A DNA stretch of 64,000 nucleotides from Tabrizicola thermarum (lineage in GTDB: Bacteria > Pseudomonadota > Alphaproteobacteria > Rhodobacterales > Rhodobacteraceae), in assembly GCF_003574395.1 (NCBI RefSeq), contig NZ_QMJY01000083.1, positions 1 through 64,000 on the forward strand, written 5' to 3'. How positions within the stretch are numbered: the stretch's first letter is position 1; each line of letters opens with the position of its first letter. The translations under genes were made by a program, and so were the position numbers. Below are positions 1 to 64,000 of this stretch, one piece after another. The notes beneath the pieces are model-generated. The model saw nothing but the letters and a program-made list of their open reading frames with translations, made no database searches and was not told where the DNA came from.

Positions 1-79
1 CCATCCAGATGCAACCCCCGCCGATCCATCCCAAACCCCATCCCAACCTCAGCTGTTGCGCTCCATTCTAGAGGTGAAG

Positions 80-735
80 TTACGTTAACTTCTGCCACGC
101 GGTCCCCGGGCGGGCGTAGACCTGAACCGGGCCGGGGGTGAACGCGGGCTGGCCGGGGGAAGCGAGCCAGCTTTCGACGGTCACTTTGCCGGGTTCCAGC
201 TTCACCAGCGCGACGTCGTTGCTGTCGGTCTTGCGCCGGGTCGAGATCGCGGTGCCGACCTGAAGGAAGAGAACCCCGGCGGCGGTTTCGGCAAAGCCCG
301 TGTGCGGCATGTGGGTATGGCCCGACAGCACGATGTCCGCCCCGGCCTGCGCCAGGGCGGCCAGCACCGCAACAGGGTCGGCGATGTCGGCAGGCGTGCC
401 ATCGGCGGCAGGCACCGGGGCGTGGTGCATCACGACCATGCGCCAGAGGCCGGGAGGCGCCGCAGCGAAACTGTCGGTCAGGCGCTGCAAGGACCGTCGG
501 CGCAGGAGGCCCGATTTCCAGACGAAGGGATTGGCGGTGTTCACGCCCTGCACCACGGCATCGGAGAGGTGGGCGACGGGTTCCAGCTCTGGTCCGAAGG
601 CGCGGCGGTAGGCCGCGAAGGGGGCCAGCAGCCGAAGGGGCAGGTTCCGCAGCGGCATGTCGTGGTTGCCGGGCACGATCAGGGCGGGGGCAGGCAGCCG
701 GTCCACGAAGGCGCGCCCGCCCCGGCAAGGCGGCG
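80..735 (-). pseudogene. Metallophosphoesterase, C-terminal remnant
   Basis: The frame ends with TAA at 80 and carries the second half of a calcineurin-type metallophosphoesterase. GNHD lies near its start, MHHAP at residues 93-97 (counting from a GTG at 706) and SGHTHMP at 128-134; these are metal-ligand blocks of the family. The first two blocks (DxH and GD), normally in the first 80 or so residues, are absent. Family-like sequence (RAFVDRLPAP) extends upstream only to about 730, where it gives way to the kinase remnant in another frame. No full-length start is possible, so I call it a 5'-truncated gene. A short functional protein from the GTG is conceivable but would lack half the metal site. 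Confidence 0.6.
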
Positions 736-1272
736 GGGGGTGGAGACGATGACGTCGCGGCCATGATCCACCCGCTTGCGGATCAGCCGCCAGGCCAGAC
801 GCAGAAAGCCCAGACGGGTCTGCTGATGCGCCAGAAAGACGACGAAACGGTCGTCCGAAATGGCCTCGCCGCCTTCCAGCCCGAACTGGTCCAGCTGATA
901 GGCCGAGCGCGCGACGAACAGCATCGGCGTGCGGATCCGCATCCGGGTGTCGTCATGATAGAGGTCCATCCGGTGCGGTGCCTGAAAGCGCAGGATCGTG
1001 CGCAGCGAGGCGATATGCGCCAGAAAGCGATAGCGCCTGAAGCGGGCATAGGTGGCTTCGCGTTCCTCGAGGATCGCGGGATACAGGCCGATGGCCACGT
1101 TGTTCAGGAACACCCGGCCGTTCAGCGTGCCGACCCGGATGTCGTGCGGCTGGCCGGAAAGGATGGCGCGGGCGGCGGCTTCGGGGTCTTCGGGCATGTT
1201 CAGGCCGCAGGCGAAGTAGTTGAAGGTGCCAAGCGGCAGCACCGCCAGGGCGGCTTGCGTCCCCCTTCGGTC
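736..1272 (-). pseudogene. Diacylglycerol-kinase-family remnant
   Basis: In one minus-strand frame the translation contains LAVLPLGTFNYFACGLNMP, the nucleotide-site block of the DAGK catalytic domain (usual form PLGTGNDFA), followed by about 150 residues typical of the second beta domain of lipid kinases (VFLNNVAIGLYP, MLFVARSAYQLDQFGLEGG). The N-terminal Rossmann-like half with its GGDGT motif is missing: homology starts abruptly beside the 3' end of the lytic transglycosylase gene. The extreme C-terminus is also lost where the frame runs into the phosphoesterase remnant near 730. Both ends are therefore truncated and no plausible start or catalytic site remains. Either real deletions or an assembly collapse could explain it. 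Confidence 0.6.
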
Positions 1273-1280
1273 AGGGGGAC
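1259..1280 (-). terminator. Hairpin directly after the lytic transglycosylase stop
   Basis: Perfect 8-bp arms (GTCCCCCT at 1259-1266 and AGGGGGAC at 1273-1280) enclose a 6-nt loop immediately 3' of the TAA at 1281. There is no T-run, so it may act as a weak or Rho-assisted terminator or as an mRNA end stabiliser. The kinase remnant begins inside it. Confidence 0.45.
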
Positions 1281-1745
1281 TTAGGTGCGCAGGCCGGTCT
1301 CTTCCAGAAGGCCCATGCGCTTGGCCTCGTAATAATAGCCCTTGGAATACCACATGACGGCCCGGTCTTCGGAGCCGCGCGCGACGAGCCAGGCCCCGCG
1401 CAGGTATCTGCCCGCATACATCAGGTTGGTTTCGGCATCGAGCAGCCCCTCGGGCGGGCCCTGATAGCCCATGGTCCGCGCGGTCTGCGGCAGGATCTGC
1501 ATGAGCCCGTAATAGGGGCCGTTGCGGGCGGCGGGGTTGTAGCCGCTTTCGCGCTGGATGACGCGGTGAAGGAGGCTTTCGGGGATGTCGTGGATGCCCG
1601 CGTATTTGCGGACGAGGGCCCGCATCTCGGGCGTCGCACCGGGGGCCATCGGCGCGCGGGAGACCGGAGGCTGCACCTTGCGACCGCAGGCGGCAAGCAG
1701 GGCTGCGGCGGGCAGAAGGACAAGGCTGCGGCGGGTGAGGGGCAT
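1281..1745 (-). CDS. Lytic transglycosylase (SLT domain) lipoprotein
   Basis: This 154-aa protein is predicted to cleave peptidoglycan glycan strands from the periplasmic face. It starts at ATG 1745 with an N-terminal signal (PLTRRSLVLLPAAALLAAC) whose final cysteine fits a lipobox, so it should be a lipoprotein. The mature part is a minimal SLT fold: the catalytic Glu in VIQRESGYNP, then YGLMQILPQTA, then NLMYAGRYLRGA and AVMWYSKGYYYEAKR, all diagnostic of the family. A longer upstream frame exists but has no coding character, and the lipobox fixes the start. It is divergent from the HNH gene and followed by a hairpin and two degraded genes. The role is confident; the exact substrate is not visible. 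Confidence 0.85.
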   Translation of the reverse strand: MPLTRRSLVLLPAAALLAACGRKVQPPVSRAPMAPGATPEMRALVRKYAGIHDIPESLLHRVIQRESGYNPAARNGPYYGLMQILPQTARTMGYQGPPEGLLDAETNLMYAGRYLRGAWLVARGSEDRAVMWYSKGYYYEAKRMGLLEETGLRT

Positions 1746-2021
1746 TGCGGGCTCCGGTTGCTGTCGCGGTTTGATAGCGGGGAGGGTGGGGCGCAGGCAA
1801 CCCCGAGGGGGCCGGTTGGGCGACGACTGGCCGGCGGCGGCGGGGGCCGGCCGAGACTTCGTCACGCCGGTGTTACCCGGATCGGGCAGAAGGCCGGTGT
1901 GACACTCTGGCGCTTGGGGGTTGTCTTGGCGGATACGCCAGATATAGTTTCGTGCAACGGGGCGGGAGCACCCGCCCCCAAGGCCAAGGCTGACGGGCGA
2001 CGTGCGGAGTCTTTGACGCAG

Positions 2022-2606
2022 ATGGACGGCGATTTCAGAACCCAGTTCGTGCGCGATCCGGCCGCGCTGAAGCACTACCCCGCGCTGGTGCTGAATGCCG
2101 ATTATCGTCCGCTGTCCTATTACCCGCTAAGCCTCTGGCCCTGGCAGGAGGCGATCAAGGCGGCGTTCCTGGACCGGGTGCAGATCGTGGCGGAATATGA
2201 CGCGGTGGTGCACAGTCAGCGGCAAGAGTTCAGGATACCCAGCGTGGTCGTCCTGAAGGAATTCGTCAAACCCCAGAAGCGCGTGGCCTTCACGCGCTTC
2301 AATCTTTTTCTGAGGGACGAATTCTGCTGCCAGTATTGCGGCGCGAAGGGGGACCTGACCTTCGACCACGTGCTGCCGCGGTCGAAGGGCGGGATCACCA
2401 GCTGGGAGAACGTGGTGGCGGCGTGCAGCCCTTGCAACCTGCGCAAGGGGAGCCGCACGCTGAAGCAGGCGGGGATGTATCTGAAACGGTTGCCGAAGGC
2501 GCCGACGGCCGAGGAGATGCAGGCGCATGGCCGCCGCTTTCCGCCGAACCACCTGCATGAAAGCTGGATGGACTACCTCTACTGGGATGCCGAGCTGGAC
2601 GCCTGA
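2022..2606 (+). CDS. HNH endonuclease family protein
   Basis: This 194-aa protein has a zinc-ribbon HNH nuclease domain in its centre: CQYCGAKGDLTFDHVLPRS, then a CSPCN motif about 25 residues later. The two CxxC pairs would bind a structural zinc and the DH of FDHVLP would serve in the beta-beta-alpha metal site. The N-terminal part (residues 1-95, VLNADYRPLSYYPLSLWPW) is typical of a stand-alone HNH protein widespread in alphaproteobacteria. ATG 2022 is preferred over an in-frame TTG at 2013 because homology begins there. Nothing adjacent suggests a restriction or intron setting, so it looks like a core nuclease of unknown physiological role. Confidence 0.85.
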   Translation: MDGDFRTQFVRDPAALKHYPALVLNADYRPLSYYPLSLWPWQEAIKAAFLDRVQIVAEYDAVVHSQRQEFRIPSVVVLKEFVKPQKRVAFTRFNLFLRDEFCCQYCGAKGDLTFDHVLPRSKGGITSWENVVAACSPCNLRKGSRTLKQAGMYLKRLPKAPTAEEMQAHGRRFPPNHLHESWMDYLYWDAELDA

Positions 2607-2655
2607 GGTCGCTGTCGGCTGTTACAGTGCCGTTACAAAAGCTTCACAAACTCGG

Positions 2656-2692
2656 GCTCCCGTGCTTTCTGGAGGCTTCCAGAGCAGGGAGC
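2656..2692 (+). promoter_or_regulatory. Leader hairpin covering the mgtC-like ribosome binding site
   Basis: The 5' arm GCTCCC, TGCT, CTGGA (2656-2673, with bulges of 1 and 2 nt) pairs with TCCAG, AGCA, GGGAGC (2678-2692) around a GGCT loop, giving 15 base pairs. The Shine-Dalgarno sequence GGGAG (2687-2691) is inside the 3' arm, 6 nt before the ATG at 2698. Translation would need the hairpin to open, so this is a candidate regulatory leader. Confidence 0.55.
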
Positions 2693-2697
2693 GCACC

Positions 2698-3396
2698 ATG
2701 GATGTCACCTTTCACGCGGCGGCGCTGCACATGTTTACCGCGCTGGCCTGCGGGGCCGTCATCGGGTCGGAACGGCAGGTGCGACAGCGGATGGCGGGTC
2801 TGCGGACCAATGCGCTGGTCGCCCTCGGGGCAGCCGGGTTCGTGATCTTCTCGGGGCTGTTCCCCGACGAGGTCAGCCACACCCGCGTTGCCGCCCAGAT
2901 CGTGTCGGGCATCGGCTTTCTGGGCGCGGGTATCATCTTCCGGGACGGGTTCAACATCCACGGGCTGAACACGGCGGCGACCTTGTGGTGTTCGGCTGGC
3001 GTCGGGATGATGGCGGGGGCCGGGGCCTGGGACCTGGCGCTTCTTCTGACCGGGATGGTCGTCTTCGTGAACCTTGGCCTGCGCCCGCTGGTGAAATGGC
3101 TGAAGCGCCACACCCGGGCCGGAGTTCCGCTTGGCCGTGGCTACCGGGTGATCGTCACGGTGACCGAACCGCAAGAGGCGATGGCGCGCAGTCTGATGCT
3201 GCGGACGCTGTCCCTGGGCGGGCTGCATCTGTCGGACATTGGCCTTTCCCCGGGCGAGGACGGCCGCGGCCTTGATCTGTCGGCGACGGTGACGGCGGAA
3301 GGTGTGGGCGAGACCGGCATCGAACAGGCGGTGCAGCGCCTTGCGGCGGAACCCGGCCTGATGCGGGTGCGCTGGCAGTCGCTGGATGAAGGCTGA
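2698..3396 (+). CDS. MgtC/SapB family inner-membrane protein
   Basis: This 232-aa protein has about five hydrophobic segments in its first 130 residues, including family blocks GSERQVRQRMAGLRTNALVALG and GIGFLGAGIIF, then GLNTAATLWCSAGVGMMAG. Residues 145-232 form a soluble C-terminal region like the ACT-like tail of MgtC relatives. Family members are linked to magnesium homeostasis or to control of ATP synthase in intracellular pathogens; the role in a free-living bacterium is uncertain. The start at ATG 2698 is supported by GGGAG 6 nt upstream, which sits in a hairpin. A 14-bp motif, AAAGCTTCACAAAC, occurs at 2638-2651 upstream and again before the XRE gene at 49.2 kb. Confidence 0.85.
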   Translation: MDVTFHAAALHMFTALACGAVIGSERQVRQRMAGLRTNALVALGAAGFVIFSGLFPDEVSHTRVAAQIVSGIGFLGAGIIFRDGFNIHGLNTAATLWCSAGVGMMAGAGAWDLALLLTGMVVFVNLGLRPLVKWLKRHTRAGVPLGRGYRVIVTVTEPQEAMARSLMLRTLSLGGLHLSDIGLSPGEDGRGLDLSATVTAEGVGETGIEQAVQRLAAEPGLMRVRWQSLDEG

Positions 3397-3467
3397 TCCC
3401 AGCCCAAGGTTCCCTCGGACGTGAGCGGGTGCTAGACAGAGCGGCGAGCAGGCTGTAAGAACGCGCC

Positions 3468-3479
3468 GTTAGCGCTAAC
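3468..3479 (+). promoter_or_regulatory. LacI-type palindromic operator upstream of zwf
   Basis: GTTAGCGCTAAC is a perfect 12-bp palindrome with a central CG, the form typical of LacI-family operators. It lies 23 bp before the zwf start codon, where bound repressor would block transcription of zwf-pgl-pgi. The cognate regulator is not evident in the window; the LacI protein at 8.4 kb has differently shaped sites. Confidence 0.6.
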
Positions 3480-3501
3480 AGCGCCCTCGCAGGAGACAGT
3501 C

Positions 3502-4953
3502 ATGGTTTCGCGTGTCATTCCGGTCGATGTGTTCGATCTGGTGATCTTCGGGGGCACGGGCGACCTTGCGCGCCGCAAGATCCTTCCGGGGCTGTACCGG
3601 CGGTTTCTGGCCGGGCAGATGCCGGGCGACAGCCGGATCATCGGCGCGGCGCGGGCGGATCTGACGGACGAGAGCTTTCGCGCGCAAGTTCGCGAGGCGA
3701 TCGGTGAATTCGTTCCGAAGGCGCGTCAGGACGAGGCGGTGATCGAGGCGTTTCTGGGCCGTATCCACTATGTCGCGATCGACGCGACCGGCACCAATGG
3801 CTGGGCGCAGCTGAAGGCACTGATGCGCGACAACGTGGTCAGGGCCTTCTACTTCTCGGTCGCCCCCACGCTCTTCGGTGACATCGCGCAGCGGCTGTCC
3901 GAACACGGGATCGCCGATGCCTGGAGCCGGATCGTGGTGGAAAAGCCCTTCGGGCGGGATCTGGCCTCGGCCCGCGCGCTGAACGCGGTGCTGGCCCGGC
4001 ATTTCAACGAGACGCAGATCTACCGGATCGACCATTATCTGGGCAAGGAAACCGTCCAGAACCTGATGGCGGTGCGCTTCGCCAATATCCTGTTCGAGCC
4101 CCTGTGGAAGGCCGAATACATCGACCACGTCCAGATCACCGTGGCCGAGACCGTGGGGGTCAACGGGCGCGGGGCCTATTACGACAAGTCGGGCGCGATG
4201 CGGGACATGGTGCAGAACCATCTGATGCAGCTTCTGTGCCTGATCGCGATGGAGCCGCCCTATCACTTCGACCCCGACGCGGTGCGCGACGAGAAGCTGA
4301 AGGTGATCCGCGCGCTGAAGCCCGTCCCGCCGGAGGACATCGTGCGCGGGCAATACGGGCCGGGCAAGGACGAGCCGGGCTATCTGGTCCATGCCGAGAA
4401 CCCGGCCAGCCGCACCGAAAGCTACATCGCGCTGAAGGTGCAGATCTCCAACTGGCGCTGGCAGGGGGTGCCGTTCTACCTGCGCACCGGCAAGCGGCTG
4501 CGGGCGCGGGCGAGCGAAATCGCCATCACCTTCAAGCAGCCGCCGCATTCCATCTTCGACGATGCGAGCGGCTGGCATGAGAACGTGCTGGTGATCCGGC
4601 TTCAGCCCAACGAGGGCATGAACCTGATGGTGATGATCAAGGAACCCGGCCCGGGGGGGATGCGCCTGATGCAGGTGCCGCTGGACATGTCCTTTGCAGA
4701 TGCCATCGAGGACGTCGAGGATGTGCCGGACGCCTATGAGCGGCTGATCATGGACGTGATCCGCGGCAACCAGACGCTGTTCATGCGCGGCGACGAGGTA
4801 GAGGCGGCCTGGGCCTGGACCGACCCGATCATCCAGGGCTGGGAGGCGCGCGGCGACAGGCCGCAGGTCTATGATCCCGGATCCTCGGGGCCGGAAGATG
4901 CGTTGATGCTGATGCACCGCGACGGGCGGCGCTGGCGGGAGATACGCGAATGA
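3502..4953 (+). CDS. zwf: Glucose-6-phosphate 1-dehydrogenase
   Basis: This 483-aa cytosolic enzyme oxidises glucose 6-phosphate to 6-phosphogluconolactone with NAD(P)+, the first step of the Entner-Doudoroff and oxidative pentose phosphate routes. The N-terminal Rossmann motif is IFGGTGDLARRK; the substrate-binding signature is RIDHYLGKE with its conserved His and Lys near residues 176-182; EKPFGRDL precedes it. Length is normal for the family. AGGAGA stands 5 nt before the ATG at 3502. It is the first gene of zwf-pgl-pgi, overlaps pgl by ATGA, and is preceded by a LacI-type palindrome. Confidence 0.97.
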   Translation: MVSRVIPVDVFDLVIFGGTGDLARRKILPGLYRRFLAGQMPGDSRIIGAARADLTDESFRAQVREAIGEFVPKARQDEAVIEAFLGRIHYVAIDATGTNGWAQLKALMRDNVVRAFYFSVAPTLFGDIAQRLSEHGIADAWSRIVVEKPFGRDLASARALNAVLARHFNETQIYRIDHYLGKETVQNLMAVRFANILFEPLWKAEYIDHVQITVAETVGVNGRGAYYDKSGAMRDMVQNHLMQLLCLIAMEPPYHFDPDAVRDEKLKVIRALKPVPPEDIVRGQYGPGKDEPGYLVHAENPASRTESYIALKVQISNWRWQGVPFYLRTGKRLRARASEIAITFKQPPHSIFDDASGWHENVLVIRLQPNEGMNLMVMIKEPGPGGMRLMQVPLDMSFADAIEDVEDVPDAYERLIMDVIRGNQTLFMRGDEVEAAWAWTDPIIQGWEARGDRPQVYDPGSSGPEDALMLMHRDGRRWREIRE

Positions 4954-5621
4954 AGCTGGAAACCTACCCCGACCGCGAAATGATGATGCTGCAAGTGGCC
5001 AATGTGATCGCCGGGCAGCTGGCCGATTTCCTGCGGCGCGAGGGCAGGGCTACGCTGTCGGTGCCGGGCGGGACGACGCCGGGGCCGATCTTCGACACTC
5101 TGTCGGGGGTCGATATCGACTGGACCAATGTCGCGGTGGTCCTGAACGACGAACGCTGGGTGCCGGAAAGTTCCGAGCGGTCGAACACGCGGCTGGTGCG
5201 TGAAAGGCTGCTGCGCGGCCGGGCGGCGCAGGCGCGGCTGGTGCCGCTTTATGCGCCCGCCGAGACGCCCGAGGAGATGCTGGCGGCGCTGGAGGATGGT
5301 CTGCGCCCGCATCTGCCGATCTCGGTCCTGTTGCTGGGCATGGGGGCGGACATGCACACGGCAAGCCTTTTCCCCGGCGCCGACCGGCTGGAAGAGGCGC
5401 TGTCGGCCGATGCGCCCCTGCTGTTGCCGATGCGCGCCGAGGCGGCGGGAGAGCCGCGCGTCACGCTGACCGCGCGGGTGCTGCGCGAGGCGTTCAACAT
5501 CCACATCCTGATCACCGGGCCGGAAAAGCGCGAAGCCCTGGACCGCGCGATGAGCCTGACGCCGATGGAGGCGCCCGTGCGGGCGGTTCTGGACAACGCA
5601 ACCGTGCATTGGGCGGAATGA
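4950..5621 (+). CDS. pgl: 6-phosphogluconolactonase
   Basis: This 223-aa protein of the DevB/Pgl type hydrolyses 6-phosphogluconolactone to 6-phosphogluconate. Family blocks are [16 protein letters not shown] (phosphate-binding), NDERWVP around residue 67, [16 protein letters not shown] near 128-143, and [10 protein letters not shown] near the C-terminus. The start overlaps the zwf stop (ATGA), indicating translational coupling. It sits between zwf and pgi as in many Rhodobacterales, so the operon converts glucose 6-phosphate toward the Entner-Doudoroff pathway and interconverts it with fructose 6-phosphate. Confidence 0.96.
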
Positions 5622-5622
5622 G

Positions 5623-7221
5623 ATGAGCAAATGGTCTGATCTTCAGCGGCTTCACGAGGTGAAGAAGGGCCGCCATATTCTTGATCTCTTTGACGAAAGC
5701 CGGGCCAGAGAGTTCTCGGTCACGGCGGACGGGATGCTGTTCGACTATTCCAAGACCAACATCGACGGCGAGACGCGGGCGGCCTTGCTGCGGTTGGCCG
5801 AGGTCGCGGGCGTGGCGGAAAAGCGCGCGGCGATGTTCTCGGGGGCGAAGATCAACGATACCGAAGGCCGGGCGGTGCTGCATGTGGCGTTGCGGGCCGG
5901 GGAGGAAGCGCGGATCGAGGTGGACGGCAAGAATGTCTTGCCCGAGGTCCGGCGGATTCGGGCGGCCTGTGCCGCCTTTGCCCGCGACGTGCGCTCGGGG
6001 GCCTTCCGGGGCGCGGGTGGCCGGATCACCGATGTGGTGAACATCGGGATCGGCGGGTCGGACCTGGGGCCTGCGATGGCCTGTCTGGCGCTGGCGCCCT
6101 ATGCGGACGGGCCGCGCTGTCATTTCGTGTCGAACGTGGACGGCGCGCACATTCATGACGTGCTGCAAGGGCTTGATCCGACGACGACTTTGGTGATCGT
6201 CGCATCCAAGACCTTTACCACCATCGAGACGATGACCAATGCCGATACGGCGAAACGCTGGATGGCGGCGAAGGTGGCGAACCCGGCGGCGCAGTTCGCG
6301 GCGGTGAGCACGGCAAGTGACAAGACCGCCGCCTATGGCATTGATCCGGCTCGGGTTTTCGGGTTCGAGGACTGGGTCGGCGGACGCTATTCGATGTGGG
6401 GGCCGATCGGGCTGAGCCTCATGATCGCCATCGGGCCGGAGGCGTTCGATCAGTTCCTGGCGGGTGGTCGCGCGATGGACCGGCATTTCCTGGACGCGCC
6501 TTTCGCGGCGAACATGCCGGTGATGCTGGCGCTGGTGGGGGTCTGGCACAACCAGATCTGCGGCCATGCGACGCGGGCGGTTCTGCCCTATGATCAAAGG
6601 CTTGCGCGGCTTCCTGCCTATTTGCAGCAGCTGGAAATGGAAAGCAACGGCAAGCGTGTGGCCATCGACGGGTCGGACCTGGAGACCCATTCCGGCCCCG
6701 TGGTCTGGGGCGAGCCGGGGACGAACGGGCAGCATGCCTTCTATCAGCTGATCCATCAGGGCACGCGGGTGGTGCCCTGCGAATTCCTGGTGGCCAAGCG
6801 CGGGCATGAGCCGGACCTGGCGCATCAGCATCTTCTGCTGGTGGCGAACTGTCTGGCGCAGGCCGAGGCTTTGTTGCGGGGCCGGTCGCTGGAGGAAGCC
6901 CGGACGATCATGGCGAAGAAGGGGCTGACGGGGGCGGAGCTGGAGCGGCAGGCGCGACATCGCGTGTTCCCGGGCAACCGGCCTTCGACCGTGCTGGCCT
7001 ATGAGCAGCTGACCCCCTTCGTTCTGGGCCAGATCATCGCGCTTTATGAGCATCGGGTGTTCGTGGAGGGCGTGATCCTGGGGATCAATTCCTTCGATCA
7101 GTGGGGGGTGGAGCTGGGCAAGGAACTGGCGCTGGCCTTGCAGCCGGTGCTGGAGGGCAAGGTGGGCACGGGCGGCAAGGACGGGTCCACGGCGGCGCTG
7201 GTCGCGTTCCTGCGGGGCTGA
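5623..7221 (+). CDS. pgi: Glucose-6-phosphate isomerase
   Basis: This 532-aa protein interconverts glucose 6-phosphate and fructose 6-phosphate. Visible family blocks: [26 protein letters not shown] (phosphate binding), [24 protein letters not shown] with the catalytic Glu, and [12 protein letters not shown] with the catalytic Lys. The length matches the family. It starts 1 nt after the pgl stop and closes the zwf-pgl-pgi operon, ahead of a strong pair of hairpins shared with the convergent ridA gene. Confidence 0.97.
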
Positions 7222-7246
7222 GCGCGCGATTTCCTTGCGGAAATCG

Positions 7247-7293
7247 GACCGGAGCCTGTGAAGGCTCCGATCCGGAAATTTCGAAATTTCCGG
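7247..7293. terminator. Bidirectional terminator between pgi and ridA
   Basis: Two consecutive hairpins: arms CGGAGCCT (7250-7257) and AGGCTCCG (7262-7269) around a GTGA loop, then a perfect 22-bp palindrome at 7272-7293 with core TTTCGAAA. They fill the gap between convergent genes and are symmetrical enough to act in both directions. Similar TTCGAA-cored palindromes recur at 34.4 kb. Confidence 0.75.
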
Positions 7294-7296
7294 CGC

Positions 7297-7650
7297 TTAC
7301 TTCAGCGCGGCGGTGACGATGATCTCGACCTTGTAGTCGGGGGTGGCGAGTTTCGCCTCGCCCGTGGCGCGGGCGGGGGTGTGGCCCTGCGGCACCCATT
7401 TGTCCCAGACCGAGTTCATCTCGGCGAAGGTGGCCATGTCGGCCAGCCAGATCTGGGCCGACAGGATGCGGGTCTTGTCGGTGCCGGCCTTGGCGAGGAT
7501 CGCGTCGATGGCGGCAAGCGCCTGGGCGGTCTGGTCGGCGACCGAGCCGCCGGGTTCGCCCAGCTGGCCCGCGACCCAGAGGATGCCGTTGCAGGCCACG
7601 GCCTCGGACATGCGGGGGCCGGTGCCGTAACGGGTGATGTCGGTGTTCAT
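7297..7650 (-). CDS. RidA family protein (enamine/imine deaminase)
   Basis: This 117-aa protein has the YjgF/YER057c/UK114 fold, which hydrolyses reactive 2-aminoacrylate-type enamines or imines in the cytosol. Recognisable blocks are LWVAGQLGEPGG, QTAQALAAIDAILAKAG and the C-terminal YKVEIIVTAALK. The canonical active-site arginine block RxxxExxxxA is represented by PARATGEAKLATPDYKVEI. Subfamily assignment (true RidA versus Rid2-7) cannot be made from sequence alone. It is monocistronic and convergent with pgi. Confidence 0.9.
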   Translation of the reverse strand: MNTDITRYGTGPRMSEAVACNGILWVAGQLGEPGGSVADQTAQALAAIDAILAKAGTDKTRILSAQIWLADMATFAEMNSVWDKWVPQGHTPARATGEAKLATPDYKVEIIVTAALK

Positions 7651-7708
7651 GGGATGCTCCTTGATGGCGTCGGGCGGCTGGTTAGCCGGTTCCGGGGCCG
7701 AGGGAAAG

Positions 7709-8023
7709 CTACTTCACGCGGCGGCAGTTGAACTGGTCGCCGGTGGCGCCGGAGACCCAGGTGAGCCCCGTCTCGGTCACGGCGACCAGCGCGATGACAT
7801 AGCCGTTGGCAAAGCGCAGCGTGTAGTTGCGACCGTCGCGGCGGACGGACTGGATCGGGTAGGTCGTGTCGCCGGTGTTGTAGGTGGTGTTGGTGAAGGT
7901 GAAGGTCTGGACCCCGCAATCCCAGCGGCCGACGAAGGCATAGGGCTCGGAGGGGCCGGAGGGGTCCTGGACACAGGCGGGCAGGAGAAGAAGAAGCGGC
8001 AGGGCGCGCAGGCGAGGGAACAT
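7709..8023 (-). CDS. Small lipoprotein of unknown function
   Basis: This 104-aa protein starts at ATG 8023 with a classic lipoprotein signal MFPRLRALPLLLLLPAC. The mature part (about 87 residues) contains FVGRWDCG, many Thr/Tyr and two further cysteines (WDCG and NCRR) that could form a disulfide, with a pattern of alternating residues suggesting a small beta-barrel or lipocalin-like fold. I do not recognise a named family. A longer upstream in-frame extension to 8077 would hide the signal peptide and is rejected. It lies between ridA and tRNA-Gly on the same strand. Confidence 0.65.
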   Translation of the reverse strand: MFPRLRALPLLLLLPACVQDPSGPSEPYAFVGRWDCGVQTFTFTNTTYNTGDTTYPIQSVRRDGRNYTLRFANGYVIALVAVTETGLTWVSGATGDQFNCRRVK

Positions 8024-8094
8024 GGAGGGCTCCGCGAAAGACGGCGCGAGGGTCGGGCGCAGCGCGCCTCTTGTCAACGGTCCAGGCGGAGGGA

Positions 8095-8168
8095 TGGAGC
8101 GGGTGAAGGGAATCGAACCCTCGTCGTAAGCTTGGGAAGCTTCTGCTCTACCATTGAGCTACACCCGC
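8095..8168 (-). tRNA. tRNA-Gly (CCC anticodon)
   Basis: A 74-nt cloverleaf on the minus strand with encoded CCA: acceptor GCGGGTG pairs with CACCCGC, the D arm is GCTC/GAGC, the anticodon loop TTCCCAA gives CCC, and the T arm is GAGGG TTCGATT CCCTT. Base pair 27-43 is a G-A mismatch. It resembles other bacterial glycine CCC tRNAs. Confidence 0.95.
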
Positions 8169-8291
8169 ATGCGCAGGGATTTAGCCATTCCGCCAGGAGA
8201 AGGCAAGCAGGTTGCTTTGGGATCCCGTCGGGCGCGGAAAAAGCGGGCACCGGGGTGGCAGAACGGGAGGCTTGACCGAATCCATCGAGCA

Positions 8292-8333
8292 TGACACCGA
8301 TGTCATGACACCGATGTCATGACATCGTTATCA
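8292..8333 (+). promoter_or_regulatory. Three tandem LacI-type operators
   Basis: TGACACCGATGTCA occurs twice (8292-8305, 8306-8319), followed by TGACATCGTTATCA (8320-8333), a perfect 14-bp head-to-tail array. Each is an inverted repeat around a central CG, as LacI-family proteins bind. The array ends 31 bp before the lacI-like start at 8365, so autoregulation of the whole sugar operon is likely. Confidence 0.75.
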
Positions 8334-8364
8334 TGCGGTCGACACCGCACCTTGGGGGGGGACC

Positions 8365-9453
8365 ATGTCGACGATCTACGACGTTGCGCATCGCGCGGGC
8401 GTTTCGCCCAAGACGGTCAGCCGGGTGCTGAACGGTGACGGGCCGGTCGGCGAGAAGACCCGCGAAGCCGTAGAGGCGGCGATGCGCGAGCTGGGCTATG
8501 TGCGGTCGAACGCGGCGCGGATGATGCGGGCGCAGAAATCGGGGATCATCGGGCTGATCACGGGCGCGATTTCCACCAGGAACCAGCCCTCGACCCAGCA
8601 GGGCCTGCCGGATCTTTACATCGTGCAGGGTATCCAGCGGGCGCTGGAATCCTCGGGCATGACGGTGATGATCGCCGATACTGCGGGGCGCAACGACCGG
8701 GTGCCGCATCTGATCGACACCTTCCTGTCGCACCGGGTCGAGGGGCTGATCTACGTCGCCGAATACCATCAGGAAGTGAACCTGCCGCAGCTGCCGGACG
8801 ACACGCCGCTGGTGCTGGCAAACTGCTATGATTCGCGTGGCACGCCCTCGGTCGTGCCGGACGATCGCCGCCTTCAGGCCGACCTTGTCCGCAGGCTGAT
8901 CGCCTCGGGTCATCGGCGGATCGCCTATCTGTCGCTGCGCCCGGACATGGCGGCGGGACGTCTGCGGCCCCAGGGCTATCGCGATGCGCTGGCCGAGGCC
9001 GGGCTGCCGTTTGACCCGGCGCTTCTGGTGCATGTGGACTTCGACCAGCCGGAAATCGGCCCGCAACTCTTGTGGGACACGATCGACCGGATGCTGCGCC
9101 TGCCCGAGCCGCCTTCGGTCCTGTGCTGCGGCAACGATCAGATGGCGATGATGGTCTATGGCATCCTGCGCAGCATGGGCCGCCGGGTGCCGGACGAGAT
9201 CGGCGTGGCGGGGTTCGACAACTACCGCGCCATCGCCGAGACGCTGTTTCCGCCGCTGACCACGGTGGAACTGCCCTACAACGCCATCGGCGCCCGCGCG
9301 GGCGAGCGGCTGATGCACCTGATTTCCGGTGAAGGCCGGGATGACCACAGCCCGGTCCTGGTGGCCGGGCCAGTCCACTGGCGCGCCTCGGTCATCGAGC
9401 TGCGCCCCGAGAATGTCGTGACATTCAGAACCCTACGGGAGGAAAGCAAATGA
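8365..9453 (+). CDS. LacI-family transcriptional regulator
   Basis: This 362-aa regulator has an N-terminal LacI helix-turn-helix (STIYDVAHRAGVSPKTVSRVL, residues 2-22) and hinge, then a periplasmic-binding-protein-like effector domain. The effector domain ends with the usual VLCCGNDQMAMMVYG and IGVAGFDNY blocks. It should bind a sugar and control the downstream binding-protein-dependent transporter. The stop overlaps the next gene (ATGA), so it is the first cistron of its own target operon. Three tandem operator-like palindromes immediately upstream support autorepression. The effector is probably the imported sugar. Confidence 0.93.
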   Translation: MSTIYDVAHRAGVSPKTVSRVLNGDGPVGEKTREAVEAAMRELGYVRSNAARMMRAQKSGIIGLITGAISTRNQPSTQQGLPDLYIVQGIQRALESSGMTVMIADTAGRNDRVPHLIDTFLSHRVEGLIYVAEYHQEVNLPQLPDDTPLVLANCYDSRGTPSVVPDDRRLQADLVRRLIASGHRRIAYLSLRPDMAAGRLRPQGYRDALAEAGLPFDPALLVHVDFDQPEIGPQLLWDTIDRMLRLPEPPSVLCCGNDQMAMMVYGILRSMGRRVPDEIGVAGFDNYRAIAETLFPPLTTVELPYNAIGARAGERLMHLISGEGRDDHSPVLVAGPVHWRASVIELRPENVVTFRTLREESK

Positions 9454-10700
9454 AGATGTTCACCTTCGCGGCTTCGGCCGCGATCCTGGGCTGGACCTCG
9501 GCGGCCGAGGCGCAGCAGACGCTGACCATGTGGTACCACGGTGCCGGAAACGAGGTCGAAAGCAAGATCATCAACGAGGTCATCTCCGACTTCAACGCCA
9601 GCCAGTCCGACTGGAAGGTGGAGCTGCAAAGCTTCCCGCAGGCGGCCTACAATGATTCTGTCGTCGCCGGCGCGCTGGCGGGCAACCTGCCCGACATCCT
9701 GGATGTGGACGGGCCGGTGATGCCGAACTGGGCCTGGGCGGGCTATTTGCAGCCGCTGAAGATCGACGAATCCAAGATCGCCAGCTTCCTGCCCGGCACC
9801 AAGGGTGTCTGGAATGGACAGCTGTATTCGATCGGCCTCTGGGATGCCGCTGTCGCGCTGGTCACGCGCCAGTCAACGCTGGACGAGCTGGGCCTGCGCA
9901 AGCCGACGCTGGAGCAGCCCTGGACCAGGGACGAATTCATGGATGCGCTGGCCAAGGCCAAGGCGGCGGGCAAGTGGGACTATGCGCTGGATCTGGGCAT
10001 GGCATGGACCGGCGAATGGTATCCCTACGCCTTCTCGCCCTTCCTTCAGTCTTTCGGCGGCGACATCGTGGACCGGTCCACCTACAAGACCGCGGAAGGT
10101 GCCCTGAACGGCGAGGCGGCGATGGCCTTCGGCGAATGGTGGCAGAGCCTGTTCAAGGACGGCTATGCCCAGGCGACGCAGGACCCGGCTGACCGGGACG
10201 GCGGATTCGCGGCAGGCAAGTATGCCTTTTCGTGGAACGGCAACTGGGCGGCGCTGGGGGCACTGGCGGCGTTCGAGGACACCGTCTTCCTGCCCGCGCC
10301 CGATTTCGGCAAGGGCCCGAAGATCGGGGCCGCCAGCTGGCAGTTCGGCGTCTCGGCCTCGTCCAAGCACCCGGAAGGGGCAGCGGCCTTCATCGAGTTC
10401 GCGTTGCAGGACAAGTATCTGGCGGCCTTCTCGAACGGCATCGGCCTGATCCCGGCGACCCCGACTGCGGCTGAAATGGTCGACAACTACAAGGCCGGTG
10501 GCCCGCTGTCGGTCTTCGTGGACTATTCGGCCAGGACCTCGCTCGTCCGTCCGGTGACGCCGGGCTATGTGGTGCAGGCCAAGGTCTTCGAGAAGGCGCT
10601 GGCCGACATCGCCAACGGGGCTGACGTGGCGGCGACGCTGGACGCAGCCGTCGACGAAATCAACGCCGACATCGAAAAGAACGGCGGTTACGGCCACTAA
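9450..10700 (+). CDS. ABC sugar transporter, periplasmic binding protein
   Basis: This 416-aa protein has a Sec signal peptide (MKMFTFAASAAILGWTSAAEA) and a mature family-1 solute-binding protein: LTMWYHGAGNEVESKIINEV at the start and LAGNLPDILDVDGPVMPNWA as the ligand-loop region. Tryptophan-rich stretches (WNGQLYSIGLWDAAVALV, WNGNWAALGAL) are typical of oligosaccharide binders. It captures the sugar for the two downstream permeases. A GC-rich stem-loop follows the stop. The ligand is not certain; a GH32/43-like enzyme in the operon suggests a fructose- or pentose-containing oligosaccharide. Confidence 0.92.
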   Translation: MKMFTFAASAAILGWTSAAEAQQTLTMWYHGAGNEVESKIINEVISDFNASQSDWKVELQSFPQAAYNDSVVAGALAGNLPDILDVDGPVMPNWAWAGYLQPLKIDESKIASFLPGTKGVWNGQLYSIGLWDAAVALVTRQSTLDELGLRKPTLEQPWTRDEFMDALAKAKAAGKWDYALDLGMAWTGEWYPYAFSPFLQSFGGDIVDRSTYKTAEGALNGEAAMAFGEWWQSLFKDGYAQATQDPADRDGGFAAGKYAFSWNGNWAALGALAAFEDTVFLPAPDFGKGPKIGAASWQFGVSASSKHPEGAAAFIEFALQDKYLAAFSNGIGLIPATPTAAEMVDNYKAGGPLSVFVDYSARTSLVRPVTPGYVVQAKVFEKALADIANGADVAATLDAAVDEINADIEKNGGYGH

Positions 10701-10708
10701 GGCCTTTC

Positions 10709-10734
10709 GGCCCCGGCCTGCGGGGCTCGGGGCC
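10709..10734 (+). promoter_or_regulatory. Stem-loop between binding protein and permease genes
   Basis: Arms GGCCCCG (10709-10715) and CGGGGCC (10728-10734) just after the binding-protein stop, with no T-run. Such intercistronic stem-loops commonly protect the binding-protein mRNA 3' end and lower expression of the downstream permeases. Confidence 0.5.
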
Positions 10735-10800
10735 GGGTTCTCCCCGGAACAGACTGCTGGCGGTTCGCGCCGCCAGCCCTTTTCCCTTCGCGAGGCGATC

Positions 10801-11874
10801 ATGGCGTCGAAGTTCACCGTGTCCAACCGGACGGGCTGGCTGATGGCGGGGCCGGCGGTCCTTCTGATCGCCGGATTCGTGATCCTGCCCTTCTTTCTGG
10901 CCATCGCGTTTTCCTTCACCAACCAGCGGCTGGTCTCGCCCAATCCGACCGAATGGGTAGGCCTGGCGAACTATCGCCAGCTTCTGGGCGTCACGACCCT
11001 GACGCTGGAGCCCGTGCGGGATGACAGCGGGGCGGTGGTGCTGAAGGACGGCGCGCCGGAATACCCCTCGCTGCGGACGATCACCCGCAACAACCCCGAC
11101 CGCCCGGATCTGGCGGGCATGCGGGAGTGGTTCAGCTTTTCGCTGGGCGGAGACAGCCGGACCTATGTGCTGGCGCGCGACGTGGTGTTCATGAAGGCCA
11201 TCGTCAACACCTTCATCTTCGTCCTTGTCGTCGCCCCCGTGCAGGCGGGGCTGGCCCTGGGCCTGGCGCTTCTCATCAACCAGCGCCTGAGGGGCATCAA
11301 CGTGTTCCGGGCGATCTACTTCATGCCGGTCGTCGTCTCGATCGTCGTCGTCTCGCTGTTGTGGCGGCTGATCTATGACGGGCAGTCGGGACTTCTGAAC
11401 AACCTGCTGGGGGCCGTCAGTTTCGGCCTGATCCCGAGGGTGGACTGGCTGGGCAATCCGTCCACCGCGCTGGGGGCGATCATCGCGATGTCGATCTGGC
11501 AGGCGGTGGGCTTTCACATGGTGATCTGGCTGTCGGGGTTGCAGACCATCAGCCCCACGCTTTACGAGGCCGCCGCCATCGAGGGCGCGTCGAAATGGCA
11601 GGTGTTCCGTTACATCACCTGGCCGGGGCTGCGGAATACCGCCGTCCTGATCCTGATCGTCATCACCATGCAGGCCTTCGGCCTGTTCGCCCAGATCGAC
11701 GTGATGACGAACGGCGGGCCGCTGGACAGCACCCAGACCATCGTCTTCCAGGCCGTCGAGCGCGGCTATGGCAAGCAGGACATCTCGGGCGGGTCGGCGA
11801 TCTCGGTGATCCTGTTCGTCATCGTGCTGTCGATTTCCCTGATCCAACGCTGGCTGACGCGGGAGAAGAGCTGA
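10801..11874 (+). CDS. ABC sugar transporter permease (MalF/AglF type)
   Basis: This 357-aa permease has TM1 at about residues 13-35, then a long periplasmic insertion of roughly 90 residues (about 50-140) before the remaining five membrane segments. That is the layout of AglF/MalF-type sugar permeases. The cytoplasmic EAA loop is visible in LYEAAAIEGASKWQVFRYI near residue 255. ATG 10801 is chosen because the hydrophobic N-terminus begins there; the upstream in-frame extension overlaps the binding-protein stop and is not protein-like. It pairs with the next permease, overlapping by TGATG. Confidence 0.92.
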   Translation: MASKFTVSNRTGWLMAGPAVLLIAGFVILPFFLAIAFSFTNQRLVSPNPTEWVGLANYRQLLGVTTLTLEPVRDDSGAVVLKDGAPEYPSLRTITRNNPDRPDLAGMREWFSFSLGGDSRTYVLARDVVFMKAIVNTFIFVLVVAPVQAGLALGLALLINQRLRGINVFRAIYFMPVVVSIVVVSLLWRLIYDGQSGLLNNLLGAVSFGLIPRVDWLGNPSTALGAIIAMSIWQAVGFHMVIWLSGLQTISPTLYEAAAIEGASKWQVFRYITWPGLRNTAVLILIVITMQAFGLFAQIDVMTNGGPLDSTQTIVFQAVERGYGKQDISGGSAISVILFVIVLSISLIQRWLTREKS

Positions 11875-12752
11875 TGGCCATGATCGCTGACGACAACCGC
11901 GGCCTGCGGCTTGCCGCCCGCTATGCGGTGCTGGTGCTGATCGCGGTGATCTTCGTCTTTCCGCTGGTCTTCATGGTGATGTCCAGCCTGAAGCCCACCC
12001 AGCAGCTGCTGGAGGATTCCGGCAACCTGCGTGCCTTCCTGCCGGTCGGCGACATCAGCCTGTCGAACTATTTCGCCGCCTTCCAGCGCGCGCCGGTGGC
12101 GAGCTTCGTGTTCAACTCGGTCCTCGTGACCGGGGTCACGGTGATCCTGTCGCTCCTCGTCTGTTCGGCCGCCGGATTCGCCTTCGTCTTCGTGCACTGG
12201 AAGGGGCGCGAGCTGTTCCTGTCGATCCTGCTGGCCACGCTGATCGTGCCCTTCGAGACCATCGCCATTCCGCTGCTGCTGATGGTTGCGAACCTGCCCT
12301 GGCTGGGGCCGGAGGGCGTGACCTGGGGCTGGCTGAACAGTTACCGTGTGCAGATCGTGCCCTTCATCGCCGATGCGCTGACGATCTTCCTGTTCGTCCA
12401 GTATTTCAAGGACCTGCCCGGAGAGCTGATCGAGGCCGCCCGCGTCGAGGGGGCAAGCTGGTTCCAGATCTACCGGCGGATCGTCATGCCCCTGTCGGGC
12501 CCGATCCTGGCCACGGCGGCGATCCTGAAGTTCCTGGTGATGTACAACCAGTATCTCTGGCCGCTGATGGTCACGCAGGAAGAAGGCTACCGCCCGGTCA
12601 TGGTCGGCCTGCAATACTTCTTCCAGCTCAACGTCGCCTGGGGCGAGGTCATGGCCTATCTGAGCCTGATAACCGTCCCGGTCCTTGCCTTCTACCTTTA
12701 CCTGCAGAAAGCCTTCATCGCGTCGATCGCCTCGACCGGCGTGAAGGGCTGA
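11874..12752 (+). CDS. ABC sugar transporter permease (MalG type)
   Basis: This 292-aa permease with six predicted membrane segments belongs to the carbohydrate CUT1 group. The EAA loop is ELIEAARVEGASWFQIYRRIV near residue 185. Its ATG at 11874 shares one base with the upstream stop (TGATG), so the two permease subunits are translationally coupled and should form a heterodimeric channel powered by the ATPase two genes downstream. Confidence 0.93.
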   Translation: MAMIADDNRGLRLAARYAVLVLIAVIFVFPLVFMVMSSLKPTQQLLEDSGNLRAFLPVGDISLSNYFAAFQRAPVASFVFNSVLVTGVTVILSLLVCSAAGFAFVFVHWKGRELFLSILLATLIVPFETIAIPLLLMVANLPWLGPEGVTWGWLNSYRVQIVPFIADALTIFLFVQYFKDLPGELIEAARVEGASWFQIYRRIVMPLSGPILATAAILKFLVMYNQYLWPLMVTQEEGYRPVMVGLQYFFQLNVAWGEVMAYLSLITVPVLAFYLYLQKAFIASIASTGVKG

Positions 12753-12763
12753 CGGAGACCCCC

Positions 12764-13759
12764 ATGTCCTTCAAGCACAACGATCTCTGGTTCTGGGACA
12801 GCTGGTATGTCCGGGATGGCGACATCTGGCACGGCTATTTCCTGCAAGCGCCGAAGTCGCTGGGCGACCCCGATGCGCGGCATCTGAACGCGACGCAGCG
12901 CCATGCGGTGTCGAAGGATCTGGTGAACTGGACCGACATGGGCACCACCTTCGAGCCGCAACGGAACGGTGCCGCCTGGGACGACAGCACGACCTGGACC
13001 GGATCGGTGGTCAGGTGCGACGACGGGCTGTGGCATCTGTTCTACACCGGCACCTGCCTGGCCGAGCAGTCGCTGTATCAGCGGATCGGCCATGCGACCT
13101 CCACCGACCTGCACAACTGGACCCGTGTGGGCGACGGGCTGGCCCTGGACCTGACCGGGCCGAACGCCGACTGCTACGAGAAGGACCACGCCATCGGCCA
13201 CTGGCACGACCGGGCGATGCGTGACCCCTGGGTGATGAAGGACCCCGAGGGCAACGGCTGGCTGATGTATTTCACCGCCCGCGTGCCGGGCGTTCCCGAA
13301 CCCAACGCCGGCGGAGCGATCGGCTTTGCCACCTCTCCCGACCTGATGAGCTGGACCCTGCTGCCCCCGGTGTTTCACGGCGGCTTTGGTCAGCTGGAGG
13401 TGCCGCAGGTGTTTCAGGTGGGCAAGCACTGGTACTGCCTGTTCTGCACCTCCTCTACGCACTGGTCCGAACAATACCGCCGCGACAACCCGCAGGCCCC
13501 GGTCACCGGCAGCCACTACCTGATCGCCGATCATCCGCGCGGCCCCTGGCGCATCGCGCCGGGTGCCTTCCTTGACGGGGCCGAGCCCTGCCGGCGCTAT
13601 GCCGCCCGGATCGTGGACGGGCCGCAGGGTCTGGTGATCCTGGGGTTTGCCGACAGCGGCAAGGTGACCTTCGGCGGTTACATCATGGACCCCGAGCCGG
13701 TGCGCATCGGCCCGGGCGGCCTCTTGCAGGTCGAAACCCTTGCCCAGGCGGCGGAGTAG
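12764..13759 (+). CDS. GH32/GH43/GH68-like five-bladed propeller glycosidase
   Basis: This 331-aa protein has no signal peptide, so it is presumably cytosolic and acts on the imported sugar. It shows repeated propeller signatures (SKDLVNWTDMG, STDLHNWTRVG, SPDLMSWTLLP). Candidate catalytic acids are D12 in FWDSWY, D154 in the RDPWV motif (transition-state residue of the clan) and E212 in LEVPQVF. Fructan/sucrose hydrolase (GH32), arabinanase/xylosidase (GH43) or a related clan member are all possible; the DSW-like nucleophile and RDP favour GH32. It lies between the permeases and the ATPase of one operon, which ties it to catabolism of the transported oligosaccharide. Confidence 0.75.
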   Translation: MSFKHNDLWFWDSWYVRDGDIWHGYFLQAPKSLGDPDARHLNATQRHAVSKDLVNWTDMGTTFEPQRNGAAWDDSTTWTGSVVRCDDGLWHLFYTGTCLAEQSLYQRIGHATSTDLHNWTRVGDGLALDLTGPNADCYEKDHAIGHWHDRAMRDPWVMKDPEGNGWLMYFTARVPGVPEPNAGGAIGFATSPDLMSWTLLPPVFHGGFGQLEVPQVFQVGKHWYCLFCTSSTHWSEQYRRDNPQAPVTGSHYLIADHPRGPWRIAPGAFLDGAEPCRRYAARIVDGPQGLVILGFADSGKVTFGGYIMDPEPVRIGPGGLLQVETLAQAAE

Positions 13760-13762
13760 CAG

Positions 13763-14827
<1,065 letters not shown>

Positions 14828-15081
14828 CGCCTCGCGTCAGGGCGCGGAAGATGTCGCCCGATGTGCCGCCTCCCTGCGTGTTCCCGCGCAGAGCGTCCTT
14901 GCCCTGCGTCTGGTCGTGGCGGGGCAAGATCGGCGACACTCTGAAAACCGGCAAGGCTCCTGCGCTGGCAGGGCGATTTCGGCACGTCTTGCGTTCCAGT
15001 CCGGGCAGATCCTGCAAGGCTAGCCCACCAGGGGCCGCCCTTGCGGGATGGCGAGCAAATTCTTGCTTTTTCTGGGATTTC

Positions 15082-15127
15082 TGGCTCCGGCGGTAGGGAT
15101 CGAACCTACGACCAATTGATTAACAGT
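15082..15127 (-). repeat. attL, 46-bp copy of the tRNA-Asn 3' end
   Basis: Identical over 46 bp to 25339-25384. It encodes the 3' part of tRNA-Asn but is not followed by a proper 5' half. The sequence just beyond it (15128-15152) still shows scattered resemblance to a tRNA 5' half (TAC..GCTG.GC), as if the element's own att carried a degenerate tRNA copy. Confidence 0.9.
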
Positions 15128-15149
15128 TACTGGTTTACGCGCTGTGCCG

Positions 15150-15288
15150 CCTAGGATAACCTAGGACGACTGTGCTAGAACACCAACAAACGCAAGCGTT
15201 TACAGGGTGTTGCTCCGCAGTCGTCCCCGATCCGGCCTAGGTCGGTGAAGGGACCGGACCGGGCCAAGACTAGTCCTAGGGCAGTCTT
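15150..15288 (+). promoter_or_regulatory. Repeat-rich integrase control region with nested hairpin
   Basis: Between attL and the integrase lie four CCTAGG motifs (15150, 15160, about 15235 and 15275), the first two in CCTAGGATAACCTAGGAC. A 63-nt nested inverted repeat occupies 15164-15226: outer arms GGACGACTG/CAGTCGTCC, middle AACACC/GGTGTT, inner AAACGC/GCGTTT. A further inverted repeat AAGACT/AGTCTT (15266-15288) flanks AGTCCTAG 20 bp before the integrase start. These are candidate integrase arm sites and/or repressor operators. Confidence 0.5.
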
Positions 15289-15308
15289 ACAGTGAGTGGA
15301 GCGAGCGA

Positions 15309-16601
15309 GTGACGACGAAACTGACCGACGGAGCCGTGGAGCGGCTCCCCTTCTCCGAAAAGCAATACACCGTGGCCGACGCGACGCCGGGGCTATTCCT
15401 CGTGATCGGTCCCGCCTCGAAGACGTGGACGGCGCGGGCGAGCGGACCGGACCCGAAGACCGGCAAGAGCCGCCAGCACAAGAAGGCGCTCGGACACTTC
15501 CCCGAGATCAGCGTGAAGACTGCGCGAGAGCTGGCCGGAGAGTGGGCGAAGACGATCCGACAGGGGACGGCCCAGCGCAGCGAGACGACGCTGGCGGAGG
15601 GCTGGGAAAACTACCGCCGGTGGCTGGTTGCGAACGGGCGCAGCGTCGCGACGATCCGGGGCTATGAGTATGGCATGAAGCTCCTCGAAGACTTTCACGG
15701 CGCGACGCTGCGGCATCTCTCGGACAACCGGCGGCTGATCCACGAGCGGGCGCTCGAAGTCCTCGAAGAGATCGGGCAGGGAGCCCAGAACAGCCTGATC
15801 CAGACGCTAAAGGTGATCTACAACTTCGAGCTGGCCCGCGATACGTCGCTGCCGCCGATCCCGCCGACGTTCGGGCTGAAGGTCATCACGCTAGAGCGCG
15901 ACCGGGCGATGGGCGGGCACGAGCTGGCCGACTGGCTTGCGCAACTTGAGGCAAACGTCTCCTCGCCGGTAAAGCGGGCGTTCTGGTGGTTTCAGCTTCT
16001 CAGCGGCGCGCGGACCGGCGCTCTGCGGCGGGCGAAGTGGGAGCATATCGACCGCAAGCGCCGCGTGTTGACGATCCCCGAGGACAAGAACGGCGGTTAC
16101 GACCTGCCGCTGTCGCGCGAGATGATCCGGGCTCTGGTGCGCGCCGCTCGGGCGGGACGGGCGCTGAATCCGCTCGCCGCTTCGACGTTCATCTTTCCCC
16201 GCGATCCGCAACAGACGAGCGCCGACGACTTTATGGGCCATCCCGAGCCCCCGGGCATTCGGCAGGACGAGAAGCGCGCGAAGCTCGCCTATTACAACCA
16301 CGACCTTCGCCATTCGTGGCGCGGCTTCGCCGACGACGCCGGATTGAGCGAGGCAGACAAGGACGCTCTGGGCAACTGGAAGCCGAAAGGTCAGGGCGGT
16401 CGATACACCAATATCTCGAAGCGCAAGGCGGACCGGCTGCGTGAGCTTCAGGAGCAAGTGACCGCCGAGATATTGTCGCACCTTCCGAAGGATCGGCCCG
16501 GTAAGCCGTTGACGCCCAAGCAGAAAGCCGCTCCCGCCGGGCAATCCGGTAGCGCCGAAATCGTCCCCTTTACGAACGTGAAGCGACGCGCTACCGTTTG
16601 A
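15309..16601 (+). CDS. Tyrosine recombinase/integrase
   Basis: This 430-aa integrase starts at GTG 15309. It has an N-terminal arm-binding-like domain (residues 1-85), a SAM-like core-binding domain (about 95-190) and the C-terminal catalytic domain. Conserved residues visible are R235 in SGARTGALRRAKW, H331-x-x-R334 in NHDLRHSW, and the probable nucleophile Y366 in GGRYTNIS. It should catalyse insertion and excision at the tRNA-Asn repeats; its gene lies 180 bp inside attL and reads into the element. The GTG start is supported by the beginning of family-like sequence (TKLTDGAVERLP), although no strong ribosome binding site precedes it. Confidence 0.93.
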   Translation: MTTKLTDGAVERLPFSEKQYTVADATPGLFLVIGPASKTWTARASGPDPKTGKSRQHKKALGHFPEISVKTARELAGEWAKTIRQGTAQRSETTLAEGWENYRRWLVANGRSVATIRGYEYGMKLLEDFHGATLRHLSDNRRLIHERALEVLEEIGQGAQNSLIQTLKVIYNFELARDTSLPPIPPTFGLKVITLERDRAMGGHELADWLAQLEANVSSPVKRAFWWFQLLSGARTGALRRAKWEHIDRKRRVLTIPEDKNGGYDLPLSREMIRALVRAARAGRALNPLAASTFIFPRDPQQTSADDFMGHPEPPGIRQDEKRAKLAYYNHDLRHSWRGFADDAGLSEADKDALGNWKPKGQGGRYTNISKRKADRLRELQEQVTAEILSHLPKDRPGKPLTPKQKAAPAGQSGSAEIVPFTNVKRRATV

Positions 16602-16793
16602 GGCACTATAACCCGGGCGGGGTTGGAAGAGATCAATGCCTGCGGTCCCCTCCGACCTTCTCGACGGCTCCGGCTGTCGGGGAGGAGGAAAAACCTAGAG
16701 GGGGTCACACCAAGACGGCAGCGAGCGCAAGGCCCCGTAAGCTCCTCGCGCCCACCACGACGCAGGACGCCCTAGCGAAAGCTGGAGGCGTCT

Positions 16794-17093
16794 ATGCGTG
16801 TGTCGGATGACACTGAACAACTCGTTGCGCGGGCCGCGAAGATCGCGGCGGCGGAGCTTCTCGAACAATACGTGGCGAAGAACCCGAGCGGTCAGGTGAT
16901 CGCGCCGGAATGGCTCACGCCGGATATGGCGGCGACCTATATCGGCGTGTCGGTCGAAACGCTCGCGAAGTGGCGACAGCGGAACAACCCGGTGAAGGGT
17001 CCCCGCTTCGCCCGCATCGGCGAGCGCGTCACGCGGTATCGGAAAGCCGACCTCGATGCGTGGTGCGAAGCCCAGCTCCAGTCGAAGGAGTGA
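16794..17093 (+). CDS. Excisionase/AlpA-like helix-turn-helix protein
   Basis: This 99-aa protein carries a MerR/excisionase-type winged helix in residues 40-95: LTPDMAATYIGVSVETLAKWRQ followed by RFARIGERVTRYRKADLDAW, the standard pattern of AlpA/Xis DNA-binding proteins. The N-terminal 35 residues are helical. Proteins of this type switch on or assist excision in satellites and islands. It begins 192 bp after the integrase, with GCTGGAGG upstream, and ends 5 nt before the primase gene, with which it is probably co-transcribed. Confidence 0.85.
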   Translation: MRVSDDTEQLVARAAKIAAAELLEQYVAKNPSGQVIAPEWLTPDMAATYIGVSVETLAKWRQRNNPVKGPRFARIGERVTRYRKADLDAWCEAQLQSKE

Positions 17094-17098
17094 GGGCG

Positions 17099-19795
17099 AT
17101 GAGCGGCGAGCGGCACAAATCCGTCCGGTTCCTGCAGGGGCTGTTTCCCGACAAGTCGGCGAAGGTCCAACTTGTGCGGATCAGGAAGGCGAAGGACGAC
17201 GACAAGCAAACGAGGCGCTTCGCCGGGATCAGCGTCGAATACGTGAACCCCCATACGGAAGCTCCGAAGATCGTCGGGTGGATTGACGAGCGGAACGGAT
17301 CGACCGCCCGATGGGATTACTACTTCGCGCTGAACGGCGTGCTACCCGACCTTCACGACAAGGCGAGGAAGGAGCACACGCACCTATTCCGGGGCTTTCA
17401 CGTTGATATCGACTGCGGCGAAGACCCGGAAGCCCAGAAGAAGGCGCTGGCGAAGCTGACGACCGAGCGCCCCAAGGGCGTTCCCGAGCCGACGGCGATT
17501 GTCGCCTCGGGCGGCGGGTATTGGGCGTTTTGGATGCTGGCCGAGCCCATCGAGGTCGGAGCCGGGGCGGAACAGGACACGCAGCTTGTCGCCAACCTCG
17601 AAGACGTGAACGAGCGGCTGCGCGACATCTTCGACGGCGATACCGGCACCACCGACATATCGCGCATCGCGCGGCTCGCCGGGACGAACAACTTCGCGTC
17701 CGACAAGAAGCCGCACCGCACCGACAAGCTCGCGATGGTGATTCACGACGATTGGGGCACGGGACAGACGCCCCGCCGCTACACGCTGGGCGACTTCGTG
17801 AAGCTCCCGGCTGCTCCGCGCAAGCGAGAGCTGGACGAGAAGGCGCGGCTGTCGGTAGGTGTGGCGAAGGCCGAAGGGGATGCCCGCGCGTGTCCTCCGG
17901 CAGCGGAGACGTGGAGCTGGGCGGCGCTGGGCTATGCGGTCGATGCGAAGGACCCGACGACACCCACCAACCCGGACGTGCTCAGCGCCGTGATCGCGCA
18001 AGGTCCCGACGGGCGGGTAGGGCTCGACGGCATCGACCCAGGCACGAGCTGGAAGAAGCCCGACGGAAGCTGGAACCGCTCCGAAGCGGTCTTCTGGGTG
18101 TGCGCCGAGATGGACCGGCGGGGCGTGCCGCCCGAAGTCGCGGCGGCGGTGATCCTCGACCGGAAGATGCTCATCTCCGACCACCTCTACAGCCACGTCG
18201 CGGGCGACGGCGCGCGGGATCGGTTCAAGCGCGAGATGTATGCCCGTCGGCAAGTCGAGCGGGCGATGAAGGCGAACGACCTCGCGCGGCTCGCGATGCT
18301 GAACGACCCGGACCCGCCGCACAACCTCGAAGACTTCCGCGAGTGGTGCGCGCTACGCTACGCGACCGTGGAGAACGTGGGCAACAAATACCGCGTCTTG
18401 ATCCGCGAGGGCGTGGACACCGATCAACACACCTTCATGACGGTGGCCGAGTTCAAGCGGCGCTTCGACGGCTTCACGGTCGGCTGGCCGAAGGAGGTGA
18501 AGGGCGAAACCATCTTCGAGCCGAAACACGCGGGCGATGCGTTCCTGTATGATCCCCAGCGGGTGCGCTACCGGGGCATCGTCTTCGATCCGCGCGGCGA
18601 CCTCGCGGGACCTCGCGACTTCAACGAGTGGCAAGGCTTCGCGCCCTACCTCGGGCCGAAGATCGGCACGTTCAACTTGTTCCGCGAGCTGGTCGAAGGC
18701 GTGATCTGCTCCGGCATTGATGAGCACTACCGCTACCTTTGGCGGTGGATGGCGATGCCCATTCAGCAACCCGGCTACAAGCACGGCGTCGCCGTCGCGC
18801 TGCGGGGCGACTACGGCACCGGCAAGACGAAGTTCGCGGAACGGTATGGTGATCTGTTCGGACCGCACTTCGTGAGCGTTTCCGGCACCCGGTCGGTCGC
18901 TGGGCACTTCAACGCCCACCTGCATAAGCGTCTGCTCGTGCTCGCCGATGAGATCCACGCCCATCATGGGGCAGAGGTCTGGGCCGCGCTGAAGAAGGCG
19001 ATCACGGGCGAAACGATGATGGTCGAGTTCAAAGGTGCGGACGCCTTCGAGACGCGGTGCTACTTCAACCTGATCGCGGCGGGGAACGACGTTCAAATCC
19101 TGAAGGTCGATAGCGAGGAGCGGCGCTGGTTCGTGCCGACCATAAAGAACACCCGAAAGCAGGACAAGGTGTGGTTCGCGAAACTGGACGCGGAGTGGGC
19201 CGACGGCGGCAAGGAGGCGCTGTATCACCACCTACTGCACGAGGTCGATACGACTGGCTTCGAGACCGAGCCCCATCCCCGCACGGCGGGCTTTCGCGAG
19301 CAGGCGAGGCACTCCCTGAAGGGTGCTGAGAAGCTGGTCGATGCGTTCCTCAGCGCGGCGACGGTGCCGCCTATCCGCCATCCCGATACTGAGGAGATGG
19401 TCGGACCGTTCTTCCGCAACGGCGCGAGCGGCACGCCTAAGCAGGTCTTCGTCTCGACAACGGCACTTCTCGATTGGGGGCAGAAACAGCGGCTGGTCCC
19501 GAACGACGACGGGGAGAGACAGCGGATGATTACAGGCGTCGGGCTAGAGCTGAAGAAGGCGGCGATCCCCGTCAACAGCGAGGATGACAAGCGCGTCCAT
19601 CTTCGAGGCACGTCGCGATACGTCTACGGCGCTTGGCTAGACGACGTGCGCGAGTGCCGCCGCCGTTACGCGGAGGCGAAGAATTGGGACCCGGCTGTAG
19701 CCTACAAGGACTGCCCGAGAGAATGGGACGTGGGCGACGATCCCGACCGGCGCGGCTCGACGCGGCGGCGCGACCCCGGCGAGGGGATATTCTGA
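17099..19795 (+). CDS. Primase-polymerase/helicase replication protein
   Basis: This 898-aa protein has GAAGGAG before its ATG. The N-terminal region has archaeo-eukaryotic primase features: the metal-binding DxD at D103/D105 in GFHVDIDCGED, and a glycine-rich nucleotide motif ASGGGYWAFW at about 136-145. ISRIARLAGTNNF follows, as in RepB/NrS-1-type prim-pols. The second half is a superfamily-3-like helicase (DUF5906 type): Walker A GDYGTGKTKF near residue 570 and Walker B LLVLADEIHA near 615. It should prime and unwind the element's DNA at excision or replication. A 600-bp non-coding region follows, a plausible origin. The reading of motif III is less certain. Confidence 0.85.
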   Translation: MSGERHKSVRFLQGLFPDKSAKVQLVRIRKAKDDDKQTRRFAGISVEYVNPHTEAPKIVGWIDERNGSTARWDYYFALNGVLPDLHDKARKEHTHLFRGFHVDIDCGEDPEAQKKALAKLTTERPKGVPEPTAIVASGGGYWAFWMLAEPIEVGAGAEQDTQLVANLEDVNERLRDIFDGDTGTTDISRIARLAGTNNFASDKKPHRTDKLAMVIHDDWGTGQTPRRYTLGDFVKLPAAPRKRELDEKARLSVGVAKAEGDARACPPAAETWSWAALGYAVDAKDPTTPTNPDVLSAVIAQGPDGRVGLDGIDPGTSWKKPDGSWNRSEAVFWVCAEMDRRGVPPEVAAAVILDRKMLISDHLYSHVAGDGARDRFKREMYARRQVERAMKANDLARLAMLNDPDPPHNLEDFREWCALRYATVENVGNKYRVLIREGVDTDQHTFMTVAEFKRRFDGFTVGWPKEVKGETIFEPKHAGDAFLYDPQRVRYRGIVFDPRGDLAGPRDFNEWQGFAPYLGPKIGTFNLFRELVEGVICSGIDEHYRYLWRWMAMPIQQPGYKHGVAVALRGDYGTGKTKFAERYGDLFGPHFVSVSGTRSVAGHFNAHLHKRLLVLADEIHAHHGAEVWAALKKAITGETMMVEFKGADAFETRCYFNLIAAGNDVQILKVDSEERRWFVPTIKNTRKQDKVWFAKLDAEWADGGKEALYHHLLHEVDTTGFETEPHPRTAGFREQARHSLKGAEKLVDAFLSAATVPPIRHPDTEEMVGPFFRNGASGTPKQVFVSTTALLDWGQKQRLVPNDDGERQRMITGVGLELKKAAIPVNSEDDKRVHLRGTSRYVYGAWLDDVRECRRRYAEAKNWDPAVAYKDCPREWDVGDDPDRRGSTRRRDPGEGIF

Positions 19796-20399
19796 TGCTG
19801 TGGTGCTCGGTCTGTTCGGGAGGTGAGGTATGCCGTAGGGGGGTGTCCGACAGGGGTGTCGTAGGGCTAAGTGTTTGTAAGCGTTGCGCGAATTGCGCTC
19901 GAAAGTGTGTTTTCGGCAGTTCGGCTGGTTCGGTGCATCACCTACTGCGGAGAAATCCGCCTAGGGGGTATCGCTCTCTCCTTCTTCTCTCTCTTTCTCT
20001 TACTATAGAAACTATAGAAGCTATCAAACTAGGGAGAGAAGCCCTTGAGAAGATTGCGGATTTCCGTCCGACAGTCCGATTGGGGGTAGGGGAATACGCC
20101 TGGGCTACTTGGCAAGGGATGGGGTGCGATGGTGCGGGTAGCTCGATTGGGCTCCTGCAGGACGTTTCGCCGATCTGTCCTTCGACATCAAGAAAAAGGT
20201 CTGTACTTCTTACCTATTTGCACTCCGCAACAGCCCGAGCGCACCCGATCCGCAGCCCGTTTAACGGTCCACTAGTTCATCGTGCCACCGGACCTCCCAA
20301 TCTTCCTTGGGCTTCGGGCATCCGGGGCCACCAGCCGCCTACGATTAGGACTAGCGAACACAGTCCTAGCCAAAAACGCACACACGAAAGGAACACACT
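19796..20399 (+). other. Non-coding region, candidate origin of the element
   Basis: No convincing gene. It holds a 30-nt pyrimidine run (CT repeats, about 19974-20004), directly followed by ACTATAGAA twice in tandem and the related GCTATCAAA, a locally AT-rich island in GC-rich DNA. A CCTAGG motif lies at about 19971 and an inverted repeat at 20346-20368. Position next to the primase-helicase gene suggests an origin with iterons; this is inference from layout. Confidence 0.45.
20346..20368 (+). promoter_or_regulatory. Inverted repeat upstream of the hypothetical gene pair
   Basis: TAGGACT (20346-20352) and AGTCCTA (20362-20368) form a perfect 7-bp inverted repeat 31 bp before the gene at 20400. 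AGTCCTAG also occurs in the integrase control region at 15272, so one element-encoded or host factor could bind both. Confidence 0.45.
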
Positions 20400-20903
20400 A
20401 TGATGACCTACGCTATTCAGCCGCCGGAGAAGGACATTGATCTTCGGCTCGCCGTCGAAACCCTTCGCGACGCGATCCGCGAGGAACACGCCTCGCGCCA
20501 CCGGACGTATGACCGCGAGCGCGACATCTACCTCACGCGCGAAGGCTTCGTGCCGCTCGCCGATGAAGCTGTCGAGGAGCGGCTGACCGCCACGCTCGGC
20601 TACTACCTGTTGACCGAACCCGACCCGGGCGACTGGTTCCGCCGCAGCCTCGCGCGCTACCTCGCCTCGAAGCAGCTCAGCCTCACCGAGCCGGAGGAGC
20701 TGAAGCAGATCGCCGCCTACCTCTGCATCACCGAGCCGGAGTCACCCATCTCGATGATCGTCTGGCTGGAAAAGTGCAAGCCGAGCATCAGTTCTGTCCG
20801 CTCCAACGACTTCGCCGTATATTGGGCGAAGTGGACCGTCGCCGCAGAGGAGCGCCGTATCGCGGGCATTCGCGCCCTCGCCTTCGAGGAGGAGGCGCAA
20901 TGA
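20400..20903 (+). CDS. Element-encoded protein of unknown function
   Basis: This 167-aa protein has no family I recognise. AAAGGA lies 8 nt before ATG 20400 (a second ATG follows at once). The sequence is acidic and mostly helical: residues 10-45 are charged (VETLRDAIREEHASRHRTYDR), 55-75 contain ERLTATLGYYLLTEP, and 95-135 carry EPEELKQIAAYLCITEPE. One cysteine pair (C109, C125 region) is present. The stop overlaps the next start (ATGA), so the two proteins are probably made together and may interact. It has no membrane segment or signal. Cargo, regulatory or satellite-specific roles are all open. Confidence 0.7.
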   Translation: MMTYAIQPPEKDIDLRLAVETLRDAIREEHASRHRTYDRERDIYLTREGFVPLADEAVEERLTATLGYYLLTEPDPGDWFRRSLARYLASKQLSLTEPEELKQIAAYLCITEPESPISMIVWLEKCKPSISSVRSNDFAVYWAKWTVAAEERRIAGIRALAFEEEAQ

Positions 20904-21661
20904 CGACCTCGGCTGAACGCGAATACGCCCACCGCCGCGTCTACGGTCGCTCGTGGGGCTTCAACGTCCACAAGGGAGCGAAGGCGCTGCGCGCGGTCGA
21001 ATGGCGGCGCTACCTCCATCCCTACGGCTATTGGTTCGTTCCCGGCGTGGGCGACGATCCCGGCACCGAGTATCTGTTCAATCGGGAGTATCGCCCCATT
21101 CACCGCCGTCCGTTCAAGACGCGCGTGGACAAGACGGCGATGTTTCCGACCGACCGCTTCCCCGACGGCGGCTCCGCAAACCACTTCCTCGCAGGGGTGC
21201 CCGCGCCCCTAGTCGGCCCGCATCCGGCTCACCGTAAGGAGCTTCGTGCCCGCCTCGGCAAGGAAGGGGCGGAGCGCATTCACGGGATCGCTTTCGAGGG
21301 ATGGTTCTACTTCGACGGCAACCCGCCCTATCGGGACGAAGATTGGGAGGTTCATACTTGGGCGACGCTCGACGCCTTCATCGGCGGCGAGGACATTCGG
21401 CATCGCTTCTTCTCGACACACGAGCCCTTCACGTTCCCGGACGGCTACCACGTGCCGAAATTGCGCGGTTTCGATCCGTGGGTCACGGAGGAGCTACCCC
21501 GCCTTCGGCGATGGAGCGCGGTCTACACCGACAGTCCGCCGTATCCTGATCGGCCCGAAAGGTGGTTCACGAAGGACGGCCCCGCGCCGATCACGAGACC
21601 GCAGCCCACCGCCTCCCGCGCCCGCGCGCGTAGGCACGATGCTTTGGCCGACCGCGCCTAG
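20900..21661 (+). CDS. Element-encoded protein of unknown function, aromatic-rich
   Basis: This 253-aa protein is translationally coupled to the gene before it. It is unusually rich in Trp, Tyr, Phe, His, Pro and Arg, with stretches such as YLHPYGYWFVPGVGDD and GWFYFDGNPPYRDEDWEV and a basic tail (residues 225-253). It has no membrane helices, no signal and no recognisable catalytic motif. High aromatic content with many turns suggests a compact beta-rich domain. The reading frame is consistent in codon use throughout, so the gene looks real. It could be a DNA-binding or phage-interference protein, but nothing in the sequence proves that. Confidence 0.7.
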   Translation: MTTSAEREYAHRRVYGRSWGFNVHKGAKALRAVEWRRYLHPYGYWFVPGVGDDPGTEYLFNREYRPIHRRPFKTRVDKTAMFPTDRFPDGGSANHFLAGVPAPLVGPHPAHRKELRARLGKEGAERIHGIAFEGWFYFDGNPPYRDEDWEVHTWATLDAFIGGEDIRHRFFSTHEPFTFPDGYHVPKLRGFDPWVTEELPRLRRWSAVYTDSPPYPDRPERWFTKDGPAPITRPQPTASRARARRHDALADRA

Positions 21662-22040
21662 CGCCCGCCCGTCCCGGATCGCCCAACCGGGGCGGGCTCC
21701 CGAGCCCCTTCCTGGGCTCTCCGCCGCACGTTACTTCTGCACCCAACAATTCGATTGTTTCACCTAGCCTAAACGGATCGTTTCCGGCCCACTCTCGCCC
21801 GACAACATTGACTCACTCCGCCCCGCGTGGCACCTTCTTCGGGTCGCGTGGATGTGGAAGAGAGCCGGGTGGAACTCCCGGATTTGCGCAAGCATCCTGC
21901 AAGCCGCTTGAGCCGCTAAAGGGCTCTTAGTCCGAACCACCGGATGCGGGCCGACTTCAACCAACCTTGCGTTGGTCGGGTCGGCCTTTTTGATTCTTGG
22001 GTCGGTCCGGTCGGCGCTCCTAGCTCAAGGAGAGCAAGCT
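21662..22040 (+). other. Intergenic region with possible structured RNA
   Basis: No gene of convincing quality. The second half (about 21830-21948) has several short inverted repeats (CCGGG/CCCGG around 21860; GAGCC/GGCTC around 21910) and runs directly into a strong intrinsic terminator at 21949-21991. This would fit a short structured RNA of 120-160 nt or a leader of the gene at 22041. Confidence 0.4.
21949..21991 (+). terminator. Intrinsic terminator
   Basis: Arms GGCCGAC (21949-21955) and GTCGGCC (21980-21986), with an inner ACCAA/TTGGT pair, are followed by TTTTT (21987-21991). It ends a transcript coming from the left, 50 bp before the gene at 22041. Confidence 0.8.
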
Positions 22041-22490
22041 ATGAGTGTGCAAAACACGATCAACATTAATCGAGCCATCGAAATCAACATCGCGGACCGT
22101 CTCGAACACCGACCGGGCGAGGACGCTTGGGACGGGTCCGAGCCGGATTTCTACCGGATCGCGTTGGAACTCGACTACCTCGAAGCCCTAGAGCTTCGTG
22201 GTTGGTGGGGGGCGTTCAGCAACTGCATGTATTGCGAGCAGGTGTTGCGCAATTTCGGACCTCTGGTGTCGGCGGCGGCAACCCATGAGACCTCCGGCGA
22301 GCACGCGGATGGTCTTGTTGTAACATTGAACATTCTCGACGCCATCTGGTGGCACCTAGACTGGCAGATGTTCGTCGCTCAGCGCGACGACAAAGCGCAG
22401 CGATACATGAGGTTCATCCAGCATCTGATTGCTGAGCTGCGTCGGCATCTCAAGGCCCAGCAAGGTTCCGAAGCAGTCGCCGCCGAGTAG
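22041..22490 (+). CDS. Element-encoded protein of unknown function
   Basis: This 149-aa protein is preceded by CAAGGAGAG 6 nt before ATG 22041. It is acidic in the first half (EHRPGEDAWDGSEPDFYRIALELDYLEALE, quoted in part: residues 24-50) and helical in the second, with WWGAFSNCMYCEQVLR and DAIWWHLDWQMFVAQ giving two Trp-rich amphipathic segments. A CxxC pair is present (C61, C64). I recognise no family. It has its own leader after a terminator and is followed by a strong hairpin, so it is monocistronic and independently expressed. This is a pattern often seen for cargo or small regulatory genes in islands. Confidence 0.7.
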   Translation: MSVQNTININRAIEINIADRLEHRPGEDAWDGSEPDFYRIALELDYLEALELRGWWGAFSNCMYCEQVLRNFGPLVSAAATHETSGEHADGLVVTLNILDAIWWHLDWQMFVAQRDDKAQRYMRFIQHLIAELRRHLKAQQGSEAVAAE

Positions 22491-22578
22491 CCTCAATAAC
22501 CCTTGCTCGACCAACTCCCAACGACCGCGTAGGCTTCCCCTCGCTGGTCCCTCTCAGGGTGAGGGGATCGCCCCATAG

Positions 22579-22606
22579 AAGGCCCCGGGATCGCTCCCGG
22601 GGCCTT
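22579..22606. terminator. Bidirectional terminator before vsr
   Basis: Perfect 12-bp arms (AAGGCCCCGGGA at 22579-22590 and TCCCGGGGCCTT at 22595-22606) with a TCGC loop lie between the convergent genes at 22041 and vsr. The A and T ends make it usable in both directions. Confidence 0.8.
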
Positions 22607-22608
22607 CG

Positions 22609-23031
22609 TCATTCCGGGCCTCCGAGGAACAGCCGAATGCGCTCCTGCAGGGCGGTTTCATCGCGCGTCTCGCACTCCCAGATCACGAGCACCCGCCATC
22701 CCGCCGCGCGCAGCGCCGCCTGCGCCACCGCGTCGCGCTCGACGTTGCGCGCCAGCTTCGGCGTCCAGTAGCCCTCGTTGCTCTTGGGCGGTCGCCCGTC
22801 GAGGCATTCGGCCTTGTCGTGCTGATGCCAGAAACAGCCGTGAACAAAGATCACCGCGCGGCGCGGTCCGAAGACCAGATCAGGATTCCCCGGCAGGTCC
22901 TTGCGATGCAGCCGGTATCGGTAGCCTATCCCGTGGGCGAGACGGCGCACCACCATCTCGGGCTTCATATCGCGGCTGCGGATGCGCCGCATATTCGCGC
23001 TGCGCCGCTCCGGGCTGATCCGGTCGGCCAC
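22609..23031 (-). CDS. vsr: Very short patch repair endonuclease
   Basis: This 140-aa nuclease nicks beside T:G mismatches left by deamination of 5-methylcytosine and so protects methylated sites from C-to-T mutation. It matches the Vsr family throughout: RSANMRRIRSRDMKPE at the N-terminus, LPGNPDLVF with the metal-binding Asp, VIFVHGCFWHQHD with catalytic histidines and zinc ligands, and NVERDAVAQAALRAAGWRVLVIWEC. The start codon is GTG at 23031, overlapping the stop of the endonuclease gene (TAGTG), so it is the last gene of the methyltransferase-nuclease-vsr unit. Its substrate should be the methylated base in the partner enzyme's site. Confidence 0.95.
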   Translation of the reverse strand: MADRISPERRSANMRRIRSRDMKPEMVVRRLAHGIGYRYRLHRKDLPGNPDLVFGPRRAVIFVHGCFWHQHDKAECLDGRPPKSNEGYWTPKLARNVERDAVAQAALRAAGWRVLVIWECETRDETALQERIRLFLGGPE

Positions 23032-23909
23032 TACACACGCCAGCCCGCCGCCCGCGCCGCTGCCAGTTCATCCGGCGCGGTCGGGCGGTAGGACACGAAG
23101 TCACCGAGGGGGAGCCCGAGCCGACGGATCAGCGGGCCGTCATAGGTGCCGGACAGCAGCAGGATACCTTCGGCGGCAAGCCGGTCGCGCGTTCCGCGCC
23201 CGTCGTCCGACCGGATACGGCGCATGAAGTCCTTCTGGCGCGCGACCGCCTCGACCGTCTCACGCGAGATAGGCACGCCCCGCACCTCGCGGAACAACGC
23301 CATGACGCGGGCGTTGCCGCTGTTCCCGGTGAAGATGCGTTCCACCGCGTCGGGCGGCACCGTGCGCCAGAAGTTCGGCGGGTAGGGGTGATCTGCGAAG
23401 ATCCAGAGAATGTGCTGAAACTGCGGCCTAGCGATGCTGCGCTTCGCGTCTCGGTTCGCCCCGGCGGTGAGATACTCGGGCCGCGCGACGACCAGCCCGA
23501 GCGCGCACCGCGCCCGGTCTTCGTCCGCCGCCACGAGGATGCAGGGATGCCCGACCGCCTCCTGCGGGATCATCCAGTTGCCCGTCATCGTGTGCTTGAT
23601 GTCGGTGTCGTGGCCCGCCACACGGGTATCGAGCCGACCGCGCGGCAGCTTGAGCAGCGCCCGCAGCATAATCTCGACGCGGGTGCCGATGTAGGTCTTC
23701 TCGGTCTTCTCCAGCTCGGCATACGACCGCCGCCCCGTTCTGGGCGTCTGGATCACGTCGTCAATGACCTCGCGCAGCAGGGCCGGAACCTCTGCCGCCA
23801 GCCGTCCCGGTCCGCCCGCACGGCGTTCCAGATCGGCGCGGATCGCCGAGAGCGTCGCGAAGTCGGGATGCCCCGGCACAACAATGCTGGCGGGTAACGT
23901 CTTGGCCAA
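23031..23909 (-). CDS. Type IIE restriction endonuclease, NaeI-like
   Basis: This 292-aa protein resembles NaeI along most of its length as I recall that sequence. The block YAELEKTEKTYIGTRVEIML aligns with the NaeI segment holding KTEKT and GTLVEI. TGNWMIPQEAVGHPCIL and GANRDAKRSI also correspond, and the C-terminal half keeps DFMRRIRSDDGRG and AEGILLLSG. Candidate active-site residues are E79, D94, D103 and K105 (DTDIKHT), placed as in the NaeI D-x-K site. NaeI cuts GCCGGC after binding a second site copy; the same specificity is expected but unproven. It lies between the methyltransferase and vsr and is a little shorter than NaeI at the C-terminus. Confidence 0.88.
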   Translation of the reverse strand: MAKTLPASIVVPGHPDFATLSAIRADLERRAGGPGRLAAEVPALLREVIDDVIQTPRTGRRSYAELEKTEKTYIGTRVEIMLRALLKLPRGRLDTRVAGHDTDIKHTMTGNWMIPQEAVGHPCILVAADEDRARCALGLVVARPEYLTAGANRDAKRSIARPQFQHILWIFADHPYPPNFWRTVPPDAVERIFTGNSGNARVMALFREVRGVPISRETVEAVARQKDFMRRIRSDDGRGTRDRLAAEGILLLSGTYDGPLIRRLGLPLGDFVSYRPTAPDELAAARAAGWRV

Positions 23910-23920
23910 GCCCGGTGATT

Positions 23921-23940
23921 CCCCTCACTGTTCGGAGGGG
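23921..23940 (-). promoter_or_regulatory. Hairpin between methyltransferase and endonuclease genes
   Basis: Arms CCCCTC (23921-23926) and GAGGGG (23935-23940) lie in the 63-nt gap upstream of the endonuclease start at 23909. It could slow nuclease expression relative to the methylase; there is no controller gene in the set. Confidence 0.4.
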
Positions 23941-23972
23941 CAATGTTGCACACGGGCGGCGGAGCGTCGAGC

Positions 23973-24932
23973 TTAGCTGCCGACGGCGTAGACGCGGCGG
24001 ACGCTCAGCGCAGCGGCCACGCTCTTGCCCACGGCACGGGCGACCGGCGGCGGGAAGGCGTTCCCGACCTGCCGATAGGCGGCGGTCTTGCGACCCGTGA
24101 AGGTCCAATCGTCCGGGAAGCCCTGCAGGCGCGCAACCATCGGCACCGTGAGCCTCGGCATCCCCACGAAGTCGCGCCCGGGCGCTTCCTCGGCGACCGT
24201 CTTGCCGTTCACGCCGAGCGTTTCCCACGCCCGCCGCGCCCTCGTTGGGCCGAGGTCCGGTCCGCCGTGCTTCTTCGATCCACCCACGATGGTCGGCGCG
24301 ATCTCATCGGCCCGCTTCGCCCACGCAGAGGCTCCCGGCCAGCCGTTCGCGGCCATCATATCGCGGAGCACAGCCCCGACTTTGGGCGGATTGTGATGCT
24401 GTTCCTCGGGCCACTCGAAGCCGTCGGCGAGGTCGGACCGGACGGCGACGATCACGACACGCGGGCGGAGTTGCGGAACGCCGAAGTGCGAAGCGTTGAG
24501 CAGCCGCCAATCGGTGACGTAGCCGAGTTTGGCGAGCTGGCGCTTCAGCCCCTCGCGGTAGTCGTGAAACACTGCGTCGAGGAAGCCGCGCACGTTCTCG
24601 ATCATCACTCCCTTGGGCCGGGTCGCGGCGACGATCTCAAGGGCGTCCGGGAACAGGTTGCGTTCATCCGCCGCCCCGAGCTGCTTTCCGGCGACCGAGA
24701 AGGGCGGGCACGGAAGCCCACCGGCTAGAAGGTCGATCCCGGCGAAGGCGGACGCCTGTTCCTTGAAGCAGCGCAGGTCTTCTTCGAGGACGTTCCAGTT
24801 GGGCCGGTTCGCCCGCAGCGTGGCGCAGCAGTGCGGGTCTATCTCGATCAGCGCGCGATGCTCGAAGCCTGCCTGTTCGAGCCCGAGAGCCTGTCCGCCC
24901 GCGCCCGCGCATAACTCCACCGACGTCAACAT
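23973..24932 (-). CDS. DNA (cytosine-5-)-methyltransferase of the R-M system
   Basis: This 319-aa enzyme has motif I VELCAGAGGQALGLEQAGF at residues 5-23. Motif IV is GGLPCPPFS with catalytic C75 (PCP rather than the commoner PCQ), motif VI is ENV (112-114), motif VIII QLRPR (154-158) and motif X VGNAFPPPVARA near the C-terminus. The target-recognition region (about 175-265) is short. ATG 24932 is preferred, with GGGAGAG 6 nt upstream; a longer frame to 25001 adds 23 unrelated residues. It precedes the NaeI-like nuclease by 63 nt on the same strand, so it should protect that enzyme's site. Vsr downstream is consistent with 5-methylcytosine. Confidence 0.93.
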   Translation of the reverse strand: MLTSVELCAGAGGQALGLEQAGFEHRALIEIDPHCCATLRANRPNWNVLEEDLRCFKEQASAFAGIDLLAGGLPCPPFSVAGKQLGAADERNLFPDALEIVAATRPKGVMIENVRGFLDAVFHDYREGLKRQLAKLGYVTDWRLLNASHFGVPQLRPRVVIVAVRSDLADGFEWPEEQHHNPPKVGAVLRDMMAANGWPGASAWAKRADEIAPTIVGGSKKHGGPDLGPTRARRAWETLGVNGKTVAEEAPGRDFVGMPRLTVPMVARLQGFPDDWTFTGRKTAAYRQVGNAFPPPVARAVGKSVAAALSVRRVYAVGS

Positions 24933-25338
24933 ATCGCCGCTCTCCCGCCCGGATGCCCTACAGGTAGGTGTAGCCGAGTGAATCGGCCTTGTCCCGCCCA
25001 AATTGATGTTCTCCGATTATTCCTAGCAGAGCGTTACCGCCGTCGCAAGCCGAGCGACGCGCCCACCGGACCCCGCCTCAATCCGCTGGGCTTTTCTTTC
25101 CACTCTGGGATCGGGTATACTTACCGCGTTGAAGCTGCTCGCTCGCTTTGCTCAACATCGGACGCTCTCGGGACGAAACCCCGCCCGGTCTAGCCCGAGG
25201 GCGTCCACCCCTCCCCAAGCCACGATATGCACCGGTTTCGAGCCCGAAAGGGGCCGTATGCTAGCCTTAAACCAGCCCTAACAGCTAGTCTTACCGCCGC
25301 CGAGGGCGGCTATCTCTGGGCTAACTATCTGAGAAGAT
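24933..25338. other. Right end of the element, non-coding
   Basis: No gene seen. It should contain the leftward promoter for the methyltransferase operon. Near the right repeat there are GCTAG and CTAAC-type repeats (25260-25330) and a CCGCC/GGCGG hairpin at about 25301-25316, possibly right-arm integrase sites. Confidence 0.4.
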
Positions 25339-25384
25339 TGGCTCCGGCGGTAGGGATCGAACCTACGACCAATTGATTAACAGT
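25339..25384 (-). repeat. attR, 46-bp repeat within tRNA-Asn
   Basis: Identical to 15082-15127; here it forms the functional 3' part of the tRNA gene, so integration leaves the tRNA intact. Confidence 0.92.
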
Positions 25385-25413
25385 CAACTGCTCTACCGCT
25401 GAGCTACGCCGGA
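25339..25413 (-). tRNA. tRNA-Asn (GTT anticodon)
   Basis: A complete 75-nt cloverleaf on the minus strand with encoded CCA: acceptor TCCGGCG pairs with CGCCGGA, the D arm is GCTC/GAGC, the anticodon loop CTGTTAA gives GTT, and the T loop is TTCGATC. Its 3' 46 nt are the attR repeat of the integrated element. Confidence 0.96.
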
Positions 25414-25482
25414 ACACGCGGGGTCTATAGCAAGGCATGTCGGGAGCGGCAAGAGGCAAAACCGGGGAAAATGCGGCTGGGG

Positions 25483-26349
25483 TCACCTGAGTGCGAATTC
25501 GGCCTCGGGATGCAGGTCGGGGTCAGCCTTCACCAGGTTTCTTGTCGCCAGATCAATAAGATGCGCCAGCACGTTGCGCGCGGCCGCGGGCAAGAGCTGC
25601 GACGGGGTGCCGGAATAGACCCGCGAGGTCAGCGCGGGAATGCGGGCAGGTCCCTCGGCCAGCGCGGCAAGGATCTGCGCCTCGCGGCCCCGTCGGTGGG
25701 CGATCAGGTCGGCCAGGCGGCGGGCAGGGTCGCCGACCGGCGCGCCGTGGCCGGGCAGACAGCGGGTCCAGGACGTCTCGCTCAGCCGCTGAAGCGAGGC
25801 CATGTAGGCGGCCATGTCTCCGTCCGGGGGCGAGACGACGGAGGTGGACCAGCCCATGACGTGGTCTCCGGAAAAAAGCGTATCCCCCAGGGCCAGGCAA
25901 AGGTGGCCGCCAAGATGGCCGGGCGTGTGGAGCGCCCGCAGCGTCCAGTCCGGGCCCGACAGGCTTTCGCCGTCCGACAGGATGACATCCGGCGCGAAGC
26001 CGTGGTCCAGCCCTTCGCCGTGATCGGGCAGGGTAGGGGCCAGCCGGGCCATCACCGCGCTGCGCCCTGCGGTTGCGGGGCCGAAGGCGTGGATCGGCGC
26101 CCCGGTCAGCGCGGCGAGCCGCTGCGCAAGGGCCGAGTGGTCCCGATGGGCGTGGGTGACGATGATCCGGTCGATCTGCTGTCCCGGCCCGAGGGCGGCC
26201 AGGATGGCGGACAGATGCGCGGGGTCGTCCGGGCCTGGGTCGATCACCGCAAGGCGGGCGGCTCCGACCAGCCAGGTATTGGTCCCGGCCCCGGTCAGCG
26301 GCGAGGGGTTCGGGGCAAGGAGGCATCGGATCGGCGGGTCTGCGGTCAT
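25483..26349 (-). CDS. MBL-fold metallo-hydrolase (LACTB2/glyoxalase-II-like)
   Basis: This 288-aa protein has the metallo-beta-lactamase motif THAHRDHS (H66, H68, D70, H71), TPGHLGGHLC with the third-site His, and FSGDHVMGW with the bridging Asp. CLPGHGAPV and a C-terminal helical domain (about 220-288) follow the core, as in the LACTB2-type hydrolases common in alphaproteobacteria. The opening GTNTWLVG is typical of the group. The physiological substrate (thioester, phosphodiester or RNA) is not evident. It is monocistronic between tRNA-Asn and the divergent kinase gene. Confidence 0.85.
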   Translation of the reverse strand: MTADPPIRCLLAPNPSPLTGAGTNTWLVGAARLAVIDPGPDDPAHLSAILAALGPGQQIDRIIVTHAHRDHSALAQRLAALTGAPIHAFGPATAGRSAVMARLAPTLPDHGEGLDHGFAPDVILSDGESLSGPDWTLRALHTPGHLGGHLCLALGDTLFSGDHVMGWSTSVVSPPDGDMAAYMASLQRLSETSWTRCLPGHGAPVGDPARRLADLIAHRRGREAQILAALAEGPARIPALTSRVYSGTPSQLLPAAARNVLAHLIDLATRNLVKADPDLHPEAEFALR

Positions 26350-26407
26350 GCGGCTTTCCGGTCGGGTGGCTTTCCAAAGGAGCGGGGGCCAGATAGGCTT
26401 TGCCGCG

Positions 26408-27715
26408 ATGTCGGTCTTGCAACGTATCTTTCCCAGGGGCCTTTACGGCCGCGCGGCGCTGATCCTGATCGTGCCGATCCTTGCCATACAGCTGGTCTTT
26501 TCCACCGAGTTCATCCAGCGCTTCTATGAAGACGTGACCGGGCAGATGACGCAAGGGGTGGCGATCGACCTGGCCTTCCTGATGGACGAGATTGCCGCCA
26601 GTCCTTCGCTGGAGGCCGCGCGCGACCGGGTGACGCCGCTGGCCACGGCGCTGGAGATCACCCTGACGCTTCCCGCGGGCGAGGGCGCGCCGCTGGCGGA
26701 CCGCAAGAACCGGATCGACCTGTCCGGCGACACGATCATCTCGACCCTGCACAGCCGGCTGCCCGGACTGGTTGCGGTGGATCTGACCCGGCAGGACCGG
26801 ATGGTGAACCTGCGCTTCGACAGCCCGTTCGGTCCGGTGCAGGCCGAAGTCAGCCGGCGGCGGATGTCGGCCGCCAATCCGCACCAGCTGATCGTGCTGA
26901 TGCTCTTCGCCTCGGTGCTTCTGACGGTGATCGCCTATTACTTCCTGCGCCGCCAGTTGCGCCCCATCACCAAGCTGGCCGAGGCGGCCGAGGCCTTCGG
27001 CAAGGGGCGCTCGGTCCGCTATCGCCCGCGCGGTGCGCTGGAGGTGCGGGCGGCGGGCCGGGCCTTCCTGGACATGCGGGCGCGGATCGAGCGGCAGATC
27101 GAGCAGCGGACGCTGATGCTGTCCGGCGTCAGTCACGACCTGCGCACGCCCCTGACACGGATGCGGCTGGCCTTGTCGCTGATGCCGGAGGATCCCGAGG
27201 TGGCGGCGCTGCAGGCCGATGTGATGCAGATGGAGCGGATGGTCGATGAGTTCCTTTCCTTCGTCCGGGGGGACGCGATGGAAAGCTCGGTCCCGACGGA
27301 TGTCGTCGCCCTGGTGCGGGGGGTCGCCGACCGGACGGGGGCGGTGCTGGCCGGTGTCGAAGGCCCGGCCGAGCCGGTGATGATGCGGCCGCAGGCGATC
27401 GTGCGGGCGGTGGAAAATCTGGTCGGCAACGCGCAGCGCTTCGGCAAGCGGGTGGAGTTGCGCCTGATCTTTCAGGAGCGCAGCCTGCGGATCGTGGTCG
27501 AGGATGACGGCCCGGGCATCCCGGCGGATCGGCGCGAGGAAGCCCTGCGCCCCTTCACCCGGCTGGAGGCGTCCCGCGATCCGAACCGGGGGGCGGGGGT
27601 GGGGCTGGGCTTGTCGATCGCGTCCGACATCGCGCTGAGCCACGGCGGCGCGTTGCGGCTGTCGGAGAGCGAGACGCTGGGCGGGTTACGGGTGGACCTG
27701 GTGATCGCGCGCTGA
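26408..27715 (+). CDS. EnvZ-like sensor histidine kinase
   Basis: This 435-aa inner-membrane kinase has TM1 at about residues 15-35 and a periplasmic region to about 155. TM2 lies at about 162-180, a HAMP linker follows, then the HisKA box SGVSHDLRTPLTRMR with phospho-acceptor H243. The catalytic domain has NLVGNAQRFGK (N box), DDGPGIP (G1) and GAGVGLGLSIASDI (G2). The overall layout resembles EnvZ. No response regulator is adjacent, so its partner is encoded elsewhere. ATG 26408 fits the hydrophobic N-terminus; an in-frame upstream ATG at 26348 would add 20 polar residues. It ends flush against the convergent CAP gene. Confidence 0.88.
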   Translation: MSVLQRIFPRGLYGRAALILIVPILAIQLVFSTEFIQRFYEDVTGQMTQGVAIDLAFLMDEIAASPSLEAARDRVTPLATALEITLTLPAGEGAPLADRKNRIDLSGDTIISTLHSRLPGLVAVDLTRQDRMVNLRFDSPFGPVQAEVSRRRMSAANPHQLIVLMLFASVLLTVIAYYFLRRQLRPITKLAEAAEAFGKGRSVRYRPRGALEVRAAGRAFLDMRARIERQIEQRTLMLSGVSHDLRTPLTRMRLALSLMPEDPEVAALQADVMQMERMVDEFLSFVRGDAMESSVPTDVVALVRGVADRTGAVLAGVEGPAEPVMMRPQAIVRAVENLVGNAQRFGKRVELRLIFQERSLRIVVEDDGPGIPADRREEALRPFTRLEASRDPNRGAGVGLGLSIASDIALSHGGALRLSESETLGGLRVDLVIAR

Positions 27716-28204
27716 TCACTTCGATGCGCCGACCACGATGATCCAGTGCAGCTTGTTGTCCGGTGGCGGGCTGAGCGCGATGCCGACGCCGACTTCACGC
27801 GCCTTGCGCAGCAGGATGTTGTTCTTGTGCTTGGGCGAATGCATCCACCATTCCACCGCGCGGGCCCCGCTGCCAAAGCCCCGGCCGGTGTTTTCCGCCG
27901 CCGTCCGGAAGGCATATCCGGCGCGGCGCAGGCGGGTCTTCAGCGTGCCGCCGTCCGAAGAGGTATGGCTGATCGATCGGCGCATGGCGTTGTCGCAGGC
28001 ATGGCCCTGGGCGGCCTTGTCCAGCTTGGCCGAAAGGGTCAGCGGCGACAGGCCGTGGGCCTTGCGTTCGGCGTTCAGGTGGCTGAGCAGTTCCTGCTGC
28101 ATGGCATTCGCATTGGGCGGGATCGTGCAGCCTGCCTGGGCCGCAGCCCCAAGGCAGATCATGGCGGAAGCGGCAAAAGCCGCAAACGTCAGGCGCATGG
28201 ACAT
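27716..28204 (-). CDS. CAP-domain (CRISP/SCP-like) secreted protein
   Basis: This 162-aa protein starts at ATG 28204 with GGGGAG upstream and a Sec signal (MRLTFAAFAASAMICLGAAAQA). The mature part is a bacterial CAP domain: LLSHLNAERKAHGLSPLTL, the first His in AAQGHACDNAM, SISHTSSDGG, AAENTGRGFG with the conserved ENxG, and WWMHSPKHKNNIL with the second His. It is presumed periplasmic or secreted, function unknown. Its stop lies directly against the kinase stop, with no intergenic space. Confidence 0.88.
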   Translation of the reverse strand: MSMRLTFAAFAASAMICLGAAAQAGCTIPPNANAMQQELLSHLNAERKAHGLSPLTLSAKLDKAAQGHACDNAMRRSISHTSSDGGTLKTRLRRAGYAFRTAAENTGRGFGSGARAVEWWMHSPKHKNNILLRKAREVGVGIALSPPPDNKLHWIIVVGASK

Positions 28205-28427
28205 GGCGGCTCCCCTGAGTAAGTCACTGTCCCGTGATTCCAGACCAGTTGGGCCAGATTCTGGCAGAATGTGGCGCAATTGGTGATTTACGCGAGAATT
28301 GTGCGCAAGGACACTCATCTTGCAGTCGAGTAGGCAGGACTTGGCCAAGACATGGGCAGGACCCCGCGGAAAGTTGACTTTCCATGTGCCGGACAACCGC
28401 GGAAGGATGGGGTGATGAGGAGGCGCC

Positions 28428-29036
28428 ATGCTGGACGGGTTGATGCGCGGGGTAATCAACACCCCATTGGACGAGGGCGGGCGCTGGCTTGCGGCGCGCG
28501 GCGCTTCGGCCAATGCGGTGACGCTGGCGGGGCTGGCGCTTGGGCTTGTGGCGGCGGTGCTGATCGGGTTCGGCTGGTCGGGCCTTCTTGTCGCGGCGGT
28601 TCTGCTGGCCAGTCGTCTGGCAGACGGGCTGGACGGGGCGGTGGCGCGGGCGCGGGGCAAGTCGGATTTCGGCGGTTTTCTCGACATCGTCTGCGACTTC
28701 GCCTTTTACGGCGCGATCCCGCTGGCCTTCGTGCTGCGCGATCCGGGGGCGAACGGTGTGGCGGGGGCGTTTCTTCTGTTCAGCTTCTACGTCAATGCCG
28801 CGACCTTTCTGGGCTATGCGATCCTTGCAGAGAAGCACGGGCTTGAGACCCGGTCGCGCGGGGAGAAGTCGCTTTATTTCACCGCCGGGCTGATGGAGGG
28901 GACCGAGACGATCCTCTGTTTTCTGGTGCTGGTGCTGTGGCCTGCGCTTTTCGTGCCGCTGGCCTGGATCTTCGGGGTGCTGTGCGTCGTGACGGCGCTG
29001 GCGCGGATCCTTCTGGCGGCGCGGACGTTCCGCTAA
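28428..29036 (+). CDS. CDP-alcohol phosphatidyltransferase family protein
   Basis: This 202-aa integral membrane enzyme transfers a CDP-linked phosphatidyl or similar group to an alcohol acceptor. The signature D-G-x2-A-R-x8-G-x3-D-x3-D is seen as DGLDGAVARARGK followed by GGFLDIVCD. About six hydrophobic segments surround it. The family covers PgsA, PssA, Pcs and others; the acceptor cannot be read from the sequence. Its 3' end overlaps the convergent FAD protein gene by 4 nt. Confidence 0.85.
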   Translation: MLDGLMRGVINTPLDEGGRWLAARGASANAVTLAGLALGLVAAVLIGFGWSGLLVAAVLLASRLADGLDGAVARARGKSDFGGFLDIVCDFAFYGAIPLAFVLRDPGANGVAGAFLLFSFYVNAATFLGYAILAEKHGLETRSRGEKSLYFTAGLMEGTETILCFLVLVLWPALFVPLAWIFGVLCVVTALARILLAARTFR

Positions 29037-30199
29037 CCCGTCACCGCCTCGCGGAACCGGAAGAAGCCGTGCGTGGCATGGGGCCAGGCCAGCCGGTCAT
29101 GGTCGCGCAGAACGCGGGCAAACCGGAGGCCCTGCGGGATGGTCAGGCGCGCAAGCCTGTCCAGCGCCGAGGCGATGGGTCCTGTCGCGGCGTAGGGCGT
29201 GGCGATCTGCGTCACCCCTTCGCGCCCGGCATGGTCAAGCAGCGCGGAAAGGTCGTTCGGGCCGAAACGCGGGGCCTCCGGGGCGCCGAGGCGGGTCAGG
29301 GCGTCGCTGATGGCCCGTTCGGTGAACTGCCGGACCGGACCCGCGACAGCCAGCGGCGAGCGGCCCGCCACGTCCGTCAGGACAGCCACAGCGCGGGGGC
29401 GGAGGCCCTGGTCCAGCAGGATTTCCGGGCAGAGGTCCTCTTCGGTGACAAGCAGAAGGGTAGGGGCCGTGAGGTCAAGCCTGTCGCCTTCGGGCGCGGG
29501 GTGGGGGGCGGGAAGGGGCTGCATCGGCAGGGGCGGGGCATTTGGGACCAGTCCTTCCGGCCGGAAGCGGCCGCGCGTGTTCGCCGCGATGTTTTCGGCG
29601 GTCGCAAGATAGGTCTTGCCCGGCGTGTGCAGTCCCCCGACCCAGCGCCAGGACAGTGTGTTCGAGGCCGGGTCGCCGTCGATCAGGTGGCGCAGGAAGA
29701 AGTCCGCCCCCAGCTCCCAGGGCAGGCGCAGAGTGAAGATCCAGATCGAGGCGAACCACATCCGGGCGTGGTTGTGCAGATAGCCGGTGGCGATCAGTTC
29801 CTGGGCCCAGTGGTCGAAGCCGTCGATCCCGGTTTCGCCCAGCATCGCGGCCTCGGCCCGGGCGGCAAGGCCAGGTTCGACGGCAAGACGGTTCAGCGCC
29901 GCCTGGAGCCCTTGCCGGTAGGCGGTCCAGACCGATGGCCGAAGCTCCAGCCAGCCTTTCCAGTAGGTCCGCCACCAGACCTCGGCCAGGAACTTCTCGG
30001 CCCCGCGGGGATGGGCGCGGAGAGTGGCGTCGATCACCTCGGCCTCGGTCACCAGCCGGTGCCGCAGCCAGGGCGAGAGGGCGGAGACATGCGGATGGCC
30101 GGGCAGGTCCAGATTGCGCAGATCGGCATAGGCGCGGCCCGCGCGAGGGAGGAAGGCAGTCAGGCGGTCAAGGCCGGCGGCGCGGGTCGGTGTGAACAT
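29033..30199 (-). CDS. Photolyase/cryptochrome-like FAD-binding protein with unusual domain order
   Basis: In this 388-aa protein the first 210 residues correspond to the FAD-binding (C-terminal) domain of photolyases and cryptochromes: WRTYWKGWLE, GYLHNHARMWFASIW, FLRHLIDGDPASNTLSWRW and GGLHTPGKTYLA, which line FAD. Residues about 240-388 form an alpha/beta-like region (TLLLVTEEDLCPEIL onward) instead of an N-terminal antenna domain. So the domain order appears swapped compared with standard photolyases. The role could be light sensing or DNA repair; the Trp electron-transfer chain cannot be confirmed here. It is convergent with the phosphatidyltransferase gene (4-nt overlap) and divergent from clpP. 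Confidence 0.7.
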   Translation of the reverse strand: MFTPTRAAGLDRLTAFLPRAGRAYADLRNLDLPGHPHVSALSPWLRHRLVTEAEVIDATLRAHPRGAEKFLAEVWWRTYWKGWLELRPSVWTAYRQGLQAALNRLAVEPGLAARAEAAMLGETGIDGFDHWAQELIATGYLHNHARMWFASIWIFTLRLPWELGADFFLRHLIDGDPASNTLSWRWVGGLHTPGKTYLATAENIAANTRGRFRPEGLVPNAPPLPMQPLPAPHPAPEGDRLDLTAPTLLLVTEEDLCPEILLDQGLRPRAVAVLTDVAGRSPLAVAGPVRQFTERAISDALTRLGAPEAPRFGPNDLSALLDHAGREGVTQIATPYAATGPIASALDRLARLTIPQGLRFARVLRDHDRLAWPHATHGFFRFREAVTG

Positions 30200-30270
30200 G
30201 ATCGGGGTTTAGAGTGCATATGCGCCATTTCAAGGCGCAGGCCCCCCGTGGCAAAAGCGTCCGGGGTGCC

Positions 30271-30295
30271 CTTGCAGCCCCCGTTCCGCCCCACT
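30271..30295 (+). promoter_or_regulatory. Possible RpoH-type heat-shock promoter of clpP
   Basis: CTTGCAG (30271-30277), 11 nt, then CCCCACT (30289-30295) resembles the sigma-32 pattern CTTGAAA, 11-15 nt, CCCATNT. It lies about 60 bp before clpP ATG. The match is partial, so this is a weak call. Confidence 0.35.
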
Positions 30296-30354
30296 AAGAC
30301 TCTCGCAATACTTTGGACGATATTCCTCGACAAAGACACGAGAGGCAGGCCCCG

Positions 30355-30987
30355 ATGCGCGATCCCGTTGACCATTACATGAACACGCTCGTCCCCATGG
30401 TCGTCGAACAGACGAGCCGCGGCGAACGCGCCTATGACATCTACAGCCGGTTGTTGAAGGAGCGGATCATCTTCCTGGCCGGCCCGGTGCACGACGGCAT
30501 GTCCAGCCTGATCTGCGCGCAGCTTCTGTTCCTGGAATCGGAGAATCCGACCAAGGAAATCAGCATGTACATCAACAGCCCCGGCGGCGTGGTGACGGCG
30601 GGCCTGTCGATCTATGACACGATGCAGTACATCCGGCCGAAGATTTCCACCCTGGTGATCGGGCAGGCGGCCTCGATGGGCTCGCTTCTGCTGACCGCGG
30701 GCGAGAAGGGGATGCGCTTCAGCCTGCCGAACAGCCGGATCATGGTGCACCAGCCCTCGGGCGGCTATCAGGGCCAGGCGACCGACATCTGGATCCATGC
30801 GCAGGAGACGCTGAAGCTGAAGCGGCGCCTGAACGAGATCTACGTCAGGCACACCGGCAACGACTATGACACCGTCGAGGCGGCGCTGGAGCGTGACAAC
30901 TTCATGTCGGCCGAGGATGCCAAGGCCTGGGGTCTGATCGACCAGATCCTGGAAAGCCGTGGAAAGGCCGACGATACGTCGAAATGA
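30355..30987 (+). CDS. clpP: ATP-dependent Clp protease proteolytic subunit
   Basis: This 210-aa serine protease forms tetradecameric rings in the cytosol and degrades proteins fed by ClpX or ClpA. The catalytic triad is S107 (GQAASMGS), H132 (MVHQPSGG) and D181, spaced as in other ClpP proteins. The N-terminal [20 protein letters not shown] is highly conserved. ATG 30355 is chosen because conserved sequence starts there; an upstream in-frame ATG at 30313 would add 14 non-conserved residues. clpX follows after a terminator-like hairpin. Confidence 0.97.
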
Positions 30988-30997
30988 CGCCCCTTTT

Positions 30998-31034
30998 CCG
31001 CACGATGGTCCGGTCGACTTTCGTGCGGGTTTTT
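30998..31034 (+). terminator. Terminator after clpP
   Basis: CCGCACGA (30998-31005) pairs with TCGTGCGG (31021-31028), followed by GTTTTT (31029-31034). It would separate or partly attenuate transcription between clpP and clpX. Confidence 0.75.
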
Positions 31035-31127
31035 CGGATTGTGGAGCCTTGGGGGTTGGCCTAGAGTTGCCCGCAAGGCACCGGCCCCGCGGCGCGGGAA
31101 CCAGGGTGCAAAGTTAGAGGACTGCGG

Positions 31128-32390
31128 ATGGCGAACAACACCGGCGGCGACAGCAAGAATACCCTCTACTGCTCGTTCTGCGGCAAAAGCCAGCATGAAG
31201 TGCGCAAGCTGATCGCGGGGCCCACGGTCTTCATCTGCGACGAATGTGTCGAACTGTGCATGGACATCATCCGCGAGGAGACGAAGACCACGGGTCTGAA
31301 ATCCTCGGACGGTGTGCCGACCCCGCGGGAAATCTGCAAGGTGCTGGACGACTATGTGATCGGTCAGGTCCATGCCAAGCGCGTGCTGTCGGTGGCGGTG
31401 CACAACCATTACAAGCGGTTGAACCATTCCTCGAAGAACGACATCGAACTGTCGAAGTCGAACATCCTGCTGATCGGCCCCACGGGCTGCGGCAAGACGC
31501 TGCTGGCCCAGACGCTGGCGCGAATCCTGGACGTGCCCTTCACGATGGCGGATGCCACCACGCTGACCGAGGCGGGCTATGTCGGCGAGGATGTGGAGAA
31601 CATCATTCTCAAGCTCCTGCAGGCCAGCGAATACAACGTCGAACGCGCGCAGCGCGGGATCGTCTACATCGACGAGGTCGACAAGATCACGCGCAAGTCC
31701 GACAACCCCTCGATCACCCGCGACGTGAGCGGCGAGGGCGTGCAGCAGGCGCTGCTGAAGATCATGGAGGGCACCGTTGCGTCGGTGCCGCCGCAGGGGG
31801 GCCGCAAGCATCCGCAGCAGGAATTCCTTCAGGTCGATACCACGAACATCCTGTTCATCTGCGGCGGCGCCTTCGCCGGTCTGGAAAAGATCATCGCGCA
31901 GCGCAACAAGGGGTCGGGCATCGGCTTCGGCGCCGATGTGAAGGGCCCCGAAGAGCGCAGCGTGGGCGACCTGTTCAAGGAGCTGGAACCTGAGGATCTG
32001 CTCAAGTTCGGCCTGATCCCGGAATTCGTCGGCCGTCTGCCGGTCATTGCCACGCTGACCGACCTGGACGAGGCGGCGCTGGTGACGATCCTGACCGAAC
32101 CTAAGAATGCGCTGGTGAAACAGTATCAGCGCCTGTTCGAGATCGAGGGCGTGAAACTGACCTTCACACCGGATGCGCTGACCGCCATCGCCAAGCGCGC
32201 GATCAAGCGCAAGACCGGCGCGCGCGGCCTGCGGTCGATCATGGAGGACATCCTTCTGGACACCATGTTCGAACTGCCCGGCATGGACGGGGTCGAGGAA
32301 GTGGTGGTCAAGGAAGAGGCGGTGAACTCGGGCGCAAAGCCGATGCTCGTCTACACCGAGACGAAGAAGAAAGAGCCGGTCAAGGCCTGA
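31128..32390 (+). CDS. clpX: ATP-dependent Clp protease ATP-binding subunit ClpX
   Basis: This 420-aa AAA+ unfoldase for ClpP has an N-terminal zinc-binding domain with [11 protein letters not shown] and CDECVELC (residues about 14-46), Walker A GPTGCGKT and Walker [10 protein letters not shown]. The pore loop GYVGEDVE and the C-terminal sensor-2 [11 protein letters not shown] are also present. Length and motifs are canonical. It has its own upstream gap of 140 bp after clpP, containing a terminator, so it may be partly independently transcribed. Confidence 0.97.
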
Positions 32391-32410
32391 TCCGGTCGCG
32401 CTGGTGATCG

Positions 32411-32435
32411 AAGGCGGGCCGCAAGCCCGCCTTTT
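32411..32435 (+). terminator. Terminator after clpX
   Basis: GGCGGGC (32413-32419) and GCCCGCC (32425-32431) around a 5-nt loop, preceded by AA and followed by TTTT. Confidence 0.8.
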
Positions 32436-32546
32436 CGTTTGTCCTGTCGGCGGGACATCCGCTGGCGCCCCCCGAGGGATGCGCCTTCGCCCTAGACCTT
32501 GGCGAGGCTTTCGGCCATATGGGGGAAAACGAAGACGGAGGCCCCG

Positions 32547-32921
32547 ATGTACTTCCTCAAACGCCTGCTGACCTGGTGGAACAGCCAGACCATCGGCACC
32601 CAGCTGTTCACCGCCCGCAAGGGTGTGCGGGTCGGCGAGGATGACGCGGGCAACGTCTTCTACCAGACCGCCGACGGCAAGCGGCGCTGGGTGATCTACA
32701 ACGGCGACATGGAAGCCTCGCGCGTGTCGCCGGACTGGCACGGCTGGTTGCACCACACCTGGGACGAACCGCCGACCAAGGCCCCGCTCAAGCACAAGCC
32801 CTGGGAAAAGCCGCATCAGGAGAACCTGACCGGCACCGAGGCTGCCTATGTCCCGCCGGGCTCGATCCGCCGCGCCGATCCCGTCGCCCGGCGCGACTAT
32901 GAGGCCTGGGCCCCCGAGTGA
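32547..32921 (+). CDS. NDUFA12/B17.2-like complex I accessory subunit
   Basis: This 124-aa protein belongs to the NDUFA12 family, an accessory subunit of NADH:ubiquinone oxidoreductase kept in alphaproteobacteria and mitochondria. Diagnostic blocks are [32 protein letters not shown], and [14 protein letters not shown], then [23 protein letters not shown] (in part). It should sit on the matrix/cytosolic side of complex I. The ATG at 32547 is used, since upstream in-frame residues are not conserved. The stop overlaps the mlaD start. Confidence 0.93.
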
Positions 32922-33394
32922 TGGCCTACGAACGCGCAGAAATCCTGGCCGGGGCCGCGGTTCTGGCCGTGGCGCTTGGCTTCACGCTGTATGCCGCGCG
33001 CGGGGCAGGGCTGGGGAGCACGGGCGACAGCTATCCGCTGACCGCCAGCTTCCGGTCGATCGAAGGCGTGAGCATCGGCACCGACGTGCGGCTGGCCGGC
33101 GTCAAGGTCGGCACGGTGACCGACATCAGGCTGAACCCGGAAACCTATTTCGCCGATGCCACGATCTCGATGCGCAAGGATGTGGCGGTGCCGGTCGATT
33201 CGACCATCCTGATCGCGTCCGAAGGGCTGTTGGGCGGCACCTTCGTCGAGGTCCAGCCCGGCGGCGCGCTGGAGATGCTGGAGCCGGGTGGCGAGATCGA
33301 GGACACGCAAGGCGCGGTCAGCCTGATTACGCTTCTGATGAAATTCGCGGGCGGCGGCGCGGCTGCGGCCGAAGCCGAGCCTGCCGCGCCATGA
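32921..33394 (+). CDS. mlaD: MlaD-like MCE-domain lipid transport protein
   Basis: This 157-aa protein has one N-terminal membrane anchor (residues 5-25) and a single MCE domain (about 38-115) with FRSIEGVSIGTDVRLAGVKVG and GLLGGTFVEVQPGG, the hallmarks of MlaD. It is the substrate-binding ring of the Mla phospholipid transporter that maintains outer-membrane lipid asymmetry. The remaining mla genes are not in the window. ATG 32921 overlaps the NDUFA12-like stop (TGATG); an in-frame GTG at 32918 is an alternative. It overlaps the next gene by ATGA. Confidence 0.9.
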   Translation: MAYERAEILAGAAVLAVALGFTLYAARGAGLGSTGDSYPLTASFRSIEGVSIGTDVRLAGVKVGTVTDIRLNPETYFADATISMRKDVAVPVDSTILIASEGLLGGTFVEVQPGGALEMLEPGGEIEDTQGAVSLITLLMKFAGGGAAAAEAEPAAP

Positions 33395-33801
33395 GGGCGC
33401 TTTGCCTAACCCTGGCTCTGGCGCTCGCGCTTCCGGCCCAGGCGCAGGAGGCCGGGCCGGAGTTCACCGACTCCAGCGGTGCCTCGCTGCGGTTTCTGGA
33501 CAAGCTGACCAGCGAAACCGGAGATGTGACGCTGTCTCGCGGACAATCGGCCAAGTTCGGGCGGCTTCTGGTGCAACTGGACAGCTGCCGCTACCCGACC
33601 GACAACCCCGCCTCGGATGCCGAAGCGCATCTGACCATCCTGGAAGACTCCAGCAGAACGTCGCTGTTCTCTGGCTGGATGCTGGCGTCGTCGCCCGCCC
33701 TGTCGGCGCTGGACCATCCGCGCTATGACGTCTGGGTTCTGAGTTGCGTCTTGCCAGAGGCCGCGCCGCCGGAAGCGACCTCTCCGGTCGAGGGGGAGTA
33801 G
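33391..33801 (+). CDS. DUF2155 periplasmic protein
   Basis: This 136-aa secreted protein has signal peptide MRALCLTLALALALPAQAQ and a DUF2155 core: LRFLDKLTSETGDVTLSRGQ, the SCRYPTDNPASDA segment and a C-terminal WVLSC cysteine. The two cysteines may pair. Function is unknown, but the gene usually sits beside mlaD and aat in these bacteria. Translation is coupled to mlaD (ATGA). Its 3' end overlaps the convergent aat gene by 79 bp, an unusually long antisense overlap of two conserved genes. Confidence 0.88.
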   Translation: MRALCLTLALALALPAQAQEAGPEFTDSSGASLRFLDKLTSETGDVTLSRGQSAKFGRLLVQLDSCRYPTDNPASDAEAHLTILEDSSRTSLFSGWMLASSPALSALDHPRYDVWVLSCVLPEAAPPEATSPVEGE

Positions 33802-34400
33802 CCTTCGGGATCGAAGGTTGCGGTCTGTTGCAGCGCATCGGCCAGTCGGCGGTGGTATTCGGCCCGCGGAATCTCCTGCCCGCCGAGGCTGGCGAGATGC
33901 GGGGTCAGGAACTGCGTGTCGAACAGCCTGAACCCCCCGGCCCGCAACCGGTGCACCGCATGGGCCAGGGCCACCTTAGATGCGTCGGTCGTGCGCGAGA
34001 ACATGCTTTCGCCAAAGAAGGCGGCGCCCAGCGTGACGCCGTAGACCCCGCCGACCAGGAGGTCGCCTTCACGGACTTCGATGCTGTGGGCAAAGCCCAG
34101 GCGGTGCAGCTGCAGATATAGTCGCTGGATGCGATGGCTGATCCAGGTTTCAGGACGATCAGCGCAGGCTTCGACCACTTTTTCGAAATCCAGATCGGTC
34201 GTCACCCTGAACTGTCCCGAGCGGAGGCGCTTTGCCAGCGACCGCGAGACGTGGAAGCCGTCGAGGGGCAACACCCCGCGGCGGCGCGGGTCGATCCAGT
34301 GGATTTCGGGGTCGTCGCGGCCATCGGACATCGGAAAGATGCCCATCGCATAGGCGCGCAACAGGATGTCGGGAGTGATGTCGTCGGCAGTTCCGGGCAC
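33723..34400 (-). CDS. aat: Leucyl/phenylalanyl-tRNA-protein transferase
   Basis: This 225-aa enzyme of the N-end rule adds Leu or Phe to proteins with N-terminal Lys/Arg so that ClpAP can degrade them. Conserved blocks: ILLRAYAMGIFPM, WIDPRRRGVLPLDGFHVSRSL, GVYGVTLGAAFFGESMFS and FRLFDTQFLTPHLASLGGQEIPR. The start is set at GTG 34400, because AAGGA lies 7 nt upstream and family homology begins there; a TTG at 34427 would run through a palindrome. That palindrome contains the ribosome binding site. The 3' end overlaps DUF2155 by 79 bp. Confidence 0.92.
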   Translation of the reverse strand: MPGTADDITPDILLRAYAMGIFPMSDGRDDPEIHWIDPRRRGVLPLDGFHVSRSLAKRLRSGQFRVTTDLDFEKVVEACADRPETWISHRIQRLYLQLHRLGFAHSIEVREGDLLVGGVYGVTLGAAFFGESMFSRTTDASKVALAHAVHRLRAGGFRLFDTQFLTPHLASLGGQEIPRAEYHRRLADALQQTATFDPEGYSPSTGEVASGGAASGKTQLRTQTS

Positions 34401-34401
34401 C

Positions 34402-34447
34402 GCAAAATCCTTCGAAGGATTTTGCAAAAGTTTTCGAAAACTTTTGC
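34402..34447. repeat. Two adjoining perfect 24-bp palindromes upstream of aat
   Basis: 34402-34425 (centre TTCGAA) and 34424-34447 (centre TTTTCGAAAA) are both perfect palindromes sharing a GC. The first carries the aat Shine-Dalgarno AAGGA. They resemble the palindrome after pgi (7272-7293). Together with the accC hairpin they probably form the accC transcription end. Confidence 0.7.
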
Positions 34448-34452
34448 GCTGA

Positions 34453-34471
34453 GGCGCCCGGTCCGGGCGCC
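34453..34471 (-). terminator. Hairpin after accC
   Basis: Arms GGCGCCCG (34453-34460) and CGGGCGCC (34464-34471) with a 3-nt loop, 10 nt beyond the accC stop on the minus strand, followed by A/T-rich palindromes. Confidence 0.6.
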
Positions 34472-34480
34472 CCGTTCAGA

Positions 34481-35827
34481 TCAAGAGAACTGCTTTTCCA
34501 GCCACTTTTCCAGCCAGTGGATGTTGTACTCGCCGTTCTGGATGTCCGGCTCGGCCAGAAGCATGTGGAACAGCGGGATCGAGGTGTCGATGCCGTCGAT
34601 GATAAGTTCGCTCAGCGCGCGTTTCAGCCGCGCCAAAGCCTCGGGCCGGTCGCGGCCGTGCACGATCAGCTTGCCGATGAGGCTGTCGTAATAGGGCGGG
34701 ATGCGGTAGCCGTCGTAGATCGCGGAATCCATCCGCACGCCAAGGCCGCCCGGGGCGTGGAACTGGGTGATCCGTCCGGGGCAGGGGCTGAAGGCGGGGA
34801 TCTTCTCGGCGTTGATGCGCACCTCGATGGCGTGGCCGTTGATCTCCAGCTCGTCCTGCGTGAAGGACAGCGGCAGGCCCGAGGCCACGCGGATCTGTTC
34901 GCGCACCAGATCGACGCCGAAGATCGCCTCGGTGACGGGATGTTCGACCTGCAGGCGGGTGTTCATCTCGATGAAGTAGAACCTGCCGTCCTCATACAGG
35001 AACTCGATCGTCCCCGCGCCGCCATACTTCAGCTTCTTCATCGCATTGGCGCAGATCGTGCCGATCTCGCTCCGCAGCTTCGGCGTGATCGCCGGACCCG
35101 GCGCCTCTTCGAAGACCTTCTGGTGCCGCCGTTGCAGCGAGCAGTCGCGTTCGCCCAGATGCACCGCGCCGCCCTTGCCGTCGCCGAAGACCTGGATCTC
35201 GATATGGCGGGGGCGCTGGAGGTATTTCTCCATGTAGACTTCGTCGTTGCCGAAGGCGTTCTTCGCCTCGGACCGCGCGGTGCGGAAGGCGACCTCCAGT
35301 TCGGTCGCGTTGGCGGCGACCTTCATGCCGCGCCCGCCACCGCCGGCGGTGGCCTTGATGATGACCGGATAGCCGATCTCTTCGGCGACGGTCCGGGCCG
35401 TCTCGAAGTCCGGCACACCGCCGTCCGAGCCGGGAACGACCGGGATGCCCAGTTCTTTCGCCGTGACCTTGGCGGTGATCTTGTCGCCCATGATGCGGAT
35501 GTGTTCCGCCGAGGGACCGATGAAGGTGATGCCGTGATCTTCCAGCGCCTGGGCGAAAGCCGCGTTCTCGGACAGGAAGCCGTAGCCCGGATGCACGGCT
35601 TGCGCGCCGGTGATCTCGCAGGCCGAGATGATGGCGGCCTTGGACAGATAGCTTTGCGACGAGGGCGCAGGGCCGATGCAGACGGACTCGTCCGCCATGC
35701 GGACATGCATCGCATCGGCGTCGGCGGTGGAATGGACCGCGACCGATTTGATCCCCATCTCGCGGGCGGCGCGGATCACGCGGAGGGCGATTTCCCCGCG
35801 GTTGGCGATCAGGATTTTATCGAACAT
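34481..35827 (-). CDS. accC: Acetyl-CoA carboxylase biotin carboxylase subunit
   Basis: This 448-aa ATP-grasp enzyme carboxylates the biotin on AccB in fatty acid synthesis. Blocks include [20 protein letters not shown] at the start, the glycine-rich lid [47 protein letters not shown] with catalytic residues, and [11 protein letters not shown]. The start is ATG 35827; the two residues before it in frame are not needed. It sits directly after accB on the same strand (10-nt gap), the normal accBC order. Confidence 0.97.
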
Positions 35828-35837
35828 GGGCAAGACC

Positions 35838-36341
35838 TTATTCGATAATCATCAGGGGGGCGCCATATTCGACCGGGTGGCCGTCCTCGACCAGGATGCG
35901 CTTGACGGTGCCCGCGCGCGGGGCGGGAATGTGGTTCATGGTCTTCATCGCCTCGATGATGAGGACAGTCTGACCTTCCGCCACTTGCGAGCCGATGGTG
36001 ACGAAGGGCGCGGCGCCGGGTTCGGCTGCGAGGTAGACGGTTCCGACCATGGGCGAGGTCACCGCGCCGGGATGCTGCGCCGGGTCGTCGACGGCGGCGG
36101 AGGGGGTCGGGGTAGGCGCGGGGGCCGAGGCGGCATGTGCCGTCGGGGCCGGGGCCTGGGCGACGGGGGCAGGGGCCGCGGCGACCGTCACGACATTCGC
36201 CTGCTTGACGACGCGAACCTCCAGACTGTCATCCTCGCCATATTCCCGCTTCACGGACAGTTCGGTCAGGTCGTTCCTGTTCAGCAGCTCGGCAAGTGCC
36301 GAGATGAAGGCGACGTCGGTGTCGGTGGTCTGCTTGCTCAT
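35838..36341 (-). CDS. accB: Biotin carboxyl carrier protein of acetyl-CoA carboxylase
   Basis: This 167-aa protein has an N-terminal helical region (1-48), a long Ala/Pro linker (about 54-85) and a C-terminal biotinyl domain. K133 in the motif EAMKTMN is the biotin attachment site. It carries the carboxyl group from AccC to AccAD. ATG 36341 follows an AGGACCC-like site. Upstream residues in the longer frame are not conserved. A 289-bp gap separates it from the divergent preT gene. Confidence 0.96.
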
Positions 36342-36559
36342 CGGGTCCTCTGTTCTTTTCTGCGCCTCAAGTCTGCGCTTCAAGTCTGCGCCTTGGGCGC
36401 GCGCGGCCTGGGCCCGGAGCCCCCCGCAGTCTGGTATTCGGCGCTTATACGCGAGCCGGTGAGGGCTGAAAAGCCGCGAAAGCGTTGGCGCTACCAGCCC
36501 GGCCTTTGTGCGCTGCCTGCAAGACGGGCAGCGCCGCAAAAAACTGCGGGCGATGAAAA

Positions 36560-36575
36560 TTTACCGTTTGATAAA
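36560..36575 (+). promoter_or_regulatory. Candidate RutR-like operator upstream of preT
   Basis: TTTACCGTTTGATAAA matches 12 of 16 positions of the RutR-like site at 42219-42234, and lies 55 bp before the preT start. Part of the pyrimidine operon could thus share the regulator encoded at 41.6-42.2 kb. Confidence 0.45.
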
Positions 36576-36630
36576 AAAACCGACCTGTGCCAGCCTTCAC
36601 GAAACGATAAGCCAGGGAGGCCCCCAGCCC

Positions 36631-37947
36631 ATGTCGAACAGTCCGCTTACGCCCGGAATCGTTGCCGGCCGCCTGTCCGCGGATGCCATCGCGCGAAACT
36701 TCAGTGACCATGAGCCGGCGTTCGACCGGCACGAAGCGCGCGTGGCGGCGGATCGCTGCTACTTCTGCCATGATGCGCCCTGCATCGCGGCCTGCCCGAC
36801 CGCGATCGACATTCCGCTGTTCATCCGCCAGATCGCCACCGGCACGCCCGAGGCCGCGGCCAAGACGATCTGGAGCCAGAACATCCTGGGCGGAATCTGC
36901 GCCCGGGTCTGCCCGACGGAAACCCTGTGCGAAGAGGCCTGCGTGCGCGAGGCCGCCGAGGGCAAGCCGGTGGAGATCGGGCGGTTGCAGCGCTATGCGA
37001 CGGATGTTGCGATGGCCAAGGGGCTGCATCCCTTCACCCGGGGTGCCCCCACGGGCAAGCGGGTGGCGGTGGTGGGCGCGGGTCCGGCGGGTCTGGCCTG
37101 TGCGCACCGTCTGGCCATGCACGGCCATGACGTGGTGGTGTTCGAACGGCGGCCCAAGGCGGGCGGTCTGAACGAATATGGCATCGCCAGCTACAAGGCG
37201 ACCGGCGGTTTCGCGCAGAAAGAGGTGGACTGGCTCTTGTCCATCGGCGGGATCGAGATCCGCACCGGGGTCGAACTGGGCCGGGACGTGACGCTTGCCG
37301 AACTGGAGGCCGAGTATGACGCGGTCTTTCTCGGCATCGGCCTTGCGGGCGTGAACGCGCTGCGGGCGACGGGCGAGGACAAGGCGGGCGTGCGCAATGC
37401 AGTCGATTTCATCGCGGAGCTGCGCCAGTGCCCTGACCTTACCACCCTGCCGATCGGACGGGATGTCGTGGTGATCGGCGGCGGGATGACGGCGGTCGAT
37501 GCGGCGGTGCAGTCCAAGCTGCTTGGTGCAGAGAACGTGACCATCGTCTATCGCCGGGGGCAGGAGAAGATGTCGGCCTCGGCCTATGAACAGGAGCATG
37601 CCACCAGCGTGGGCGTGCGGATCATCTGCAACGCGATGCCGGTGGCGATCCACGGCAACGGCGCGGTCCGCGAGGTGGAGTTCGCCTATACCGAAGAGAC
37701 GCCCGAGGGGCTGAAATCCACGGGCGAGACCTTCCGGCTGAAGGCCGACCAGGTGTTCAAGGCCATCGGCCAGACGCTCGTCGGCGCGCCGGAGGGGTTG
37801 GCTGTCGCGGGCGGCAAGCTCGCTGGGCCGTCGGGAAAGGTCTGGGTCGGAGGCGATTGCGCGGCGGGCGGCGAGGACCTGACGGTGACTGCCGTGGCCG
37901 AGGGACGCGATGCCGCAGAAGCCATTCATCTGCATCTGATGGGCTGA
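36631..37947 (+). CDS. preT: NAD-dependent dihydropyrimidine dehydrogenase subunit PreT
   Basis: This 438-aa flavin/iron-sulfur subunit passes electrons from NAD(P)H to PreA for reduction of uracil or thymine. Its N-terminus has a cysteine cluster motif CYFCHDAPCIAACPT and CARVCPTETLCEEACVR (residues about 46-110, GltD-type). It continues with an FAD Rossmann motif VAVVGAGPAGLACAHRL and a second dinucleotide motif VVVIGGGMTAVDAAVQ. ATG 36631 with GGGAGG upstream is the start. preA follows two genes later, with a DedA gene between. Confidence 0.93.
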   Translation: MSNSPLTPGIVAGRLSADAIARNFSDHEPAFDRHEARVAADRCYFCHDAPCIAACPTAIDIPLFIRQIATGTPEAAAKTIWSQNILGGICARVCPTETLCEEACVREAAEGKPVEIGRLQRYATDVAMAKGLHPFTRGAPTGKRVAVVGAGPAGLACAHRLAMHGHDVVVFERRPKAGGLNEYGIASYKATGGFAQKEVDWLLSIGGIEIRTGVELGRDVTLAELEAEYDAVFLGIGLAGVNALRATGEDKAGVRNAVDFIAELRQCPDLTTLPIGRDVVVIGGGMTAVDAAVQSKLLGAENVTIVYRRGQEKMSASAYEQEHATSVGVRIICNAMPVAIHGNGAVREVEFAYTEETPEGLKSTGETFRLKADQVFKAIGQTLVGAPEGLAVAGGKLAGPSGKVWVGGDCAAGGEDLTVTAVAEGRDAAEAIHLHLMG

Positions 37948-38011
37948 GCCATGGCCGGAGCTTGCGCATTTCCGGCGGCGGGGCTAGGGCAGTTGCGGAA
38001 ATCCGCGAAGG

Positions 38012-38551
38012 ATGCTGCCCGTGCAAGGAATGATCGACGCCATTCTGGCCCTCGTCCGGGAAAACCGGGACTGGGCGTTCTGGATCGCGCTGGTCTTCGC
38101 GTTCGGCGAAAATCTGGCCTTCCTGTCGATCGTCATCCCCTCGACCGCGATCCTGCTGGGTGTGGGCGCGCTGGTGGCCACGGGCGAGTTGTCGCTGTTC
38201 CCGATCTGGGCAGGCGCCTCGATTGGAGCACTCATCGGCTCGATCGTCTCGTACTGGATCGGCTGGCGCTACGGTCAGGCGATCCTGTCGCTCTGGCCCT
38301 TCCGCAACCACCCGGATTTCGTCGAGAAGGGCAACGACGCCTTCCGTCGCTGGGGGGCCTTTGCGGTGACCATCGGTCATTTCTTCGGGCCCCTGCGCGC
38401 CGTCGTCTTCGTGATGGCCGGGATCGCCCGCATGTCGCCCATGGTCTTCATGGTGGTGAACTTCATCGGCTGCCTGGCCTGGGCCTATTTCACCCCGCTT
38501 TTCGGCGAGGTCGCGGGCCATCTGATCGGCTGGATCTGGTCGCTTTTCTGA
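38012..38551 (+). CDS. DedA family membrane protein
   Basis: This 179-aa protein is of the DedA/VTT group, linked to lipid flipping and envelope stress in several bacteria. Four to five hydrophobic segments and the motifs FGENLAFLSIVIPSTAIL and GHFFGPLRAVVFVMAGIARM (the acidic and arginine residues needed in DedA proteins) are seen. It sits between preT and preA on the same strand but has no obvious functional link to pyrimidine breakdown. The start is uncertain by 5 residues: ATG 38012 or 38027, both with AAGG directly before them. Confidence 0.85.
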   Translation: MLPVQGMIDAILALVRENRDWAFWIALVFAFGENLAFLSIVIPSTAILLGVGALVATGELSLFPIWAGASIGALIGSIVSYWIGWRYGQAILSLWPFRNHPDFVEKGNDAFRRWGAFAVTIGHFFGPLRAVVFVMAGIARMSPMVFMVVNFIGCLAWAYFTPLFGEVAGHLIGWIWSLF

Positions 38552-38620
38552 CCCGTGGCGGGCGGATCGCCCACCCTGCACTTCCCCCATCTCTCCCAGC
38601 GTGTCGCAAGGAGGCTTCCC

Positions 38621-39919
38621 ATGGCTGACCTCAGCTCGAATTTCATCGGCATCAAGTCCCCGAACCCGTTCTGGCTGGCCTCGGCCCCGCCCACGGACAA
38701 GCAATACAACGTCGAGCGCGCCTTCGCGGCGGGCTGGGGCGGCGTGGTCTGGAAGACCCTGGGCGCGGAGGGCCCGCCCATCGTGAACGTGAACGGCCCG
38801 CGCTACGGTGCGATCTGGGGCGCGGACCGTCGCCTGCTGGGGCTGAACAACATCGAACTCATCACCGACCGCCCGCTGGAGGTGAACCTGCGCGAGATCA
38901 AGGAGGTCAAGCGCAAGTGGAAGGACCGGGCGCTGGTCATTTCGCTGATGGTGCCCTGCGAGGAGGACAGCTGGAAGGCGATCCTGAAACAGATCGAGGA
39001 CACCGAGGCGGACGGTGTGGAACTCAACTTCGGCTGCCCGCACGGGATGGCCGAACGCGGCATGGGCTCGGCCGTGGGGCAGGTGCCGGAATACATCGAG
39101 ATGGTCACGCGCTGGGTCAAGCAGTACAGCCGGATGCCCTGCATCGTGAAGCTGACGCCCAACGTCACCTCGATCCTGCCACCCGCAATGGCGGCCAAGC
39201 GCGGTGGGGCGGATGCGGTCAGCCTCATCAACACGGTGAAGTCGATCACGAATGTGGATCTCGACCACTTCTCGCCCTTCCCGATGATCGACGGCAAGGG
39301 CAGCCACGGCGGCTATTGCGGCCCGGCGGTCAAGCCCATCGCGCTGAACATGGTGGCCGAGATCGCCCGGCATCAGGAAACCCGGGGCCTGCCGATCAGC
39401 GGCATCGGCGGTGTCACCACCTGGCGCGACGCGGCAGAGTTCATGGCGCTTGGCGCGGGCAACGTGCAGGTCTGCACGGCGGCAATGACTTATGGCTTCA
39501 AGATCGTGCAGGAAATGATCTCGGGCCTGTCGCAGTATCTGGACGAAAAGCAGATGTCGCTTGACAGCCTGATCGGCCGCGCGGTGCCGAATTTCGTCGA
39601 ATGGCAGCACCTGAACCTGAACTATGTGACCAAGGCGCAGATCGATCAGGACCTCTGCATCAAGTGCGGTCGCTGCTATGCGGCCTGCGAGGACACCAGC
39701 CACCAGGCCATTGCCATGTCGCCGGATCGGGTCTTCACCGTGAAGGACGAGGAATGCGTGGCCTGCAACCTGTGCGTCGATGTCTGCCCGGTGGAAAACT
39801 GCATCACCATGCGCGAACTGCCGAAAGGCGCGGTCGATCCGCGCACCGGCAAGGTGGTGGGCGATCATGCCGACTGGACTACGCACCCGAACAACCCGAT
39901 GGCCCAGGCGGCAGAGTAG
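38621..39919 (+). CDS. preA: NAD-dependent dihydropyrimidine dehydrogenase subunit PreA
   Basis: This 432-aa protein reduces uracil/thymine to the 5,6-dihydro forms with electrons from PreT. A dihydroorotate-dehydrogenase-like FMN barrel spans residues 1-330 (IGIKSPNPFWLASAPPTD, LNFGCPHGMAERGMG, GIGGVTTWRDAAEFMALGA). The C-terminus has two [4Fe-4S] ferredoxin motifs, CIKCGRCYAAC and CVACNLCVDVCPVENC. AAGGAGG stands before ATG 38621. It is the first dedicated enzyme of the reductive pyrimidine pathway completed by the dihydropyrimidinase and amidohydrolase downstream. Confidence 0.95.
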   Translation: MADLSSNFIGIKSPNPFWLASAPPTDKQYNVERAFAAGWGGVVWKTLGAEGPPIVNVNGPRYGAIWGADRRLLGLNNIELITDRPLEVNLREIKEVKRKWKDRALVISLMVPCEEDSWKAILKQIEDTEADGVELNFGCPHGMAERGMGSAVGQVPEYIEMVTRWVKQYSRMPCIVKLTPNVTSILPPAMAAKRGGADAVSLINTVKSITNVDLDHFSPFPMIDGKGSHGGYCGPAVKPIALNMVAEIARHQETRGLPISGIGGVTTWRDAAEFMALGAGNVQVCTAAMTYGFKIVQEMISGLSQYLDEKQMSLDSLIGRAVPNFVEWQHLNLNYVTKAQIDQDLCIKCGRCYAACEDTSHQAIAMSPDRVFTVKDEECVACNLCVDVCPVENCITMRELPKGAVDPRTGKVVGDHADWTTHPNNPMAQAAE

Positions 39920-39967
39920 GTCCAGCCCCGATACCGCTGGCGGCCCGGTGCCGGTCCGGGCTGCGCC

Positions 39968-40261
39968 CTAGGGCAGGGGAAGCGGGCTGATCCCGGCGGC
40001 GATGCTGGCCTTGATATAGGCGGTGCGCGCTGCCTCGGCTGCGGCGGCGGCACCGGGGTCCGGCGCCAGTCCGGCCGTCATCAGCTGTGCCTCACCCCCT
40101 GCCGTGCGGGCGGCCTGCGTCACCGCATCGGACCGCATCGGAGCCGTGACCGGCCCCGCCGCCCCCCCGGAGTGACTGCCTCTGGGCCGTGGCTCCGCAA
40201 CTGCGGGTATCGGCGCCTCGGCCACCGGCAGCGGTGCACGGATGCTGGTAATCATGACCAT
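39968..40261 (-). CDS. Conserved small hypothetical protein
   Basis: This 97-aa protein has AGGAGGG before ATG 40261. It is low-complexity, rich in Ala, Pro and Gly in its first two thirds, with a helical, more conserved-looking end (AARTAYIKASIAAGISPLPLP). I do not recognise a family. The strong ribosome binding site and minus-strand orientation ahead of the TetR gene make it a credible gene. No signal or membrane segment is evident. Confidence 0.6.
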   Translation of the reverse strand: MVMITSIRAPLPVAEAPIPAVAEPRPRGSHSGGAAGPVTAPMRSDAVTQAARTAGGEAQLMTAGLAPDPGAAAAAEAARTAYIKASIAAGISPLPLP

Positions 40262-40344
40262 GACTCGCCCTCCTGTCCTGGTGCGTGAACGAGGGCATCT
40301 TAACGCAAAAGCAACGGTTTATCAGTCGGCTTTCCCCTAAGATT

Positions 40345-40965
40345 CTACCGATCCGCAGACAGCAGCCGGCTGAACAGGGTGTCAAGAAACCTGCCCGCCT
40401 CGGCAAAGGGGTCATGCCCCGGCCCCAGCACGGCGCGGACCTGCACCTCGAAGTCGGCATAGTGCTGGGTCAGCGCCCAGATCGAGAAGATCAGATGCAC
40501 CGGATCGACCCGCGCGATGCGCCCCTCGTCCATCCAGCGGGTCAGCACCATCGCCTTTTCGGCCACCAGAGCGCGCAGGTCGCCTTCGATGGCGTCCCGC
40601 ATCCGGGGCGCGCCTTGCAGGATCTCGTTGGCAAAGAGCCGGCTTTCCCTCGGGTAGTCCCGCGCCAGGTCCAGCTTGCGCCTGACATAGGCCTTGATCT
40701 CGTGCAGCGGCTCGCCCGCCGGGTCCATCGCCCGCAAGGGGTCGAGCCAGGTGTCCAGCAGCCCGGTCAGAAGCGCCTTGTGCACGGCCTCCTTGGAGGG
40801 AAAGTAGTACAGAAGGTTCGGCTTCGACAGCCCGGCCACTTCGGCGATCTGGTCCAGGGTCGCGCCCCGGAAGCCGTGCAGCGAGAACACCTCGAGCGCC
40901 GCGTCCAGAATGACCTCGCGGTTCTTCTGCTGGATACGCGAGCGGGGGCGGGCAGCGGTGGACAT
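40345..40965 (-). CDS. TetR-family regulator, RutR-like
   Basis: This 206-aa regulator has an N-terminal TetR HTH (residues about 12-58: NREVILDAALEVFSLHGFRG, then LSKPNLLYYFPSKEAVHKA) and a ligand domain with DPVHLIFSIWALTQHYADFEVQVRAVLG. That last segment resembles RutR, the uracil/thymine-sensing repressor. A paralogue at 41.55-42.2 kb shares the TQHYADF block. Two RutR-like proteins in one catabolic cluster may respond to different pyrimidines or control different promoters. Confidence 0.88.
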   Translation of the reverse strand: MSTAARPRSRIQQKNREVILDAALEVFSLHGFRGATLDQIAEVAGLSKPNLLYYFPSKEAVHKALLTGLLDTWLDPLRAMDPAGEPLHEIKAYVRRKLDLARDYPRESRLFANEILQGAPRMRDAIEGDLRALVAEKAMVLTRWMDEGRIARVDPVHLIFSIWALTQHYADFEVQVRAVLGPGHDPFAEAGRFLDTLFSRLLSADR

Positions 40966-41083
40966 GAAGGGCCGGATTTCCTTGCGGGACCCCTTGGATA
41001 GCGCGGTTGCGGGGGGCAGGTCAAACCCTTCGCCCGGGTCCGGGGCGTGGCGTCCGACAGCGCCGGACAGCCTGGGGCGCGGT

Positions 41084-41545
41084 TCAGACCCGGGGCGAGG
41101 CCATCAAGGCCCGGATCCCGCGCACGACCAGCTTGTGATCCTCGACCTGCGGCAGGCCGGACACCGTCGCCACCGCCACCATGCCGGCACCCGCCACCCG
41201 GATCGGCACTGCGCCGCCGGCATCGGCATAGTCGTCCGACGCAAGCCCGTGCCGCGCCAGCGTCTCGTCCCGGGCCGCATTGCGCCGCCCGACCAGGAGC
41301 GAGGGCAGCTGGAACATCAGCGCGCTGTTCGACTTCCTTCGCGCCCAGCGGTCGTTCACCGGGGCGGAGCCGGGCAGGCCCGCGTGAAACAGCGTCCGAT
41401 CCGCCGTGCGGATGTCGATGACCACCGGCAGATCCTCGGCCAGTGCCAGATCGACCAGGATCTGCCCCAGCCGCAATGCGGCCAGTTCGTCGAACCGGGG
41501 CAGGGTCAGTTCGGCGTATTCCGCCTCAAGCTCGGTGATATCCAT
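41084..41545 (-). CDS. Heme-degrading domain/UPF0303 family protein
   Basis: This 153-aa protein is of the GlcG/HbpS-like or UPF0303 group: LGQILVDLALAEDLPVVIDI, ADRTLFHAGLPGSAPVNDRW and DDYADAGGAVPIRVAGAG are characteristic. It starts at ATG 41545, shortly after the RutR-like regulator gene on the same strand (8-nt gap), so they may be co-transcribed. Heme binding is only suggested by the family name; a role in pyrimidine breakdown is not established. Confidence 0.82.
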   Translation of the reverse strand: MDITELEAEYAELTLPRFDELAALRLGQILVDLALAEDLPVVIDIRTADRTLFHAGLPGSAPVNDRWARRKSNSALMFQLPSLLVGRRNAARDETLARHGLASDDYADAGGAVPIRVAGAGMVAVATVSGLPQVEDHKLVVRGIRALMASPRV

Positions 41546-41553
41546 GCGGCCCC

Positions 41554-42201
41554 CTAGATCGCCCCGATCCCGCGCAGGACCATGTCCTTGACGCTGGCCT
41601 TGGCCTCTTGCCACTGCTTGTCGGAGAGCGGCTTGCCGTTGTTCAGCGTCTGGATCTGGTGGCCGAAATCCGCGTAGTGCTGCGTCGTGGCCCAGAGCAT
41701 GTAGAGCAGATGCCGCGGGTTCACGGGGCGCATCTTGCCTTCGTCGATCCAGCGCTGGATCACCGCGATCCGGCCATCGGTCCAGTCGCGCAGCGTCGTT
41801 TCCAGATAATCCTGGATCACCGGGGCGCCGTGCATCACCTCGGACGCCCAGACCTTGGAGCCATGCGGATGGGTGCGGCTGATGTCCATCTTGGCGTCGA
41901 TATAGGCGCCGATGCCTTCCACCGGGCCGGGGGCATCGTCGAAACTGGAGGCCGCATCGAGCCAGATTTCGAAGATCTGCTGCACCACCTTGCGGTAGAG
42001 GTCCTCCTTGGTGGCGAAGTAGTAATGCAGGTTCGCCTTGGGCAGGCCGGCCATGTCGGCGATCAGCTGCATGGTGGCGCCCCCGAACCCGGCCTCGGCA
42101 AAGACCTTTTCGGCGGCTTCCAGGATCGCGCGCTCGTTCTCGCGCCGGATATCCGTGCGGCGGCCGGGCTTCAGGCGTGAAATCTGGGCGTCGCCGCTCA
42201 T
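41554..42201 (-). CDS. TetR-family regulator of pyrimidine catabolism, RutR-like
   Basis: In this 215-aa regulator the HTH region runs from about residue 20 to 65 (AILEAAEKVFAEAGFGGATM, LPKANLHYYFATKEDLYRKV). The effector domain includes PRHLLYMLWATTQHYADFGHQI. It is divergent from the Zn-dependent hydrolase gene, with two mirrored operators TGACCGTATGGTCA and TGACCATACGGTCA in between. These look like the RutR site TTGACCANNTGGTCAA. It probably represses its own gene and the degradation genes until uracil or thymine binds. Confidence 0.9.
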   Translation of the reverse strand: MSGDAQISRLKPGRRTDIRRENERAILEAAEKVFAEAGFGGATMQLIADMAGLPKANLHYYFATKEDLYRKVVQQIFEIWLDAASSFDDAPGPVEGIGAYIDAKMDISRTHPHGSKVWASEVMHGAPVIQDYLETTLRDWTDGRIAVIQRWIDEGKMRPVNPRHLLYMLWATTQHYADFGHQIQTLNNGKPLSDKQWQEAKASVKDMVLRGIGAI

Positions 42202-42219
42202 CGCTCCCCGGATTTTTGT

Positions 42220-42267
42220 TGACCGTATGGTCAGGTTGTGCTGCGCTTCACCTTGACCATACGGTCA
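42220..42267. promoter_or_regulatory. Paired RutR-like operators in the divergent promoter region
   Basis: TGACCGTATGGTCA (42220-42233) and its reverse complement TGACCATACGGTCA (42254-42267), 34 bp centre to centre, lie between the RutR-like gene and the amidohydrolase gene. Each is an inverted repeat TGACC/GGTCA, so both promoters can be controlled at once. Confidence 0.8.
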
Positions 42268-42317
42268 GGAAACGAGTCGCGGCAAGGGGCAGGATGGCCC
42301 CGCGCGAACAGGGAGCC

Positions 42318-43574
42318 ATGCAGATGCCAGCAACCGGGGACAACCTTCGGATCGATCCCGCACGCCTGTGGGACAGCCTGATGGAAATGGCCAGGATCGG
42401 CCCGGGTGTGGCGGGCGGCAACAACCGCCAGACCCTGACCGATGCCGACAGCGAGGGCCGCCACCTTTTCAAGCGCTGGTGCGAAGCGGCGGGCCTGTCG
42501 ATGGGTGTCGATACCATGGGCAACATGTTCGCCACGCGCGCGGGCACGGATCCCGATGCGCTGCCGGTCTACATGGGCAGCCACCTCGACACCCAGCCGA
42601 CGGGCGGGAAGTATGACGGCGTCCTGGGCGTCCTTGGCGCGCTGGAGGTGGTGCGGACGCTGAACGACATGGGGGTCAGGACGCGCCGCCCGATCGTGGT
42701 GACGAACTGGACCAACGAGGAGGGCACGCGGTTTGCGCCTGCCATGCTCGCCTCGGGTGTGTTCGCGGGGATGCACACGCAGGACTTCGCCTATGACCGT
42801 CGCGATGCGGACGGAAAGCGCTTCGGCGACGAGCTGGCCCGCATCGGCTGGGTCGGGGACGAGCCGGTGGGCGCGCGGAAGATGCATGCGATGCTGGAGC
42901 TGCATATCGAGCAGGGCCCGATCCTTGAAGCCGAAGGCAAGCAGATCGGCGTGGTCACGCATGGCCAGGGGCTCTGGTGGTTGCAGATCACTCTGACGGG
43001 GAAGGAGGCGCATACCGGCTCGACGCCGATGCACATGCGGGTGAACGCCGGCCTTGGCATGGCGCGGATCACCGAACGCGTGCACCAGATCGCAATGAGC
43101 CACCAGCCGAACGCCGTGGGCGCGGTGGGCCAGTGCAACGTCTATCCCAATTCGCGCAACGTGATCCCGGGGAAATGCGTGTTCACGGTGGATATCCGGT
43201 CGCCGGAACAGGCCAAGCTGGATGCGATGCGCGCCGAGGTTGAACGCGCCGCCCATGCGGTGGCGAAGGAGCTGGGCCTGGGTTGCGAGATCGAGCCGGT
43301 GGGCCATTTCGACCCCGTCACCTTCGACGCAGGGTTAGTGAAGATCGTCCGGCAATCTGCTGAAAAGCTGGGCTATTCCCATATGGACATCGTCAGCGGC
43401 GCCGGCCACGACGCCTGCTGGATCAACCGCGTCGCCCCCACGGTGATGATCATGTGCCCCTGCGTGGACGGCCTGTCGCACAACGAGGCGGAGGAGATCA
43501 GCCCGGAATGGGCGGCGGCGGGGACGGATGTGCTGCTGCACGCGGTGTTGGAAGTGGCGGAGGTGGTGGGGTGA
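42318..43574 (+). CDS. Zn-dependent amidohydrolase (beta-ureidopropionase/HyuC-AmaB type)
   Basis: This 418-aa M20-family hydrolase probably cleaves N-carbamoyl-beta-alanine (or N-carbamoyl-beta-aminoisobutyrate) to the amino acid, CO2 and ammonia, the third step of pyrimidine reduction. Metal-site motifs are SHLDTQPTGGKYDGVLGV, TNWTNEEGTRFAP, LHIEQGPILEAE with catalytic Glu, and SGAGHDACW near the C-terminus. The start is ATG 42318 with GGGAG upstream, not the longer frame that crosses the operators. Followed by a small lipoprotein gene and the dihydropyrimidinase. Confidence 0.9.
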   Translation: MQMPATGDNLRIDPARLWDSLMEMARIGPGVAGGNNRQTLTDADSEGRHLFKRWCEAAGLSMGVDTMGNMFATRAGTDPDALPVYMGSHLDTQPTGGKYDGVLGVLGALEVVRTLNDMGVRTRRPIVVTNWTNEEGTRFAPAMLASGVFAGMHTQDFAYDRRDADGKRFGDELARIGWVGDEPVGARKMHAMLELHIEQGPILEAEGKQIGVVTHGQGLWWLQITLTGKEAHTGSTPMHMRVNAGLGMARITERVHQIAMSHQPNAVGAVGQCNVYPNSRNVIPGKCVFTVDIRSPEQAKLDAMRAEVERAAHAVAKELGLGCEIEPVGHFDPVTFDAGLVKIVRQSAEKLGYSHMDIVSGAGHDACWINRVAPTVMIMCPCVDGLSHNEAEEISPEWAAAGTDVLLHAVLEVAEVVG

Positions 43575-43840
43575 GGCCTCTTCGCTCAGCTAATGTTGCG
43601 GCTGCTTTAGCTGCGTTGGCCTTTCTTTCCGCCTGCACCCCGGAAGAGTACGCCGCTGAGGTAGGCTACTATCAAGGTGGAGAGACTGTCTGGGATATTT
43701 GGGGAAGCTACAGCGACTTGGACGAGTGTCGAAATGCGGCGATTGATCGATACAATCAATACTTCGCCGAGGGTCGTGCCGTTTCTTGGGCTTGCCTCCT
43801 GAAGAACGGCGAAGGCGGCTACACCAGTAGGCACAGATAG
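43571..43840 (+). CDS. Small lipoprotein inserted in the pyrimidine operon
   Basis: This 89-aa protein starts at GTG 43571, overlapping the amidohydrolase stop, with signal RSANVAAALAALAFLSAC ending in a lipobox. The mature 65 residues (TPEEYAAEVGYYQGGETVWD onward) have no family I know and contain two cysteines (DECRN, WACLL). Base composition is more AT-rich than in its neighbours (ATCGATACAATCAATAC), suggesting later acquisition. It sits between two enzymes of one pathway, but a link to that pathway is not supported. Confidence 0.65.
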   Translation: MRPLRSANVAAALAALAFLSACTPEEYAAEVGYYQGGETVWDIWGSYSDLDECRNAAIDRYNQYFAEGRAVSWACLLKNGEGGYTSRHR

Positions 43841-43869
43841 GACTGCATTTGAGCAGGGAGCGATCATCA

Positions 43870-45321
43870 ATGACCACCATCATCAAGAACGGCACCGTCG
43901 TCACCGCCGACCTTACCTACAAGGCCGATGTGCGGGTGGAGAACGGGGTGATCACCGAGATCGGGCAGGGCCTCACGGGCGGGACGGAGCTTGATGCGAC
44001 CGGCTGCTATGTCATGCCCGGCGGGATCGACCCGCATACGCATCTGGAGATGCCCTTCATGGGCACCTATTCGGCGGACGACTTCGAGTCCGGCACCCGG
44101 GCGGCGCTGTCGGGCGGGACGACGATGGTCGTCGATTTCATCCTGCCGGGGCAGGGTCAGGACCTGATGGACGCGGCCAAGGTCTGGTCGAACAAGTCCA
44201 CTCGGGCGACCTGCGATTACTCCTACCACATGGCCGTCACCTGGTGGGGCGAGAAGGTCTGGGAGGGGATCGCCGACTCCGCCAAGGCGGGGATCACCAG
44301 CTTCAAGCATTTCATGGCCTACAAGGGCGCGCTGATGGTGAACGATGATGAATTGTTCAACAGCTTCCGCCGGGTGGGCGACGTGGGCGGTCTGGCGATG
44401 GTCCATGCCGAGAACGGCGATGTGGTGGCGGAACTGACGGCGAAGCTCTTGAAGGAGGGCAACACCGGGCCGGAAGCCCACGCCTATTCCCGCCCGCCGC
44501 AGGTGGAGGGCGAGGCCACGAACCGCGCGATCATGATCGCCGACATGGCGGGGGTGCCGCTCTATGTCGTCCACGTCTCCTGCGAGGACGCGCATGAGGC
44601 GATCCGGCGCGCGCGCCAGCAGGGGAAACGGGTCTGGGGCGAGCCGCTGATCCAGCACCTGACGCTGGACGAAAGCGAATATTTCCACCCCGACTGGGAC
44701 CATGCCGCGCGGCGGGTGATGTCGCCGCCCTTCCGCAACAAGCAGCATCAGGACAGCCTCTGGGCGGGTCTGATGTCCGGCAGCCTCTCGGTTGTCGCCA
44801 CCGACCATTGCAGCTTTACCACCGAGCAGAAGCGCTTTGGTCGCGGCGACTTCTCGAAGATCCCGAACGGGACGGGGGGGCTGGAGGACCGGATGCCGAT
44901 GCTCTGGACCCATGGCGTGAACACCGGGCGGCTGACGCCGAATGAATTTGTCGCGGTAACCTCGACCAACATCGCGAAAATCCTGAACTGCTACCCGAAG
45001 AAGGGTGCGGTGCTGGTGGGCGCGGATGCCGATCTGGTGGTCTGGGATCCGGAGAAGAGCAAGACGATCACGGCTGCCAGCCAGCAATCGAAGATCGACT
45101 ACAACGTCTTCGAGGGCCACACCGTGAAGGGCCTGCCCCGGTTCACCCTGACCCGCGGCCATGTGGCCATCCACGACGGCGAGGTGCGCACGCAGGAAGG
45201 GCACGGAAAGTTCGTCCCCCGCGAGCCGCGCCCGGCGGTGAACCGCGCGCTGACCCGGTGGAAGGACCTGACCGCACCCCGCCCGGTGGAGCGGACGGGT
45301 ATTCCGGCGACGGGGGTCTGA
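43870..45321 (+). CDS. hydA: Dihydropyrimidinase / D-hydantoinase
   Basis: This 483-aa amidohydrolase opens dihydrouracil and dihydrothymine to the N-carbamoyl-beta-amino acid. Motifs: GGIDPHTHLEMPFMG with first metal histidines, SFKHFMAYKG with the carboxylated lysine, VHVSCEDAHEAI, and the final ATDHCSF aspartate. GGGAG precedes ATG 43870. With preT, preA and the amidohydrolase it completes the reductive pyrimidine degradation pathway. Confidence 0.95.
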   Translation: MTTIIKNGTVVTADLTYKADVRVENGVITEIGQGLTGGTELDATGCYVMPGGIDPHTHLEMPFMGTYSADDFESGTRAALSGGTTMVVDFILPGQGQDLMDAAKVWSNKSTRATCDYSYHMAVTWWGEKVWEGIADSAKAGITSFKHFMAYKGALMVNDDELFNSFRRVGDVGGLAMVHAENGDVVAELTAKLLKEGNTGPEAHAYSRPPQVEGEATNRAIMIADMAGVPLYVVHVSCEDAHEAIRRARQQGKRVWGEPLIQHLTLDESEYFHPDWDHAARRVMSPPFRNKQHQDSLWAGLMSGSLSVVATDHCSFTTEQKRFGRGDFSKIPNGTGGLEDRMPMLWTHGVNTGRLTPNEFVAVTSTNIAKILNCYPKKGAVLVGADADLVVWDPEKSKTITAASQQSKIDYNVFEGHTVKGLPRFTLTRGHVAIHDGEVRTQEGHGKFVPREPRPAVNRALTRWKDLTAPRPVERTGIPATGV

Positions 45322-45326
45322 CGGTG

Positions 45327-45467
45327 TCAGGGTTCTCCCGGTTCGCTTTCCTCGTCGTTCCGGTCCGAGGGCGCGAAGGCGATGATGGGGGCGTCGAAGT
45401 AGATCTCGTCCAGATCGTCCGGCGCCGGAGCAAAGGCGAGGGTCGTCTGCAAGATATTGATAAGCAT
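45327..45467 (-). CDS. Small acidic protein of unknown function
   Basis: A 46-aa frame starts at ATG 45467 with an excellent ribosome binding site AAGGAGG 7 nt upstream on the minus strand. The sequence is acidic: MLINILQTTLAFAPAPDDL, then DEIYFDAPIIAFAPSDR and a tail rich in Glu, Asp and Pro. The repeated FAPxxD phrase and the strong Shine-Dalgarno are the support; there is no known family. It is antisense to the end of the gap between hydA and the ABC genes and could be spurious. Confidence 0.5.
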   Translation of the reverse strand: MLINILQTTLAFAPAPDDLDEIYFDAPIIAFAPSDRNDEESEPGEP

Positions 45468-45559
45468 GGCGGTCCTCCTTCTTGGCCCGAGATGGGGGCG
45501 CGTCCGGACGCGTGCAAGTCTGGCATCGGCAGGCAACGGGAATGTGAAGGGATGGCGGC

Positions 45560-46351
45560 GTGAAGGACAAAGCGAGCCAGCCGGTGATCGAGGCGAGGGG
45601 GCTGAACCTGGTGTTCCAGACCGCCGACGGTCCGGTGCAGGCGTTGAAGGATGTGAACCTGACGATCAACCAGGGCGATTTCGTCAGCTTCATCGGGCCC
45701 TCGGGCTGCGGCAAGACGACCTTCCTGCGGGCGATCGCGGCCCTGGAGCATCCGACGTCGGGCACGCTGACGGTCAACGGCATGCCCCCGGACGAGGCGC
45801 GCAGGCGGCGGGCCTATGGCTATGTCTTTCAGGCGGCGGGCCTGTATCCGTGGCGGACGATTGCGGGAAACATCAGGCTGCCACTGGAAATCATGGGGTT
45901 TTCGAGGGCCGAGCAGGACGAGCGGACCGCGCGGGTTCTGGACCTGGTCGAATTGACGGGCTTCGGCAAGAAATTCCCCTGGCAGCTGTCGGGAGGGATG
46001 CAGCAGCGCGCCTCCATCGCGCGGGCCCTGGCCTTCGACGCCGATATCCTCTTGATGGACGAACCCTTCGGCGCTCTGGACGAGATCGTGCGCGACCGGC
46101 TGAACGAAGAGGTGCTGAAACTCTGGGCGCGCACCGGCAAGACCATCGGCTTCGTGACCCATTCCATCCCCGAGGCGGTCTATCTGTCGACCAAGATCGT
46201 GGTGATGTCCCCGCGTCCGGGACGGATCACCGACGTGATCGACAGTCCCTTGCCCAAGGAAAGGCCGCTGGACATCCGCGACAGCCGGGAGTTCATCGAG
46301 ATCGCCCATCGGGTGCGGGAGGGGCTGCGGGCCGGGCATCATGACGACTAG
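45560..46351 (+). CDS. ABC transporter ATPase (SsuB/TauB/ThiZ-like)
   Basis: This 263-aa ATPase is of the nitrate/sulfonate/pyrimidine-precursor class. Walker A GPSGCGKTT, Q-loop YVFQAAGLYPWRTI, signature LSGGMQQRASIARAL, Walker B ILLMDEPFGALD and the H-loop FVTHSIPEAVYLS are all present. It powers the two permeases next to it. The cluster is placed directly after the pyrimidine degradation genes, so it probably imports pyrimidines or related compounds. Confidence 0.93.
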   Translation: MKDKASQPVIEARGLNLVFQTADGPVQALKDVNLTINQGDFVSFIGPSGCGKTTFLRAIAALEHPTSGTLTVNGMPPDEARRRRAYGYVFQAAGLYPWRTIAGNIRLPLEIMGFSRAEQDERTARVLDLVELTGFGKKFPWQLSGGMQQRASIARALAFDADILLMDEPFGALDEIVRDRLNEEVLKLWARTGKTIGFVTHSIPEAVYLSTKIVVMSPRPGRITDVIDSPLPKERPLDIRDSREFIEIAHRVREGLRAGHHDD

Positions 46352-46444
46352 GTCCAGCGTCTGGAAACTGTCCGGCAAAGGTCGGGCATCCGCCCGGACG
46401 CGGTCGGGCGCATCGGCACTCTGGTCTGCGGCCGGGGGGTGGGC

Positions 46445-47311
46445 ATGAACCGGGTGCTTCCCGTGCTGACCGTGCTGACCGGGATCGTGGTGATCTGGTA
46501 TGCCGCCGCCGTCTGGATGAATGCGGCCTGGGTCTTCGACCAGGCGCAGCGGGCCGGTCAGGAGGTGACCTGGGCCGAGGTGATCCCGCAGACGATGGAC
46601 CAGCCCCGCCCCCTTCTGCCGCCGCCGCATCAGGTGGGGGCGGAACTGTGGAAGGGCCTTTTCGGTCAGGCGGTGACTTCGAAGCGCAGCCTCGTCTATC
46701 ACGGGATCGTCACGTTGAAGGGCACGATGATGGGCTTCGGCCTGGGGATCGTCGTGGGGGTTCTGCTGGCCATGGCCATCGTGCGCTTTCGGGTGATGGA
46801 CCTGTCGGTGATGCCCTGGGCGATCATCAGCCAGACGGTGCCCATCGTGGCGCTGGCGCCGATGATCATCACGGTCTCCAGCCAGTTGGGCCTGAGCGGG
46901 CGCGATGTGCCGAAGGCGGTGATCGCGGCCTACCTCAGCTTCTTCCCTGTACTTGTCAGCATGGTGAAGGGCCTGCGCAGCCCCGACCAGATGCAGCTGG
47001 ACCTGCTCAAGACCTACGGCGCCGGCGAGGCGGCCACGTTCCTGAAGCTGCGGCTGCCGGCCTCGATGCCCTATTTCTTCGCCTCGCTGAAGGTGGCCGT
47101 TGCGGCCTCGCTGGTCGGCACCATCGTGGGCGAATTGCCGACGGGGGCGATCGAGGGCCTGGGCGCGCGGATGCTGATCGGCTCGCAGTTCGGCGAGCCC
47201 TTGATCATGTGGGCGGCGCTGTTCGCGGCGGCGATCCTCGCGGGGCTCCTGATCCTGACGGTCGGGCTTGTCGAACGCGTCGCCCGCAGGCGAATGGGGG
47301 TTCCGGCATGA
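46445..47311 (+). CDS. ABC transporter permease (NitT/TauT family)
   Basis: This 288-aa permease has an N-terminal TM, a short periplasmic loop and five further segments. The EAA loop is around residues 185-210 (LLKTYGAGEAATFLKLRLPA). ATG 46445 is preferred to an in-frame GTG two codons earlier. It overlaps the second permease gene (ATGA), so the two are likely to form a heterodimer. Confidence 0.9.
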   Translation: MNRVLPVLTVLTGIVVIWYAAAVWMNAAWVFDQAQRAGQEVTWAEVIPQTMDQPRPLLPPPHQVGAELWKGLFGQAVTSKRSLVYHGIVTLKGTMMGFGLGIVVGVLLAMAIVRFRVMDLSVMPWAIISQTVPIVALAPMIITVSSQLGLSGRDVPKAVIAAYLSFFPVLVSMVKGLRSPDQMQLDLLKTYGAGEAATFLKLRLPASMPYFFASLKVAVAASLVGTIVGELPTGAIEGLGARMLIGSQFGEPLIMWAALFAAAILAGLLILTVGLVERVARRRMGVPA

Positions 47312-48153
47312 CCGCGCTGTGGATTGCCATCGGCATCTGGCTTGCGGCCTGGGCGCTGAACGTCTGGCTGTCGGCCAGCCCGATTTCGCAGACGCGGCTG
47401 GGCAAGCTGCTGGTTCCGCTGGTGTTCGGCGCAACGGTTCTGGTGTTGTGGGAGGGGCTGGTGCGCGGCCTGGGGATCGCGCCGGTGATATTGCCCGCTC
47501 CAAGTGCCATTGCCGCGAAGATCGCGGTGTCGCTGCCGATCCTGTGGCAGGACTTTGCCCAGACGATCCTGAAAGGCGCGATCCCCGGCTTCCTGATCGG
47601 CGCGGGCGCGGCCTTCCTGGTGGCGATTGCGATTGATCGCTCACCTTTCCTGCAGCGGGGCCTGCTGCCCATCGGCAACTTCGTCGCGGCGCTGCCCATC
47701 GTCGGCCTCGCGCCCATCCTGGTGATGTGGTTCGGGTTCGACTGGCAGTCGAAGGCGGCGGTCGTGGTGGTGATGGTGTTCTTCCCGATGCTGGTGAACA
47801 TCGTCGCGGGCTTGCAGGCCAGCGAACGGATGCAGCGCGACCTGATGGCGACCTGGGGGGCGAGCTATGTCCAGACCCTGATCAAGCTGCGCCTGCCTGC
47901 GGCGATGCCCTTCGTCTTCAACGGGTTGAAAATTGCATCGACTCTGGCCCTGATCGGGGCCATCGTTGCCGAGTTTTTCGGCAGTCCGGTCTATGGAATG
48001 GGGTTCCGCATCTCGACCGAGGTGGGACGGCTTGGCCTCGACATGGTCTGGGCCGAGATTGCGGTGGCGGCATTGGCGGGATCGGCTCTCTACGGGCTGG
48101 TCGCGCTGATCGAACGGTGGGTGACCTTCTGGCATCCGTCGCAAAGACATTAA
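47308..48153 (+). CDS. ABC transporter permease (NitT/TauT family)
   Basis: This 281-aa second permease has six hydrophobic segments and the EAA-loop region ASERMQRDLMATWGASYVQT followed by LIKLRLPAAMP. Its start overlaps the first permease's stop. With the ATPase and the binding protein downstream it makes a complete four-gene importer. The two permeases are different in sequence, which suggests a heterodimeric pore. Confidence 0.92.
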   Translation: MTALWIAIGIWLAAWALNVWLSASPISQTRLGKLLVPLVFGATVLVLWEGLVRGLGIAPVILPAPSAIAAKIAVSLPILWQDFAQTILKGAIPGFLIGAGAAFLVAIAIDRSPFLQRGLLPIGNFVAALPIVGLAPILVMWFGFDWQSKAAVVVVMVFFPMLVNIVAGLQASERMQRDLMATWGASYVQTLIKLRLPAAMPFVFNGLKIASTLALIGAIVAEFFGSPVYGMGFRISTEVGRLGLDMVWAEIAVAALAGSALYGLVALIERWVTFWHPSQRH

Positions 48154-48192
48154 CAAAGGCCCCGAGAAGGGGGCCCAACATGGGAGAACGAC

Positions 48193-49173
48193 ATGAAAAG
48201 ACTTCTGACGGCGGCGTTTCTGGCGGCGATGGCATCGGGGGCCAGCGCCGAGGATGTGAAGCTGCAACTGAAATGGGTGACCCAGGCCCAGTTCGCTGGC
48301 TATTATGTGGCCAAGGACAAGGGGTTCTACGAGGAAGAGGGGCTGAACGTCACCATCCTGCCGGGCGGGCCGGACATCGCGCCGACCCAGGTCATCGCGG
48401 GGGGCGGGGCCGATGTGATCGTGGAATGGATGCCCGCCGCGCTGGCCGCGCGCGAAAAGGGCCTGCCCTTGGTCAACATCGCCCAGCCCTTCGCCAAGTC
48501 GGGGATGATGCTGACCTGCCTGAAGGAAACCGGGATCAAGGAGCCCAAGGATTTCGCCGACAAGACGCTGGGCGTCTGGTTCTTCGGCAACGAATATCCG
48601 TTCCTGTCCTGGATGGCGACGCTGGGGCTGAAGACCGACGGCTCTCCCGGTGGGGTGACGGTGCTGAAACAGGGCTTCAACGTCGATCCGCTGTTGCAGA
48701 AGCAGGCGGCCTGCATCTCGACCATGACCTACAACGAATACTGGCAGGTGATCGACGCCGGCATCAAGCCCGAGGATCTGGTGACCTTCAAGTACGAGGA
48801 TCAGGGCGTTGCCACGCTGGAGGACGGGCTTTACGTGCTTGAGGACCGGCTGGCCGACCCGGCCTTCCAGGAGACGATGGTCAAGTTCGTCCGTGCCAGC
48901 ATGAAAGGCTGGAAATATGCCGAGGCGAACCCGGATGAGGCCGCGATGATCGTGCTGGACAACGACCAGACCGGCGCGCAGACCGAAACCCATCAGAAGC
49001 GGATGATGGGCGAGATCGCCAAGCTGACCGCGGGCTCGAACGGGGCGCTGGACGTGGCGGCAGCGGAACAGACCGTGGCGACGCTGCTTGCCGGTGGCTC
49101 GGACCCGGTCATCACCAAGGCGCCGGAAGGGGCCTGGACCAGCGTCATCACCGACAAGGCGCTTGCGAACTGA
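48193..49173 (+). CDS. NMT1/ThiY-like periplasmic binding protein
   Basis: This 326-aa protein has a signal peptide (KRLLTAAFLAAMASGASA) and an NMT1/THI5-like domain: LQLKWVTQAQFAGYYVAKDK, GFYEEEGLNVTILPGGPDIAP and VEWMPAALAAREKGLPLVNI. Such proteins bind aromatic pyrimidine derivatives (ThiY) or sulfonates. Given its place beside the dihydropyrimidine genes, uracil, thymine or a pyrimidine precursor is the best guess. It closes the transporter operon before a terminator. Confidence 0.88.
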   Translation: MKRLLTAAFLAAMASGASAEDVKLQLKWVTQAQFAGYYVAKDKGFYEEEGLNVTILPGGPDIAPTQVIAGGGADVIVEWMPAALAAREKGLPLVNIAQPFAKSGMMLTCLKETGIKEPKDFADKTLGVWFFGNEYPFLSWMATLGLKTDGSPGGVTVLKQGFNVDPLLQKQAACISTMTYNEYWQVIDAGIKPEDLVTFKYEDQGVATLEDGLYVLEDRLADPAFQETMVKFVRASMKGWKYAEANPDEAAMIVLDNDQTGAQTETHQKRMMGEIAKLTAGSNGALDVAAAEQTVATLLAGGSDPVITKAPEGAWTSVITDKALAN

Positions 49174-49195
49174 ACGCAGCGCGCTGAACGACAGG

Positions 49196-49223
49196 GCGCC
49201 GCCTCTTCGGGGGCGGCGCTTTT
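49196..49223 (+). terminator. Terminator after the NMT1-type transporter
   Basis: GCGCCGCC (49196-49203) and GGCGGCGC (49212-49219), followed by TTTT. Confidence 0.85.
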
Positions 49224-49234
49224 CGTTTGGCGCG

Positions 49235-49262
49235 TGTAAAGCTTCACAAACCTTGTAAAGCT
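49235..49262 (+). promoter_or_regulatory. TGTAAAGCT direct repeats before the XRE gene
   Basis: TGTAAAGCT occurs at 49235-49243 and 49254-49262, spaced 19 bp; the end of the second copy lies 15 bp before the ATG at 49278. The first is part of AAAGCTTCACAAAC (49238-49251), also present before the mgtC-like gene at 2638-2651. It is a candidate autoregulatory operator. Confidence 0.5.
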
Positions 49263-49277
49263 GTGGCATCAAGGGTC

Positions 49278-50570
49278 ATGCCCCTCTCTGCCCTGACCGG
49301 AACCAAGCTGCGCGACCTGCGATTGGCCCAGGGGCTGAAGCAGGCCGATGCAGCCGCGCGGGCGGGGATCTCGGCAAGCTACCTGAACCTTATCGAACAC
49401 AACCGCCGCAAGGTGACGCCCGAAGTGCTGGAACGGCTTGCCGATGCGCTGGCGATTGATCGCGCGGCGTTGGCGGGGGGCGGCAACGCGGCCCTGGTCG
49501 AGGACCTGCGTGCGGTGGCGGCGCGCGGGGCAGGACAGGGCGAGGGCCAGAGGGCCGAGGTCGACCGGGTCGAGGAATTCGCCGACCGTTTTCCCGGCTG
49601 GGCGGGCCTTCTGGTCGCGCTGGAGATGCGCAGCCTCGCGCTGGAACGGGCGGTGGAGGCGTTGAACGACCGGATGACGCACGACCCGCATCTGTCGGCC
49701 TCGCTGCACGAGCTGTTGTCCTCGCTGTCGGCGGTGCGGGCGACGGCGGCGATCCTGGCCGAAACCCCGGACCTGGAGCCGGAATGGGCCGCGCGCTTTC
49801 ACCACAACCTGCATCAGGACAGCGAACGGCTGGCCGTGGGCGCCGAGGCGCTGGTCGGTTACCTGGATGCGGGGCAGGGGATCGAAGAACAGGGTATCGC
49901 CGCACCGCAGGAAGAGGTGGAGGACTGGCTCCGCAGCCGGGGCTGGAGGATTTCGGATGCCGAGTTCTCGGCCGGGCTTGGCACCGAGATCGCCCGGCTT
50001 GCCTCTTCCGTCGCGCGCAGTCTGGCCAGAGACCTGGTGGCGCGGGCAGAGGCCGATGCACGGGCCATGCCCGAGGACCGCTTTGCCAGGGCCTTGGCAG
50101 CCCGCGGCCCGGACCCGATGGCCCTGGCCGAAGATTTCGCGGTCTCGCCCCTGGCGGTGATGCGCAGGCTGGCGATGGGGGCCGAGCTTCAGGCGGGCCT
50201 CGTCAGCTGCGATGCCTCGGGCACGCTGACCTTCCGCAAGCCCGCGACCGGCTTTCCGCTGCCGAGGTTCGGCTCGGCCTGTCCGCTCTGGCCGCTGTAC
50301 GCGGCGCTTGGTCGGCCGATGCAGCCGTTCGAGGCCCGGGTGCAGATGGCCGGCCAGGGGGACCGGCGGCATCGGGTCATCGCCTGGGCCGAGACGCGGC
50401 ATCCCCAGGGCCTGCGCGGCCCGGAACTGCGCGAGGCGTCGATGCTGATCCTGCCGGATGACGGTGCCGGTCCCACCCTGCGCATCGGCTCCAGCTGCCG
50501 GGTCTGTTCGCGCGGCGATTGCCCGGCACGGCGCGAGCCGTCGATCCTGGCAATCGAGGTCGCGGGCTGA
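49278..50570 (+). CDS. XRE-family regulator, short-chain fatty acyl (ScfR/DUF2083) type
   Basis: This 430-aa regulator has an N-terminal XRE helix-turn-helix (residues 5-60: LRDLRLAQGLKQADAAARAG, ASYLNLIEHNRRKV). A long helical middle and a C-terminal DUF2083-like zinc-finger-type region with CRVCSRGDCPARRE follow. Proteins of this class control acetate/propionate or acyl-CoA metabolism. ATG 49278 is the first start after the TGTAAAGCT repeats. Its regulon is not evident; the genes that follow are a two-component set. Confidence 0.85.
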   Translation: MPLSALTGTKLRDLRLAQGLKQADAAARAGISASYLNLIEHNRRKVTPEVLERLADALAIDRAALAGGGNAALVEDLRAVAARGAGQGEGQRAEVDRVEEFADRFPGWAGLLVALEMRSLALERAVEALNDRMTHDPHLSASLHELLSSLSAVRATAAILAETPDLEPEWAARFHHNLHQDSERLAVGAEALVGYLDAGQGIEEQGIAAPQEEVEDWLRSRGWRISDAEFSAGLGTEIARLASSVARSLARDLVARAEADARAMPEDRFARALAARGPDPMALAEDFAVSPLAVMRRLAMGAELQAGLVSCDASGTLTFRKPATGFPLPRFGSACPLWPLYAALGRPMQPFEARVQMAGQGDRRHRVIAWAETRHPQGLRGPELREASMLILPDDGAGPTLRIGSSCRVCSRGDCPARREPSILAIEVAG

Positions 50571-50720
50571 GCGGCCGCTCTTGCGGGATGCAGGCTTCCT
50601 GTCGCTCCGCCCGCGCCGGACGGCGAAGCCATCGATGCGCGGTCCGGCAATCCTTTGACAGGCGCCCCGCTTGTGCCGATAGTGGGGCGAGGGTGGCTGA
50701 AGACCGTCCGGGGGGAACCA

Positions 50721-51098
50721 TTGGCCGCGCATGTCCTTCTGATCGAGGACGAACCCAACATCGCCGAGGCGATCCGCTTTCTGCTGTCGCGCGATGGCCT
50801 GCGGGTCAGCCATGCGGGCGATGGCACCGTGGCGCTGGCCATGCTGCGGCAGGACCTGCCCGATCTGGTCATCCTGGACCACATGCTTCCGGGCATGTCC
50901 GGACTGGAGGTGCTGACGGCGTTGCGATCCGATCCCGGCAGCCAGGACCTGCCGGTGATGATGCTGACCGCGCGCGGCCGTGACCGCGAGATGGCCGAAC
51001 AGGCGGGCGCCGACAGGTTCATGACCAAGCCCTTCTCCAACGCCGAAATCCTGGCCGAAGTCCGCGCCATGCTGGCCCAGGCCGGGCGGAGCCGCTGA
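50721..51098 (+). CDS. Single-domain response regulator
   Basis: This 125-aa receiver domain without an output domain has phospho-acceptor D53 (LVILDHMLPGM), acidic pair EDE at its start, conserved Thr (MMLTARG) and Lys (FMTKPFS). It starts at TTG 50721, preceded by GGGGGAA; an ATG nearby is out of frame. It is the first gene of a tightly overlapping set with a small membrane protein and a transporter-like histidine kinase, and so is its likely phospho-partner. Confidence 0.85.
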   Translation: MAAHVLLIEDEPNIAEAIRFLLSRDGLRVSHAGDGTVALAMLRQDLPDLVILDHMLPGMSGLEVLTALRSDPGSQDLPVMMLTARGRDREMAEQAGADRFMTKPFSNAEILAEVRAMLAQAGRSR

Positions 51099-51358
51099 TG
51101 CGCGGCCCGAAGCGCCCGCTGTTCCTCGCGCGCGCGCCCTACCGGCGGCGTCGCCTGCGCGATGCGGCGCGGCTCTTGCCTGTGCTGGGGTTGCTTCTGC
51201 TGATCCTGCCCTTGCTCTGGGCGCCCGAGGCGCAGATGACGCTGACGGCCAATGACGTGATCTACTTCTTTTCGGTCTGGCTGTTCCTGATCCTCCTCGC
51301 GGCAGCCTTTGCGCCGGGACTGAGAGGGGGCGAGGGCCGCGACGAGGACGAGGACTGA
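51098..51358 (+). CDS. Small membrane protein linked to a transporter-kinase
   Basis: This 86-aa protein has two hydrophobic segments (residues about 26-44 and 57-73) between a strongly basic N-terminus (RRRRLRDAARLLP) and an acidic C-terminus (GGEGRDEDED). Its ATG overlaps the response-regulator stop (TGATG) and it ends 1 nt before the kinase ATG. The position suggests a helper subunit of the symporter-kinase, like the small subunits found beside some SSS transporters. No family recognised. Confidence 0.7.
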   Translation: MRGPKRPLFLARAPYRRRRLRDAARLLPVLGLLLLILPLLWAPEAQMTLTANDVIYFFSVWLFLILLAAAFAPGLRGGEGRDEDED

Positions 51359-51359
51359 C

Positions 51360-54044
51360 ATGTCGTTCAATCTTCTGGTCCTGTCCTGCCTTCTCTATGT
51401 GGTGTTCCTCTTTGCCGTGGCCTTCTGGGTCGAGGGGCGGGCGGCGCGGGGCCGGTTGGGCTGGCTGCGCTCGCCCCTGGTCTACACGCTGTCGCTGTCG
51501 ATCTACTGCACCGCCTGGACCTTCTACGGCGCGGTGGGCTATGCCGCGCGGTCGGGGCTGGAGTTCCTGACGATCTACTTCGGCCCGACGCTGGTCTTCG
51601 TCGGCTGGTGGTGGCTGTTGCGCAAGCTGGTGCGGATCGGGCGGCAGCATCATGTCACCTCGATCGCCGACCTGATCTCGTCGCGCTTTGGCAAGTCGAA
51701 TGCGCTGGGGGTGATCGTCACCGTCATCATGGTGGTGGCGGCGACGCCCTACATCGCGCTGCAACTGCAATCGGTGGTCCTGGCCTTCGGGATCTTCGCC
51801 TCGGCCGCGCCCGAGGGTTCGGGGCCGCTCGACCCGGCGCAGATCGCGGTCTGGGTGGCGGTGGGGCTGGCCTGTTTCACCATCCTCTTCGGCACCCGCA
51901 ACCTGGATGCGCGCGAGCAGCACCACGGCATCGTCACCGCCATCGCGGTCGAGGCGGTGGTGAAGCTGGTCGCGCTTCTGGCGGTGGGCAGCTTTGTCGT
52001 CTGGGGCATCGCGGGCGGTGTCGGCGAGGTGATCGCCCGGATCGACGCCGCCGATCTGTCTGCCTGGCAGGTCCAGCCCGGCCGCTGGACGGGGCTCATC
52101 TTCCTTTCTGCCGCCGCCGTGATCTGTCTTCCGCGCATGTTCCAGGTCATGGTGGTCGAGAACGAGGACGAGGGCCACCTTGCCCGCGCCAGCTGGGCCT
52201 TTCCGCTGTATCTGATGGCGATGAGCCTGTTCATCGTGCCCATTGCCGTCATCGGGCTGGACCGCTTGCCCGCGGGCGCGAACCCGGACATGTTCGTGCT
52301 GACCCTTCCCCTGGCCGAAGGCCACGGCGGGCTGGCCATGCTGGCCTTTCTGGGCGGCTTCTCCTCGGCGACCTCGATGGTGATCGTGGAATCGATCGCG
52401 CTGGCCACGATGATCTCCAACCATGTGATGATCCCCCTCTGGCTGCGCCTGCGCCCCGGAGCCGCAGCGGCGGATGATCTGCGGCAGGTCGTCCTGATGG
52501 CGCGGCGCCTGGCCATCGCGGCGGTCCTGGCGCTGGGATACGGCTATTATCAGGTCTCGGGCGGCTCGGCGGCGCTGGCGGCCATCGGGCTGATCGCGTT
52601 CCTCGGCGTGGCGCAGGTGCTGCCCGCGATGATCGGCGGCATCTTCTGGCGGGGGGCAACCCGGGTGGGCGCGATGCTGGGGCTGCTCACCGGTCTTGCG
52701 GTCTGGGCCTACACCTCGTTCCTGCCGTCCTTCGGCCCGGGGGCGGCGCTGCCGGCCACCGTCTTCACCGAAGGCGCCTTCGGTCTGGCCTGGCTGCGCC
52801 CGCATGCGCTGTTCGGGACCCAGGCGATGGACCCGATGACCCATGCGCTCTTCTGGTCGATGGTGCTGAACTGTCTGGCCTTCTGCCTGGGGTCGCTGCT
52901 GACCTTCCCCGGCCCGGTGGAACGGTTGCAGGGCGCGGCCTTTGTCAACGTGTTCGAAGGCGCGGTCGGCCCGCAACGCTGGGCGCGCGGCCAGGTGGAA
53001 CCCGAGGCGCTGCTGACCATGGCGCAGCGCATCATGGGCGAGGAGGCGGCGCTGACCTTCTTCCAGACCGCCGCGAGCGCGCAAGGCAAGGAGGGGTTCC
53101 TGCCCGACCCGACCCCGGCCTTCCTCGACGGCCTGGAATCGCGGCTGTCGGGCTCGGTCGGGGCGGCCACGGCCCATGCGATGATCTCGCAACTGGTCGG
53201 GCGCGCGACGGTGACGGTCGAGGATCTGATGGCCGTGGCCAGCGAATCCGCGCAGATCCTGGAATATTCCGCCCGGCTGGAGGCGCGCGAGGCGGAACTG
53301 ACCCGCACGGCGGGCGCGCTGCGCGAGGCCAATGAAAAGCTGACCCAGATCTCGTTGCAGAAGGACGCCTTCCTGTCCCAGATCAGCCACGAGCTGCGCA
53401 CGCCCATGACCTCGATCCGGGCCTTTTCGGAAATCCTGACCGAGGGCGGTCTGCCGGAAGAGACTGTCGTGCGCTACGGCAGGATCATCCATGACGAGGC
53501 CAAGCGATTGACGCGGCTGCTGGACGATCTGCTCGACCTTTCGGTTCTGGAGAACGGTGCGGTGCAGCTGACGGTGGGGCTGGCCAGCCTTCAGGAGATG
53601 ATCGACAAGGCCCTGACAGCGGCGCGCGCGACCCGGCCGGAACGCGAGTTCACCATCATCCGCGACCTGCCGTCCGAGGCGATCTATCTCAGGACCGATG
53701 CCGACCGGCTGACCCAAGTGTTCATCAACCTGATCTCGAACGCGCGCAAGTACTGCGACGCGGCCCGCCCCGAACTGCGCATCGCCGTGCGCCAGCGTGC
53801 GGGTCGGGTGACGGTGGACTTCATCGACAACGGCAAGGGCATCCCCAAGGATGCTCAGGCGCTGATCTTCGAGAAATTCGCCCGCCTGACCGATGCCAAC
53901 CGCGCCGGCGGGGCGGGGCTGGGTCTGGCGATCTGCCGCGAGATCATGACCAATCTCGGCGGCTCGGTCGCCTATCTGCCGGGGCAGGGCGGCGCGGCCT
54001 TCCGCGTCACGGTGCCTTTGCGGCTGGAAACGCTGGCCGCTTAA
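51360..54044 (+). CDS. Sodium:solute symporter-histidine kinase fusion (CbrA-like)
   Basis: In this 894-aa protein residues 1-530 form an SSS-family transporter domain with about 13 membrane segments (IYCTAWTFYGAVGYAAR, QHHVTSIADLISSRFGKS, GGFSSATSMVIVESIALATM). A coiled linker (about 640-670) leads to the kinase core, with HisKA H677 in FLSQISHELRTPMTS. The catalytic domain has NLISNARKYCD, DNGKGIP and GAGLGLAIC. No PAS domain is visible. It probably senses substrate through its transport domain and phosphorylates the receiver encoded two genes upstream. Confidence 0.93.
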   Translation: MSFNLLVLSCLLYVVFLFAVAFWVEGRAARGRLGWLRSPLVYTLSLSIYCTAWTFYGAVGYAARSGLEFLTIYFGPTLVFVGWWWLLRKLVRIGRQHHVTSIADLISSRFGKSNALGVIVTVIMVVAATPYIALQLQSVVLAFGIFASAAPEGSGPLDPAQIAVWVAVGLACFTILFGTRNLDAREQHHGIVTAIAVEAVVKLVALLAVGSFVVWGIAGGVGEVIARIDAADLSAWQVQPGRWTGLIFLSAAAVICLPRMFQVMVVENEDEGHLARASWAFPLYLMAMSLFIVPIAVIGLDRLPAGANPDMFVLTLPLAEGHGGLAMLAFLGGFSSATSMVIVESIALATMISNHVMIPLWLRLRPGAAAADDLRQVVLMARRLAIAAVLALGYGYYQVSGGSAALAAIGLIAFLGVAQVLPAMIGGIFWRGATRVGAMLGLLTGLAVWAYTSFLPSFGPGAALPATVFTEGAFGLAWLRPHALFGTQAMDPMTHALFWSMVLNCLAFCLGSLLTFPGPVERLQGAAFVNVFEGAVGPQRWARGQVEPEALLTMAQRIMGEEAALTFFQTAASAQGKEGFLPDPTPAFLDGLESRLSGSVGAATAHAMISQLVGRATVTVEDLMAVASESAQILEYSARLEAREAELTRTAGALREANEKLTQISLQKDAFLSQISHELRTPMTSIRAFSEILTEGGLPEETVVRYGRIIHDEAKRLTRLLDDLLDLSVLENGAVQLTVGLASLQEMIDKALTAARATRPEREFTIIRDLPSEAIYLRTDADRLTQVFINLISNARKYCDAARPELRIAVRQRAGRVTVDFIDNGKGIPKDAQALIFEKFARLTDANRAGGAGLGLAICREIMTNLGGSVAYLPGQGGAAFRVTVPLRLETLAA

Positions 54045-54096
54045 CCTTTCGGCAAGGATGACCTGCGTAAGGTGACCGGACGAGGGACTGGCTGCC

Positions 54097-55068
54097 ATGA
54101 CCGACGTGATCCGCCGCAAGATCGACCGTGCCCGCCCGACGCTGGCGGAAGGTGCCCCCGGTGCCGACCGGGGCTGGCGACTGGCGCTTGCCCGCGCGAC
54201 ACGCGATGCCATGGGGCTGGACCTCGACTTCCGCAAGCTGACCATCACACGTCTCTCTCTGGCCGAGATTCTGGACATCGCGCCTGAACGGGCGCTTCTC
54301 GCCCTGCTTGACGGCCCTGCGGGAGGGCTGGGTGTCATCATGCTTTCCCCGCCGGTCACCTCGGCCCTGATCGAGATGCAGACCGTCGGCCGCCTGTCGA
54401 CCGCCCCCGCCGCCCCCCGACGGCCCAGCCGCATCGACGCGGCGATGGTGGCGGGCGTCATCGACCGGGCACTGTCGGGCCTCGATGAGGCGCTGGCGGA
54501 TGAGGCCGATCTCGTCTGGGCCGGGGGCTTCCGCTATGCCTCCTACCTGGAAGACGCCCGCCCGCTCGCGCTGATGCTGGAAGAGGACGTGTATCGCGTC
54601 CTGACCGCCGAAGTCGCGCTTGGTGGTGGGACCGGGGGCGGTCCGGGGGGGCGCGACGGCACGGTGATCCTCGTCCTGCCCGCCGAAGGGCGCGGCGAAC
54701 GTCCGGCCCTGGCCACCGACCCGACAGACGCCACCGCGCCGCAGTTCACCGCAGCCTTGCAGGCCCAGGTGATGCAGTCGGATTGCCGTCTGGACGCCGT
54801 GGTCGGGCGGTTGACCCTGCCGCTGCGGCAGATCATGGCGCTGGAGGTGGGGGAAACCCTGATCCTGCCCTCTGCCGCGCTGGACGCGATTGCTCTGGAA
54901 ACACTGGATGGCCGTCGGGTTGCGCAGGCCCGTCTTGGCCAGCACCGCGGGATGCGCGCGCTGAAACTGTCCGAGGCGGTGCAGACCGCCAGCCCGCCGC
55001 AGGCCCCCCCGCGCCCTGCGCCCGTGCCGGACGGGGAACCGCCGTCGGAACTGCGCGCGGCGGGCTAG
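54097..55068 (+). CDS. FliM/FliN-family (SpoA domain) motor-switch-like protein
   Basis: This 323-aa protein has a FliM-like middle (IDAAMVAGVIDRALSGLDEAL and SYLEDARPLALML) and a C-terminal SpoA/FliN surface domain (about 225-295: DCRLDAVVGRLTLPLRQIMA, LEVGETLILPSAALDAIALE). The tail is Pro-rich. It lies just after the symporter-kinase gene, away from any flagellar cluster in this window. It may be a stand-alone switch protein of a flagellar or type III secretion system encoded elsewhere; a link with the kinase is possible but unproven. Confidence 0.8.
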   Translation: MTDVIRRKIDRARPTLAEGAPGADRGWRLALARATRDAMGLDLDFRKLTITRLSLAEILDIAPERALLALLDGPAGGLGVIMLSPPVTSALIEMQTVGRLSTAPAAPRRPSRIDAAMVAGVIDRALSGLDEALADEADLVWAGGFRYASYLEDARPLALMLEEDVYRVLTAEVALGGGTGGGPGGRDGTVILVLPAEGRGERPALATDPTDATAPQFTAALQAQVMQSDCRLDAVVGRLTLPLRQIMALEVGETLILPSAALDAIALETLDGRRVAQARLGQHRGMRALKLSEAVQTASPPQAPPRPAPVPDGEPPSELRAAG

Positions 55069-55071
55069 GCG

Positions 55072-55497
55072 TCAGCGCCTGGCCAGGGCCTCGATCTGCG
55101 GCCGCAGATGGTCCAGCTGATAGCCAAAGCGGGCGGGCAGGCCGATCAGCTCATCGACCGGACGCTGCCCGGCATTGGCTAGCGCCCAGACGATCGACGA
55201 TCGGTTGCCGCTGGCGCAATAGGCGAAGACCGGCCCGGTCGAGGCCGCAATGGCCGCGCGCTGCGCCGTGACATTGTCCATCGTCAGCGCGCCGCCGACC
55301 ACCGGGTTCGCCACGAACACCAGCCCCAGCGCCTCGGCCGCCGCGCGCATCGCCTCGGTCTGCAGATGCGGCGGGATCTCGCCATCGGGCCGGTTGTCGA
55401 TCACCGTCACATAGCCCGCCGCCTTGATCGCCGGCAGGTCGCCGGGTTCGATCTGGGGCGAGACGGCATAGTCGGGGGTGATCGCGCGGATTTCCAT
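55072..55497 (-). CDS. DUF442 (TIGR01244) phosphatase/sulfurtransferase-like protein
   Basis: This 141-aa protein has the P-loop CASGNRSS, with C94 and R99 spaced as in rhodanese/dual-specificity-phosphatase folds, preceded by VTVIDNRPDGE. Families of this type occur beside persulfide or glutathione metabolism genes in proteobacteria. Here it is convergent with the SpoA protein, 3 nt away. The start is ATG 55497. Confidence 0.85.
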   Translation of the reverse strand: MEIRAITPDYAVSPQIEPGDLPAIKAAGYVTVIDNRPDGEIPPHLQTEAMRAAAEALGLVFVANPVVGGALTMDNVTAQRAAIAASTGPVFAYCASGNRSSIVWALANAGQRPVDELIGLPARFGYQLDHLRPQIEALARR

Positions 55498-55644
55498 GTC
55501 AGTCTCCACTCGGACAGGCGGGCCTTGGGGGCGGATTGCCACGGGACCATAGCCAGCGCACCGGAAAAGGGAAAGCCCGTTGACCTGAGTCAAGGCGCAA
55601 GCGGCCAAAACCGGCGAAACTAGAAAGACAAGAAGGAGGATGCG

Positions 55645-55977
55645 ATGCACGACCAGGCCAGGAAACCGATCTCTGCCCGGAAGGCGGCGCTGGAACAGCG
55701 ATTGAAAGAGCTGGGTGCGCGGATCGAAGCCATCGAGGAAGAGCTTGAGTCGCATCACAACCCCGACTGGGAAGACCTTGCAACCGAACGCGAGGGCGAC
55801 GAGGTGCTGGAAGCCACCGGGCAGGTCGGTCTGGCCGAGATCGCCCGCATCCGCGCCGCCCTGAAGCGCATCGCAGAGGGAACCTACGGCACCTGTGCCC
55901 GGTGTGGCGAGCCGATCGAAGAGGCCCGGCTCGATGCGTTGCCCTGGACCCCACTCTGCAGGAGTTGTGCCCAATGA
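55645..55977 (+). CDS. DksA/TraR zinc-finger family protein
   Basis: This 110-aa protein has an N-terminal coiled-coil (ALEQRLKELGARIEAIEEEL) and a C4 zinc finger CARCGEP with CRSCAQ at the end. It lacks the longer coiled-coil of classical DksA and is nearer to short TraR-like members, which bind the RNA polymerase secondary channel. AAGGAGG precedes ATG 55645. It overlaps the next small gene (ATGA). Confidence 0.85.
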   Translation: MHDQARKPISARKAALEQRLKELGARIEAIEEELESHHNPDWEDLATEREGDEVLEATGQVGLAEIARIRAALKRIAEGTYGTCARCGEPIEEARLDALPWTPLCRSCAQ

Positions 55978-56168
55978 CCGACCCTACCCCTGCCGACCTG
56001 ATCCGCGAGGAGGTCCGGCTTCTGCAAACCGGGATCGAAATGCAGCGGCAGGGCCTTGACCTGCTGCTGGCCGAAATGCGCGCGCTTGCCGCGCTGATGC
56101 CGGGCATGGACAGCCGCCAGCCCACCGACGCCGAGATCGAGGCCGGATACGACAACATGCCGGTCTGA
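55974..56168 (+). CDS. Small hypothetical protein coupled to the DksA-like gene
   Basis: This 64-aa protein (MTDPTPADLIREEVRLLQTG at the start) is probably a single long helix in its first 45 residues, with an acidic end. It overlaps the DksA-like stop by ATGA, so the two are likely to be made together. No family recognised; too short for a confident role. Confidence 0.65.
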   Translation: MTDPTPADLIREEVRLLQTGIEMQRQGLDLLLAEMRALAALMPGMDSRQPTDAEIEAGYDNMPV

Positions 56169-56245
56169 CGGCTCGACTGCCGGGCAGCCTTGTTTTTGCT
56201 CGGGTTGTTTCTAACCTCGCGGGGAAAACGGCCATGGGAACCGGA

Positions 56246-56490
56246 ATGTCCGCGATCGGGCTGAAAACCGAGCTGCGGGACGGTATCCGGGCCCTTACCC
56301 CTGCCAACCCGCCGGGCAACGCCCTGACGCCTGCCCTGCGCGCCGCGATGCTGGAGGAGATCGCGGCCGCCGCCGACGTCAGCGCCGTGGTGCTTCAGGC
56401 GGAGGGGCCTGCGTTCTCCAGCCATCAGCCGCTGGATCCCGATGCCGAGGAACCCGGCCTTTCTGCGCTCTGCCGGATCCTGCGGCCGAT
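56246..56490 (+). pseudogene. Enoyl-CoA hydratase/isomerase, N-terminal remnant
   Basis: About 80 codons from ATG 56246 match the start of the crotonase fold (LTPANPPGNALTPALRAAM, VVLQAEGPAFSSHQPLDPD, LSALCRIL). Homology then stops near 56490 and the frame runs into non-coding sequence antisense to the next gene. The rest of the enzyme, including the second catalytic segment, is missing, so this is a 3'-truncated gene. Confidence 0.65.
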
Positions 56491-56532
56491 CCGCGACGGG
56501 TGGACCCCGGGCCGCGCTGGACGAAGATCGGC

Positions 56533-56748
56533 CTATCCCAGCAGAACCCCCGCGACCACCGCCGCAAGACCCAGCGCCGACAGGCCGACGGCGCCCAGGT
56601 TGATGGCGACGACGCGCTGCAACTCGGCCCGCATGGCGGCATCGTCCAGCCCCAGGCGCTTGGCCCGGCTGGCCCGCAGGATGCAGTAGCCAAGCCCCGC
56701 CAGACCCGCCAGCGTCAGCGCCGCCCCCACCCAGATCAATGCCTGCAT
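56533..56748 (-). CDS. Small conserved membrane protein
   Basis: This 71-aa protein has two hydrophobic helices (QALIWVGAALTLAGLAGLGY and VGLSALGLAAVVAGVLLG) around a basic/acidic cytoplasmic loop (RASRAKRLGLDDAAMRAELQR). ATG 56748 follows GGAGG. Function unknown. It faces the enoyl-CoA hydratase remnant from the other strand. Confidence 0.65.
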   Translation of the reverse strand: MQALIWVGAALTLAGLAGLGYCILRASRAKRLGLDDAAMRAELQRVVAINLGAVGLSALGLAAVVAGVLLG

Positions 56749-56894
56749 CGCGCACCTCCTCGAAGTCCCGACCGCTGCTAGACCGTTCCGCGCCGTCCCG
56801 CAAGCAAAGGCTGCCGCTTCGTCGATCCAGCCTTGAACCCCGGGGGCGGGGCAGGGTAGGAACGCCCGATCCAGCAAGACCCGAGAGGACCGCC

Positions 56895-57149
56895 ATGGCC
56901 GACGCGACCGATCCCTATGCCGTCACCGCCGACGAACTGCGCCAGTTCATCGAACGCTACGAGCAGCTGGAGGCGGAGAAGAAGGATGTCACCGAACAGC
57001 AGAAAGAGCTGATGGCCGAGGCCAAGGGGCGCGGCTATGACACCAAGGTGATGCGCAAGGTGATCGCGCTGCGCAAGCGCAAGCCCGATGAGATCGCCGA
57101 GGAAGAAGCCGTGCTGGAGCTTTACAAGACCGCGCTGGGGATGGTCTGA
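56895..57149 (+). CDS. gapR: GapR-like (DUF2312) nucleoid-associated protein
   Basis: This 84-aa protein of the DUF2312/GapR family binds overtwisted DNA and acts in chromosome organisation and cell cycle in Caulobacter. Recognised by LRQFIERYEQLEAEKKDVTE, KELMAEAKGRGYDTKVMRKV and RKRKPDEIAEEEAVLELYK. The start is ATG 56895. It is convergent with the following gene, with no gap. Confidence 0.93.
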   Translation: MADATDPYAVTADELRQFIERYEQLEAEKKDVTEQQKELMAEAKGRGYDTKVMRKVIALRKRKPDEIAEEEAVLELYKTALGMV

Positions 57150-58022
57150 TCAGGGCTCGATCAGCCTGACACCGGGCATCTGGGCGATGCGTTCGACATC
57201 GGCCAGATAGGCCTGGGTCAGGTCCTCGACCACCGCGTCGGTCCAGCCGGGCAAGGCGATTTCGGTGGCAAGCTGGTCCGGGCGGCCGAACTTTTCCAGA
57301 AAGGCCGTCACGATCCGCCGCCGGTGCGACACCGACTGCGGCGGATGTTCGCGGCAATAGGCGTGATATCGCGCCAGACCCGCCTCGGTCAGCAGCAGCC
57401 CCAGAAGCTCGTCGGTGTCTTCCAGCACCGTCCCCGAGGCATGGCCCGAGACGACGGCCAGCACTTCCGGCCAGATCAGCGGCGTATCCTCGTCGCACCA
57501 GACCGTCAGAGGCACGTTGGGGTTGTGGTCCAGGATCCGGCGCACGGCCTCGGACCAGCGCAGCGCGAAGGGATCGACGCCGGAAAGGATATCCTCATGC
57601 CCTTTCTGCAGCACCCGGTCGCGCAGATCGGGCAGGAAGGTCGCAGGATTGCGGATCGCCAGGCAGAACTCGGCCTCGATATCGGGGAAGATCCGGGTGA
57701 AGGCCCGCAGCCGCTCACCCCCCTGCGCGTAAAGCCCGCCCGAGATCGCATAGGCCGGAAAGCTGAGAAAGCTGGTCCAGGACAGGATCAGCCGGTCGGC
57801 CGAGGATTCGTCCATGATCTGGTCCAGGATCATCGCCTCGGTGTCTTCGGACGCCGCCGCCCCGCGCAACTGGGCCGCGGTGTCGCGCAACAGCTTGCGA
57901 TAGCGGGTCGGGGAAGGGACCACGATCCCCTGTTCGGCCAGCCGGGCCCGGTTCTTCAGAAGACAGCGGACCAGACGATCCTCGTCGGTGCAATGCGCAC
58001 CCAGGTGGTAGACAATACGCAT
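57150..58022 (-). CDS. Hypothetical protein, possibly sulfotransferase-like
   Basis: The start of this 290-aa protein, MRIVYHLGAHCTDEDRLVRC, recalls the PAPS-binding opening of sulfotransferase-like proteins (hxHhGxHKTGT), but the Lys/Thr loop is not conserved. The rest has features like FLPDLRDRVLQKGHED and SHRRRIVTAFLEKFGRP. It has no signal or membrane segment. I cannot assign a firm function; a degenerate sulfotransferase fold is the best guess. Confidence 0.6.
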   Translation of the reverse strand: MRIVYHLGAHCTDEDRLVRCLLKNRARLAEQGIVVPSPTRYRKLLRDTAAQLRGAAASEDTEAMILDQIMDESSADRLILSWTSFLSFPAYAISGGLYAQGGERLRAFTRIFPDIEAEFCLAIRNPATFLPDLRDRVLQKGHEDILSGVDPFALRWSEAVRRILDHNPNVPLTVWCDEDTPLIWPEVLAVVSGHASGTVLEDTDELLGLLLTEAGLARYHAYCREHPPQSVSHRRRIVTAFLEKFGRPDQLATEIALPGWTDAVVEDLTQAYLADVERIAQMPGVRLIEP

Positions 58023-58121
58023 CGGGCCTGACTTCGCGGCGCGGGCTCTTCACGCCCGACGCAGGGACTATACGGGCTTTTCTGGACAGTTAAACCGCTT
58101 TCCTGTAACCGCTGGTTCAGG

Positions 58122-59780
58122 ATGTCTGACCGTTTCGCTCAACTTGGCCGCCGCAGGGTCCGACTGGTGCCCGATGCCTGGACCCTCGGGGCCGTGGCGA
58201 TCGCTGTCGTGGTCCTGGCTCCGATCCTGTCGATCTTCTGGCTGGCCTTGACGCCCACCGAAAACATCTGGCCGCACCTGCTGGCCACCGTGCTGCCACG
58301 CTATCTGGGCACCACGCTGACGCTGATGGCGGGGGTGGCTGTTCTGACCGCCGCGATGGGGACGGGGGCGGCCTGGCTGGTCAGCCAGTACCGCTTTCCC
58401 GGCCGCGACTGGCTGGCGCATGCGCTGCTGTTTCCGCTGGCGATCCCGGCCTTTGTCGGGGCCTACGCGCTGGTCGATGTGCTGGACTATGCCGGCCCCG
58501 TGCAAACCGCCCTGCGCGCGACCTTCGGCTGGACCACGGCGCGCGACTACTGGTTTCCCCAGATCCGGTCCTTGCCCGCGGCGATCCTGGTCCTGTCTTT
58601 CGCCCTCTATCCCTATGTCTACCTTCTGGCGCGCGCGGCCTATCGCGAACAGTCCGGCCGCGCCTACGAGGTCGCCCGGGCGCTCGGCTGCGGTCCCTGG
58701 AGCCTGTTCCTGCGCATCGGCTGGCCGCTGGCCCGGCCCGCGATTGCCGCGGGTGTGGCGCTGGCGCTGATGGAGACGGTGGCAGACTACGGCACGGTCC
58801 AGCACTTCGGCGTGCAGACCCTGACGACGGGGGTCTTCTCGACCTGGCTCAACGGAGGCAATGCCGGGGGGGCGGCGCAGATTGCGCTGGTGATCCTGAT
58901 GCTGATCCTGCTTCTGGTCGGGCTGGAGCGGGCCGGGCGTGGCGGCGCACGGTTCCACCGGCTGGGCCGGGCCGCGCATGCGGTCCAGCCGCAGGCCATC
59001 GCGGGTCGCAAGCGCTGGTATGCCACCGCTCTGTGCCTCATCCCCTTTTCCGGGGGCTTCCTGCTGCCGGTTCTCGTGATGCTGGTCCATGCGGCGCAGG
59101 CCCCCGGTGGCTGGCTGGCCCCCGGTCTGCTTGATGCGCTGAGGAACACCCTGATCGTCGGTGGCCTTGCCGCGCTTGTCACGGTCGGGGCCGCGATCTT
59201 CCTGGTCTATGCGCTGCGGATGAAAGGCTCGGCCGCCGCCCGTGCGCTGTTGCCGGTGACGCTGATCGGCTATGCGGCACCGGGGGCGGTGCTGGCGCTG
59301 GGGCTTCTTCTGCCGCTGGCCGCGCTGGACCACCGGCTGGCCGATGCGATCCAGGCGCTGACCGGCCGGGACCCCGGACTGATGATTACCGGGACCGCCT
59401 TCGCGCTGGGGCTGGCCTATGTGGTGCGCTTCTTCGGCATCGCGCAGGGCGCCGTGGACGCGGCCTTCGGCCGGGTCTCGCCCAGCCTGCCCATGGCGGC
59501 GCGATCGCTGGGCCGCTCTGCCTCGGGGACGCTGGTCTCGGTCTATCTGCCCCTGATCCGCGGCTCGGTGCTGACTGCGCTGCTTGTCGTCTTCGTTGAT
59601 TGCGTCAAGGAACTGCCCGCCACGCTGTTGCTGCGACCGTTCAACTACAACACGCTTTCGACGCGGGTCTTCGAACTCGCCAGCCTCGAGCGGCTGTCCG
59701 AAGCCGCCCCTGCGGCGCTTCTGGTGATGGCGGTGGGGCTGGTTGCTGTCGCGATCCTGGCGCGCGACCAGCGGGACTGA
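58122..59780 (+). CDS. ABC transporter permease, FbpB/AfuB iron(III) type
   Basis: This 552-aa double-length permease has about 12 membrane segments, built as two tandem permease modules. The EAA loops are at YEVARALGCGPWSLFLRIG and MAARSLGRSASGTLVSVYLP. This architecture is typical of ferric-iron (FbpB) transporters, which pair with a periplasmic iron-binding protein and an ATPase. Neither is in the immediate vicinity, so the partner genes lie elsewhere or the operon continues outside. Confidence 0.9.
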   Translation: MSDRFAQLGRRRVRLVPDAWTLGAVAIAVVVLAPILSIFWLALTPTENIWPHLLATVLPRYLGTTLTLMAGVAVLTAAMGTGAAWLVSQYRFPGRDWLAHALLFPLAIPAFVGAYALVDVLDYAGPVQTALRATFGWTTARDYWFPQIRSLPAAILVLSFALYPYVYLLARAAYREQSGRAYEVARALGCGPWSLFLRIGWPLARPAIAAGVALALMETVADYGTVQHFGVQTLTTGVFSTWLNGGNAGGAAQIALVILMLILLLVGLERAGRGGARFHRLGRAAHAVQPQAIAGRKRWYATALCLIPFSGGFLLPVLVMLVHAAQAPGGWLAPGLLDALRNTLIVGGLAALVTVGAAIFLVYALRMKGSAAARALLPVTLIGYAAPGAVLALGLLLPLAALDHRLADAIQALTGRDPGLMITGTAFALGLAYVVRFFGIAQGAVDAAFGRVSPSLPMAARSLGRSASGTLVSVYLPLIRGSVLTALLVVFVDCVKELPATLLLRPFNYNTLSTRVFELASLERLSEAAPAALLVMAVGLVAVAILARDQRD

Positions 59781-59822
59781 ACCCTTGCAAGGCCGGGTCC
59801 GCGCCTGTATCTGAAGCCTGTG

Positions 59823-59898
59823 GCCCCTATAGCTCAGCTGGTAGAGCATCTGATTTGTAATCAGAGGGTCGGGGGTTCGAGTCCCTCTGGGGGCACCA
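59823..59898 (+). tRNA. tRNA-Thr (TGT anticodon)
   Basis: A 76-nt cloverleaf with encoded CCA: acceptor GCCCCTA pairs with TGGGGGC, the D arm is GCTC/GAGC, the anticodon loop TTTGTAA gives TGT, and the T arm is GGGGG TTCGAGT CCCTC. It is not disrupted by any integration. Confidence 0.96.
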
Positions 59899-59939
59899 CA
59901 GTCCGCCTTGCCGCAGGGGCAGGTCGGCCGCCGTGCAGC

Positions 59940-60278
59940 TTAGCCGCGCGCGACCACGCCCAGAAAGCTGAGCGTCTGCTCAAGATCGGCGCGTAGCTTC
60001 GCGTCCGAGCGGTTGAACCCGGCACAAAGCGTGTCGAACCGCTTGCGCAGGGCCTTCTTCTCCTCGCCCTTGCAGTCGTTCCAGGGGCGACCCTGCAATC
60101 CCATCACCAGGACATAGTAGCCGATGAAATGCGGCCGCGACCCGCTGGCCAGAAGCCGGCGATAGGCCTCGTCCGCGCCCATCTCGCGGATTTCCTCGGC
60201 CGTGGTGATCCCGGCGCGGGCAAAGGCCGTTTCCGAGGCAGGGCCAAGGTTGGGAATCGAGGAGACGGGGCTTGGCAT
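59940..60278 (-). CDS. TfoX C-terminal domain protein
   Basis: This 112-aa protein consists of a single helical TfoX/Sxy C-terminal domain: SIPNLGPASETAFARAGI (helix-hairpin-helix-like), TAEEIREMGADEAYRRLL and HFIGYYVLVMGLQGRPWND. TfoX proteins act in competence gene control in gammaproteobacteria; the role here is not known. Monocistronic, just after tRNA-Thr on the opposite strand. Confidence 0.85.
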   Translation of the reverse strand: MPSPVSSIPNLGPASETAFARAGITTAEEIREMGADEAYRRLLASGSRPHFIGYYVLVMGLQGRPWNDCKGEEKKALRKRFDTLCAGFNRSDAKLRADLEQTLSFLGVVARG

Positions 60279-60361
60279 GGGGCAGGACCGAGCCAGAACA
60301 AAACAAGGCCAACCTCGCGGCTGGCCTGTCGCTTGTCAAGGTCCGGTCAGGGAAGGACGGG

Positions 60362-60493
60362 CTAGATCGACGCCCAGTCGCGGAAGATCGGCTGTCCGGC
60401 CTGCTGGGTGGATCCGCCGGCCTGCTGGCCCTGCTGCTGCGGGCTTGGGGTGCTGCTGCCGCCTTGCTGGGGCTGGCTGGGTTTGGTTGCCAT
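60362..60493 (-). CDS. Small Gln/Ser/Pro-rich protein
   Basis: A 43-aa frame from ATG 60493, with GGAG 7 nt upstream, gives a disordered Gln/Gly/Ser-rich body (PSPQQQGQQAGGSTQQ) and the ending GQPIFRDWASI. No family recognised. Codon pattern and ribosome binding site support it as a real small gene, but expression is uncertain. Confidence 0.5.
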   Translation of the reverse strand: MATKPSQPQQGGSSTPSPQQQGQQAGGSTQQAGQPIFRDWASI

Positions 60494-60721
60494 TCGACTG
60501 CTCCGTTTCTGGCTATTCGCTGCCTTTTTCCCATATTGCGCAGCCCGGAGGCCGCAACAAGCCGGGCTCATGACGATTTTGCGACGCTTTGGCGCAAATG
60601 TGCGTCACAGGCAACAGCCTGGCGATCACATTCCGGTTTTCCCGACCTCTCCGTGGCTGCCCATGCGGGGCTTGCCGTTTGTCTGGAAGGGGTTCACCCT
60701 GCGCACCAAAGGAGAAGACCC

Positions 60722-61888
60722 ATGCCCGTGAAGAACCGCTTTGCCGAGCTTCTGCCCGAAATCACCGCCTGGCGCCGCGATTTCCATGCCCATCCCGAGC
60801 TTCTGTTCGACGTCCACCGCACCGCCGCCCGCGTGGCCGAGCTTTGCCGCTCTTTCGGCTGCGACGAAGTGGTGGAAGGCATCGGCCGCACCGGGGTTGT
60901 CGCCGTCATCAAGGGCAGGACCGACAGCAAGGGCCGTGTCATCGGCCTGCGCGCCGATATGGATGCGCTGCCGATCAGGGAACAGACCGGGCTGCCCTAT
61001 GCCTCGACCGTCCCGGGCAGGATGCATGCCTGCGGCCATGACGGCCATACCGCGATGCTGCTGGGGGCGGCGAAATACCTGGCCGAGACGCGCAACTTCG
61101 ACGGCACCGTCGTCTGCATCTTCCAGCCCGCCGAAGAGGGCGGCGGTGGCGGCCGCGAAATGGTGAAGGACGGGATGCTCTCGCGCTGGAACGTGCAGGA
61201 GGTCTACGGCATGCACAACATGCCCGGCATCCCCGTGGGCCATTTCGCGATCCGTCCCGGCGCGATGATGGCCGCCGCCGACCAGTTCGAGATCGTGGTG
61301 ACGGGGAAGGGCGGCCATGCCGCCAAGCCGCATGACTGCGTCGATACCACGGTGGTCAGCGCGCATATCATCGTGGCCTTGCAGACCATCGCCAGCCGCA
61401 ACGTCGATCCGCTGAAACAGGTCGTCGTGTCGGTCTGCACGGTGGAAACCGACTCGACCGCCCACAACGTCATCCCGCAGGTGGTCAGGATGAAGGGCAC
61501 GGTCCGCACCATGGACCCCAAGGTGCAGGATCAGGTCGAAGAGCGCATCGGCCAGATCGTCGAGGGGACCGCCCTGGCCCTGGGCGCGCGGGCGGAAGTG
61601 CATTACCAGCGCGGCTATCCGGTGACGGTGAACACGCCGGAGAACACCGCCTTTGCCGCCGAGGTCGCGCGCAAGGTCTCGGGCCATGTCGACACCGACA
61701 CCGCCCCCCTGATGGGGGCCGAGGATTTCAGCTTCATGCTGAACGAACGTCCCGGCGCCTATATCTTCCTTGGCAATGGCGATACCGCGATGGTCCATCA
61801 CCCGGCCTACAATTTCGACGACAGTGCCATTCCCTTCGGCGCCAGCTGGTATGCCGAACTGGCCGAAACCCGGATGCCCGCCGCATGA
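60722..61888 (+). CDS. M20 family amidohydrolase (hippurate hydrolase type)
   Basis: This 388-aa aminoacylase/amidohydrolase has metal motifs GLRADMDALPIREQ, MHACGHDGHTAMLLGAAKYL, FQPAEEGGGGG (catalytic Glu) and MGAEDFSFMLNERPGAY. Family members hydrolyse N-acyl amino acids or hippurate; the exact substrate is not determined. AAAGGAG precedes ATG 60722. The stop overlaps the next gene (ATGA). Confidence 0.92.
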   Translation: MPVKNRFAELLPEITAWRRDFHAHPELLFDVHRTAARVAELCRSFGCDEVVEGIGRTGVVAVIKGRTDSKGRVIGLRADMDALPIREQTGLPYASTVPGRMHACGHDGHTAMLLGAAKYLAETRNFDGTVVCIFQPAEEGGGGGREMVKDGMLSRWNVQEVYGMHNMPGIPVGHFAIRPGAMMAAADQFEIVVTGKGGHAAKPHDCVDTTVVSAHIIVALQTIASRNVDPLKQVVVSVCTVETDSTAHNVIPQVVRMKGTVRTMDPKVQDQVEERIGQIVEGTALALGARAEVHYQRGYPVTVNTPENTAFAAEVARKVSGHVDTDTAPLMGAEDFSFMLNERPGAYIFLGNGDTAMVHHPAYNFDDSAIPFGASWYAELAETRMPAA

Positions 61889-62244
61889 TCGGCGCTGCGC
61901 TCGTCGCGCTGGTCGCCGTGATCCACCTCGTCATCCTGGCGATGGAGATGTTCCTGTGGGAAACCCGGCAGGTCCGGGCGATCTTCGGCATCTCGCCCGA
62001 ATTTGCCGCCAATACCCGGGTGCTGGCGGCAAATCAGGGGCTTTACAACGGGTTTCTGGCCGCCGGCCTGATCCTGGCACTGATCCGTGGGGTTCCCGGC
62101 GCGGGGGCAGAGCTTGCCTATTTCATCCTCGCCTGCGTCGTCGTCGCCGGGCTTTACGGGGCTGCCACCTCGTCCCGCCGCATCCTCTATGTGCAGGCCG
62201 TCCCCGCGATCCTGGCGCTGATTGCCGTGCTCTTCGGCATCTGA
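61885..62244 (+). CDS. DUF1304 membrane protein
   Basis: This 119-aa protein has four hydrophobic segments. The opening VAVIHLVILAMEMFLWETRQ and NQGLYNGFLAAGLILAL are characteristic of DUF1304 membrane proteins. It is coupled to the upstream amidohydrolase by overlap but has no known link to it. Function unknown. Confidence 0.85.
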   Translation: MIGAALVALVAVIHLVILAMEMFLWETRQVRAIFGISPEFAANTRVLAANQGLYNGFLAAGLILALIRGVPGAGAELAYFILACVVVAGLYGAATSSRRILYVQAVPAILALIAVLFGI

Positions 62245-62328
62245 ACGGCGGGGTTCCGCCAACGGACAGGGCCGGGGTTTTGCCCGTGGCATCGCCTGTG
62301 GCACCCTTCGGTGACGGAGGCTCAGCCC

Positions 62329-63993
62329 ATGCTGACGCGGCGCATGTTCCACACCCGGCTCCTGGCCGCACTGGCGGCGGCTGGCTTGCCTGCGCCCCGG
62401 ATGGCCCTGGCATCGGCAGGGGGCGAGGATGACCTCTTGCTCAACCGGCTGACCTTTGGCGCGACTGCCGCCGCGCGCGAGGAGATCGCCCGGATGGGCC
62501 GCGAGGCCTGGCTCGACCGCCAGCTTGCGCTGCCTGCCACCGACCCCGCCTTGCAGGACCGTCTCGCCCGCGCCCGGCTGCGGATCAGCTATCCCGCCGA
62601 CCAGGACCAGAACGGCGACCGCTGGCCCGCAATGGATGAGCTGCGGCCGCTTGCCGCGCTCAGCGCCGATCCGGCCGACCTGGTCCGGCTGGTCGACTGG
62701 TCCCCCGGCAACGGCATGGCCTACGACGAACGCATCCGCCCGGCGACCGAGGTCATCGCCGCCTCGCTGATCCGCGCCGTCCATGCCGAGGCGCAGCTGC
62801 GCGAGATGGTGACCCAGTTCTGGCACGACCATTTCAACGTCAACGCGCTGAAGGACGAATACACCGCCGCCTTCTTCGCCAGCCATGACGCGACCCTGCG
62901 CGACCATGCCCTTGGCAATTTCCGGGTCCTTCTGGGCGAGGTCGCGCAGTCGCCTGCCATGCTTTACTACCTGAACAACGCCGACAGCATCGCCTCGCCC
63001 GCCAACGAGAACTTCGCGCGCGAACTGCTGGAGCTGCACACGCTGGGCGCGGCGAACTATCTGAACGACCGCTACGACGACTGGCACTCCGTCCCCGGCG
63101 CGGCCGAGGGGATGGCGCTTGGCTATCTTGACCTTGACGTCTACGAGGTGGCTCGCGCCTTCACCGGCTGGTCGGTCGGTGACGGACGCTGGCTGGCCGA
63201 GGGCGAGACCGCACCGCGCAGCGGTCGGCTGAACTATGTCGCGCGCTGGCACGATCCCTACCAGAAGCGGTTTCTGGGGCGCGAGTTTCCGCCGCATCGC
63301 GGGCCGATGGAGGACGGCAACGAGGTGCTCGACATCCTGGCGCGCCACCCGGGCACGGCGGCCTTCGTCTGCGAAAAACTCGCCCGCCGCTTCCTGTCGG
63401 ACGATCCGCCGCCCGCCCTTGTCGCACAGCTGGCCGAAGTGTTCCTCGCCCATGCCGACGCCCCCGACCAGATCGCCCGCGTCCTGCGCGCCCTGGTTCT
63501 GTCGCCCGATTTCGCCGCGCCGCCCGGCAAACTGCGCCGCCCCTTCGAGTTTCTCGCCGCGATCTACCGTGCAGCGGGGGCCGAGGTCACAGCAGATGAA
63601 AATGGTTTTCAGTGGCAACTGGGTCGTGCGGGCTGGCTGCAGCATTCCTATGGCCCGCCGACCGGCCACCCCGACCGGATCGAGGCCTGGACCGGCTCCA
63701 GCACCCTGAACCGCTACGTCGACATGGCGCTTTCGGCGCTGGAGGATTGGTTCGACGGTGCCGCGACCTCGTTTCCCGCACCACAGGACGCTGCAACCGT
63801 CGGCGCCTTCGCTGCGCAGCATGCCGACGCCCTGGCTCCGGGGCAGGGCACCCGGATCGGCGAGATACTGGCCGGCGCCTTCGGGATCGACGCGACCAGC
63901 CCGGCGGGCGAGCTTTCGGCCGAGGACCGGCAGTCGCTGGCCCGCTCTGCCGTCGCCTTCGCCGCTCTCACCCCCGATTTCCTCTTGCGATAG
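62329..63993 (+). CDS. DUF1800 family exported protein
   Basis: This 554-aa protein has an N-terminal signal LTRRMFHTRLLAALAAAGLP, possibly of the Tat type, and DUF1800 blocks: LLNRLTFGATAAAREEIARM, MVTQFWHDHFNVNALKDEYT, SPANENFARELLELHTLGAA and VARAFTGWSV. DUF1800 genes usually precede a DUF1501 gene, which would lie just beyond the window end. Function is unresolved; an envelope role is assumed. ATG 62329 is 4 codons from the twin arginine. Confidence 0.88.
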   Translation: MLTRRMFHTRLLAALAAAGLPAPRMALASAGGEDDLLLNRLTFGATAAAREEIARMGREAWLDRQLALPATDPALQDRLARARLRISYPADQDQNGDRWPAMDELRPLAALSADPADLVRLVDWSPGNGMAYDERIRPATEVIAASLIRAVHAEAQLREMVTQFWHDHFNVNALKDEYTAAFFASHDATLRDHALGNFRVLLGEVAQSPAMLYYLNNADSIASPANENFARELLELHTLGAANYLNDRYDDWHSVPGAAEGMALGYLDLDVYEVARAFTGWSVGDGRWLAEGETAPRSGRLNYVARWHDPYQKRFLGREFPPHRGPMEDGNEVLDILARHPGTAAFVCEKLARRFLSDDPPPALVAQLAEVFLAHADAPDQIARVLRALVLSPDFAAPPGKLRRPFEFLAAIYRAAGAEVTADENGFQWQLGRAGWLQHSYGPPTGHPDRIEAWTGSSTLNRYVDMALSALEDWFDGAATSFPAPQDAATVGAFAAQHADALAPGQGTRIGEILAGAFGIDATSPAGELSAEDRQSLARSAVAFAALTPDFLLR

Positions 63994-64000
63994 GACAGGG

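Follow-up and report, generated by a model that had tools for sequence, protein, structure and literature searches.

Phage satellites have been studied best in Enterobacterales, Vibrionaceae and Gram-positive bacteria, and a 10.3-kb segment in a tRNA-Asn gene of Tabrizicola thermarum raises the question of what kind of mobile element it is and how it moves between bacteria. The window analyzed is a 64,000-nt stretch of this genome. A previous sequence-only reading had delimited the element by 46-bp flanking repeats, an integrase near attL, an AlpA-like protein and a primase-helicase, and this outline was confirmed by the identity of the two repeats and by domain matches (Table 1). Its placement in tRNA-Asn was likewise borne out, the right repeat copy forming the 3' part of an intact gene. 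A search of the host genome with 25330-26700, in which 12 of 231 candidates were scored, returned both repeat copies and one unrelated short match. The 4-mer distance between the element and the host flanks was 0.303, compared with 0.087-0.125 for eight flank segments of equal size; by 4-mer composition the element is foreign to its host.

Table 1. Features of the tRNA-Asn element, with positions in the window
Feature	Position	Strand	Remarks
attL	15082-15127		46-bp copy of tRNA-Asn 3' part; 100% identity to 25339-25384
Tyrosine integrase, 430 aa	15309-16601	+	GTG start; at the attL end, tRNA-distal; Arm-DNA-bind_3 4.8e-10, phrog_1 1.2e-24
AlpA/Xis-like HTH_17 protein, 99 aa	16794-17093	+	HTH_17 (PF12728) 6.8e-8, phrog_66 9.3e-8
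Primase-helicase, 898 aa	17099-19795	+	DUF5906/P4-type helicase domain; DUF5906 (PF19263) 8.4e-17, VapE-like 1.6e-6, phrog_1156 1.5e-33
Non-coding stretch, 604 bp	19796-20399		two adjacent 9-bp repeats (20002-20019)
Orphan gene A (P0004), 167 aa	20400-20903	+	ATGA overlap with orphan B
Orphan gene B (P0005), 253 aa	20900-21661	+	
Terminator-like hairpin and T-run	21974-21986	+	after orphan B; weak
Orphan gene C (P0006), 149 aa	22041-22490	+	
Vsr mismatch endonuclease	22609-23031	-	TIGR00632 2.3e-44, Vsr 1.9e-29; overlaps the NaeI gene by 1 nt
NaeI-type restriction endonuclease, 292 aa	23031-23909	-	PF09126 1.8e-59; PDB 1ev7 6.6e-36
C5-cytosine methyltransferase	23973-24932	-	PF00145 1.2e-68
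attR	25339-25384		3' part of intact tRNA-Asn
tRNA-Asn(gtt)	25339-25413	-	integration target, still intact

Within the genus, tRNA-Asn sites were found both empty and filled. In G298 the site is empty, and the tRNA adjoins a flank that lies outside attL in G317 and G321; in G296 and G317 tRNA-Asn is occupied by elements with capsid-like genes (by eye), a comparison made at the level of the tRNA gene. A prophage survey also lists tRNA-Asn among the integration sites in Rhodobacteraceae (PMC8224337). In the other genomes compared, tRNA-Asn did not adjoin the left flank of the element (by eye, a malK-type gene), which left no empty site to align at the level of the species. A copy of the element in another strain was likewise not found, hence no direct empty and filled pair for the species.

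The integrase scored above the cut-off for Arm-DNA-bind_3 and slightly under that of Pfam for Phage_integrase (PF00589, 1.1e-5), and contains the motifs GARTGAL at 233, DKNGG at 259, HDLRHS at 331 and GNWKPKGQGGRYTN at 355, which we take to be catalytic. The AlpA-like protein also matched TIGR01764 under the cut-off (1.4e-4) and phrog_57 weakly (E 0.12). The primase-helicase carries GDYGTGKT at residue 570, while its primase half had no Pfam match. Phage primases were approximately 30% identical to it over 82%, and in the primase tree the element was placed on a long branch; the supported set that contains it includes all 10 phages but just 2 of the 17 elements. Scans of viral contigs with P0003, P0001, P0005 and P0006, and of genome contigs with P0003, returned no relatives at the sensitivity used. 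The 604-bp non-coding stretch may be the replication origin, judging by its position; no clear iteron origin was found in the element, and no promoter-like sites were found.

The restriction-modification cargo named previously, a methyltransferase with a NaeI-like nuclease and Vsr, was recovered with matches to PF00145, PF09126 and TIGR00632, respectively. The nuclease aligned to the type IIE endonuclease NaeI (PDB 1ev7) over residues 42-277 and kept its positions E70, D86, D95 and K97 (numbered by our own count from the alignment), which are catalytic in NaeI; on the basis of PF09126 and these active-site residues, it is a predicted member of the NaeI family. It differs from NaeI in its location on a mobile element, where it shares an operon with Vsr, and in that its GCCGGC specificity is putative. 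The specificity of NaeI itself is GCCGGC, and this site was observed 0 times in the element against 6.6-6.8 expected, which is no more than consistent with a NaeI-type specificity. The NaeI-methyltransferase pair recurs (84% and 83%) beside tRNA-Thr in L208, a fragment of an element that bears a terminase-small-subunit-like (TerS-like) gene, and the region of G042 (L086) combines integrase, primase and this pair.

Three genes, here orphans A, B and C, had not been recognized from the sequence, and they stayed unrecognized: no match was obtained in Pfam, NCBIfam or PADLOC (E limits 1, 0.1 and 0.1), PHROG gave two insignificant rows (0.34 and 0.31), and no PDB match was usable (best E 0.23). Single-sequence structure models had a mean pLDDT of 43 for P0004 and 35 for P0005, and were thus too poor for a fold search. 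In the collections searched, P0004 had no relative and P0005 no credible one. The one other match of P0005 in 390 genomes (E 9.5e-4) was rejected because it covers a single run of 55 residues, falls in a reading frame that may not be coding and lies at a locus with no other element genes. P0006 had a single relative (36%, E 1.5e-9), located in the cargo zone of the sibling L168 beside an AbiTii-like gene. Given these few relatives, the three genes do not represent a common trait of the family. The hairpin after orphan B is weak because the number of terminator-like sites in the region equals that in shuffled sequences (8 and 8.0, no excess).

The integrase-AlpA-primase module was detected elsewhere with other cargo, in accordance with the earlier proposal. 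In three other genomes (G080, G221 and G096), elements of 11-12 kb with distant homologues of the module occupy this very 46-bp tRNA-Asn site, the integrase of G221 being interrupted by one stop. G100 has an integrase and primase at tRNA-Thr (repeats of 47-50 bp in these four genomes), G278 has a related element at tRNA-Arg, and L111 and L140 lie near tRNA-Lys. Module identity between the window element and its siblings was about 26-37% over long alignments. Related elements therefore exist, and no relatives carrying the same genes at this locus without the repeats were seen. Among the 80 integrase relatives kept, an AlpA-like match accompanied 12, a match to the window primase 11 and the siblings' TerS-like gene 11.

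Most siblings encode the TerS-like protein, which is a hallmark of packaging. The four tested matched phrog_309 with E values from 1.7e-8 to 3.1e-4, an unknown family outscoring phrog_309 for L100, and L109 was left out of the TerS alignment owing to a stop codon in the chosen frame; L111 also encodes a terminase large subunit (TerL). These TerS elements were found in Alphaproteobacteria (L080, L083, L098, L100 and their kin), and those of Rhodobacterales additionally share c250, c127 and mostly c86. At the tRNA end, L080 carries a type ISP system and L083 an Eco57I-like methylase, and a Shimia sibling has a P4 beta-family gene (PF14350). The window element shares with this class the integrase-AlpA-primase module but not TerS, no such gene being recognizable among its nine proteins; profile comparisons of TerS with orphans A and B, of c250 with B and of c127 with A gave nothing for the pairs run. 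In agreement with the claim that the family is undescribed, the literature searched, an incomplete listing, contained no description of it and no satellites from Rhodobacterales or Sphingomonadales. The words 'satellite' and 'PICI' are absent from the prophage survey of Rhodobacteraceae (PMC8224337).

The closest known kinds are PICMI and Gram-negative PICI, and the element belongs fully to neither. It resembles PICMI of Vibrionaceae (PMC10803314) in combining an integrase, AlpA and a DUF5906 primase with few genes of unknown function, in lacking capsid-remodelling genes and in having a direct repeat by the integrase. HTH_17 (PF12728) is among the profiles of the PICMI model, and the integrase (PF00589 at its sub-threshold 1.1e-5), alpA (PF05930/PF12728) and DUF5906 primase were found co-located here, with PF12728 and PF19263 scoring above their cut-offs. 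However, PICMI integrates in fis, called a hallmark, and averages 6.7 kb, whereas this element is 10.3 kb, lies in tRNA-Asn of an alphaproteobacterial host, carries restriction-modification cargo and has siblings that encode TerS. The paper reports 135 matches of the model among complete genomes, of which Vibrionaceae account for 67; the PICMI-like variants that it describes from other species are all incomplete. Gram-negative PICI (EcCICFT073 type; PMC6092414) are similar in having an integrase at one end, AlpA, a primase-replication gene, no recognized structural or lysis genes and accessory genes at the far end, and some encode TerS, as the siblings do. The gene set of these PICIs (integrase, AlpA/MerR and pri-rep, no structural or lysis genes) is present at 10.3 kb, below the typical size of approximately 15 kb, but the tRNA-Asn target may not be exclusive, and phage induction and packaging are putative for this element; attachment sites that prophages never occupy are listed there for Gram-positive PICIs, and the abstract speaks of 'unique and specific' sites. 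The P4 record is alike in its arm-binding integrase, AlpA/Vis-like excisionase and alpha-type primase-helicase, and differs in palindromes, which are not strongly depleted in P4. Among the nine element proteins, Pfam and PHROG gave no match to the sid, psu, delta or epsilon families or to the capsid, portal and packaging genes of capsid-forming PICI, and no relaxase or conjugation gene (ICE/IME) was found, so that the absence of phage structural, lysis and conjugation genes noted previously was upheld.

The 6-bp palindromes of the element had an observed-to-expected ratio (O/E) of 0.36, with 17 of 30 expected sites missing, that of NaeI among them. In 13 siblings tested, O/E was 0.29-0.56 (on genome contigs the limits of the elements were set roughly, some 10 kb from the integrase); since L080, L081, L169 and L175 are closely related (at least 91% in several proteins), these are not 13 independent cases. 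L109, L170 and L173 (copies of L079, L080 and L083) and L171 (a short contig) were not listed. O/E was under that of the own flank in all eight elements compared, and 1 of 58 control flanks (L104, 0.46) came near the family level. P4 was slightly depleted (0.71) and phage RcSimone was not (0.95). Since the element and its relatives are depleted of restriction sites, frequent travel between bacteria is suggested. It is very improbable that host lineage or codon usage accounts for the depletion and makes it uninformative on transfer. The host flanks are depleted too (0.56-0.66) and the values are not codon-corrected, but non-palindromic hexamers were undepleted (0 of 1662 with an expectation of 2 or more were missing), and other elements at the same tRNA were less depleted (0.59, 0.78 and 0.88; one of them, L050, lacks 13 of 30 sites). 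Moreover, the NaeI-methyltransferase cassettes of the window and L208 had a pooled O/E of 0.39, against 0.75 for nine others off such elements. For this comparison, 10 of the 13 other genomes with NaeI were read plus G042, while G066 and G151 were left out; L086 of G042 entered neither group, its cassette (12.6 per kb) lying between them and its region being at host level (O/E 0.66, 8 of 37 missing). The same genes are strongly depleted on elements and far less off them.

In summary, the element is, somewhat probably, a phage-satellite-like integrative element mobilized by a helper phage. We infer a satellite as the best mechanism; most siblings encode TerS, and none was recognizable in the window element. 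Of the earlier interpretation, integration in tRNA-Asn with an own integrase, AlpA and primase is supported, and the satellite label stays putative, no terminase-like or capsid-remodelling gene being recognizable. A phage would switch on AlpA, and AlpA and the integrase would together cut the element out at its tRNA-Asn repeats. The resulting circle would be replicated by the primase-helicase, packaged by the helper and injected into further bacteria, whose diverse restriction systems would have purged the palindromes of the element. The methyltransferase-NaeI-Vsr operon might defend both the lysogen and the niche of the element from other phages, with Vsr to repair the mismatches that arise when methylated cytosine is deaminated, and orphans A and B might stand in for the TerS module of the siblings. 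In favour of this reading are the boundaries and gene content, the tRNA-Asn hotspot with its empty site, the sibling elements with restriction-modification at their tRNA ends, and the palindrome depletion. Against it count the missing packaging gene, the position of the primase in the tree, the lack of a second strain with the element, the small or absent depletion in P4 and RcSimone, and the host-level region of G042. The host genome has one well-supported TerL (phrog_2), and since this belongs to a gene transfer agent (GTA) cluster, there is no sign of a resident helper. That GTA cluster, the missing packaging gene and the palindrome avoidance published for plasmids too, stronger in small and broad-host-range ones (PMC10359461), would suit a self-replicating island with its own integrase, AlpA and primase, moved by GTA, natural transformation or conjugative hitch-hiking and carrying restriction-modification as a host benefit or for post-segregational killing. 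We regard this as unlikely, as the closest module relatives have TerS-like genes and, in L111, TerL, the relatives of the primase belong to phages and small elements, and no relaxase or conjugation match was obtained among the nine proteins. It is still less likely that the element is a decayed satellite or prophage remnant, now immobile, whose operon was retained by the host: the long non-coding stretches (19796-20399 and 21662-22040), the absence of TerS and the low similarity to all relatives found would fit, but the named genes are open with integrase and primase motifs in place, the att repeats are perfect, the tRNA is intact, and the depletion extends over the backbone (7.0 palindromes per kb), the middle part (7.7) and the cargo (8.4), compared with 15.3 for the flanks.

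Beyond the satellite reading of this single element, a broad undescribed alphaproteobacterial satellite lineage with swappable restriction-modification or other defence cassettes at the tRNA end is a tentative and rather doubtful proposal. Its DNA, with the cargo, would have lost most 6-bp palindromes through repeated injection into hosts of many restriction specificities, and the window element would be a terminase-less branch whose orphans A and B capture helper packaging in a new way. If true, satellites carry restriction-modification systems among these bacteria, and palindrome depletion would show from sequence alone whether an island is truly transferred from host to host. CTAG clusters, considered as binding sites, were dropped because the count in the element (28) equals expectation (27.7) and the density is not shared by five siblings; the 53.7 kb of flanking DNA have 14 CTAG sites, a sequence that the host avoids.

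The element coordinates proposed by the sequence-only reading are correct, and the two copies of the 46-bp repeat agree without a mismatch. None of the nine element proteins was recognisable as a phage structural, lysis or conjugation protein, which agrees with that reading. The 4-mer distance of the element to the host was 0.303, compared with 0.087-0.125 for eight equally long flank segments, a 2.4- to 3.5-fold difference, and the locus is almost certainly an integrative element.

Features of the integrative element and its target gene in the window
Feature	Position	Strand	Remark
attL copy of 46-bp repeat	15082-15127		identical to 25339-25384
Tyrosine integrase	15309-16601	plus	
AlpA/Xis-like HTH_17 protein	16794-17093	plus	
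Primase-helicase	17099-19795	plus	
604-bp non-coding stretch			between primase-helicase and orphan A
Orphan A	20400-20903	plus	overlaps orphan B
Orphan B	20900-21661	plus	overlaps orphan A
Orphan C	22041-22490	plus	
C5-methyltransferase, NaeI-type endonuclease, Vsr (that order)	24932 down to 22609	minus	
attR copy of 46-bp repeat	25339-25384		3' part of intact tRNA-Asn(gtt)
tRNA-Asn(gtt)	25339-25413	minus	intact gene

The integrase-AlpA-primase module was found at tRNA-Asn, in the same gene order and with other cargo, in three compared genomes (G080, G221 and G096), in line with the earlier proposal of a wider family of islands. Their repeats of 47-50 bp hold the same 46-bp core and lie 11.3-12.2 kb apart; the G221 integrase contains one stop codon. 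An integrase and a primase-helicase with 48-bp repeats on either side lie at tRNA-Thr in G100, and a similar element with an imperfect repeat at tRNA-Arg in G278. Relatives of the window integrase (E <=1e-25) occurred in 6 of 290 genomes and those of the primase-helicase (1e-10) in 28 of 295, the host's own included in both counts. An integrase-alignment scan of genome contigs gave 109 relatives, 80 of which were kept, mostly alphaproteobacterial by title. These 80 loci included 12 with an AlpA-like match (three of which appear to be the G100, G080 and G096 records over again), 11 matching the window primase and 11 with a match to the siblings' terminase small subunit (TerS)-like protein; a tRNA scan of 48 of them placed two Sphingomonadales-type members near tRNA-Lys.

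The Rhodobacterales members have in common a resolvase, the TerS-like protein and proteins of ~250 and 127 aa, and some also encode one of 86 aa; among those scanned, the latter three matched no Pfam or PHROG family. Four tested members of the TerS-like family, those of loci L111 and L084 included, matched phrog_309 (E 1.7e-8 to 3.1e-4), and for the L100 protein an unknown family outscored phrog_309. L111, a Sphingomonadales-type locus, has a terminase large subunit gene after the TerS-like one (phrog_2, 9.2e-27; Terminase_6N, 5.5e-11). Terminase-large-like genes, by position and start, were also noted in the Sphingomonadales-type loci L133 and L140 (about 15160-16920, as in L111). Cargo varies among the siblings: L080 carries a type ISP R-M protein, L083 an Eco57I-like methylase, L079 an M78/HTH protein together with a P4-beta-family protein, and L168 AbiTii. 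The P4 beta-family gene of L079, a Shimia sibling, lies at 4680-5798 (PF14350, 2.9e-49). Several sibling primase-helicases align to one another over only ~45% of their length, which suggests swapped halves.

The window element is a divergent branch of this lineage. Its integrase and primase share about 26-37% identity with those of the siblings over long alignments, with 46% in a single short stretch. Phage primases are about as similar to the window primase, which matched 247 of 50,697 phage records (roughly 30% identity over 82%, lowest E 3e-70). In a tree of 28 hand-chosen rows the window primase fell on a long branch within a supported 13-row set (99/96), namely all ten phages, 2 of the 17 elements and itself. 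No TerS-like gene was detected in the window element. Relatives of orphan A were absent from 290 genomes, phages and the 80 integrase loci, and orphan B had no credible relative in 390 genomes, phages, plasmids, viral contigs and the 80 loci. Searches of 290 genomes, viral contigs and plasmids gave no relative of orphan C; its sole relative among the 80 loci (36%, E 1.5e-9) sits in the cargo zone of a Pseudooceanicola element, adjoining an AbiTii-like gene, and orphan C is therefore more likely cargo than core.

tRNA-Asn is an integration hotspot in the genus. Its flank was located in 30 of 32 genus genomes (the host's own counted), and besides the window a second repeat copy was found 8-10 kb off on the same contig in G296, G317 and G321, and on a different contig in G320; G299 and G306 are ambiguous. 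The sequence outside attL in G317, G321 and G320 is homologous to that directly adjoining the tRNA in G298, which makes the site in G298 empty and those in the other three filled. A hairpin adjoins the repeat in G298, G317 and G321. In none of the other genomes compared was the window's own left flank found to adjoin tRNA-Asn, and thus we only infer its precise empty site. A search of the genus's other tRNA-Asn elements with the window proteins (tblastn, nine queries, 1e-3) detected only a distant C5-methyltransferase in G321 (28%), and by this comparison their genes are unrelated to those of the window element. Two 10-kb genus elements at the same tRNA-Asn (L050, 1936-11654; L051, 1874-11912) carry genes that, judged by eye, are portal-, protease- or capsid-like, and they may be capsid-forming-satellite-like or prophage remnants.

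In an alignment with PDB 1ev7, the NaeI-type protein keeps the positions of NaeI's known catalytic residues. Counting the host's own, 14 of 290 genomes have NaeI relatives. At the ten loci read, out of 13 other genomes, the methyltransferase was always adjacent and no Vsr was found. At six of the ten, a tRNA-Gly(gcc) lies 135-210 bp from the methyltransferase start, and the stretch has no satellite gene. Such pairs near tRNA-Gly(gcc) are L209-L211 and L215-L217, the latter three with a further tRNA-Gly copy past the pair. In L208, a locus of G235, the gene order is TerS-like (95% to that of L080), c258 (91%) and c86 (85%), both sibling families named by length, a c138-like match (36%), NaeI (84% to the window), methyltransferase (83%) and tRNA-Thr. 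This contig starts within the TerS gene and so shows no integrase or primase, and by its genes L208 resembles a piece of a sibling element. The cassette lies at the tRNA end in both the window and L208. G042 carries the pair (65% and 74%) near a different integrase-primase module, where a second att repeat was looked for and not found. Its recurrence in L208 and near the G042 module suggests that the cassette moves from one element to another.

A check of the window element for NaeI sites revealed a broader depletion of six-base palindromes. In 10,211 bp, 77 were counted versus 214.7 expected under a maximal-order Markov model (observed/expected, O/E, 0.36). Among palindromes with an expectation of at least 2, 17 of 30 were absent, including GCCGGC, CCGCGG, GGCGCC, CGGCCG, CTCGAG and GGATCC; for non-palindromic hexamers at this threshold, the figure was 0 of 1662. 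The flanks gave O/E 0.56-0.66 in 35 overlapping windows of equal length, with at most 19% of palindromes absent. Thirteen siblings gave 0.29-0.56 (median 0.415 for 14 including the window), below their own flank in 8 of 8 compared. For 58 left flanks of integrase loci, the control median was 0.83 (5% quantile 0.63, one outlier 0.46), and 49 ten-kb stretches by integrase relatives without the module gave 0.56-1.03. The outlier (L104, 1-9200, by an Aliihoeflea integrase) shows almost family-level depletion and is probably another mobile element. Other elements at the same tRNA-Asn gave 0.59, 0.78 and 0.88, the first still without 13 of 30 sites, and the host gene transfer agent (GTA) cluster gave 0.59 with 0 of 34 palindromes absent. 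The G042 region, at 0.66, lacks the signature. Values for P4 (0.71), phages MW2 (11 kb; 0.54, 12 of 27 absent) and RcSimone (11 kb; 0.95) and 5-kb pieces of Simon and RHph_TM26 (0.81 and 0.63) indicate that phage-like DNA is not depleted as a rule.

The shared NaeI-methyltransferase cargo is the best control. The pair's palindrome density per kb is 7.4 in the window and 9.5 in L208, whereas nine loci lacking satellite genes have 13.6-24.9 (pooled O/E 0.39 versus 0.75; one-sided rank p 0.02, n=2 and 9); the G042 pair (12.6 per kb) was placed in neither group. No report of such depletion in satellites was found among the literature matches listed. Since the host avoids CTAG, this tetramer is ten times denser in 15082-25338 (28 in 10.3 kb) than in the flanks (14 in 53.7 kb); GTAC is nearly missing from the element (1 versus 18 expected).

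The window element may work like a PICMI or Gram-negative PICI. In published work on those satellites, AlpA responds to a helper phage by triggering excision or induction, and the primase gene is required for replication or full copy number (PMC10803314, PMC6092414). The element differs from PICMIs in its site, which is not fis; PMC10803314 mentions incomplete PICMI-like variants in other bacteria. Replication after excision is probable and packaging by a helper phage slightly favoured; orphans A and B would have a role in the packaging-related part of the cycle, the R-M operon would give defence and Vsr would repair mismatches. The single well-supported terminase large subunit of the host (phrog_2; a second match was weak, 2.6e-4) lies inside the GTA cluster. 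A helper would thus have to arrive from elsewhere, as virulent phages do for PICMIs; otherwise the GTA itself would serve as the vehicle. This cluster (L191, G000:C67:20000-39000) encodes a GTA megatron (E 0), an HK97-type portal, a protease and a capsid.

No alphaproteobacterial satellite lineage of the integrase-AlpA-primase kind was found among the open-literature matches listed. A Rhodobacteraceae prophage survey (PMC8224337) does not contain the words satellite or PICI, and it includes tRNA-Asn among prophage sites. The same survey reports an integrase or repressor gene in 75% of lytic roseophages. This figure may be inflated, since the DUF5906-type primase-helicases of many phages are labelled 'integrase' in GenBank (e.g. 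phage records L182, L184, L185 and L189), including those of Roseobacter phage RDJL Phi 1 and Bordetella phage MW2.
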